From Bacteroidales bacterium (GTDB lineage: Bacteria > Bacteroidota > Bacteroidia > Bacteroidales > UBA932), in contig JAGBCS010000005.1 in assembly GCA_017937885.1 (NCBI GenBank), forward strand, positions 1 to 35,800: a stretch of DNA of 35,800 bases, read 5' to 3'. Shown here piece by piece: positions 1-35,800 of the stretch; position 1 is the stretch's first letter; the number at the start of each line of letters is the position of its first letter. Made by a program: the position numbers and the translations under genes. The notes below the pieces were generated by a model. The model had not been told where the DNA came from and did not search any database. It saw nothing but the letters and a program-made list of their open reading frames with translations.

Positions 1-479
1 CCCTTGATACCTGCAGTGATATCCTTGATCTTTGATTTCTTCGCATCAACCTCATAAGCCTTCTGATAAGCCTCGAGAGCACCTGCAAGCGCATCCTCGT
101 AAACCGGCTTTGTAACATAGATGAGAGCGAGCTGACCAGCCTGGTTGAAATAGTACTCCTTAGTCTCGTAAATCTCCTTTACGCAAGGCTCGCCGTTAAG
201 GACAGCCTCTTCTGTAGAGATAGGCTTGTCATTGCCTGCGATGAGCTGGAGTTCCTGCTTTGTTGCACCAAGCCAAGCAGATCCTGCAGGAGCAGTATAA
301 GCGTCCATGTACGAAGTCGCAAGCTTCAGCCATGTAGCGACCTTAAGAGCCTTCTTCTCGTTCTGAGAAGCCTCTTTTGCTGCCTCGACTGCCTTCTTTG
401 CAGCCTCAGGAGTCTTTGTCTGTGCATCAGCCATCTGTACTGAAAGAAGCACTGCCAATGCGATCAAAATTCTTTTCAT
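1..479 (-). CDS. Exported repeat-type (TPR-like) protein, C-terminus cut by window edge
   Basis: Read from an ATG at 479 down to base 1, this frame is open for 159 codons with no stop, so the C-terminus lies outside the window. The protein starts with a cleavable signal peptide ending near A-D-A-Q (about residue 20). A Lys/Ala/Glu-rich helical stretch follows, then a segment with KLATSYMDAY, and later EDALAGALEAYQKAYEVDAK, which looks like a tetratricopeptide helix pair. It starts 21 bp behind the gyrA stop and is probably co-transcribed with it. Exported TPR proteins next to gyrA occur in Bacteroidales, as far as I recall. No enzymatic motif is visible; a scaffold or protein-binding role in the periplasm is inferred from the repeats only. 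Confidence 0.75.
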   Translation of the reverse strand, partial: MKRILIALAVLLSVQMADAQTKTPEAAKKAVEAAKEASQNEKKALKVATWLKLATSYMDAYTAPAGSAWLGATKQELQLIAGNDKPISTEEAVLNGEPCVKEIYETKEYYFNQAGQLALIYVTKPVYEDALAGALEAYQKAYEVDAKKSKIKDITAGIK

Positions 480-500
480 AACGTTGTTGTATTAAGTTGA

Positions 501-3014
501 TTATTCATTAGTCTGTTCCTGAACCTCGGAAGGCTGCTGAGGCTGTTCTTCCTCGCTCTTGTTCACAGCTGATATGGCAGCTATCGAGTCACCTTCCTTG
601 ATGTTGATCAGTCGCACTCCCTGGGTCGCACGACCTGCTACACGAATGTCCGAAACTGCCATCCTGATGGTCAGTCCCGAGCGGTTTATGATCATGAGGT
701 CATTTTCGTCAGTAACATTCTTCATCGCCACGAGAGCACCTGTCTTTTCGGTGATGTTCAATGTCTTGACTCCCTTTCCTCCTCTGTTTGTCTTGCGGTA
801 CTCGTCAAAATCCGAACGCTTTCCGTATCCATGCTCGCTGACTACGAGGATGCTGTGTGCAGCCGCATCTTCGGCGGTCGGATCGTATGTGATCATACCT
901 ACAACTTCGTCGTCATCCTCAATATTTATGCCACGAACGCCGGAAGCGGTTCTTCCAAGAGCCCTCGCATCATTCTCATCGAAGCGGCAGCAGCGGCCGT
1001 TGCGTCCTGCAAGAAGGATCTCGCTATGGCCGTTCGTGAGCACAGCATCGAGGAGTTCGTCTCCTTCACGTACGGTGATAGCGATGACGCCGTTAGTACG
1101 CGGACGTGAATATGCCTCGAGCGTAGTCTTCTTGATGATACCCCTCTTCGTACCGAGTACGATGAAGTTGTTGTTGATGTATTCCTCGTCCTTGAGGTTC
1201 TTCACGTTGAGATATGTCTTGATCTTGTCGTCAGGCTCGATGTTGATCACGTTCTGGATCGCACGTCCCTTTGAAGCACGCGAGCCTTCTGGAATCTCAT
1301 AAACCTTGAGCCAGTAGCAGCGGCCGTTCTGCGTGAACAGGAGCATCGTGCTGTGCATGTTGGCCACATAGATATGCTCGATGAAATCCTCGTCACGGGT
1401 CGCGCTGCCCTTCATTCCGACTCCTCCCCTGTTCTGGAGACGATACTCGGTCAGAGAAGTCCTCTTGATATATCCGAGATGCGAGATGGTGATCACCACA
1501 TCCTCGTCAGCATAGAAGTCCTCAGGATTGAATTCCTCTGCAGAAAGAGCGATCTCGGTCCTTCTGGCGTCACCGTACTTCTCCTTCATCTCCATGGTCT
1601 CATCCTTGATGATTCCGAACTGGAGCTTCTCGTCAGCAAGCACATCCTCGCAGTAACGTACGAACTTCATGAGCTCGTCGTACTCGTTCTGCAGCTTCTC
1701 ACGCTCGAGTCCGGTCAGCTGACGCAGACGCATCTCGACGATCGCAGTCGCCTGCTGCTCGCTGAAGTCGAATGTCGACATAAGCTCGCTTTTCGCCTCA
1801 TCAACGCTCTTTGAAGCACGTATGATGTTGATTATCTGATCGATCACATCCAGAGCCTTGAGCAAGCCCTCGAGGATATGAGCCCTCTTCCTTGCCTTTT
1901 CGAGATCGAACTTCGTCCTTCTTACGACGACTTCGTGCCTATGCTTCACGAAGTACTTGATCAGCTGCTTGAGGTTCAGCGTGCGAGGACGTCCGTTGAC
2001 AAGGGCGACATTGTTTACAGAGAAGCTCGACTGAAGCGGCGAATACTTGTAAAGCATGTTCAGAACCACATTTGCATTCGCATCCTTCTTAAGACGGATG
2101 ACGATGCGTACACCCTTCATTGTCGTCTCATCGTTGATGTATGCTATGCCGTCCACCTTCTTCGTCTCCACAAGCTCGGCGATCTTCTCGATCATCTCGC
2201 GCTTGTTCACCATGTACGGAATCTCGGTCACGACTATCGTCTCACGGCCAGAGTCGCTGACCTCGATATCTGTCTTCGAACGGATCACTATGCGGCCACG
2301 ACCTGTCTCGAATGCATCCTTGATGCCCTGGCGTCCCTGAATGATACCTCCGGTCGGGAAGTCGGGACCCTTGACATACTGCATAAGCTCCTCGATGGCG
2401 ATCTCAGGATTGTCAATGTATGCACATATCGCATCGCAGCACTCAGTAAGGTTGTGCGGAGCCATATTGGTCGCCATTCCGACCGCGATACCCGACGAAC
2501 CGTTCAGCAGCAGAAGCGGAAGCTTCGTCGGAAGAACCGTCGGTTCCTGAAGTGAGTCGTCGAAGTTGTTCTGGAAATCTACCGTATCCTTGTCGAGATC
2601 CGCAAGAACCTCGTCTGAAAGCCTGGCAAGCTTCGCCTCTGTATATCGCATCGCAGCCACAGGGTCGCCGTCCATAGAACCGAAGTTACCCTGTCCGAAT
2701 ACGAGAGGATAGCGGAGGCTCCAGTCCTGAGCCATACGCGCCATCGCGTCATACACACTTAAGTCGCCGTGCGGATGGAACTTACCGAGCACCTCACCGA
2801 CGATACGGGCAGACTTCTTTGTCTGGCTCGAATATGTCAGTCCAAGGCCTTCCATACCGAAAAGCACCCTTCTATGAACAGGCTTGAAACCGTCTCGTAC
2901 GTCAGGGAGCGCCCTGGATACGATCACAGACATTGAGTAGTCGATATAAGCGCTCCTCATCTGCTGGTCAATGTTCACCTGCTCAATCCTACCTGTCTTT
3001 ACCTCATTTTCCAT
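501..3014 (-). CDS. gyrA: DNA gyrase subunit A
   Basis: Encodes the 837-aa A subunit of DNA gyrase, the type IIA topoisomerase that introduces negative supercoils by breaking and religating DNA; it works as an A2B2 complex with GyrB. The winged-helix breakage domain is intact: the catalytic Tyr is Y124 in [12 protein letters not shown], and the QRDR lies around residues 78-90 ([12 protein letters not shown]). The C-terminal DNA-wrapping domain has a GyrA-box-like QNRGGVG at 527-533 and a second similar blade motif (NRGGKG) further on. The tail is Gln/Glu-rich. Length and the box favour GyrA over ParC. The residue aligned with E. coli Ser83 is Leu85, a position where Leu is a classic quinolone-resistance change; E. 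coli Asp87 is conserved as D89. The gene is divergent from clpC. Confidence 0.97.
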
Positions 3015-3055
3015 ATATTGTTTCTTATCTTTTTACACTTTTACGCATATCCCCG

Positions 3056-3088
3056 CAAAGTTACAATTTTTTTAGTAATTTTGTGCAA
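3056..3088 (-). promoter_or_regulatory. Putative gyrA promoter (Bacteroidota type)
   Basis: On the minus strand TAACTTTG (3063-3056) fits the Bacteroidota -7 consensus TAnnTTTG. A TTG at 3088-3086 stands 22 nt upstream as a possible -33 element, slightly long. The box is about 40 bp before the gyrA ATG. Seen by pattern only; no transcription start is known. Confidence 0.5.
3076..3083 (+). promoter_or_regulatory. Putative clpC -7 promoter box
   Basis: TAATTTTG fits TAnnTTTG and lies about 48 bp before the clpC ATG. I see no convincing -33 TTTG at the right distance. It sits inside the spacer of the oppositely directed gyrA promoter candidate. Confidence 0.42.
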
Positions 3089-3131
3089 TCAAGATGATTT
3101 TATTCACACCATCCGTTAAATTTGACAACAT

Positions 3132-5504
3132 ATGGAAATCGGCATATCAGACGAGCTCAATTCGATAATCAACTACTCCCGCGAAGAGGCCATGAGGACC
3201 GGCAGCTACGGCATTGCTCCGGACCATATGTTCCTCGGCATCCTGCGCCATAGGGAGAACACTGCCGTAGATGCGCTGAGAGGAGTCGTCATCGACCTGG
3301 AAGAAATGAAGCAGTTCATTGACACCCACATATTTACAAACGAACACATCCCTTACTCCGACATCGATCAGGTAAGTTTTTCACGCGGAGCGCAGAACGT
3401 GCTCAGCTACACGATCCTGGAGGCCACCAAGCTAAGAAGCGCACAGGCTTCGTCACAGCATCTGCTGCTCGCCCTGTGCCGCGTAGGCAGTTCTTATGGC
3501 AGCACCTACCTCCGGGATCTCGGAGTCGACTATGCCCGGATATTCAAATATCTGGACAGGAACGAGCTCCTTGACAGAGGTACAGCCGATAAGGAAGCAT
3601 CGGAGGAAGCGGCACAGGAGGCCGAAGGAGACGAAGAGACACCTCAGATCCGTATAAAGGCCGTAGTCAAGGAGGGAGAGCAGAAACAGTCCCCTCTCGA
3701 AGAGTTCGGATACGACATCACCCAGGCGGCACGCGAAGGAAAGCTTGACCCGCTGGTAGGAAGGGATGACGAGATACAGAGGGTCATACAGATCCTCGGA
3801 CGCAGGCGCAAGAACAACCCGATGCTGGTCGGTGATCCGGGAGTCGGAAAGTCAGCCATTGTCGAAGGGATAGCCATCAAGATCGTCACAGGTGACATAC
3901 CTCCCGTACTTGCAGACAAAAGGCTGATATCATTGGATTTAGGTTCGATTGTGGCAGGCACGAAATACCGCGGAGATTTTGAAAAGCGCCTCAAGTCCAT
4001 AATCACGGAAGCGGCCGAAAGTCCGGACGTGATCCTCTTCATTGACGAATTCCACACCATCGTCGGAGCAGGTGGCGCATCAGGCAGCCTTGATGCGGCG
4101 AACATGCTCAAGCCTGCATTGGCACGCGGAGACATCCAGTGCATCGGAGCGACCACTCTGGAGGAATTCCGCAAGATCGTGGAGAAGGACGGAGCGCTCG
4201 ACAGGCGCTTCCAGAAGATAGTCGTAGAGCATACGGACATCCCGCATTCAATATCGATTCTGGACAGGTTGAAGACCAATTACGAGAAGCACCACAACGT
4301 GATCTATACCGACGGAGCCATCGAAGCATGTGTCAGAATGTCAGAACGTTACATTACTGACAGATGTCTGCCAGACAAGGCTATCGATGCGATGGACGAA
4401 GCCGGTTCCATGGTACGTCTGAAGAATCCTAAGAAGACAGGACATGTGACGGCGGAAGACGTTGCATGCGTAATATCGAAAATGACCGGCATTCCTTCGG
4501 GACGAGTGGCGGAAAACGAGGGCAGCAGGCTGCTCAAGATGCGCGAGATCCTGCAGAAAAGGATCATCGGTCAGGACGAAGCGATAGACAAGGTAGTAAG
4601 GTCCATCCAGCGCAACAGGGCCGGCATCAAGGACCCTCACAAGCCGATAGGCACCTTCCTTTTCTTCGGACCGACAGGTGTGGGAAAGACTCAGCTGGCC
4701 AAGTCACTCGCAGAGTATCTGTTTGATTCTGAAGAAAATATGATAAGGCTGGATATGAGCGAATACATGGAGAAGTTCAATGTCTCCAGACTTATCGGAG
4801 CGCCTCCGGGATATGTAGGATTCGAGGAAGGCGGACAGTTGAGCGAGCGTGTCAGACGCAAGCCGTACTGTGTCGTTCTGCTGGACGAGATCGAAAAGGC
4901 GCATCCTGACGTCTTCAACCTTCTCCTTCAGGTAATGGACGAAGGACGTCTGACCGACAGCAACGGAAGGACAGTAAGCTTCCGGAACACCATAGTCATC
5001 ATGACTTCAAACGTAGGAAGCCGCGAACTTGAAGAATACGGAAACGGGGTCGGATTCAGCACTGCCGGAAGGAATATCTCCGGCAACAGGAGGAATGTGC
5101 TTGAAAAGGCCGTGAAGAAGGCATTCCCTCCGGAATTCATAAACAGAGAGGACGAGCAGGTGTTCTTCAGTGCCCTTTCGAAGGAGGACATAGAAAAGAT
5201 AATCGACATCGAGCTCCGCGGACTCAAGCGACGAGTAAAGGAAGCCGGATTTGACCTCGTCGTCACGGCAGCTGCAAAACGGTTTGTCGCAGAGGAAGGC
5301 TATGATCCGAGCTATGGAGCAAGACCGCTGAAAAGGGCGATCCAGAAACATATCGAGGACCCGGTCTCCGAACAGATCATCACAGACCGCATGATGGGCG
5401 GCAAGAGACGCGAAGGGAAGCTTAGGGTAAGCTTAAGCAAGACAGACGTCCATAAGCTCGAGGTCCATTTCATTGATCATGTCGACAAGAGTCCTGTAAG
5501 ATGA
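3132..5504 (+). CDS. clpC: ATP-dependent Clp protease ATP-binding subunit, ClpC/ClpA type
   Basis: A 790-aa class I HSP100 unfoldase that should thread substrates into ClpP in the cytoplasm. The Clp N-domain covers about residues 1-145 (two repeats), followed by an acidic linker at 150-175. AAA1 has Walker A GDPGVGKS at 234-241 and Walker B ILFIDE ending at E306. AAA2 has Walker A GPTGVGKT at 513-520 and a Walker B with LLDEIEKAHP. A ClpP-docking tripeptide VGF is at 640-642, typical of ClpC. Only about ten residues (KNPKKTGH) stand where B. subtilis-type ClpC has its coiled-coil M-domain with a UVR motif, so the layout is ClpA-like in that respect. It is divergent from gyrA. A weak hairpin overlaps the stop codon. 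Confidence 0.93.
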   Translation: MEIGISDELNSIINYSREEAMRTGSYGIAPDHMFLGILRHRENTAVDALRGVVIDLEEMKQFIDTHIFTNEHIPYSDIDQVSFSRGAQNVLSYTILEATKLRSAQASSQHLLLALCRVGSSYGSTYLRDLGVDYARIFKYLDRNELLDRGTADKEASEEAAQEAEGDEETPQIRIKAVVKEGEQKQSPLEEFGYDITQAAREGKLDPLVGRDDEIQRVIQILGRRRKNNPMLVGDPGVGKSAIVEGIAIKIVTGDIPPVLADKRLISLDLGSIVAGTKYRGDFEKRLKSIITEAAESPDVILFIDEFHTIVGAGGASGSLDAANMLKPALARGDIQCIGATTLEEFRKIVEKDGALDRRFQKIVVEHTDIPHSISILDRLKTNYEKHHNVIYTDGAIEACVRMSERYITDRCLPDKAIDAMDEAGSMVRLKNPKKTGHVTAEDVACVISKMTGIPSGRVAENEGSRLLKMREILQKRIIGQDEAIDKVVRSIQRNRAGIKDPHKPIGTFLFFGPTGVGKTQLAKSLAEYLFDSEENMIRLDMSEYMEKFNVSRLIGAPPGYVGFEEGGQLSERVRRKPYCVVLLDEIEKAHPDVFNLLLQVMDEGRLTDSNGRTVSFRNTIVIMTSNVGSRELEEYGNGVGFSTAGRNISGNRRNVLEKAVKKAFPPEFINREDEQVFFSALSKEDIEKIIDIELRGLKRRVKEAGFDLVVTAAAKRFVAEEGYDPSYGARPLKRAIQKHIEDPVSEQIITDRMMGGKRREGKLRVSLSKTDVHKLEVHFIDHVDKSPVR

Positions 5505-5508
5505 CTCT
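5488..5508 (+). terminator. Weak inverted repeat at clpC stop, possible terminator
   Basis: AGAGTC (5488-5493) and GACTCT (5503-5508) can pair around a 9-nt loop and overlap the clpC stop codon. No T-run follows, so it is not a classical intrinsic terminator. The rest of the 138-bp gap before the next gene holds a second small repeat (CTTTG-N6-CAAAG near 5583-5598) and nothing else I recognise. Confidence 0.2.
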
Positions 5509-5642
5509 GATGAGAACATTGAGCTGATGCATGCGAGAGTGTTTTCTGTATTCATGACTTTAAGTATTTAATGTTTCACTTGCTTTGTTGATGCAAAGGT
5601 AAGGCCCGCTTGTGCCAACCCATAGCACACTTAAAAAATATC

Positions 5643-6308
5643 ATGACAAAACTTGTAATTTTTGACCTTGACGGCACCCTCCTCGACACCATGGAGGACA
5701 TAGCCAACTCGTGTAACCATGCATTGGAAGCCTGCGGATGCCCGGTGCGCCGGCTCGAAGAATACAACATGCTCGTAGGGCGAGGGATATACAACCTGTT
5801 CAGAGGAGCACTTCCGGAAGGATCGCGTTCAGAAGAGATGGTGGAACGCATGGCAAGCCACTTCATACCGCACTACAACGAGCATAAATGCGACTGTACG
5901 AAGCCTTACGCCGGCATAATCCCGATGCTGGAGACGTTGGAAGCCGGAGGCATATCGTTTGCCATAGCTTCGAACAAATACCAGCAGGGCACAGAGGAGC
6001 TCGTAGACAAGATATTCGGAAGATTCACATTCGTCAAGATACTGGGCCAGAGGGACGGAAAGCCGATAAAGCCGGACCCGGAGATAGTCAACGAAGCCAT
6101 GGAAGGGATCCCTGGCCTGAGACTTGAGGATGTCGTCTACTGCGGAGATTCTGATGTAGACATGCAGACAGGGATCAATGCAGGAGTAAGGACTATAGGA
6201 GTCACTTGGGGATTCCGCACAAGAGAAGAACTGGCCGCATATTCTCCGTGGATGTTGGCGGACAGTCCATCAGAAATTTCCGCTGCGATACTGCACGGAA
6301 CAAAATAA
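5643..6308 (+). CDS. HAD-superfamily hydrolase, phosphoglycolate phosphatase-like
   Basis: A 221-aa cytoplasmic phosphatase of HAD subfamily IA with all four motifs. Motif I is DLDGTLLD, with nucleophile D8 and general acid D10. Motif II ends in S110-N111 (AIASNK). Motif III is K143 in PIKPDPE. Motif IV is GDSDVD, with D169 and D173. The cap inserted after motif I is the helical C1 type. The nearest familiar families are phosphoglycolate phosphatase (Gph) and PpaX, but HAD substrate cannot be read from sequence. A TTG 33 bp upstream is also in frame; I prefer the ATG at 5643, because motif I must lie near the N-terminus and the extra residues look unlike protein. Confidence 0.88.
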   Translation: MTKLVIFDLDGTLLDTMEDIANSCNHALEACGCPVRRLEEYNMLVGRGIYNLFRGALPEGSRSEEMVERMASHFIPHYNEHKCDCTKPYAGIIPMLETLEAGGISFAIASNKYQQGTEELVDKIFGRFTFVKILGQRDGKPIKPDPEIVNEAMEGIPGLRLEDVVYCGDSDVDMQTGINAGVRTIGVTWGFRTREELAAYSPWMLADSPSEISAAILHGTK

Positions 6309-6313
6309 AACCT

Positions 6314-6321
6314 TAACTTTG
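6314..6321 (+). promoter_or_regulatory. Putative -7 box before the AI-2E-family gene
   Basis: TAACTTTG fits TAnnTTTG and lies 26 bp before the next ATG, just after the HAD gene stop. No good -33 element is visible, so this is a weak call. Transcription may also simply continue from the HAD gene. Confidence 0.35.
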
Positions 6322-6347
6322 ACAGGTAAACGGATAAGATATTACAT

Positions 6348-7517
6348 ATGGAACAGAACGAAAGATATGTAGACAAACTGGCGAAGTATATCCTGGTCGC
6401 AGCCGGCATCGCGATTGCCGGAGCAGCATGCTGGTATTTCCGCAACGTCCTGGTATATATCCTTGTCGCAGTCGTTGTATCGCTGATAGCAAAGCCTGTC
6501 GTCGGTCTTCTTCGGAAGATAAGGATAAAGGGGCACAAGGCTCCCGACTGGATCCTGGCGGTCATATCACTGATATTTGTACTTGGTCTTCTGACCTCTG
6601 TCGTCTTAGGCATCGTGCCTATAGTAAGCGGCATACTGAAGAACATATCCCTCGTCAACATAGAGCAGGCGGCACGCAGCCTGGCAGGGCCTCTCTCAGA
6701 CCTCAACATGTTCCTGAGGGAAAGTTTTCCGGCTCTGGGCAATGAATTCAGGCTGGAAGTAGCAGTCATCCAGGAACTCCAGAAACTTGTCAACGTCTCA
6801 GCCTTCTCATCAGTGCTCGGATCGGCAGCTTCGTTTGTGACCAGTCTGGGAGTTGGACTGTTCTCCGTAGTCTTCATCGGATTCTTCTTCATAAAGGACG
6901 ACGGTCTGTTCACCAATATCGTATGCGCCCTTGTACCGGACAAGCATGAGAAGATGACGGAGAAGGCGATATCCGACATCGGATATCTTCTGTCAAGATA
7001 CTTCATCGGAGTCATGCTTGAAGTGACGGGAGTGGCACTGATCAACTTCATCGGCCTGCTGCTGATCGCCCGCCTCGGCTTCAATGCAGCAATCGGAATC
7101 GCCTTCCTGACAGGTATCCTCAACATCATCCCATACGTAGGTCCCCTCCTCGGAGGTGCCTTGGGAACCGTCCTCGGGCTTGTGATAAAATACAGCAGCG
7201 CGGTTCCTGTAGGCCTGGATGTGAACTTCTGGATATTCACGGTCATACTTATAGCCATATTCTGCTTCACCCAGCTGATCGACAACATGCTGTACCAGCC
7301 TGTCATCTACTCGACCAGCATCAAGGCGAAACCTCTCGAAATATTCATCGTGCTGCTCATCGTCGGACACATCGGCGGTCCTCTCGGCATGATCGTGGCG
7401 ATCCCATGCTATACAGTCGTCCGCGTCGTGGCCTTCCGTTTCTTCCGCCATATCAAGGCGATACGCAGACTCATTCCATCAGAAAGACTCATAACAGACG
7501 AAAACAATGACGAATAA
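6348..7517 (+). CDS. AI-2E family / PerM-like membrane transporter
   Basis: A 389-aa inner-membrane protein of the family once called UPF0118. Two hydrophobic segments stand at the N-terminus (about 15-55), one near 70-95, then a soluble amphipathic stretch (about 95-165). A membrane-rich C-terminal half follows with the family-typical glycine/proline-rich IIPYVGPLLGGALG and a late conserved PLEIFIVLL-type segment. Members include TqsA (AI-2 export), YdiK/PerM and Na+/H+ antiporters, so the name does not tell the substrate. The gene lies 39 bp after the HAD gene, and its last 11 bp overlap the next gene, which suggests coupled translation. Confidence 0.85.
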   Translation: MEQNERYVDKLAKYILVAAGIAIAGAACWYFRNVLVYILVAVVVSLIAKPVVGLLRKIRIKGHKAPDWILAVISLIFVLGLLTSVVLGIVPIVSGILKNISLVNIEQAARSLAGPLSDLNMFLRESFPALGNEFRLEVAVIQELQKLVNVSAFSSVLGSAASFVTSLGVGLFSVVFIGFFFIKDDGLFTNIVCALVPDKHEKMTEKAISDIGYLLSRYFIGVMLEVTGVALINFIGLLLIARLGFNAAIGIAFLTGILNIIPYVGPLLGGALGTVLGLVIKYSSAVPVGLDVNFWIFTVILIAIFCFTQLIDNMLYQPVIYSTSIKAKPLEIFIVLLIVGHIGGPLGMIVAIPCYTVVRVVAFRFFRHIKAIRRLIPSERLITDENNDE

Positions 7518-8463
7518 GACATTTACCATCCTCGCGATCATGCTCGGACTGTTCATTTCTGCCGCAGCAGACGCACAGACAGCAAAGATAACTCCTGACG
7601 GTACATACATGTACGAACGCAGGGACACCTGCGACCTCTTCCTCGACGTGTATGATCCTGCCGACGGCAGCGAGACGACATACATGGGAATAGAGAAGCC
7701 GACCGTATTGTTCATGTTCGGAGGCGGATTCATCCAGGGCACCCGCGATGACAAGAGCTACAACTCATGGTTCAGGATGCTCACAGAGAACGGATATCGC
7801 GTCGTTTCAATCGATTACCGTCTCGGACTGAAAGGTTCGACAAAGGTCGGCATAGCCCAGGTCAACGTGCTTGACAAGGCAATACATATGGCGGTAGAGG
7901 ACCTGTTCAGCGCCACCAACTTCATACTTGACAATGCGGACCAGTTCGGAGTATCTGCTGATAACATCGTGATCAGCGGTTCGTCTGCAGGTGCGATTGC
8001 AGCCATGCAGGCCGAATATGAAGTCGCCAACAGGACTGCATGGGCTTCCGTCCTTCCGGAGGGCTTCAATTATGCGGGAGTGATGTCATTCTCAGGAGCC
8101 ATTCTTTCGAGAGAAGGCCTTGTAGATTATAAGTCCGCTCCATGTCCTACCCTTATGCTCCACGGCACCTCTGACAAGCTGGTACCTTACAGGCAGATCA
8201 AGGTGTTCAAGCTCGGATTCTTCGGAGGTGGAAAACTTGTGAAGAGATTCCAGAAGTTCGGATACAACTATAACATGTACCATTTCATGGACTACGGACA
8301 CGAAGTGGCCGGATCCATGTCCACCACACTTGATCTTCAGCTCAAGTTCCTGGAATGCAACGTAATGCAGAAGAAGATGCGTATCGTAGAGGCCTGGATC
8401 TCAGATCCGGACGTATGGAAAGGTACCGGCCCGCAGTCCCGCAAGGAACTTTACGGCAATTAG
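7507..8463 (+). CDS. Exported alpha/beta-hydrolase, carboxylesterase-like
   Basis: A 318-aa protein with a cleavable signal peptide (cleavage near A-D-A-Q, residues 21-24), hence periplasmic or secreted. The alpha/beta-hydrolase signatures are clear. A glycine-rich oxyanion loop FGGGF is at 71-75. The nucleophile elbow is GSSAG at 158-162, giving Ser160. Asp223 in HGTSDKLVPY and His265 in DYGHE complete a plausible triad. The architecture resembles BD-FAE/carboxylesterase-type enzymes, which remove acyl groups from sugars or small esters; the natural substrate is unknown. It overlaps the upstream transporter by 11 bp. Its stop codon overlaps the stop of the convergent MORN gene. Confidence 0.82.
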   Translation: MTNKTFTILAIMLGLFISAAADAQTAKITPDGTYMYERRDTCDLFLDVYDPADGSETTYMGIEKPTVLFMFGGGFIQGTRDDKSYNSWFRMLTENGYRVVSIDYRLGLKGSTKVGIAQVNVLDKAIHMAVEDLFSATNFILDNADQFGVSADNIVISGSSAGAIAAMQAEYEVANRTAWASVLPEGFNYAGVMSFSGAILSREGLVDYKSAPCPTLMLHGTSDKLVPYRQIKVFKLGFFGGGKLVKRFQKFGYNYNMYHFMDYGHEVAGSMSTTLDLQLKFLECNVMQKKMRIVEAWISDPDVWKGTGPQSRKELYGN

Positions 8464-10526
8464 TCCGGAAGAACCTTCAGAAGCTTGCCGGAAGCGGAGT
8501 AATGCTTGCCGCCACGACGGCTGCCTTTCTCGAATCGGCCGACAAAGTAAGTTCCATCCTTGTAGATGCACTTGCCTTGTCCATGGTAATTTCCGTCCTT
8601 GACCTCTCCTTCGTATATGGTGCTGTACTTGTCGACAGCCCTTGTCGTACCGTTGAGCTGGACACCACCGGAGAATTCTCCCTCCATCCAGGTACCGTCG
8701 GATACCGACACCCTGCCTTCAAGAAGTGAATCATCCCCGAAAGTTCCCTCGCATGTAACTGAAAGGGAATCCGTTCCGCGCGTGACGATACGTACCCCGC
8801 AGCTGCGCAGCACCCTTGCCTTGCCGGCTTCGACCGGGATGCCGGTAAATGTCTCTACAGTCCTCCGGATCTGCCATGGCGAATCCATCCAGAACAATCC
8901 TTCTACCCTCAGGCTGGAAGTCATTCCGTTCTCGAGGAGAATGGTCCTTACATTTACGGCATCCCCATAGAGATGGCCTTTTACGAAAGTACCTCTTCTC
9001 TCAGTACTCAAGCTGTCCATCCTGACAATATCGATTCCCGGTCCATCCAGCATGTCATTGTAGGTAATGAAGCCCTTGCGATAGCGACGGACTGCTCCAA
9101 GGCTGTCATAATACGACAGTTCTCCTTCAAGACAATCGTCATGGTAGAACTTTCCCTTGAACTCCCGCCTGCCTGACTTATACTTCTGCAGACGCGTTCC
9201 CTTCTCACATCTGTCATTGCAGAAAGTTCCATACACGACCTTTTCCTCACAGATAGGATCAAGATCGTCAGGCCCGGTTATGGACCCTAAGCCGTTCAGA
9301 CGGCCGTCCACAAAGTGTCCGATATAGGTATCATCCCCTTTGATGCACGCGCCATAGCCATAAGGCATACCGTTTACAAGGGGAACCGAAGGCACAGAAC
9401 CGTCGGCAAGCATTCCCAGGCTCTGAGGCTCGACCAGCTTGCCTGAAGCCCATACCTGAGTCACCTGACCTTTTTCAGCAGAGGAAGTGATGACAAAGCC
9501 GTTCTTGAGGCCATACTTGTATGTACCGACCTCTCGCGATCCATCCGCAAGCGTCATTATGCCTTTGCCATGAGGCATACCGTCCCTGACCTGCCCCTCA
9601 TATCTACCTGCTGCAAGTTCCAGCCGAGCCGTATATGATCTTGGAGACTTATAAGGAAACGGAATCTCCCTGAGACGTACCGCTAAATCGATTACATCCT
9701 CCCTTTGCGCCCCATCAGCTATAGACATGACCTCATGTTCCGTTGCAGCAATCTTATCGTATAGAGGATCCAATCTGCGGAAAGCGGTCATGGCATAACC
9801 TTGATGATGAATATCCGCAAGGAACACATCCAGGAACATATTGAAGTCACGGATCTTTCCACCGCAAAGATCAGAGACCTTCCTTCCGGTCTCCGTTGCA
9901 GGATAAGCTAGAAGATAATCCAGATCTTCATGGTCAAAATAATCGATAAGGGTCTGAACAAAGACCTTGTCTGCCTGACGGCTCATCCTGTCAAAGGCAG
10001 TAAGATAGCCTGACCCCTTACTTAAGGATAAAGCCATGCTTGCGCGGCAATTCCGTACATATGATGAAACGGCATCAGACAGTCCCATCATTTCTATCAG
10101 GCGTTCAGCCTTGTCCGCATATTCCTTATCATTGACCTCAAGTCTGACGGCCGGATAATTCCCTACCGACGAATCCACCACATCATAAAGAAGATTGACA
10201 AAAGAACTCCACAAAGACGTCGAATTCAGACATCTGAAGGGCTCGGACGTGACGTATCCGACCAATGAAAGAAGTTCCTCATCGGATAGAGCGCTGAAAC
10301 GATCACACATCTGCTTATGTGCGTATGTGAATACGGCATATTCATATACCGTACGTTCGTCGGTGCCATTCATCACATACATCACATTATCCACCGCATT
10401 GGAGAAGCGCAAACGGTTCAATGAGCCATACGCAAGCGAATCGTGCATGACGTTTCTTTCCGGTGTCTGAGCGGAAAGAGCAAGCGTTGCGTACAACGCG
10501 GACAAAAGCATGAAAAGCCTTCGCAT
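8460..10526 (-). CDS. Exported MORN-repeat protein
   Basis: A 688-aa protein starting at ATG 10526 (MRRLFMLLSALYATLALSAQ), with a signal peptide ending at about residue 20. The N-terminal half (about 20-280) is helical with no recognised domain. The C-terminal half holds MORN-type repeats, for example YEGQVRDGMPHGKG, YIGHFVDGRLNGLG, EGEFSGGVQLNG and YEGEVKDGNYHGQG. MORN repeats form beta-hairpin arrays that often bind lipids or proteins, so a structural envelope role is an inference. The start sits one base after the stop of the nucleoside phosphorylase (TAA-C-ATG), so translation is probably coupled. An upstream in-frame start would overlap that gene and hide the signal peptide, so I rejected it. 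Confidence 0.8.
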   Translation of the reverse strand: MRRLFMLLSALYATLALSAQTPERNVMHDSLAYGSLNRLRFSNAVDNVMYVMNGTDERTVYEYAVFTYAHKQMCDRFSALSDEELLSLVGYVTSEPFRCLNSTSLWSSFVNLLYDVVDSSVGNYPAVRLEVNDKEYADKAERLIEMMGLSDAVSSYVRNCRASMALSLSKGSGYLTAFDRMSRQADKVFVQTLIDYFDHEDLDYLLAYPATETGRKVSDLCGGKIRDFNMFLDVFLADIHHQGYAMTAFRRLDPLYDKIAATEHEVMSIADGAQREDVIDLAVRLREIPFPYKSPRSYTARLELAAGRYEGQVRDGMPHGKGIMTLADGSREVGTYKYGLKNGFVITSSAEKGQVTQVWASGKLVEPQSLGMLADGSVPSVPLVNGMPYGYGACIKGDDTYIGHFVDGRLNGLGSITGPDDLDPICEEKVVYGTFCNDRCEKGTRLQKYKSGRREFKGKFYHDDCLEGELSYYDSLGAVRRYRKGFITYNDMLDGPGIDIVRMDSLSTERRGTFVKGHLYGDAVNVRTILLENGMTSSLRVEGLFWMDSPWQIRRTVETFTGIPVEAGKARVLRSCGVRIVTRGTDSLSVTCEGTFGDDSLLEGRVSVSDGTWMEGEFSGGVQLNGTTRAVDKYSTIYEGEVKDGNYHGQGKCIYKDGTYFVGRFEKGSRRGGKHYSASGKLLKVLPD

Positions 10527-10527
10527 G

Positions 10528-11397
10528 TTACTCCGCCAGTTTGTCAAGACAGAGTTCGATCAGTTTGCGGACCTGAGGTTTGTAATCGGGATTCGAAGCC
10601 TTGTGGTGACGATGCGCGATGATGCAGCATACGGTACCGGCATTGTGGCCCAGATGGGCTGCTATACCCGCAATCGCAGAGCCTTCCATCTCGAAGTTCG
10701 TCACCTTAAGGTCGCCGAAACGGAAACTCTCGAAAGTATCGAGCATATCCGGCATGGCGAGAGGCATGCGGAGGACGCGGCCCTGAGGACCGTAGAAGCC
10801 AGATGCGGCGATCGTCATTCCCGGGAATGTGCAGTCGCGGAACTTCGCCGACATGGCCTCACCTGCCTTCACGAAATACGGATCAGGAAGATGCCTGTCC
10901 CATCCAGTATGTTTCTTGAAAGCCTCCTCTATATCAAGCATGGCAATGCTGTCACGGTCGGCATACCAGTTCAGAAGGCCGTCGCAGCCGACGGAAATAT
11001 GAGAAAAGACAAATCCTCCGAGCGGAATTTCGGGCTGTATTGCGCCCGAAGTGCCGATACGGAGAATGTTAAGCGTGCGATGCTCCGGCTTGACTTCACG
11101 GGTCGCGAAATCGATGTTTGCAAGGGCATCAAGTTCATTCATGACGATATCTATGTTGTCAGTACCGATACCGGTCGACAGCGCCGTCATCCTGACTCCC
11201 TTGTATTTACCTGTCACAGAGACGAATTCACGCGACTCATGTCTGAATTCCCTCTCATCGAAATATTCTGCGATCATATCTACACGGCCAGGGTCTCCGA
11301 CAAGTATCACATTGTCCGCAAGTTCTTCCGGACGCATATGAAGATGAAACACGGAGCCGTCTCCGTTTATGATAAGTTCTGATTCTGCGATTCTCAT
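10528..11397 (-). CDS. Nucleoside phosphorylase, uridine-phosphorylase-like
   Basis: A 289-aa cytoplasmic enzyme of the PNP_UDP_1 fold, which splits a nucleoside with phosphate into base and (deoxy)ribose-1-phosphate. Visible motifs are a phosphate-binding GDPGR (34-38), a phosphate loop RIGTSGA (113-119) and the ribose-binding FEMEGS (235-240), where the second Glu and Met contact the sugar in this family. FYGPQGR (201-207) has a Gln and an Arg in an arrangement like the uracil-reading pair of E. coli Udp, which points to uridine over purines; this is an inference. I chose ATG 11397; a TTG 18 bp upstream is less likely. It is the first gene of a two-gene unit with the MORN gene. Confidence 0.85.
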   Translation of the reverse strand: MRIAESELIINGDGSVFHLHMRPEELADNVILVGDPGRVDMIAEYFDEREFRHESREFVSVTGKYKGVRMTALSTGIGTDNIDIVMNELDALANIDFATREVKPEHRTLNILRIGTSGAIQPEIPLGGFVFSHISVGCDGLLNWYADRDSIAMLDIEEAFKKHTGWDRHLPDPYFVKAGEAMSAKFRDCTFPGMTIAASGFYGPQGRVLRMPLAMPDMLDTFESFRFGDLKVTNFEMEGSAIAGIAAHLGHNAGTVCCIIAHRHHKASNPDYKPQVRKLIELCLDKLAE

Positions 11398-11423
11398 ATG
11401 TACTGCTGTTATCAATAATCGTT

Positions 11424-11431
11424 CAAATATA
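11424..11431 (-). promoter_or_regulatory. Putative -7 box of the nucleoside phosphorylase gene
   Basis: Minus-strand TATATTTG fits TAnnTTTG and ends 26 bp before the ATG at 11397. No clear -33 motif is visible upstream. Confidence 0.4.
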
Positions 11432-11452
11432 GTTTTTTCATTTGAAAATTCC

Positions 11453-11460
11453 TATTTTTG
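11453..11460 (+). promoter_or_regulatory. Putative -7 box of the DUF4293-like gene
   Basis: TATTTTTG fits TAnnTTTG and ends 17 bp before the ATG at 11478. It supports that start over a TTG at 11442, which would lie upstream of the box. Confidence 0.45.
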
Positions 11461-11477
11461 TGTTTCTTATCAACAGC

Positions 11478-11918
11478 ATGACGGCTATGTGGCAAAGAAT
11501 TCAGACGTTATATCTAGGAGTCGCAACGGCTCTGATCTTTTCAATGTTCTTCTGTACGTTCGCAAGAATCGTAGGTCCGGACGGAGCGGAAGTGACGATA
11601 GGATACTCGGAAAAACTGGGATACCTTTCGCTGCTGATCATGACATTCATCGCCCACGTAGCAGCGACAGCAAGCTTCAAGGCATTCTTTCTTCAGGCAA
11701 GGGTAAGCGTAATTGCAGCCCTGCTTGCGACAGGGCTGCAGATATGGCTTGGTATCGACATTCTGAGAAACATGGATGCGATGTCATTCTCCATCACGGC
11801 GCTCTTTCCGATGGCAGCCGCGGCCTTGGACTTCATGGCCGCAAAAAGATCGATGGTTGATGAGATGACCGTCCAGGCCGTCAGAAGCACAAGAAAAAGC
11901 AGACGGAAAAGGAAATGA
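11478..11918 (+). CDS. Small four-helix membrane protein, DUF4293-like
   Basis: A 146-aa integral membrane protein starting MTAMWQRIQTLYL, a start typical of the Bacteroidota family DUF4293 (recognised from memory). About four hydrophobic segments are visible: residues about 8-30, 48-70, 75-92 and 100-120. The C-terminus is strongly basic (RSTRKSRRKRK), probably cytoplasmic. No function is known for the family, and nothing here suggests one. An ATG at 11487 would also fit. The gene is divergent from the nucleoside phosphorylase and convergent with fabZ, with only 3 bp between the two stops. Confidence 0.75.
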   Translation: MTAMWQRIQTLYLGVATALIFSMFFCTFARIVGPDGAEVTIGYSEKLGYLSLLIMTFIAHVAATASFKAFFLQARVSVIAALLATGLQIWLGIDILRNMDAMSFSITALFPMAAAALDFMAAKRSMVDEMTVQAVRSTRKSRRKRK

Positions 11919-11921
11919 CGT

Positions 11922-12332
11922 CTACACCAGTGCAAAGGAGAGGTCTCCCTTGCAGCAAAGCTTGCCGTCAACATGAAGCTGGGCTTCACAGAAGAACATG
12001 TTTCCTCTCTTTGCCTTAAGCTTTGCCGTAACCTCACATAGGTCTCCAGGTTTCACAAGGTGCTTGAACCTTACATTGTCAATGCCGCTGTACAGCGTCG
12101 TCTTTCCGACAATCTCGTCCTTTACAAGCAGGGCGCAGCTCTGCGCCATAATCTCGCACTGGATCACTCCCGGAACAATCGGATTCCCAGGAAAATGTCC
12201 CATGCAGAAATACTCGTCCTCCTTCACGCGATATTTCGCGTGAGCGATGCCGTCGGCATCGATATCTATCTCATCGACCAGCAGCATGGGGGCGCGGTGC
12301 GGGAGATATTTCATCAATTCGTCTCTGTCCAT
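11922..12332 (-). CDS. fabZ: 3-hydroxyacyl-[acyl-carrier-protein] dehydratase
   Basis: A 136-aa hot-dog-fold dehydratase that removes water from 3-hydroxyacyl-ACP during fatty-acid elongation in the cytoplasm. The start has the family LPHRAPMLLVD (10-20). The signature GHFPGNPIVPGV (45-56) carries catalytic His46, and Glu60 is the second catalytic residue. It is a stand-alone enzyme; in many Bacteroidales FabZ is fused to LpxC, so this may be a second copy. It is the last gene of the fabH-fabK-fabF-fabZ unit, 59 bp after fabF. Confidence 0.88.
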   Translation of the reverse strand: MDRDELMKYLPHRAPMLLVDEIDIDADGIAHAKYRVKEDEYFCMGHFPGNPIVPGVIQCEIMAQSCALLVKDEIVGKTTLYSGIDNVRFKHLVKPGDLCEVTAKLKAKRGNMFFCEAQLHVDGKLCCKGDLSFALV

Positions 12333-12391
12333 AATATGTGTGCAATTCAGTTGTTAAAGTACATTTGGCATAGGTCAAGTCCGGCCAGAGA

Positions 12392-13642
12392 TTATCCGTT
12401 ATATTTTCTGAAGGCTACACAGCCGTTATGGCCGCCGAAGCCGAGAGAATCCGATATCGCAATCGTAAGAGGAGCCTCTACCGGTGTGTTCGGAGTATAG
12501 TCCAGATCACATTCCGGATCCGCTTCATCGAGGTTCACCGTAGGCGGAACGATACCGTCACGAAGTGCCATCACTGCCGCCACAGCCTCAGCAGCACCTG
12601 CTGCACCGAGCATATGGCCGGTAGAGCCCTTTATCGAGCTTATGTGGGCCTTGTAAGCGTCTTCGCCAAGCGCAAGCTTGAATGCCGATGTCTCGGAGAC
12701 ATCGTTGAGCGCTGTACCGGTGCCATGAGCATTGATATACAGCACGTCATCGGAAGTATAGCCGGCCTCGTCAAGTGCCTGGCGGATCGCCGCAGACTGG
12801 GTCACACCGTCTGGACGCGGAGCCGTAACATGGTGAGCGTCACAGGTATTGCCATATCCGCACACTTCTGCGATGATGTTCGCTCCACGAGCCACAGCAT
12901 GTTCGTACTCTTCCAGTACAAGCATTGCCGCACCCTCAGCCATCACGAAACCGCCGCGATTCCTGTTGAACGGAAGCGAAGCATATTTCGGGTCTTCCGC
13001 ACGCGACAGCGCCTTCGCGTTTGCGAAGCCGGCGATGCCGAGAGGTATGACCGCAGCTTCTGCTCCACCAGCTATGATCGCATCGGCATAGCCATGCTTT
13101 ATGGCACGATAGGCCTCTCCGATAGCATGAGTCGATGTCGCACATGCAGTCACCACCGGAAGGCATGGGCCGCAGGCATTGTTGCGGATCGCGATGTTAC
13201 CAGCCGCAATATTGGCGATCATCGTCGGGATGAAAAGCGGAGACACCCATTTTGCACCTTCCTTGATAATTTTCTCAGTCTCACGCACCTGCGTAGAAAA
13301 GCCTCCGATTCCTGATCCCACATATACTCCGAACCTGAACGGATCCACGTTTCCACCGTCTGACGAATCTATGCCTGATTCATTGACAGCCTGCCATGCT
13401 GCTGCAACAGCATAGACTGTGAACTTGTCCTGCTTCCTTGCAAAAGGTGTCTCGATGCCATAGTCGGCAGGCACGAAGTCCTTGACTTCACCGGCGATCT
13501 TCACCGGAAGGTCGTCAGTTGGGATGGATCTGATGAAATCAATGCCGCAGACTCCTCCAAGGAGATTCTTCCAATACGTCTCGACATCATTTCCGACAGG
13601 TGTTATGACGCCTGTTCCTGTCACTACTACTCTTCTGCTCAT
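12392..13642 (-). CDS. fabF: Beta-ketoacyl-ACP synthase II
   Basis: A 416-aa condensing enzyme that extends acyl-ACP with malonyl-ACP in fatty-acid synthesis. The Cys-His-His triad of KAS I/II enzymes is intact: Cys167 in VVTACATSTHA, His306 in NAHGTGT and His343 in KGSTGHMLGAAGA, with conserved Lys338 before the last. The start MSRRVVVTGTG is typical of FabF. Full length, no oddities. It is the third gene of the fab unit, 30 bp after fabK. Confidence 0.95.
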   Translation of the reverse strand: MSRRVVVTGTGVITPVGNDVETYWKNLLGGVCGIDFIRSIPTDDLPVKIAGEVKDFVPADYGIETPFARKQDKFTVYAVAAAWQAVNESGIDSSDGGNVDPFRFGVYVGSGIGGFSTQVRETEKIIKEGAKWVSPLFIPTMIANIAAGNIAIRNNACGPCLPVVTACATSTHAIGEAYRAIKHGYADAIIAGGAEAAVIPLGIAGFANAKALSRAEDPKYASLPFNRNRGGFVMAEGAAMLVLEEYEHAVARGANIIAEVCGYGNTCDAHHVTAPRPDGVTQSAAIRQALDEAGYTSDDVLYINAHGTGTALNDVSETSAFKLALGEDAYKAHISSIKGSTGHMLGAAGAAEAVAAVMALRDGIVPPTVNLDEADPECDLDYTPNTPVEAPLTIAISDSLGFGGHNGCVAFRKYNG

Positions 13643-13672
13643 ATTTATATTGTAATCTATATTAAAGTATTA

Positions 13673-14617
13673 TTATGCAAACCTCGCCGCTGTATGCTTC
13701 ATCACCGTCTCGGCACCGAGTATGAGGTCTTCGACAATAGCCTTTGCGGGCTCGATCTTCTTTACCATTCCTGCACACTCTCCTGCCATGTAGCTGCCGT
13801 TCCTATCCCCTTCCTTCACTGCCTTTCGGAGCGCACCCGTACCGAATGAAAGGATATCTTCCTGCTTCACTGACGGATCTGATTCCATCTTTGCGAAGGT
13901 CTTCGAGAAAGGTGTCTTGAGAGAACGGACAGGGTGTCCGAGCGTCTTTCCTGTAACGATAGTGGAAATGTCGGTAGCCTTGAGGATCTTGTCCTTATAT
14001 TCCTGATGCGCTGTACATTCCTCCGCAGAAAGGAAACGGGTTCCGACCTGGATCGCATCTGCGCCCAGCATGAAGGCTGCTGCAGCACCTCGACCGTCAC
14101 AGATTCCTCCGGCCGCTATCACAGGAATATCTACAGCATCAACGACTTGCGGGATCAGAGGCATCGTATGGAGTTCGCCGACATGTCCGCCGGACTCGGC
14201 ACCTTCGGCAACGACTGCATCGGCACCGGCCGCCTGCATCTTGAGCGCAAGGGCAACCGAAGCGACTACCGGAATGACCTTGATGCCGGCCTCTTTCCAC
14301 ATCTGCATATACTGAGCTGGTGAACCGGCGCCGGTAGTCAGGATCTTCACTCCTTCCTCTACCACCATCCCAGCTATTTCGCCTGCGTTCGGTGCCTGAA
14401 GCATTATGTTGACTCCAAATGGCTTGTCCGTAAGTTCGCGGCACTTCCTGATCTCATTACGCACAGCTTCGGTGCCTGCATTGATCGACGATATCAGGCC
14501 AAGGCCGCCTGCATTTGATACAGCAGCTGCAAGGGAAGCTTCTGCAACCCATGCCATTCCACCTTGAAATACGGGATACTTTATCCCCAGCATTTCACAT
14601 ACTCTGCTCTTTATCAT
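13673..14617 (-). CDS. fabK: Enoyl-ACP reductase II (FMN-dependent)
   Basis: A 314-aa TIM-barrel flavoprotein that reduces enoyl-ACP in the last step of each elongation cycle. It resembles the 2-nitropropane dioxygenase family: QGGMAWVAE near 18-26, and ESGGHVGE with His145 at the place of the FabK active-site His. The phosphate-binding AAGGI...LGADAIQVGTRF follows near 168-195. The neighbouring fabH, fabF and fabZ support FabK over nitronate monooxygenase. FabK enzymes are generally insensitive to triclosan, unlike FabI. It lies 55 bp after fabH; a weak -7-like box, TAAATTTG (minus, 14647-14640), stands in that gap. Confidence 0.88.
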   Translation of the reverse strand: MIKSRVCEMLGIKYPVFQGGMAWVAEASLAAAVSNAGGLGLISSINAGTEAVRNEIRKCRELTDKPFGVNIMLQAPNAGEIAGMVVEEGVKILTTGAGSPAQYMQMWKEAGIKVIPVVASVALALKMQAAGADAVVAEGAESGGHVGELHTMPLIPQVVDAVDIPVIAAGGICDGRGAAAAFMLGADAIQVGTRFLSAEECTAHQEYKDKILKATDISTIVTGKTLGHPVRSLKTPFSKTFAKMESDPSVKQEDILSFGTGALRKAVKEGDRNGSYMAGECAGMVKKIEPAKAIVEDLILGAETVMKHTAARFA

Positions 14618-14672
14618 ATCTTACTTTCTTAAGAATTTACAAATTTAACAAAATAATCCTACCGATGTACCC

Positions 14673-15620
14673 TTACCACTCAAACAGAACAGCTCCCGAA
14701 ACAAATCCTGCACCGAAAGCACTCATGGCGATAATATCTCCCCTTTTCAGAAGCCCGTTCCTGCTGCACTCGTCGAGCAGGATAGGACAGCATGAGCTTG
14801 AAGAGTTTCCGTGATCTTCTATGTTGGTCGGGAACTTCTCCGCCGGCTGTTCAAGATAATCCTGTATGGCGTTTATGATGCGTATATTGGCCTGATGGAG
14901 AAGATAATGATCGACATCATCCGCTTGCAGTCCCGTCTCTTTCAATGTACGTGTTATGTCCTTGCTGGCAGCCTTGACAGCAAACTTGAACACATCCTGT
15001 CCCTTCATCTGCAGAGGGACATCCACTTCTTCCTTTGTAACATATGGAGTCGGATGGAGAAGCCTGTACTGCCAGAGCTTGTCAGTAGAGCTGGATGCGG
15101 AGAGCTTTATGCTCTTTATGTTGTCGCCGGGAGTCAGCACCGCAGCACCTGCACCGTCTCCGAACAGGACGCATGTCCTTCTGTCATTCCAGTCTGTCAT
15201 TCTCGTGGGTTCCTCGGCACATACCACAAGCACGTTCTTCACCCTGCCTGCCTTATAGAATGATTCTGCCATTTCAAGTGCGTGGATGAAACCCGCACAG
15301 GCGCAGTTGATGTCAATACACGGACACGATGCTCCGATGCCACCCTGGATGATACAGCTGAGCTGTGGGGTCACATACTCGTTCACAACATTGGAGCATA
15401 TGATGAAGTCCAGTTCTTCCGCACGAAGTCCAGCATCTTCCAGAGCCTTCCGGGCGGCCTCTATGGCCATGTCTTCAAGTCTTTCATCCGAAATCACGTG
15501 ACGGCTCTTCACACCGGTCCTCGTCGTTATCCACTCGTCGCTGGTGTCGAGAAACTGCGAGAGCATGTCATTCGTGACCACTTTACTGGGAAGCACGCTT
15601 CCCGTTCCTGAAATTTTCAT
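14673..15620 (-). CDS. fabH: Beta-ketoacyl-ACP synthase III
   Basis: A 315-aa condensing enzyme that starts fatty-acid synthesis by joining an acyl-CoA primer to malonyl-ACP. The KAS III triad is visible: Cys108 in NCACAGF, His242 in LLHQANIR and Asn272 in HGNSSSS. The start MKISGTGSVLPSKVVTN is typical. I chose ATG 15620; a TTG 9 bp upstream is possible. It is the first gene of the fabH-fabK-fabF-fabZ unit. Branched-chain primers are usual in Bacteroidales, but specificity cannot be read here. Confidence 0.93.
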   Translation of the reverse strand: MKISGTGSVLPSKVVTNDMLSQFLDTSDEWITTRTGVKSRHVISDERLEDMAIEAARKALEDAGLRAEELDFIICSNVVNEYVTPQLSCIIQGGIGASCPCIDINCACAGFIHALEMAESFYKAGRVKNVLVVCAEEPTRMTDWNDRRTCVLFGDGAGAAVLTPGDNIKSIKLSASSSTDKLWQYRLLHPTPYVTKEEVDVPLQMKGQDVFKFAVKAASKDITRTLKETGLQADDVDHYLLHQANIRIINAIQDYLEQPAEKFPTNIEDHGNSSSSCCPILLDECSRNGLLKRGDIIAMSAFGAGFVSGAVLFEW

Positions 15621-15646
15621 CTTAGTCAAAATTTATTCGTCGGATG

Positions 15647-15654
15647 CAAAAGTA
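15647..15654 (-). promoter_or_regulatory. Putative -7 box of the fab operon
   Basis: Minus-strand TACTTTTG fits TAnnTTTG and lies 26 bp before the fabH ATG. No strong -33 motif is seen. Confidence 0.42.
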
Positions 15655-15744
15655 GACAGGCTGTTACAGTTACGGAAATTAATGTGGCGAGCTACCGTTC
15701 AGATTGGCAGAACACAGAATGAAACGGCCCGTTCGTGGTGATTT

Positions 15745-15776
15745 TTTGTTATTTGGGGCAAAAATTTCTAATTTTG
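15745..15776 (+). promoter_or_regulatory. Promoter of the LytTR regulator gene (canonical Bacteroidota)
   Basis: TTTG at 15745-15748 (-33) and TAATTTTG at 15769-15776 (-7) are separated by 20 nt, an ideal spacing for the Bacteroidota primary sigma factor. Transcription would start about 15783, giving a short leader before ATG 15800. This is the best-formed promoter of the window. The rest of the 179-bp gap (15621-15799) holds the fabH -7 box and nothing else I recognise. Confidence 0.62.
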
Positions 15777-15799
15777 CTCTCACTAAAACCAGACTGAAT

Positions 15800-16693
15800 A
15801 TGATTCTTGACAAGAAAATCCCGGGATATCTCCTGGGAAAATACCAGCTTATAGGCACAGTGACCTTCTCTGTCCTGTTTGCCATCGTGTTCCTCAACAT
15901 ATACATACCGTTCTCAGATACAGCGTGGTTCGCTCTGGGCGATTCCGTCCTGTTCATCAAGACTCTGGTCTATGTCGCAATAGCGATCTTCACACTGATC
16001 TGCAGCAGGACACTCATGTACAAGTCGAAGAAGCTCTTCCACATGAACTACCTTGCGTACATCATATGGTGCATTCTTGAAATAGTTACGGTATGCGCCC
16101 TCTACACGTGGCTGACGGAAGGTATTCCGACTCCGCACGATGAAAGCACACTTAAAGTCTTCGGCCGCTCACTTCTGTATGGAACGATAGCATTGGGGGT
16201 TCCGTACCTGATATCGGGAATGTATTTCGCGATCAACGACAAGAACAACACGATAAGGCTGATGAGCTATGAAAACGTGGTGACTGACGAGCCTGTCCGT
16301 CCCGAAAGCCATATGCACAAGATAACCCTCTTCGACAACAGCGGATCTCTCAAGCTTTCGCTCAACCCTGACAACCTGTATTACATCGAATCAGATGACA
16401 ATTACATAAAGGTCTGGTACACAGACAGCAAGGGGGAGCTCAAACAGTACATGCTGCGTTGCCGTCTCAAGACAGTGGAAGAGAGCTTCAAGGGCAGCGG
16501 ACTCGTGCGATGCCACAGGAAGTATATCGTGAACATAAAAAAAGTGGCAATGCTGCGCAAGGAGAGCGAAGGTTATGTGCTCGACCTTGACAATGAAGCA
16601 ATACCACCGATTTCAGTCACAAAGACCTATACAGACACGGTGCTCAGCCATTTTACCGAGCAGTCGCCTCTGCTGGAGCCTATAGAGGAATAG
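15800..16693 (+). CDS. Membrane-anchored LytTR-type transcriptional regulator
   Basis: A 297-aa protein with four hydrophobic helices in the first 140 residues or so, then a linker, then a LytTR DNA-binding domain (about 185-285). LytTR signs are NLYYIESDDNYIKVWY, the RCRLKTVEESF helix and GLVRCHRKYIVNIKKV. This layout, with no receiver domain, is common in Bacteroidota and suggests that the membrane part senses a signal and the LytTR domain binds DNA. I chose ATG 15800 because it follows a well-formed promoter; an upstream extension to 15704 would start before it. The last 14 bp overlap, on the opposite strand, the last gene of the SusCD operon. Its target is unknown; fabH and that operon are the neighbours to test. 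Confidence 0.87.
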   Translation: MILDKKIPGYLLGKYQLIGTVTFSVLFAIVFLNIYIPFSDTAWFALGDSVLFIKTLVYVAIAIFTLICSRTLMYKSKKLFHMNYLAYIIWCILEIVTVCALYTWLTEGIPTPHDESTLKVFGRSLLYGTIALGVPYLISGMYFAINDKNNTIRLMSYENVVTDEPVRPESHMHKITLFDNSGSLKLSLNPDNLYYIESDDNYIKVWYTDSKGELKQYMLRCRLKTVEESFKGSGLVRCHRKYIVNIKKVAMLRKESEGYVLDLDNEAIPPISVTKTYTDTVLSHFTEQSPLLEPIEE

Positions 16694-17129
16694 AGTCTAC
16701 GCGGACAAATTTCTGGACGAACGTCTCGTCGTCCTTGGCTATCCATGTCATTTCATTTTCCGTCAGATTCCTGACAATATAGCGATGCGCCCAGTCACCG
16801 CTGTCGTGGTCGTAGTTGCCACGGATTACAGCTCCGTATTCCGGATCGGTCTCGATGAAATAGGATCCGGTCAGGATGTGCGGCACATCCTTGAAGGTGT
16901 CAAGATTCTGATACATGGTATATGTGCGGTCATTTCTGACGATATCGAGATACACATATGTACCTTCAGCCAGAGCGGTTCCGTTCCACTCTGCCAGCTC
17001 CCATGTACCGGAAATGTTATGCGCATTCACTTCCAGGTATGTCACCGGTTGCGAAAGGTCATTGGGATCACAGGCTGACAGCATCAGAACTGCAGCCATG
17101 GCGATCAGCAAGGTTATAATTCTGTTCAT
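16680..17129 (-). CDS. Small lipocalin-like lipoprotein
   Basis: A 149-aa lipoprotein: signal helix, lipobox LSAC with Cys20, then CDPNDL. The body has the pattern of a small beta-barrel, with SGTWELAEWNG near 40-50, alternating strands, and a final MTWIAKDDETFVQKFVRVD. This fits lipocalin-like domains common in Bacteroidales, so a small hydrophobic ligand is possible, but no ligand can be named. It is the last gene of the SusCD operon, 4 bp after the DUF1573 gene, and its 3' end overlaps the convergent LytTR gene by 14 bp. Confidence 0.7.
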   Translation of the reverse strand: MNRIITLLIAMAAVLMLSACDPNDLSQPVTYLEVNAHNISGTWELAEWNGTALAEGTYVYLDIVRNDRTYTMYQNLDTFKDVPHILTGSYFIETDPEYGAVIRGNYDHDSGDWAHRYIVRNLTENEMTWIAKDDETFVQKFVRVDSIPL

Positions 17130-17133
17130 ATTC

Positions 17134-17913
17134 TTATAATTTCATTTTCACTTTAATTGACGACTGACGTGGAGGAACTCCAAGTCCTTTAATCACTACA
17201 GGCACTTCAGCCTTTTCACCACCCTTCTCGGGATCGTATGATATGACTATCTCACCTTCCTCATCAGGCCCTGTCATCTCAGGACGCGTCGTAAAGTCCA
17301 GGCACTCAGGCAGAAACACCCTTTCACATTCAAGAGACACCGGCACCTTTCCGATATTGACGAAGCGTATCTTCTCAACGGCCTTTTCACCTTTGATGAA
17401 CATCACTTCCGCTCTCCTGAGACGTATATGACCCATCTGCACAGGATACTCGTCAGACAGATCAGAGCCGGCAGTGACATCAACACTCAAGCGAAGTACT
17501 GCTGCAGGATCATCTCCATCCTGCGTGTATACGAATATCTTCCTCTCGAAACGTCCCGAGTGTCCTTCCGGGTCATATCTCACGACGATCTCGGTTGTTT
17601 CGGATGGTCTGAGAGATGTCCTCGAGCAGGTCGCTGTCACGCAGGAGCATGTCGTGGTCAGTCTCTTTATCTCCAGAGGGCCGTCCCCGGCATTAGTCAG
17701 TCTGTATCTGTAGACGGACGGAGCATCATCCTCGCTCATCTGTCCTGCCTTAATATGCCTTGTATCGAAGGCAAGGGCGGCGGAGTCGCGCGACAGACGC
17801 GGCGAAGCCACCTTTGCCAGTTTCTCCGCTGACACCGTTCTGATCTGCGCACTGCAAGTCAGGACCGATGTCAGAGCAAGGCAGGCCGACAGTATGAAAG
17901 AGAGGTATGACAT
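17134..17913 (-). CDS. Periplasmic DUF1573-family protein
   Basis: A 259-aa protein with a signal peptide (cleavage after about residue 23, CSAQ-IRT). The residue before the Cys is Thr, so a lipobox is unlikely. Residues about 65-150 match the DUF1573 pattern: YRLTNAGDGPLEIKRL followed by TTTCSCVTATC (Cys89, Cys91, Cys96) and VRYDPEGHSGRF. A second similar beta-sandwich (about 180-258) with IRFVNIGKVPVSLE and ISYDPEKGG suggests a tandem repeat. These are ASH/Ig-like folds, probably protein-binding. The start overlaps the stop of the subtilase gene by one base (TAATG), so the two are translationally coupled. Confidence 0.8.
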   Translation of the reverse strand: MSYLSFILSACLALTSVLTCSAQIRTVSAEKLAKVASPRLSRDSAALAFDTRHIKAGQMSEDDAPSVYRYRLTNAGDGPLEIKRLTTTCSCVTATCSRTSLRPSETTEIVVRYDPEGHSGRFERKIFVYTQDGDDPAAVLRLSVDVTAGSDLSDEYPVQMGHIRLRRAEVMFIKGEKAVEKIRFVNIGKVPVSLECERVFLPECLDFTTRPEMTGPDEEGEIVISYDPEKGGEKAEVPVVIKGLGVPPRQSSIKVKMKL

Positions 17914-19940
17914 TACAGCCAGCCGTTTGAGTCTGCTCCCTTACGGACAGTTATGAAGAACTTGTCTGTGCGGCTTCCTGTCACGGAAGCCTCTGTCTGT
18001 CCAGCTGACAATCCCTTGATCTTCAGCACATTCCCCTGCATTTCCGCCGCGGCTACAGATGTATCTGCCACCGTCACGGTAAAGCTGCTTCCTTCCATAT
18101 ATACGGAAGGAAGGACGTTGACTTCAGCCCCTTCCTCAACTAAGATGTTAGGAAAGGTCATTTCGACTCCTGATCCTTCGACGGCCTTGAGAAGGGCATA
18201 GGCATTGACCTGGCCTGAACCCATCTTGCCTTTAAAGTCTCCCATGTCTATCTGCTGCATCGGGGCCGACTCATACAGGTCGATGACATATTTCTTATAC
18301 TGCTTGACACCATGCATATAGCTGTCGATCGGAGTCGCTGTCTCATACAGAAGATTCTTGAAATCTTCGGCCTTGAAGTGTCTCCTGAGCTGAGCGGCAT
18401 ATGAAAGTCCCAAAGCTGCTACACCCGAAACATGAGGACATGCCATGGAGGTTCCCTCCATATAGCCGTATCCGCTCTCGCTCACATGGACCGGAAGAGT
18501 CGAAAGTACACATCCGATCTCACCGATCGCATGCGTCTCGTCTACGTAATCCCAATAATAGTCCTGATCTCCGCCTGGAGCGCTTATAGTCGTTCCTGGG
18601 CCATAATTGCTGTACACAGCCGGAGTGAAGTCCGCAGCTGTCGCTGCAACAGCCACAAAGTCAGGATAGGCTCCCGGATAGCTGGCAGCAGGAGCCGCCT
18701 CATTGCCTCCGGCAAAGATCACAAGTCCGCCATCAATCACACCGTCAGGAGAACCCGCATTGTGCAGGAAATAGTCAAGAGCCTTTCTCTCGAGCACATT
18801 GTAAGTCTCCCACTGTTCGTCTGTCGCATACTGAGGAGTCCATTCATATGGATTGGCTGCACCGGAGATGTAGCCCCAGCTGCACTGAAGGATGACGGCT
18901 CCGTTGTCTGCCGCATACTTTATAGCCCTCACTTCCTCGAGAACTGTTCCGGCATAGGCTCCGGAGAAGATCTGACATGACATGATCTTTACGCCCGGCA
19001 CCGAACCGTTTCCTCCGGCGATCGAGCTGATACCCACGCCATTGTTGTTTGCAGCAGCGATTACTCCTGCCACATGTGTTCCATGTCCTGTATCGTAGAG
19101 GCTGTTCACCGAAATCACGCCATGATCACCCACAAAATTATATCCATGTATGTCACCGGCATATCCGTTTCCGTCGCCGTCCTCATGAGATCCCCAGACT
19201 TCACCTTCGTTTACCCACATGCTGGTATGAAGATCCGGATGTTTCACGTCCACGCCTTCATCCAAAACAGCGACAATGACTGACGGGTCTCCGGTTGTAA
19301 GTTCCCATGCCTTTTCCACCTGCACGTCCGCATCCTTGACAAACTTCGTAGGGCGAAGGTCGCCGTTGTTCACAAGATGCCACTGATCGCCAAGGAGAGG
19401 GTCATTGAATGCTCCGGAAGCACGTGAAGCCAGTTCGGCAAGTCTTTCAGAAGTCAGCGGAGTCGCCTTCTTTTCCGTAGCCCTCTTGAGTGTACGGTTA
19501 TACTCGACCCTGCTTACCTCGCCTAACTGCGCAAGATCAGCGGCCACGTCCTCTATAGAATGCTTCTCATCAAAACGGACCACATACCACAGATGAAGTC
19601 CCTCTTCGCGAGCCTTGGCCTCCGTACGGATATCCACAGGGAACACTCTCTCGATATGATAGCCGTCAACAAGATCCAGGATTTCGTCAACACTCAGGAC
19701 ACCGCTGCGCGTCATCGGCGTTGCAGGGCCGCTCTTGGTAAGACCGGCCTTGTCAAGGATCTCGCTCACGCGGGCATCGAAGCGAACAAGAAGCTGTCCG
19801 GGAACGGCATCAGCCGACATCTGTGGAATTGCCACATCATCCGGTTTCCCATCATTTGACCTAGGGGCATCCACAGAACAGGCTGCCAGTCCTGCCAGCA
19901 GAACCAGCGCCACTATATATAATGTCTTTCTAACCATCAT
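17913..19940 (-). CDS. Lipid-anchored subtilisin-like (S8) serine protease
   Basis: A 675-aa protease, the only enzyme of the SusCD operon. The lipobox is LAAC with Cys21. A propeptide-like region spans about 45-160 (PGQLLVRFDARVSEILDKAG, then a beta segment). The catalytic domain has Asp227 in VAVLDEGVD, His286 in GHGTHVAGV, oxyanion Asn413 in FAGGNEA and Ser498 in GTSMACPHVSG, so it should be active. The last 80 residues or so look like a bacterial Ig-like (BIG2-type) domain. It lies 2 bp after the upstream LRR gene and overlaps the DUF1573 gene by one base. It probably acts at the cell surface or periplasmic face; cleavage of a protein ligand for import is inferred from context. Confidence 0.9.
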   Translation of the reverse strand: MMVRKTLYIVALVLLAGLAACSVDAPRSNDGKPDDVAIPQMSADAVPGQLLVRFDARVSEILDKAGLTKSGPATPMTRSGVLSVDEILDLVDGYHIERVFPVDIRTEAKAREEGLHLWYVVRFDEKHSIEDVAADLAQLGEVSRVEYNRTLKRATEKKATPLTSERLAELASRASGAFNDPLLGDQWHLVNNGDLRPTKFVKDADVQVEKAWELTTGDPSVIVAVLDEGVDVKHPDLHTSMWVNEGEVWGSHEDGDGNGYAGDIHGYNFVGDHGVISVNSLYDTGHGTHVAGVIAAANNNGVGISSIAGGNGSVPGVKIMSCQIFSGAYAGTVLEEVRAIKYAADNGAVILQCSWGYISGAANPYEWTPQYATDEQWETYNVLERKALDYFLHNAGSPDGVIDGGLVIFAGGNEAAPAASYPGAYPDFVAVAATAADFTPAVYSNYGPGTTISAPGGDQDYYWDYVDETHAIGEIGCVLSTLPVHVSESGYGYMEGTSMACPHVSGVAALGLSYAAQLRRHFKAEDFKNLLYETATPIDSYMHGVKQYKKYVIDLYESAPMQQIDMGDFKGKMGSGQVNAYALLKAVEGSGVEMTFPNILVEEGAEVNVLPSVYMEGSSFTVTVADTSVAAAEMQGNVLKIKGLSAGQTEASVTGSRTDKFFITVRKGADSNGWL

Positions 19941-19942
19941 GT

Positions 19943-21574
19943 CTATTCCTGTGTTTTGTTAGGGTTATACTTCTTGTTGACGTAATGCTCGTAATAATAG
20001 TCCAAGCTGGTCGGTTCATTAGAGAAACCGGCATTGACGCCGTCTCTGGTCTTTCCTTCCTGCGAGAAGATGAGTGAATAAGGCAACCACATGTCAAGCT
20101 TAGGATGATATAGGAGCCAGTCAGGAAGCTTTCCGGTCAACCTGTTGAAGTTGATAGCGAAGAAGTTCGTGTTAGGAAGCACCTTCGGCAGTCCGATCAG
20201 AATGTCCGGAAGAGTATCCGTCGCATGCACTTCTTCAGATGTCCATCTTGGAATACCCGGTTCATCTTCAAGATCAGGCAACTGTCCCTGAAGATAGTTC
20301 ACGGAAAGTCGAATCGTATCAAGAGCAGACCACTTGAGAAGTCTTGTAGGAAATTCGGGTTCGTCAATGAAGCCTCCGACATTCTCTCTGGTATCATTGC
20401 TCAGATCATAGATCGAATTACGCTGATTTGCATTGAGAATCAGGGAATGAAGCTTCGGGAAGTTCTCCGGCGTCAGGATATCAGGAATCTCCTGAAAGCA
20501 GTTGGAACTTAAATCCAGATACTCGAGATTCTTGAGATTCACAAAATCAGGATGAAGGCTGACCAGCCCATAGGCACCTATAGTGAGACGCTTGAGCTGA
20601 GTAAGCTTTGTAATATACTCACCGGTATCAAGACTCTTGAGGAACTGATTGGCATTGGAATAGAACGCAATCTCCTCTGCTGCAGTAAGATACTGAACCT
20701 CATAAGGAAGGGGCTCCTTTGTGTTGAACATAAAGAACTGCACATATCTTACACGTCCCTTATTCGGGCCATCCTTCCATATTGCGACGTTATTCCAATG
20801 TTCCATCTTCTCAGACGTATCGAACTCGATGAATCCTCCGAGGGCACGGCTCACTGCCAGAAGTGCAAGAGAATCGCCTTCAGGTGTGTTCTCCGGTATA
20901 GGAAGTGCAGCCTTCTGCACTACCTTCAGACCATCCTGGCGTCCCATCTCGACCATCTCCTTAGGCTGGAATGTCACTTCGGCAATCCTTTCCTGCGCAC
21001 GTGAATTCACCTTCCAGTCAAAGCGTACCGTCGAACGGCGAGGTCTGGCTCCCCTGTCCAGAGTAAGGTCCGACTTCTTATATGAAAGCCAGTTCTCAGC
21101 TCCGCCTGGAAGCACGACGTCATAATCCACATTAGAAATGATCTCGACCTCGAAAAACCTTGATTCGTATTCAGCATAATCCGCCACATCTACCGATGTC
21201 TCCTCAAGAGATATCTGATATGGGAATCCTTCCTGCACAATGGTAAAATCCTGTCTTTCATCTGACGATGACAGACTCTGAATTCGCACTGCGCCACTTC
21301 TGGAGCTGCTTAAAAGGGTCGAATCCACACTGACCTTACACTCGGCAGTTCCGCGTCCATTGGCCGGCGATACCGATATCCATGGTTCTTCTGTCATGAC
21401 CACCCAGTCTCCCGGCGAAGTCACCGTAACAGTCTTCACACCACCGGCCGGACCGATTCCGACCGATCCGTCCTCAGATCCGGTAATGACTCCGAACGAA
21501 ACCTTTGCCTCATCCGGTCCACAGGCGGAAACAAGAGCAGCAGCCGCTGCCAATATCATCATGTATTTCTTCAT
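19943..21574 (-). CDS. BACON and leucine-rich-repeat lipoprotein
   Basis: A 543-aa lipoprotein (lipobox VSAC, Cys18). Two BACON-like beta-sandwich domains seem to follow: about 35-115 (DWVVMTEEPWISVSPANGRG, ending FTIVQEG) and about 118-225 (ending LKVVQKA). A cap-like segment with DSLALLAVSRALGG (about 230-245) precedes leucine-rich repeats to about 500, e.g. LKNLEYLDLSSNCFQEIP and FPKLHSLILNAN. BACON domains are common N-terminal modules of Bacteroidetes surface proteins; LRRs bind proteins or peptides. It probably displays a ligand-binding surface. It lies 21 bp after the other LRR lipoprotein. Confidence 0.82.
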   Translation of the reverse strand: MKKYMMILAAAAALVSACGPDEAKVSFGVITGSEDGSVGIGPAGGVKTVTVTSPGDWVVMTEEPWISVSPANGRGTAECKVSVDSTLLSSSRSGAVRIQSLSSSDERQDFTIVQEGFPYQISLEETSVDVADYAEYESRFFEVEIISNVDYDVVLPGGAENWLSYKKSDLTLDRGARPRRSTVRFDWKVNSRAQERIAEVTFQPKEMVEMGRQDGLKVVQKAALPIPENTPEGDSLALLAVSRALGGFIEFDTSEKMEHWNNVAIWKDGPNKGRVRYVQFFMFNTKEPLPYEVQYLTAAEEIAFYSNANQFLKSLDTGEYITKLTQLKRLTIGAYGLVSLHPDFVNLKNLEYLDLSSNCFQEIPDILTPENFPKLHSLILNANQRNSIYDLSNDTRENVGGFIDEPEFPTRLLKWSALDTIRLSVNYLQGQLPDLEDEPGIPRWTSEEVHATDTLPDILIGLPKVLPNTNFFAINFNRLTGKLPDWLLYHPKLDMWLPYSLIFSQEGKTRDGVNAGFSNEPTSLDYYYEHYVNKKYNPNKTQE

Positions 21575-21595
21575 ATCTTATCTCCTCCTGTTCAA

Positions 21596-24214
21596 TTAAT
21601 TCATCATGTAGTCACAATTTCTGATATCCTGAGTCTTGTCGTATATCAGATAATAGGCTCCGACCTGATATGCGTAGCAGATGTCTGTGGCATCGAATAT
21701 GATCTCAGGATTGTCGCTGATATCCAGGTAATAGATGAGAGTAGATATAGTATCCTCGATCTTTCCAAGATTGTTCGAACCGATGTAGAAGCCTCGGAGA
21801 CCTCTGTGATTGTATAGTCCCACAGGCCACTCGGAAAGACATCTCTCGCCGTTCTCATCACGCTGTCCTCTGATCGCATAGACTGTAAGATACTGACTGT
21901 CGAGCGGTTCCCAAGGGAAATTTGAGAACTGGTTATATGACAGTTCGACGCCATACAAATACGGCATATTGCCGGCATGCATATCGCCAGGCAGGTCCTT
22001 CAGGTCATTATATGAAAAGTCAAACGATTGAAGGAACACGGCATTAGGATAAGTAAAGCAGTCTTTCGGGAACTCCTTGAGGTTACATCCTCTGAAGTTG
22101 ATGTTCATGATCTTCGAGTCTGATGTCTTGAGTTCTATAGGATAGACTGTCAGCTCAGGATTGTTGGCTATTGTAAGGGTCTCGACATATACTCCCTTGA
22201 AGTCCTTTCCGTTCTGAAAACGACTGATATGGTTGTATGAGAAGTCAATGGAAACCACGGCATAGAGCGAGCCTGCATCGAATATGTCCGGGAACTCCGT
22301 GAAATTGTTGTTCCTGACTGAGAATGTCTCGGCATCCTCCATATAACAGAACACACCCTTTTCATCCACAGGGAAAGATGAGAGCTGGTTGTTGTCAAGA
22401 TATATCTGAACCGGCTTGATGTCATTGCCCCATGCTTCCTCGATCGTATGGATCCTGTTCGATGAGAAATCCATCATACCGAGCTTCTTCATGTTCCTGA
22501 TCTCGGCAGGCACGACCTCAAGGTTATTGCTGTTCATATACATAATCTGGATTTTCTCCTTCGATGGTCCGGTAGCCACTGCCTTGAATCCCTTGAGAAT
22601 CTCTTCAGCACTCCACTGTCTGTTATTTCCTATATTAAGGGATATAAGCTCCGGCATCATTGCAAGAGCCATCGGGAACTGAGTCATCTTAGGGCAGTTA
22701 TATACCTCTACATCAGTACATGAAGTAAGGTTTGCCAATGATTCAGGAAGCGTTTCTATCTCACTGTTCGCAATGAAAAGCTGCACCAGCTTGGTCAGGT
22801 TTCCAATCTCATCCGGCAGGCTCTTAAGACCATTGTTGATCTGGCCTGAGATCATATCCATCGGCCTGATCCTCATGCCGCCTGTTTTCCTGTCAATGAT
22901 ATCGGTTTCTGAAAGATTCTCATACAGAGAAGTTTCCGGAATAGTCTTGCCATGCTCGGCATATGCACGCGCAATCGGCTCGGACATCTGTGTTACCGGA
23001 TGCATCCGGTTCAGGTACTCCCTATGTCTTTCCATCCTGCGTGCTGTTCCTTTACCTACAGCCGCTGTAGGATCATACGTCACCAGATTTATGTCATTGT
23101 GCGAGCCTAGATACAGCTCGACCATCTCGGTAAGCTGGCCTAAGGCCGCAGGCATGTCTCCATAGAAGCCGAAGTCACTTATATTCAGAAGAGCCACTCG
23201 GCCGTTTGCATGCAGCGATACTCCCGGCTGGTCTCCCCAGAGATCGGGATCCTTGTTGAAGTTCCAGTTTGTTCCGCGAGGATAGTTTTCTCCGACATAG
23301 TACCACTCCTCTCCATGCAGGGCCTTCCAGATTTCATAAAGAGCATAATAGTCCTTTATATACTCGTCCGTCTGATCCAGTTTCACCGGCACCTCCACCT
23401 CAGTCGTATTGTTGTCATATATAGTAAACGGAACATTCAGCCTCGAGTTGACCTCAAGAAGATAATTCCTCTCGTCGTATACCATATAGGACTCCAAGTT
23501 GTACTTGCCTGCCCTCAAGGAAAGGAGTGTATCACATACAAACGAAGAAGTCTGATATCCGTCCTCCACTCCGTCATCAGTGAAATGGATGGAGAAATCG
23601 GCCGGGAGCTTCTCAAAAGTAGTGAGCACACCTGCATCAGACCTGACACCAATAGTCACGGTATTGATGACGTCAAAAGTATATTCATTGTCCGCCTTAG
23701 TCTGAGCGAACCCGGACATGTCCTTGACAAGAGAGAACCTGACGCTTCCTCTCTCAACAACATCCGCGAGAAGGTCATGTATCTGAAGGCCTCCCGGAAT
23801 GACTTCAAAAGCAGACTGTTCCGATGCTGGCGTGCCTTCATACACCAGTTCATCAACCTTGTCGTAAAGGGAAAACATCACGACCTGATAGTTTCCTGCC
23901 AGAAGCTTCAGTTTGTCGCTTCTCAGACCGAATTCAGCCGCCTTATCGTCGGACGAATTCAGCACAAGCGTCTGTGACATTATGTTTTCTCCATATCTCA
24001 AGGTAACCTTGATCTTGGATACATCCTTCAGATAATCCAACTGCGTCACAACGGCCTTGGTAGCATCATATGATGCAGCTTTGTAAAGCTTGAACTGAAC
24101 ATATCCATATGCATCTTCCCTATAGTCAAGCTCCTGAATGTCAGCGCAACCGGCAAGAGTCAGAGCGATGGCCATAAGAAGGCATCGGACAATCCCTATC
24201 AATTTCAATCTCAT
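21596..24214 (-). CDS. Large leucine-rich-repeat lipoprotein (DUF4458-like N-terminus)
   Basis: An 872-aa lipoprotein (lipobox LAGC, Cys23). The N-terminal 250 residues or so form two related beta-rich modules, resembling the DUF4458 region found before LRRs in Bacteroides proteins (recognised from memory). An LRR N-terminal cap follows near 290-330, with YALYEIWKALHGEEWYY and NWNFNKDPDLWGDQPGVS. About 20 irregular repeats run to the end, e.g. LPDEIGNLTKLVQLFIANS and LPESLANLTSCTDVEVYN. LRR surfaces usually bind proteins. It is the fifth gene of the operon, 24 bp after the 677-aa lipoprotein. Confidence 0.85.
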   Translation of the reverse strand: MRLKLIGIVRCLLMAIALTLAGCADIQELDYREDAYGYVQFKLYKAASYDATKAVVTQLDYLKDVSKIKVTLRYGENIMSQTLVLNSSDDKAAEFGLRSDKLKLLAGNYQVVMFSLYDKVDELVYEGTPASEQSAFEVIPGGLQIHDLLADVVERGSVRFSLVKDMSGFAQTKADNEYTFDVINTVTIGVRSDAGVLTTFEKLPADFSIHFTDDGVEDGYQTSSFVCDTLLSLRAGKYNLESYMVYDERNYLLEVNSRLNVPFTIYDNNTTEVEVPVKLDQTDEYIKDYYALYEIWKALHGEEWYYVGENYPRGTNWNFNKDPDLWGDQPGVSLHANGRVALLNISDFGFYGDMPAALGQLTEMVELYLGSHNDINLVTYDPTAAVGKGTARRMERHREYLNRMHPVTQMSEPIARAYAEHGKTIPETSLYENLSETDIIDRKTGGMRIRPMDMISGQINNGLKSLPDEIGNLTKLVQLFIANSEIETLPESLANLTSCTDVEVYNCPKMTQFPMALAMMPELISLNIGNNRQWSAEEILKGFKAVATGPSKEKIQIMYMNSNNLEVVPAEIRNMKKLGMMDFSSNRIHTIEEAWGNDIKPVQIYLDNNQLSSFPVDEKGVFCYMEDAETFSVRNNNFTEFPDIFDAGSLYAVVSIDFSYNHISRFQNGKDFKGVYVETLTIANNPELTVYPIELKTSDSKIMNINFRGCNLKEFPKDCFTYPNAVFLQSFDFSYNDLKDLPGDMHAGNMPYLYGVELSYNQFSNFPWEPLDSQYLTVYAIRGQRDENGERCLSEWPVGLYNHRGLRGFYIGSNNLGKIEDTISTLIYYLDISDNPEIIFDATDICYAYQVGAYYLIYDKTQDIRNCDYMMN

Positions 24215-24238
24215 ATATAAAACCGAATTATATTTTTA

Positions 24239-26272
24239 TTATTCGACATCAAGAACACATATAAGAGTTAAGACCACCTTATTATTCTTGTCGTAGAACA
24301 GCACATTCGCTGTCTCAGAACCGGATGATGCACCATCAAGGAAGGCCATAGCTATATCGACGGTTCCGTCAAAAGTACCCACGTACGAATTCACAGCGTC
24401 ATCCCACTCAAGCAGTTCTCCGCCTTCGTCACTGTATTTTCCATCAACAGACACGGCCCTTACCTTGCTCCATGGATTGACTGTGAACCTCATTGACATT
24501 TCAGGCACTTTAATCTCCAGAGCTGTATCAGTTCGGGTATATTTCAATATCTTGACAGGGCACTGGTTTTCCTTGTATGCTTCATATGTAGGTCCGGCAG
24601 TCACTTCAACAAGAGTGGCACCTGCAGCAGCCGCAGCATCCTTGTCGACAAAGTCATCACTTGCATCAACAGTCACATCGACGACCTCTTTCTTCTCCTT
24701 GACATAAGTACAATGAACCACAGCAAGATTCTGTCCCTTCGAATCCTTGAAGACGATGTATCCTTCAGCCTTTTCACCACTGATGTTATCTTCAATCATA
24801 TCGATCACGCCGTAGTTGTCACCGCTCAGAAGGGTAAAGCCAAGCCAGAATGACTCCAGTGCATCTCCTGTAACCTCCTTCTTGTCAGATCCGTAAACAG
24901 AATATGAAGCGAAAGGAGTGGTCAGGCGCATATATGCCTTCTCACGTGAATATGACTTGGTGTAAGAAAGTTCGTATGCATACGGAGCATTTCCAAAGGC
25001 TGTAAGAAGGCTTGAATCAGAAGACTTTCCGAAGGTCACACCTGCAGCTTCCATCACTTCCATGCTTTCATCCGGAGTAAGATAGTTGTCCGGAAGGGCT
25101 GCCTGGGTAATAGCTACAGCATATCTTCTGAACTCATCACTGAGACCTGTCATATCCGAAGTGAAGAGTTTCGAGCAGTCATCACCGAACGTGGCCGGAA
25201 GGAAGAAGACGGCTGCCTTACGCTCCGCACCGTCATTGATGGTCACTGAGACAGAAAGGCCTCTAGTCTGAAGGACAGGTGCTCCAGACGTATTGTCCCA
25301 CACATCGACCTCCAGGTTAATCCATGATGGAGTATCGACCATCTTATACTTGCCGTCAACCACCTCTGCAACAGCAACTCTAGAAGCGGAAGGGCCATAT
25401 ATCCAGCCCAGAATCGCCTCGTTCGAATATGTATCGTTACCCTTGTAGTAGCCTGCATAATCATATTCCACTGAAGAATAGCCATTGAACGAGTATGAGA
25501 ACCTGTCTTTGCACCCAGGGATGCTGATGCCATACTCCTTCACAGTCTCTGTAGCTGATTTGAAGACAACATTTCCGGTCTCATTATCAAGAGGGAGTTC
25601 GGACGGTACGCTGTACACATTGAAGTTTACGACACCTGTCTTCACCTCAGGGATGTCTGCACGAGCCCAAACAGGGAACTCTGCAGTCCATTCAAAATTA
25701 GATTCAACCTTTACAGGAAGCGCAAAGCCGTCCTCCATATCCGACCACATCAGGTCAATTGACTGAAGTTCAACTGTTTCATAGACGATTCCTGAGCCAT
25801 CTTCCGCATATACCAGAGCGCCGTCTGCGACCTTTGCAGCATATGCCGTAAGAGTCCTTGACTTCGCCGGACGCATATACTTGGCTATCACCTTTGACTC
25901 CCCACCCATCGTGAGAGTGACCTCGCATGAACGGTTCTTGTCGAATTCCTCGGTTTCCGATACACCGATGCTGACTGTAACAGCCGACTCGGAAGCAGTT
26001 CCCTTCACCTTGTCTGACTTCATGCCTGAGTCAAGAAGCCAGAACCATTGGAGATTGTCCGTCGGAACAGAAAGTTCCCAATCCATGTTTGGAGTAAAGG
26101 TCAGTGAAAGTGTAGATCCCGGAGCGACATTACTGTTCTCAACTGCAGTCGGGAATACCGGGGTGACCTTCTGGTCCGGTTCCGGATCAGGTTCAGGCTT
26201 TGAGCATGCTGCCAATACTGCGCAACCCACCATCAGGGCTGCGAAAGATCTTATTATATCCATTGTTTTCAT
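24239..26272 (-). CDS. Surface lipoprotein of unknown function (DUF5003-like?)
   Basis: A 677-aa lipoprotein with lipobox LAAC (Cys23), then a proline/acid-rich linker (KPEPDPEPDQK) typical of Bacteroidetes lipoproteins exposed outside. Residues about 35-135 look BACON-like (MDWELSVPTDNLQWFW, ending in a VTLTMGG strand). A second such module may span about 180-255 (ESNFEWTAEFP). The centre and C-terminus are beta-rich without a known motif. I associate this layout loosely with DUF5003 but cannot confirm it. No catalytic motif is seen. It sits between the Calx-beta-like lipoprotein and the LRR genes, so a ligand-binding role at the SusCD complex is inferred. Confidence 0.75.
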   Translation of the reverse strand: MKTMDIIRSFAALMVGCAVLAACSKPEPDPEPDQKVTPVFPTAVENSNVAPGSTLSLTFTPNMDWELSVPTDNLQWFWLLDSGMKSDKVKGTASESAVTVSIGVSETEEFDKNRSCEVTLTMGGESKVIAKYMRPAKSRTLTAYAAKVADGALVYAEDGSGIVYETVELQSIDLMWSDMEDGFALPVKVESNFEWTAEFPVWARADIPEVKTGVVNFNVYSVPSELPLDNETGNVVFKSATETVKEYGISIPGCKDRFSYSFNGYSSVEYDYAGYYKGNDTYSNEAILGWIYGPSASRVAVAEVVDGKYKMVDTPSWINLEVDVWDNTSGAPVLQTRGLSVSVTINDGAERKAAVFFLPATFGDDCSKLFTSDMTGLSDEFRRYAVAITQAALPDNYLTPDESMEVMEAAGVTFGKSSDSSLLTAFGNAPYAYELSYTKSYSREKAYMRLTTPFASYSVYGSDKKEVTGDALESFWLGFTLLSGDNYGVIDMIEDNISGEKAEGYIVFKDSKGQNLAVVHCTYVKEKKEVVDVTVDASDDFVDKDAAAAAGATLVEVTAGPTYEAYKENQCPVKILKYTRTDTALEIKVPEMSMRFTVNPWSKVRAVSVDGKYSDEGGELLEWDDAVNSYVGTFDGTVDIAMAFLDGASSGSETANVLFYDKNNKVVLTLICVLDVE

Positions 26273-26293
26273 ATTTATCCGTATTTAGTCGTT

Positions 26294-27199
26294 TTACATA
26301 CCTTCCTCTATTTTAAGGCGCTCGGCCTCCTCGTCGCTGATCCACTCCATGATATTGTAGAAGTGTCCGACCGTTCCTACGCTCTGTCCGAGATTCTCGA
26401 CATACATCTCTGTCCATACGTACAGATAGCTGCCGCAAGGATAGAATATGGAGTCGTAATAGAAACTGTCTGTAACAAGAATCTTATCATCTCCGTGAGC
26501 CGTGCCGAAAAATGAAGCCTCATCACTTGCGACCTGTCCTTCTTCCATCGTCACGAAAGGCTTCATAGGGTCTTCCGGATGGAAGGTCATTGTCACATCA
26601 TAGCCGTCATTGATCCAGTCATGACAGATTATCATGTTCTCCTCGACTGGATGCTTTTCAGTGCGTATCAGCCTCTGGTACGAACCTGTAATGCTGTAAT
26701 CGTACAGGAACATGGAAGTAAGTACGCAGTATCCCGTGAAGTCGTTGATGTCGAACGGGCAGCTCTTCATAAGCACGGCCTTTGTCTGCTTTCCGTACAA
26801 AGGCATCTCGAGAGCATCATTCATCACGAGCTGGAGCCTGAATCCAAGAGCATCTGTATCTCCAATATTGTCATAACAGCCATGCACGAGCACATCAGCA
26901 CGGGTCTCTCCGGCCTTGATTGTGATCGTGTTTGACTGAAGGCGGTAGTGGACGTTCTCGATGGCATCACTGCCTTTGTCGATGATCTCCACACCAAAGG
27001 TACGGTCATAATCGCGAGTCACCGTCGACACGACCGGTATGCTGAAATACTCGACATCCTGCTGCACCGGATAGGTTGCAAGAGTGTCGGCAAACATGAC
27101 ATATTCGGCATCGGAATATGTCACATAACTCTCATGGCAGCTGCCTAATGACAGGACAGCCACAAGAGGAAGTGCTATATATTTCAAAATCTGCTTCAT
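26294..27199 (-). CDS. Calx-beta-like surface lipoprotein (DUF4843/DUF4984-type)
   Basis: A 301-aa lipoprotein (lipobox LGSC, Cys21). Residues about 45-145 look like a Calx-beta-type sandwich, with YFSIPVVSTVTRDYDRTFGV and IKAGETRADVLVHG. The rest, from DINDFTGYCVLTS onward, is beta-rich with lipocalin-like strands. Genes of this kind (DUF4843, DUF4984) often follow susD in Bacteroidales loci; assignment to one of the two is uncertain. It is the third gene of the operon, 12 bp after susD. Confidence 0.75.
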   Translation of the reverse strand: MKQILKYIALPLVAVLSLGSCHESYVTYSDAEYVMFADTLATYPVQQDVEYFSIPVVSTVTRDYDRTFGVEIIDKGSDAIENVHYRLQSNTITIKAGETRADVLVHGCYDNIGDTDALGFRLQLVMNDALEMPLYGKQTKAVLMKSCPFDINDFTGYCVLTSMFLYDYSITGSYQRLIRTEKHPVEENMIICHDWINDGYDVTMTFHPEDPMKPFVTMEEGQVASDEASFFGTAHGDDKILVTDSFYYDSIFYPCGSYLYVWTEMYVENLGQSVGTVGHFYNIMEWISDEEAERLKIEEGM

Positions 27200-27211
27200 A
27201 TATCATTGTCT

Positions 27212-28723
27212 TTATCTGTTGCTTTCATTAGGCTGGATCTGCGAGCCCGGAGCCTCGAGTTCATGCTTCGGTATCGGCCAGACAAACAATGGATCGCCGG
27301 CCGCCACGGCAAGTGAGCTGCCTTCCGCCTGGCTCTGGGACTGAGGTGTGCGCTCGAAACCCTTTCCCCAGCGCTTGAGATCATGGAGACGGAAGCCCTC
27401 CATATAAAGTTCGCGGACACGCTCGTCCGAGATTGTTTCAAGCCAGTTTGATTCTGTCACACTGATATTTCCTCCGTTTGTATATCTTGTCTGGCGAAGT
27501 GCCGTAAGGTCAGCCGAGCCGGCATTGTACTGACCCTTCCTGCAGTAAGCCTCTGCGCGGATAAGATACTGTTCCGCAAGACGAAGAGGCTTCGGCATGT
27601 TCACATGATATATAAGATATGACATAAGTTCCGCATTGCCATAATATTTGACAAGCAGAGGCCATGTCAGCCCATGAGAATAACCTGTCGGGAGATTGGC
27701 AAAATATGCATTATATCTTCCGTCCCCGGAGCCATACAGGTCAAGCACCCACTGAGCCGGAACATAGTCCGGATAGTAGTATGTGAAATCATTGTTGAAG
27801 TTCAGGAAGACCTGTCCCTGAGGAGCTCCATAAGAAGTCGGGGTATAGCCTATTCTCCATATGTTCTCATACGAAGTGTCATTCGTCCACAGGTAATCAA
27901 GAAAGGTCTGTGACGATGTCACGTATGCCCTTGCGGTGGCCAGAGTAAATGCATCCGACTCTATCAGTACGGTTGAGTGTTCTATCGCAGCATCCCAGTC
28001 CTGCATGTACAGGGCCGTTCTGGCATGAATGGCATGAGCGGATGCATGAGTGAAATATGGCGCATCGAAATAGTCGTTCTCACTGTCAAGAAGTTCCTCG
28101 GCCTTCGCAAGATCTGCAAGGACAAATTCATATGATTCCTTCAAAGATGCCCTTGTGACAGGCTCTTCCTTGAAATAGCTCGAACGGAGCACGACACCAA
28201 GTTCGCTTTCAGCTGTCGCCGGATCATAAGCCTTGCAGAAACATTTGATCAGTTCGGAATATGCAAGTGCCCTCGCACAATAAACCTCTCCGGTATAATA
28301 GTCAAGGATCTGTATCATATCACCGTCCGTAAGACTGTCGCGAAGCTTTTCCACCTGGTCAAGATAGAAGTTGCATCGTCCGATAACTCTGTAGAGAGAG
28401 GCATAGACGGCTTCTATCTCAGCGTTGGTGGAAAGTATGTCCCACTGCCATATATTGCCATAGGTATTGGAATTTCCCTGAACGGCATACACCAGATCGG
28501 ACTGGATATCAGGTACAAGCGTAAGGTAGCCGCTGTAAAGGCCGCTGCTCATATATGCGGCATAGATGCCGGTCACGGTCTGCTCCGCATCCTCGAATGT
28601 CATCATTCCCTCATCTTCCAGGATGAAATCGCCAGGATTCTTCTCCAGACACGAGGTAAGACAGAAGACCGCCGTCAGCACGACTGCCGCCTTCAAGATT
28701 ATGTTATATATATTCTTCATCAT
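27212..28723 (-). CDS. SusD/RagB-family surface lipoprotein
   Basis: A 503-aa lipoprotein (lipobox LTSC, Cys25) forming the lid of the SusC pore and taking part in ligand capture. SusD signs are the N-terminal TPR-like helices, the central YCARALAYSELIKCF repeat, AYVTSSQTFLDYLW, and the C-terminal AEQYLIRAEAYCRKG and ALRQTRYTNGG. The end, ELYMEGFRLHDLKRWGKG then PIPKHELEA, is typical of the family. Length is normal. It lies 12 bp after the SusC gene. The ligand cannot be read from sequence; in P. gingivalis RagB the ligand is peptide. Confidence 0.93.
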   Translation of the reverse strand: MMKNIYNIILKAAVVLTAVFCLTSCLEKNPGDFILEDEGMMTFEDAEQTVTGIYAAYMSSGLYSGYLTLVPDIQSDLVYAVQGNSNTYGNIWQWDILSTNAEIEAVYASLYRVIGRCNFYLDQVEKLRDSLTDGDMIQILDYYTGEVYCARALAYSELIKCFCKAYDPATAESELGVVLRSSYFKEEPVTRASLKESYEFVLADLAKAEELLDSENDYFDAPYFTHASAHAIHARTALYMQDWDAAIEHSTVLIESDAFTLATARAYVTSSQTFLDYLWTNDTSYENIWRIGYTPTSYGAPQGQVFLNFNNDFTYYYPDYVPAQWVLDLYGSGDGRYNAYFANLPTGYSHGLTWPLLVKYYGNAELMSYLIYHVNMPKPLRLAEQYLIRAEAYCRKGQYNAGSADLTALRQTRYTNGGNISVTESNWLETISDERVRELYMEGFRLHDLKRWGKGFERTPQSQSQAEGSSLAVAAGDPLFVWPIPKHELEAPGSQIQPNESNR

Positions 28724-28735
28724 TTTCCGTAATCT

Positions 28736-31678
28736 TTAGAACATGATATCCAGACCGAAGGTAAACTGGCGTGACATAGGATACTGAGCAGCATAGACAT
28801 TGGTAGTTCCTTCCGGATCGAGGCCGGAGAAGTTGGTGAATGTCAGCAGATTCTGGCCCTGGACATACATTCTGACTCCTCTGATGAATCCTGTCTTCTT
28901 CATGAGATCCTGAGGAAGAGCATACGCAAGCATGAGATTCTTCAGACGAAGGAAGGATGCGTCCTCGAGAAGACGGCTGTCAAACTGAGTATACACGCCG
29001 TGACGAGGAATATCTGTCACATCACCTGGCTGCTTCCATCGGTTCAGCAGGCGGCGTGACTGGTTGTATGTCGCAAAACGTCCGTTCGACTCATCGAAAT
29101 AACGGTCATTGTTTATCATCCACCGGTCGCCTACCCAGCTGAACTGGGCGCTAAGGCTGAGGCCGAGCCAAGAAAGTGTCGTTCCAAAACCTCCCTGCCA
29201 TGGAGCAAAGTAAGACTTTCCGACAAGCACCTTGTCCTCGTCTCGGAGTTCGTTAGTGATGTTTCCTTCCGCATCATACCAGAGCGCATCTCCATTAGCA
29301 GGATTTACACCGGCATAGCGGTTTACATAGAACTCGCCGAGAGGATGACCGACAACAAGCTTGGTACTTGTATTTGCCGTCTCATACTCATCAACTCCGT
29401 TGTAAAGTTCCACTATCCTGTTGTGGTTGTAGCCTACATTGGCATTCACTTCCCATCGGAAGTCCCTGTATGCCAAGACTGTGGCATTCACATTCAGTTC
29501 CACTCCCCTGTTCACCATCGCACCGACATTGTCCCACACATAGCCGTATCCGTTTGACTCGGCGTATGACTTGGGAACAGACATCAGCATATCTGTAGTC
29601 TTCTTGTTGTAGAACTCGAGATCCACGTTAAACCTGCTGAAGAAGCCGAGATGGAAGCCGAGATTCGTCGTCCATGTGCTCTCCCACGTCAGGTCCTCGT
29701 TGCCCGGCTGCACCGGAGCGACTCCCGAATCGCCGACATAATCATATCCTCCTCCGATAAGGGCAAGATGCTCATAATTAGGGATTTCAGAGTTGCCTGC
29801 GGTTCCGGAACTGAAAGAGACCTGAGCCATATTCAGCCAGTCGGCCTTTCCTTTCATGAAGTCCTCGTTACGCAGGTTCCACATCATTCCGACAGAACCG
29901 AAAAGTCCCCAGCGGTTGTTCCTTCCGAAGCGTGACGATCCGTCCGTACGAAGCGCTCCCTCAAGGTAATACCTGTTCGAATAATTGTATTCACCGCGAC
30001 CGAAGAACGAAACACGCGAGTAGTCGGACGTCGAGGTGCTTCCCCACGAAGTCGCTCTGGTTGCTGTAGAAATATCTGTCAGTTTGTCGTTTGTCTGACC
30101 GGCTGTGCTCACGCTGAAACCTTCACTGTGGTAATCCTGCCACTCATGACCGAGCAGAAAGTTGAAATCGTGAATATTGTCTATATCAAAGCGATAAGTC
30201 AAAGTGTTTCCCCACTGAAGGTTGAGACCGTCGCTTGAGCTTCTTGCCGCAGATCCTTCTCCCTGATTAGGCAGATAGCTCGGGAAAGACTGGCTGAAGC
30301 CTGTCGTATGAGAGAAGTCGGCCGAGAACTGGGTACGGAACACGAGGTTGCGATACAAGGTCAGGTCAGCAAAGACCGTAGAAAACACCTTGTACTTCTT
30401 GTATGCCACCGGATTGTTTTCAAGCCACTCCAGAGGATTCTGTCCCTGGCCTGTCCACGAACCGTCATCGATAGAGGCCAGCGAGCCATCAGCCTTGTAT
30501 GGATTCCAGTATGGAAGCATGAAGCGTGCTGCGGAAATCGGAGTCACAAGGGTATAGGCTCCTTCGTCCGCCTGACGGATGTTCTGCACATTGAACATTG
30601 TATTCGTGCCCATCTTCAGCCAGTCGCACATCTGCTGCTCGAAATTGAACCTCATCGAATAACGCTCGAACTGAGAACCTGGCGCAATACCGTCCTGGTT
30701 GTAGTATCCCCCTGAGAAATAGTAATTTGTCTGATCGGTCGCTCCGGAAACAGCAAGTTCGTGGCTCTGAAGCATGGCCTTGTTGTTGAAGACAGCCTCC
30801 ATCCAGTTGACATCCGTCTTTGACAGCAGTTCATAATTCTGTCCGTCCGTCATTCCCGTCTCCTTCTCATACTGGATTCTCTCCTGCGTGTTCATGAGGT
30901 CCCAGTTTCCATGAGCTATCGATGACACTCCCATCTGCATACGGTAATTGATGTTCGGGCGGTCGATGTTACGTCCCCTCTTTGTCGTGATGACAATCAC
31001 ACCATTCGCTGCACGTGCTCCGTAGATCGAGGTCGAAGACGCATCCTTCAGGACTGACATGCTCTCGATGTCCGCAGGATTGATCGTATTGAAGTCTGAA
31101 GCGGAAATGGCAACGCCGTCAAGAATATACAGAGGTGCGGTTCCCGAATTGATGGAGTTCGTTCCACGTATCGTCATTGTAGCCGAAGCACTTGGCTCAC
31201 CCGTGCTGGACAGGACGGTAAGGCCTGCCACCTGTCCCTGCAGAGCCTGGTCGAAAGCAGCGGATGCCGTATTCTCCAGTTTCTCTGACTTGACGGTTGA
31301 TACAGAGCCGGCAACAGTTCCCTTCTTGCGGACACCATATGCAATAACGACGACATCGTCTATCGTCATGGTCTCAGGCTGCATCACGACATTGTGAGTG
31401 AACGATGCCACCTGAGGTACGACAACCCTTTCCTCATTGAATCCGATACTCGAGAAGACGAGTTCGGTGCCGGGAGTCACCTCTATGACGTAATCACCGT
31501 CCAGAGATGTCGTGACTCCGATTCCGGGGCCGGCCATCACAGCCACACCGATCATCGGCAGGCCGTCATCTGCAGATGTCACTACACCTGAGACTTTCAC
31601 AGGGGTCTGCGCATACAGCGCAAAGCCTGTTACGGCCGACAACAGAGTTGTCACAATCAGTTTCAAATATTTTTTCAT
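28736..31678 (-). CDS. SusC/RagA-family TonB-dependent outer-membrane transporter
   Basis: A 980-aa outer-membrane transporter with a signal peptide (ending near ALYAQ, residue 24). A carboxypeptidase-D-regulatory-like domain is at about 27-110 (VSGVVTSADDGLPMIGV). Then come the SusC-type TonB-box region DDVVVIAYGVRKKG and the plug, with IRGTNSINSGTAPLYILDG and SIYGARAANGVIVITTKRG. A 22-strand beta-barrel follows and ends in an aromatic residue (FGLDIMF). No N-terminal signalling (STN) domain is seen, so regulation through an ECF sigma/anti-sigma pair is not expected. It is the first gene of a nine-gene unit and has a good promoter. At 980 aa it is within the family range. Confidence 0.95.
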   Translation of the reverse strand: MKKYLKLIVTTLLSAVTGFALYAQTPVKVSGVVTSADDGLPMIGVAVMAGPGIGVTTSLDGDYVIEVTPGTELVFSSIGFNEERVVVPQVASFTHNVVMQPETMTIDDVVVIAYGVRKKGTVAGSVSTVKSEKLENTASAAFDQALQGQVAGLTVLSSTGEPSASATMTIRGTNSINSGTAPLYILDGVAISASDFNTINPADIESMSVLKDASSTSIYGARAANGVIVITTKRGRNIDRPNINYRMQMGVSSIAHGNWDLMNTQERIQYEKETGMTDGQNYELLSKTDVNWMEAVFNNKAMLQSHELAVSGATDQTNYYFSGGYYNQDGIAPGSQFERYSMRFNFEQQMCDWLKMGTNTMFNVQNIRQADEGAYTLVTPISAARFMLPYWNPYKADGSLASIDDGSWTGQGQNPLEWLENNPVAYKKYKVFSTVFADLTLYRNLVFRTQFSADFSHTTGFSQSFPSYLPNQGEGSAARSSSDGLNLQWGNTLTYRFDIDNIHDFNFLLGHEWQDYHSEGFSVSTAGQTNDKLTDISTATRATSWGSTSTSDYSRVSFFGRGEYNYSNRYYLEGALRTDGSSRFGRNNRWGLFGSVGMMWNLRNEDFMKGKADWLNMAQVSFSSGTAGNSEIPNYEHLALIGGGYDYVGDSGVAPVQPGNEDLTWESTWTTNLGFHLGFFSRFNVDLEFYNKKTTDMLMSVPKSYAESNGYGYVWDNVGAMVNRGVELNVNATVLAYRDFRWEVNANVGYNHNRIVELYNGVDEYETANTSTKLVVGHPLGEFYVNRYAGVNPANGDALWYDAEGNITNELRDEDKVLVGKSYFAPWQGGFGTTLSWLGLSLSAQFSWVGDRWMINNDRYFDESNGRFATYNQSRRLLNRWKQPGDVTDIPRHGVYTQFDSRLLEDASFLRLKNLMLAYALPQDLMKKTGFIRGVRMYVQGQNLLTFTNFSGLDPEGTTNVYAAQYPMSRQFTFGLDIMF

Positions 31679-31710
31679 CCGTTATGTTATGTATAGATTA
31701 TTCCAACCTG

Positions 31711-31740
31711 CAAAGATATACTTTTTCGAGTTTAAAACAA
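31711..31740 (-). promoter_or_regulatory. Promoter of the SusCD operon
   Basis: Minus-strand TATCTTTG (31718-31711) fits TAnnTTTG. A TTG at 31740-31738 stands 19 nt upstream as the -33 element. The box is 32 bp before the SusC ATG. Spacing and sequence both fit the Bacteroidota promoter. Confidence 0.58.
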
Positions 31741-31767
31741 CGTACCGGACAGTCACTTCAACATTTT

Positions 31768-31782
31768 CTTATCAAAGATAAG
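31768..31782. promoter_or_regulatory. Perfect 15-bp palindrome upstream of SusC, possible operator
   Basis: CTTATC-AAA-GATAAG is a perfect inverted repeat with 6-bp arms and a 3-bp centre. It lies about 30 bp upstream of the -33 element of the SusC promoter, a fitting place for a regulator site. On the minus strand it also contains TATCTTTG, the same eight bases as the SusC -7 box. Function is inferred from position only. Confidence 0.35.
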
Positions 31783-31811
31783 GGATGGGGACCCTCACGG
31801 CCGCCATCCCT
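31781..31811. repeat. GC-rich hairpin between the fimbrial and SusCD units
   Basis: AGGGATGG (31781-31788) pairs perfectly with CCATCCCT (31804-31811) around a 15-nt loop. It lies 40 bp after the stop of the DUF4906-like gene, where a terminator is expected, but no T-run follows on either strand. It could be a terminator helped by Rho or a structured leader. Nothing else is recognisable in the 172-bp gap besides this, the palindrome and the SusC promoter. Confidence 0.4.
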
Positions 31812-31850
31812 CACACAATGATTTACGTATAGTTGAAACAAAGCAGATTT

Positions 31851-34800
31851 TTAAAGAAGATCAAGCCATCCATATGTCAGAGGCGCCTTATCTTCGATGA
31901 AATGTATAACATGATATCCACGTTCTTCCTCATCCCTGTATTCCGACAGGCTGGTCGGAGAATAATAGAACGGTTCCTGTCTTCTCACGACATTGTATTT
32001 CGGATCGGAATCCACATTCAGGTCATGTACCTGATAACATGGTGAATATGACTCATATACAACATCCTTGCTCTTGTCATATCCGAGGAACCACAGATCA
32101 AGCTGGTCAGAGGTCGGAGCAGAGGTCGTCTGAGTAGTCCTCAGCATTCTGTAGAGTACCGTACCGATACCTTTTCTAGGGCCCGTAGTCTCGCCTCCGA
32201 TGATCACGATTTCACCTCCCGACCCGTCTACCGAATACAGCAAGCCTTTGGAACTATCGATTTCTCCATGCTCCACAGTAGGTACCAGCATGCTCAAAGC
32301 TTCATACTGATTCTGGCTTCCATTCACCAGTGTCTTCAACCTGTTCAGCAGCCACACTCCGCTCACATCTGTCAGATACTCAGCGGAAACATCCATATAG
32401 GTTATCAGTTTGTCATCGGATGAGAAGACGGTTTTCCCGGCAATCTCATTATAAAGTTGGGCAAAGGTCTTTCCACCGGTTGGAGCATGGTTTCCGCTGA
32501 CAGATGCGAACTTTGTCCTGGTACCTACAACTGTGTGCACATACACATCCAAGGTTCCGGCCACTCTTCCCATACGTTCGCCCGAATGCCTGTTCCTGAC
32601 ATAAGCCCATACTTCATGCCTTCCGACACTATGGGAGGTCGAGCCTGACACATCATTCTGGGTGACGCTCATACCTATGCCTGTAAGCGACAGGTTGGTA
32701 GACGGTTCATACTTCAGAGAGAAGACCCCGTTATCCGAAGAACTGAATCCAGAAGTCCATAGTGGCACAAGCTCTAACTCCATGCAGTCAGCAGAAGCAT
32801 AAAGTTCAGGGAATTCGAAGAAATATCCCTTGCCGTCATCGATTTCGCCCTGGAACAGATTGCGTATGACCAGATCGGTATCAGAACGTCCTATGAGCGA
32901 ATAGTCATCGACAAATCCGAAATGCTTGTCCGCTTTCAGATTTGAGAAAGGGCTCTGGATGCCGATGAAGTATCCGAGTGACTTAGCTTCCGGACAGCCT
33001 CTGCCACGGAAATACAAAGCCGGAGTAGTATTTATATCAAGCACGACGCCATCAACATACAGCTTTGCTATATACAGGCTGAGTTCGTCCCCTTCGCCTT
33101 CCAGAGCGAAGTATCCGTTATCAATTATTTCCGGTGTAAGGAGTTCATAATAAGTATCCGTATCCACATTGTCAAGAGGATCTCCCGCCGGAGTCCTGTA
33201 ATAATATTCCAGCGTGGTCGGAGTTCCGTCCGGACTGACTCTAGGCTTAGGCGAATTGACCCAGAGATTCGGAGCAGTCACTGTCAGCGGCACAGAGACA
33301 GACTGAGTCCCGTTCGAGTTGGATATCTCTATCACAGTATCTCCAACACCTCTGGCGACCACCCTGAACGTATCATCATCCACTGCCGTACAGCTGACGA
33401 TACTTTGATCTGAAACGCTGACTTTCAGTGGCATACGATCTGAAGGCACACCCGTTATCTCCAACAGTCCATACTGTGACACATAGGATGGCTTATAACT
33501 CCATGCAGCCTGCATCTTACCCAGACGTGCGATATTGATCACGCTGTGATCAGCGATCGATCCGTCCCAAGAGTATATCGAAATAGGGATGGTCTCTCCT
33601 TCGACAGCATCATCCATTGCAGTCAGTTTCAATCTGTAGTTTCTGATTCCAGACGCATCAGCCGTCAGAGAGGATTTGTCCTCATTCAGTTCCAGACCCA
33701 GGTCGCTCATCAGTTCTTCGTCATAGCTTATGTACCACTCGTCTGGAAAATGGGACGACGTTCCGCTTGCAGTATACCTGTTATAATGGACGACTATGTC
33801 CTCTGTCTCACCGATATACGCGACATAAGGTTCTTCAAGGAAACACAGACTTCTGGTATCCCTCCAGTCACTACCTTTGGTCACCTTCCAACTGTCCAGA
33901 AAGATTCCCTGCTCCGTAAGATCCAGCGTTATATCATAAATGTTGTTCCTCCTTATGCTGAAATCCCTGGTGCTGTCTTCTCCGAGGAAGAACTTATATA
34001 CAAGACTTCCGGAATATCCTATGCTTCCTACTCTATAGGCATTGAATTCCACATAAGTACAGATATCAGAATATGTGGCACCGTTCACATTCATTATACT
34101 TTCATACACTTTGCCGGAAGGATCATCGTTGTCAGGAAGAAGCACACCCTGCACATTCTCTGGGACATAGAATACAAGAGTCGTATCCTGGAAGAAGCCC
34201 GGTCCAGGCCCCAGTTGACTTGCATCGAGATGTCCCTCATATGCATTTCTGTCGTCCATATCCGGATTATAATCAGACTCTTCGAGGACATCTCCTGCAT
34301 GTTCTGCCCTGGACCCTCCTTCTGCAAACGGCACGATCCTGGCGTTCGCCTGTCTTATATACAGACTCCTGTTCCTCATGTTAGCTGCGTATATTCCCGA
34401 TGTCGATTCCTTGATGTTCTTGTGGAGCACCCTTATCCTCAGTTTGGCGAACAATCTTTCTACAACCACGTTCACCTTACCTCCTGACACATATCTGTAG
34501 TCATCTATCTTTCCACACATAGGCATACCGTCCTCCAGGACATCGTCGTACCCTGTCAGTTTCCATTCCATCTCCTCAAGTCCGGCCTCATCATGCGGGA
34601 AGGAAGTCCTCATGTCGCCCATATTGACCACAGCATAGATTCCGTTCCTGCCCTCTGCATTCACATACAGTTTCATATCCGAGAGATCGCCCTCATAATA
34701 ATGACGGTCAAGCAGACGTCCCTTGGCATCATATGAAGCTATCGTGACCTGAGACATCTTTGACTCGATAGTCTCTTCCGGAAGTATGCTCTTCACATCT

Positions 34801-34955
34801 GCCTCCATGCCGGAAAGCGATGCAGAGAATTCCACCAGAACTTTCCCTTTTTCCGACGCCTTGACAGTCTCCACCTCGGGAACCATGCATCCGCACATCA
34901 TCGCAGCGACGGATAATGCCGCATAGGCACGTACAACCAGATCACTGCACCTCAT
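31851..34955 (-). CDS. Large fimbria-associated lipoprotein (DUF4906-like)
   Basis: A 1034-aa protein with a signal helix and probable lipobox (MCGC, Cys23). The first 370 residues or so look like Mfa2/FimB-type anchor or minor fimbrial proteins: VLVEFSASLSGMEADVK, a strand with VTIASYDAKGRLLD, AVVNMGDM, then VERLFAKLRIRVLHKN and FSIRRNNIYDITLDLT. A BIG2-like Ig domain spans about 485-560. The C-terminal 400 residues are beta-rich without a known catalytic motif. This matches the DUF4906 group of Bacteroidales surface proteins (from memory). The gene starts 14 bp inside the end of the upstream gene, so translation is probably coupled. Confidence 0.75.
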   Translation of the reverse strand: MRCSDLVVRAYAALSVAAMMCGCMVPEVETVKASEKGKVLVEFSASLSGMEADVKSILPEETIESKMSQVTIASYDAKGRLLDRHYYEGDLSDMKLYVNAEGRNGIYAVVNMGDMRTSFPHDEAGLEEMEWKLTGYDDVLEDGMPMCGKIDDYRYVSGGKVNVVVERLFAKLRIRVLHKNIKESTSGIYAANMRNRSLYIRQANARIVPFAEGGSRAEHAGDVLEESDYNPDMDDRNAYEGHLDASQLGPGPGFFQDTTLVFYVPENVQGVLLPDNDDPSGKVYESIMNVNGATYSDICTYVEFNAYRVGSIGYSGSLVYKFFLGEDSTRDFSIRRNNIYDITLDLTEQGIFLDSWKVTKGSDWRDTRSLCFLEEPYVAYIGETEDIVVHYNRYTASGTSSHFPDEWYISYDEELMSDLGLELNEDKSSLTADASGIRNYRLKLTAMDDAVEGETIPISIYSWDGSIADHSVINIARLGKMQAAWSYKPSYVSQYGLLEITGVPSDRMPLKVSVSDQSIVSCTAVDDDTFRVVARGVGDTVIEISNSNGTQSVSVPLTVTAPNLWVNSPKPRVSPDGTPTTLEYYYRTPAGDPLDNVDTDTYYELLTPEIIDNGYFALEGEGDELSLYIAKLYVDGVVLDINTTPALYFRGRGCPEAKSLGYFIGIQSPFSNLKADKHFGFVDDYSLIGRSDTDLVIRNLFQGEIDDGKGYFFEFPELYASADCMELELVPLWTSGFSSSDNGVFSLKYEPSTNLSLTGIGMSVTQNDVSGSTSHSVGRHEVWAYVRNRHSGERMGRVAGTLDVYVHTVVGTRTKFASVSGNHAPTGGKTFAQLYNEIAGKTVFSSDDKLITYMDVSAEYLTDVSGVWLLNRLKTLVNGSQNQYEALSMLVPTVEHGEIDSSKGLLYSVDGSGGEIVIIGGETTGPRKGIGTVLYRMLRTTQTTSAPTSDQLDLWFLGYDKSKDVVYESYSPCYQVHDLNVDSDPKYNVVRRQEPFYYSPTSLSEYRDEEERGYHVIHFIEDKAPLTYGWLDLL

Positions 34956-35800
34956 AATCAGTAATATTCTTTATTCCAGGTATTCCGTAATATGCTTCGA
35001 CAATATCTCCCTTCAAGTAGACTTTTCTTCCCAGCATTGAAGGATTGTCGACCAGATTGAGATCGTCTCTCAGGTCCCCTGCAGCAAGCTGGACCGAAAG
35101 ACATACATCCTTATCCTTAGTAGAGGATCTAGGACCGATCAGGATATTTGTCTTCGAAGAAAAAGGCTTTTCAAACGACGCGGATGAGGACGACAGGTCG
35201 CCTCCGACTACGTATCCGCACACCCATATATCCTCTTCTCCGACAGAAGCCAAAGCCTGGGATACAGTCAAGGCATCCGTGAAATCATCACCTTTATCAG
35301 ATGTGCCGCCTATAACATAATCTTCCGTCATCCAGACACGTGAAGTATCCACGGCAACGGATATGCTCTCCTTCGCTGGAGATGACGCACCCGAAGATGC
35401 TGCACTGACATTGATTCCGAGCATTTCCTGAGCATTGAGACTCCTGGTCATCAGGACTTTGTCCACACCGCCCTCATTCAGCACAAGCGATACGCTGCCA
35501 GGGTGGAAGTACGCTGTCCTTTTCTCCGAGTATCCATACATCAGCTTCCCTTTGGAAGACTTGAGGAAAAGCACTCCGTCAGGACATCCGGTCAGGAAAC
35601 TGCTGTCAATCTTCAGATAGATACCGGCATTCAGCTGGACGCATGTCAGCTTCACATCCGCTACTCCCCCGGAAGGCACGACGACAACCTGCTCATCACC
35701 ATACTGCGGAGATGAGAATGCCGGCTTCTCGAATTCGCAAGAACGCACAAAGATCGTATAACTGCCGGCATCGACCATCATGGATTCAGGCGAAGCGCCG
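34942..35800 (-). CDS. DUF4493/DUF6359-like surface protein, N-terminus cut by window edge
   Basis: The frame is open to the window edge; the residues before the first Met (...GASPES-MMVDAGSYTIFV) fit continuing protein, so that Met is not the true start. The N-terminal part (GSYTIFVRSCEFEKPAF, then VKLTCVQLNAGIYLKID) resembles DUF4493, a fimbrillin-like sandwich. The C-terminal 110 residues, with TVSQALASVGEEDIWVCGYVVGG, NILIGPRS and GRKVYLKGDIVEAYYGIPGI, look like the OB-fold domain DUF6359. Pairing with a DUF4906-like gene fits a fimbrial or surface-adhesin operon. Exact family names are from memory. Confidence 0.75.
   Translation of the reverse strand, partial: GASPESMMVDAGSYTIFVRSCEFEKPAFSSPQYGDEQVVVVPSGGVADVKLTCVQLNAGIYLKIDSSFLTGCPDGVLFLKSSKGKLMYGYSEKRTAYFHPGSVSLVLNEGGVDKVLMTRSLNAQEMLGINVSAASSGASSPAKESISVAVDTSRVWMTEDYVIGGTSDKGDDFTDALTVSQALASVGEEDIWVCGYVVGGDLSSSSASFEKPFSSKTNILIGPRSSTKDKDVCLSVQLAAGDLRDDLNLVDNPSMLGRKVYLKGDIVEAYYGIPGIKNITDYEVQ

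What the first reader, a model, noticed from the sequence alone, without database searches (positions are those of the whole stretch)
16680..31678. Nine-gene SusCD operon with protease and LRR lipoproteins: candidate protein/peptide-capture system
SusC, SusD, seven further genes and no carbohydrate-active enzyme run without a break (gaps 2-24 bp or overlaps). Six of the seven non-SusC/D proteins carry a lipobox, and the seventh is a periplasmic DUF1573 protein. The only enzyme is a subtilase with an intact Asp227/His286/Ser498 triad. Two LRR proteins and BACON-like modules offer protein-binding surfaces. Together this reads as surface binding, cleavage and import of a proteinaceous ligand, analogous in part to RagAB peptide uptake of P. 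gingivalis. I know of no characterised locus with exactly this set.
Basis: partly seen in the sequence, partly recalled or inferred. Interest (0 to 1): 0.75.

Follow-up and report, generated by a model that had tools for sequence, protein, structure and literature searches.

The report
Conserved nine-gene protein-capture SusCD operon
Gut Bacteroidales carry a nine-gene surface machine, kept in the same order in many species, that most likely grips a protein, cuts it and pulls the peptides in; it has no sugar-cutting enzyme, and a version appears to sit in the laboratory species Bacteroides thetaiotaomicron, where it can be tested.

Summary
In detail: nine same-strand genes (16680-31678), gaps 2-24 bp or a 1-bp overlap, encode SusC, SusD, DUF4984, a BACON-like lipoprotein, two LRR lipoproteins, an S8 subtilase, DUF1573 and a lipocalin-like lipoprotein. 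It is one conserved locus: all nine lie in order in 60 of 80 named relatives, the other 20 being cut by contig ends. A promoter-like element recurs only before susC. The triad is invariant in 61 of 61.

Peptide import is the best reading, untested. RagA is the nearest solved SusC, unlike for two other SusCs of this genome; SusD does not single out RagB.

New here: (a) five related loci lack the protease and carry a third LRR protein, so the SusCD-LRR core is separable; (b) the fourth protein is hypervariable, 43% identical where SusC is 85%; (c) S8 and the lipocalin-like lipoprotein recur as neighbours (22 of 31 Lipocalin_4 hits in ten chosen genomes), suggesting a cognate partner or inhibitor. 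The locus seems to match BT0206-BT0214 of B. thetaiotaomicron; the only functional report found is a BT_0212 mutant.

The parts
28736..31678 (-). SusC/RagA-family TonB-dependent transporter, 980 aa; CarbopepD_reg_2 and plug, no STN domain hit
   Evidence: TIGR04056 784 bits, PF07715, PF13715; best solved match RagA 571 bits, next 361
27212..28723 (-). SusD/RagB-family lipoprotein, 503 aa
   Evidence: PF07980, PF14322; best solved matches 3kez 72 bits, 3l22 64, 8ypt 57.5, RagB 56.5
26294..27199 (-). DUF4984 lipoprotein, 301 aa
   Evidence: PF16372 153 bits; no solved relative by sequence
24239..26272 (-). Hypervariable BACON-like lipoprotein, 677 aa (protein four)
   Evidence: BACON 22.3 bits, below cut-off; BACON in 9 of 25 members; mean identity 0.43 where SusC is 0.85
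21596..24214 (-). LRR-A: DUF4458, LRR_10 and leucine-rich repeats, lipoprotein, 872 aa
   Evidence: full-length match to solved LRR protein 4ecn, 487 bits
19943..21574 (-). LRR-B: BACON domain and leucine-rich repeats, lipoprotein, 543 aa
   Evidence: BACON 35 bits, LRR models below cut-off; weak matches to solved LRR chains
17913..19940 (-). S8 subtilase lipoprotein, 675 aa; D227/H286/S498
   Evidence: PF00082, PF16361; triad invariant 61 of 61
17134..17913 (-). DUF1573 protein, 259 aa, N-terminal signal-like stretch without a conserved lipobox
   Evidence: PF07610 85 bits; lipobox not conserved
16680..17129 (-). Lipocalin-like small lipoprotein, 149 aa
   Evidence: Lipocalin_4 in 13 of 16 orthologues; lipobox Cys 61 of 61
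31711..31740 (-). Promoter-like element TTG-N19-TATCTTTG before susC
   Evidence: Read; TTG-N(18-22)-TANNTTTG before susC in 49 of 77 loci and before 0 of 683 internal gene starts
31782..31812 (-). GC-rich hairpin between the upstream fimbrillin-like gene and susC, possible terminator of that gene (limits read by eye)
   Evidence: Sequence, fold; not listed by the scan

Best explanation
A cell-surface protein-capture and peptide-import machine. Lipoproteins anchored in the outer membrane (a conserved LRR pair, a hypervariable BACON-like arm, DUF4984) dock on a RagA-like SusCD transporter and hold a proteinaceous ligand; the lipid-anchored subtilase cuts it; SusD closes over the fragments and SusC imports oligopeptides with TonB energy. 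The lipocalin-like lipoprotein is probably a partner of the protease, perhaps a cognate inhibitor that protects the cell surface; DUF1573 is a secreted, probably periplasmic accessory. Shown: gene set, linkage and order, intact triad, lipoboxes, one conserved promoter-like element, RagA as nearest solved SusC. Inferred: surface location, complex formation, protein substrate, cleavage, import, inhibition.
For: Nine genes in order in 60 of 80 named loci, 20 cut by contig ends, and in further loci of other genomes. Promoter-like element before susC in 49 of 77 loci, 0 of 683 internal starts. SusC: RagA 571 bits, next 361, whereas two other SusCs of this genome prefer 8aa4 (399 against 246; 568 against 293). 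Of 11 inspected loci with the next most similar SusCs, three carry peptidases: two S8-profile proteins (L235), an S8 (L241), M16 and M6-like (L234); no glycoside hydrolase among the 20 ORFs scanned. Triad invariant in 61 of 61. Partial co-variation (half-sample means) is highest for LRR-A/LRR-B 0.50 and SusC/SusD 0.42, a known kind of complex, then SusD/LRR-A 0.28, which are not adjacent. Lipocalin_4 lies just downstream of an S8_N domain in 22 of 31 hits.
Against: No substrate, expression or binding data. SusD is not closest to RagB. Five related loci lack the protease, and L205 shows none in 2.1 kb to its contig end, so cleavage is not obligatory. Eight of the 11 inspected RagA-like neighbourhoods showed no peptidase among the ORFs scanned; L232 neighbours an efflux system. 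One other S8 of this genome follows a GH2 glycosidase gene (L093). For the inhibitor idea: S8/lipocalin partial co-variation is only 0.18 and the lipocalin's strongest partner is DUF4984 (0.26); 7 of 23 other S8 genes, both further S8 genes of this genome included, have no such neighbour. A B. thetaiotaomicron BT_0212 mutant still cleaved the one protein tested (PMC6282197 passages). Only three of the SusCs of this genome were compared with solved structures.
Confidence: 0.6

Rival explanations
1. Glycoprotein route: the protease strips protein from a host or dietary glycoconjugate and SusCD imports glycopeptides or glycans, with glycosidases supplied by other loci.
For: One S8 paralogue of this genome follows a GH2 gene; protein four is as variable as a glycan-binding surface protein might be (that comparison is recalled); SusD does not point to RagB.
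Against: No carbohydrate-active enzyme family among the nine proteins; RagA is the nearest solved SusC; no glycoside hydrolase among 20 ORFs near related SusCs.
Confidence: 0.16
2. Cofactor or iron piracy: the LRR and BACON-like arms seize a cofactor-carrying protein, the protease frees the cofactor where present, and SusC imports it.
For: Protease-free loci with a third LRR protein show that capture without cutting is possible; genes of the B. thetaiotaomicron locus appear in an iron-response table.
Against: The values in that table are for lower expression with P of 0.08-0.57 as I read its columns; the SusD lid suits oligomers (recalled); nearest solved SusC is a peptide importer.
Confidence: 0.12
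3. Adhesion or surface processing: LRR lipoproteins bind a host or bacterial surface protein and the subtilase trims or sheds it; import by SusCD is secondary.
For: Fimbrillin-like genes lie upstream; exposed strand positions of LRR-A are conserved, as for one fixed partner.
Against: The promoter-like element and hairpin separate the fimbrillin-like gene from susC; SusC and SusD head every locus that reaches that far.
Confidence: 0.08

Closest known systems
BT0206-BT0214 region of Bacteroides thetaiotaomicron (function unstudied as far as found)
   Same: Listed annotations fit place by place: BT0207-08 SusD and DUF4984, BT0211-13 BACON protein, S8 peptidase, DUF1573 (PMC10434189 table passage). 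4ecn, which I recall as BT_0210, matches LRR-A over its length.
   Different: That genome was not fetched; BT0206, 0209, 0210 and 0214 are placed by inference.
RagAB peptide importer of Porphyromonas gingivalis
   Same: SusC nearest to RagA among solved SusCs; SusD follows SusC directly; proteolysis supplies peptides to RagAB (PMC11817032 passages).
   Different: RagAB is a two-gene locus fed by gingipains encoded elsewhere (the second part recalled); here protease and LRR proteins are in the operon, and SusD is not especially RagB-like.
Glycan utilisomes (SusCD with surface enzymes and binding proteins)
   Same: SusCD plus lipoproteins in one operon; variable protein in the place of a surface binding protein.
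   Different: No carbohydrate-active enzyme; protease and LRR proteins instead.
KLIKK protease-potempin pairs of Tannerella forsythia
   Same: Surface or secreted protease gene beside a small lipoprotein gene (PMC4404884 and PMC7296668 passages).
   Different: There the lipoprotein gene precedes the protease, here it follows; no sequence relation was found; inhibition untested.

Membership tests
SusCD nutrient-uptake locus | Adjacent SusC-type transporter and SusD-type lipoprotein | tested here: met
   TIGR04056, PF07980, PF14322; 12 bp gap
SusCD nutrient-uptake locus | Further surface lipoproteins in the same operon | tested here: met
   Lipobox Cys conserved 61 of 61 in six further proteins; surface exposure itself not testable here
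Polysaccharide utilisation locus | At least one carbohydrate-active enzyme in the locus | tested here: not met
   None among the nine proteins by Pfam or NCBIfam
RagAB peptide importer | SusC closest to RagA | tested here: met
   571 bits, next 361; two control SusCs differ
RagAB peptide importer | SusD closest to RagB | tested here: not met
   RagB 56.5 bits, behind 3kez 71.7, 3l22 64.2, 8ypt 57.5; so the locus is filed as RagAB-like, not as RagAB
RagAB peptide importer | Peptides bound and imported | not testable with these tools
   Needs structure or mass spectrometry; contact residues were not compared
S8 subtilase | Asp/His/Ser triad in a subtilase domain | tested here: met
   D227/H286/S498 and N413 in 61 of 61; PF00082 136 bits
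Protease-inhibitor pair (potempin-like) | Small lipoprotein gene next to the protease gene | tested here: inconclusive
   16 of 23 other S8 genes are followed by a match to the lipocalin profile, 22 of 31 Lipocalin_4 hits follow S8_N; in this operon DUF1573 lies between the two
Protease-inhibitor pair (potempin-like) | Inhibits the neighbouring protease | not testable with these tools
   Needs an enzyme assay

The most novel reading that the evidence does not exclude
A distinct, widespread class of protein-directed SusCD machine in gut Bacteroidales: a conserved RagA-like SusCD plus LRR core that comes in a digesting form (S8, DUF1573, lipocalin-like self-inhibitor) and a non-digesting form (third LRR protein), the two sometimes in tandem, with one hypervariable surface arm shaped by ligand change, immune or phage pressure.
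Probability: 0.4. Interest if true: 0.75.

Novelty: new variant of a known kind. Interest (0 to 1): 0.6.

Why it matters
SusCD loci are read by default as glycan loci. A conserved version with a protease and LRR arms instead of glycosidases would show the same machine re-tooled for protein, a gut nutrient whose uptake by Bacteroidales is little mapped outside Porphyromonas. Its apparent presence in B. thetaiotaomicron makes it testable with existing genetics. The S8-lipocalin pairing, if enzyme and inhibitor, would be another kind of self-protection for surface proteases next to potempins.

Tried and rejected
A profile search of solved chains with the lipocalin alignment gave nothing convincing (best E 0.0098); protein four and DUF4984 gave no match among solved chains. 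A viral-contig scan with LRR-A found no relative. The iron idea was set aside because the values seen are not significant. Diversifying selection on the LRR face was considered and rejected: exposed strand positions of LRR-A are more conserved than the rest of the repeats (0.84 against 1.23 bits, fraction 0.0014 of 5000 shuffles as low; LRR-B same direction, 0.088). S8/lipocalin co-variation was tested and does not stand out. RagA itself was not fetched, so peptide-contact residues were not compared.

Selection effects and dropped rows. The 80 loci are the best by LRR-A similarity out of 281. Three genomes give two loci each there. The ten genomes were chosen because most have several S8 genes; the lipocalin model does not hit the window's own gene at genome level, two of the ten genomes have no hit, and three second pieces of S8_N genes were left out of the script, which used 46. 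Two of the 23 S8 rows (L095, L096) are near-copies. The promoter count takes all loci with room before susC, protease-free ones included; TANNTTTG alone occurs in 60 of 77 and in 37 of 683 internal starts. My ORF caller takes the first start and can over-extend genes. L084 has the order S8-lipocalin-DUF1573. L166 has LRR-A in two pieces. G064, one of the 8 genomes with DUF4458, shows no operon gene (L033).
Full report
WHAT IS THERE. The window is contig C28 of an incomplete Bacteroidales genome, 1.5 Mb in 84 contigs, 62% complete. Its closest named relatives by LRR-A are gut MAGs, many titled goat, sheep, deer, buffalo, cattle or yak, some named Alistipes, Rikenellaceae or Tidjanibacter. Nine - strand genes run from SusC (31678) to a lipocalin-like lipoprotein (16680) with gaps of 12, 12, 21, 24, 21, 2, -1 and 4 bp. 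Domains are in the parts list. The subtilase triad is D227/H286/S498. SusC has CarbopepD_reg_2 and plug domains and no STN hit, so sigma/anti-sigma signalling of the usual kind is not expected (inference).

IT IS ONE CONSERVED OPERON. A scan of named genome contigs with an LRR-A alignment found 281 relatives and kept the best 80. In 60 of 80 all nine genes lie in this order; in the other 20 of 80 the visible part is a consistent piece that runs into a contig end. L027 (another family), L028 and L029 (same genus) have all nine. Of ten further loci fetched from family f59, L201, L203, L208 and L209 have all nine by profile; L202, L206 and L207 have an ORF of 511-650 aa that my profile does not match in place four; L204 is cut; L205 and L210 are treated below. 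Of 11 loci fetched from genus g175, nine have all nine genes, L260 is cut at its 5' end, and L268 is the protease-free form. LRR-A relatives were found in 11 of 151 genomes of family f59 and 12 of 61 of genus g175. Independent of LRR-A: 77 of 101 genomes of the window's genus have some S8 relative; in 19 of the 100 others I fetched this S8 orthologue, and 17 of those 19 loci show the LRR genes beside it, the other two being cut at the contig start. In a search of 295 order genomes with SusC, the six matches of 56% identity or more (the window's own included) all lie in LRR loci; the next fall to 41%. Across the order the locus is sparse: DUF4458 in 8 of 393 genomes.

PROMOTER. TTG-N(18-22)-TANNTTTG, which matches the Bacteroidales promoter consensus as I recall it, lies before susC in 49 of 77 loci and before 0 of 683 internal gene starts. 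In the window it is at 31711-31740, after a hairpin at about 31782-31812. This supports one transcript starting at susC, apart from the fimbrillin-like gene upstream.

CORE AND MODULE. Five loci (L030, L031, L032, L210, L268) read SusC-SusD-DUF4984-place four-LRR-A-LRR-B-third LRR, with no S8, DUF1573 or lipocalin-like match and 2.9-7.9 kb left after the third LRR gene. Pfam confirms LRR in the third LRR protein of L030 and L031 and BACON in place four of L031; place four of L030 is an unmatched 584 aa ORF. In a SusC tree, the four such genomes included (rows L210, L031, L214, L215) form one clade beside the nine-gene clade, within a fully supported LRR-linked clade (quick tree, SH-aLRT support only; L268 not included). 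Genome G655 has both forms in tandem, about 2 kb apart. L205 shows no S8 in its last 2.1 kb yet lies inside the nine-gene clade, perhaps a recent loss or an assembly fault.

WHICH SUBSTRATE. SusC is nearest to RagA among solved SusCs (571 bits, next 361). Two other SusCs of the genome show the reverse (399 against 246, 568 against 293); the rest were not tested. SusD does not single out RagB (56.5 bits, behind 3kez, 3l22 and 8ypt). SusCs of 35-41% identity in the order were followed into 14 loci: L235 has two S8-profile proteins, the one scanned bearing a T9SS tail, and a PorV-like gene; L241 a BACON protein and an S8 with a T9SS tail; L234 M16 and M6-like peptidases. Twenty ORFs in 11 of the 14 loci were scanned; none was a glycoside hydrolase, and eight loci showed no peptidase among the ORFs scanned, L232 having an efflux system instead. 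Against a protein-only reading, one further S8 of this genome follows a GH2 gene (L093). Peptide import is the best but untested reading.

HOW THE PARTS EVOLVE. Where SusC is 80-95% identical (237 pairs), mean identities are SusC 0.85, SusD 0.75, DUF4984 0.78, protein four 0.43, LRR-A 0.68, LRR-B 0.65, S8 0.72, DUF1573 0.50, lipocalin-like 0.60. Protein four is hypervariable over its length and ranges from 506 to 983 aa; BACON is detected in 9 of 25 members. By contrast, exposed strand positions of the LRR-A repeats are more conserved than the rest of the repeats, so LRR-A probably binds a conserved partner or ligand. Partial correlations of distances (half-sample means) are highest for LRR-A/LRR-B 0.50 and SusC/SusD 0.42, then SusD/LRR-A 0.28. 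Neighbouring genes may share recombination tracts and pairs of loci are not independent, so this only suggests contacts.

THE SMALL LIPOPROTEIN. The last gene lies near Lipocalin_4 (13 of 16 orthologues). Of 23 other S8 genes of the genus with room, 16 are followed at once by a small ORF matching the lipocalin profile (15 by the lipobox count that the call prints); DUF1573 was not matched in those loci at the cut-off used. In ten genomes chosen for several S8 genes, 22 of 31 Lipocalin_4 matches lie just downstream of an S8_N domain; 46 S8_N genes were considered, so about half have such a neighbour. KLIKK proteases of T. forsythia are preceded by small lipoprotein inhibitors (passages), so I propose a cognate inhibitor or chaperone. 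Against: no relation to a solved inhibitor, partial co-variation with S8 of 0.18 and a stronger one with DUF4984, 0.26, and no such neighbour for the two other S8 genes of this genome.

WHAT IS KNOWN. PMC10434189 (passages) lists BT0207-08 as SusD and DUF4984 and BT0211-13 as BACON protein, S8 peptidase and DUF1573; the numbering fits this operon, and 4ecn, which I recall as BT_0210, matches LRR-A. The values there have P of 0.08-0.57 as I read the columns. PMC6282197 (passages) reports that a BT_0212 mutant, among others, did not lose EspB cleavage. Searches of the held library for domain names, locus tags and gene combinations listed no functional study; one search listed 15 of 64 papers, searches listed 20 of 275 and 20 of 28, and most subscription papers and preprints are not held. 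The RagAB and BT2263-64 structure papers were not held; what I say of them is recalled or seen in passages of PMC11817032.

VERDICT. Real, conserved and worth testing; a new variant of the SusCD uptake locus rather than a new kind of system.

Noticed in passing
window 31851-34955 and 34942-35781 (-): DUF4906/pilus-N fimbrillin-like lipoprotein gene and a DUF4493-DUF6359 gene upstream of the operon; a DUF4906 gene is upstream in L072 and a DUF4493-DUF6359 gene in L078.
   Followed up: partly
window 15704-16693 (+): LytTR-domain regulator gene, convergent with and overlapping the last operon gene by 14 bp.
   Followed up: no
L092 (G000:C26) 9213-18674: A second SusC-SusD-836 aa unknown-S8 locus in the same genome; related SusC-SusD-unknown-S8-small lipoprotein loci recur in the genus (L090-L109).
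   Followed up: partly
L267/L268 (G655:C2): Protease-bearing and protease-free forms of the locus in tandem, about 2 kb apart.
   Followed up: partly
L084 2562-5495 (-): Order S8-lipocalin-DUF1573 instead of S8-DUF1573-lipocalin.
   Followed up: no
L093 (G000:C7) 6924-11517 (+): S8 peptidase gene directly after a GH2 glycoside hydrolase gene, with no SusC or SusD match in the stretch fetched.
   Followed up: no
L263 18066-19601: An extra LRR-B-like gene after the lipocalin-like gene of a complete nine-gene locus.
   Followed up: no
window 8460-10547 (-): 695 aa protein with MORN repeats.
   Followed up: no
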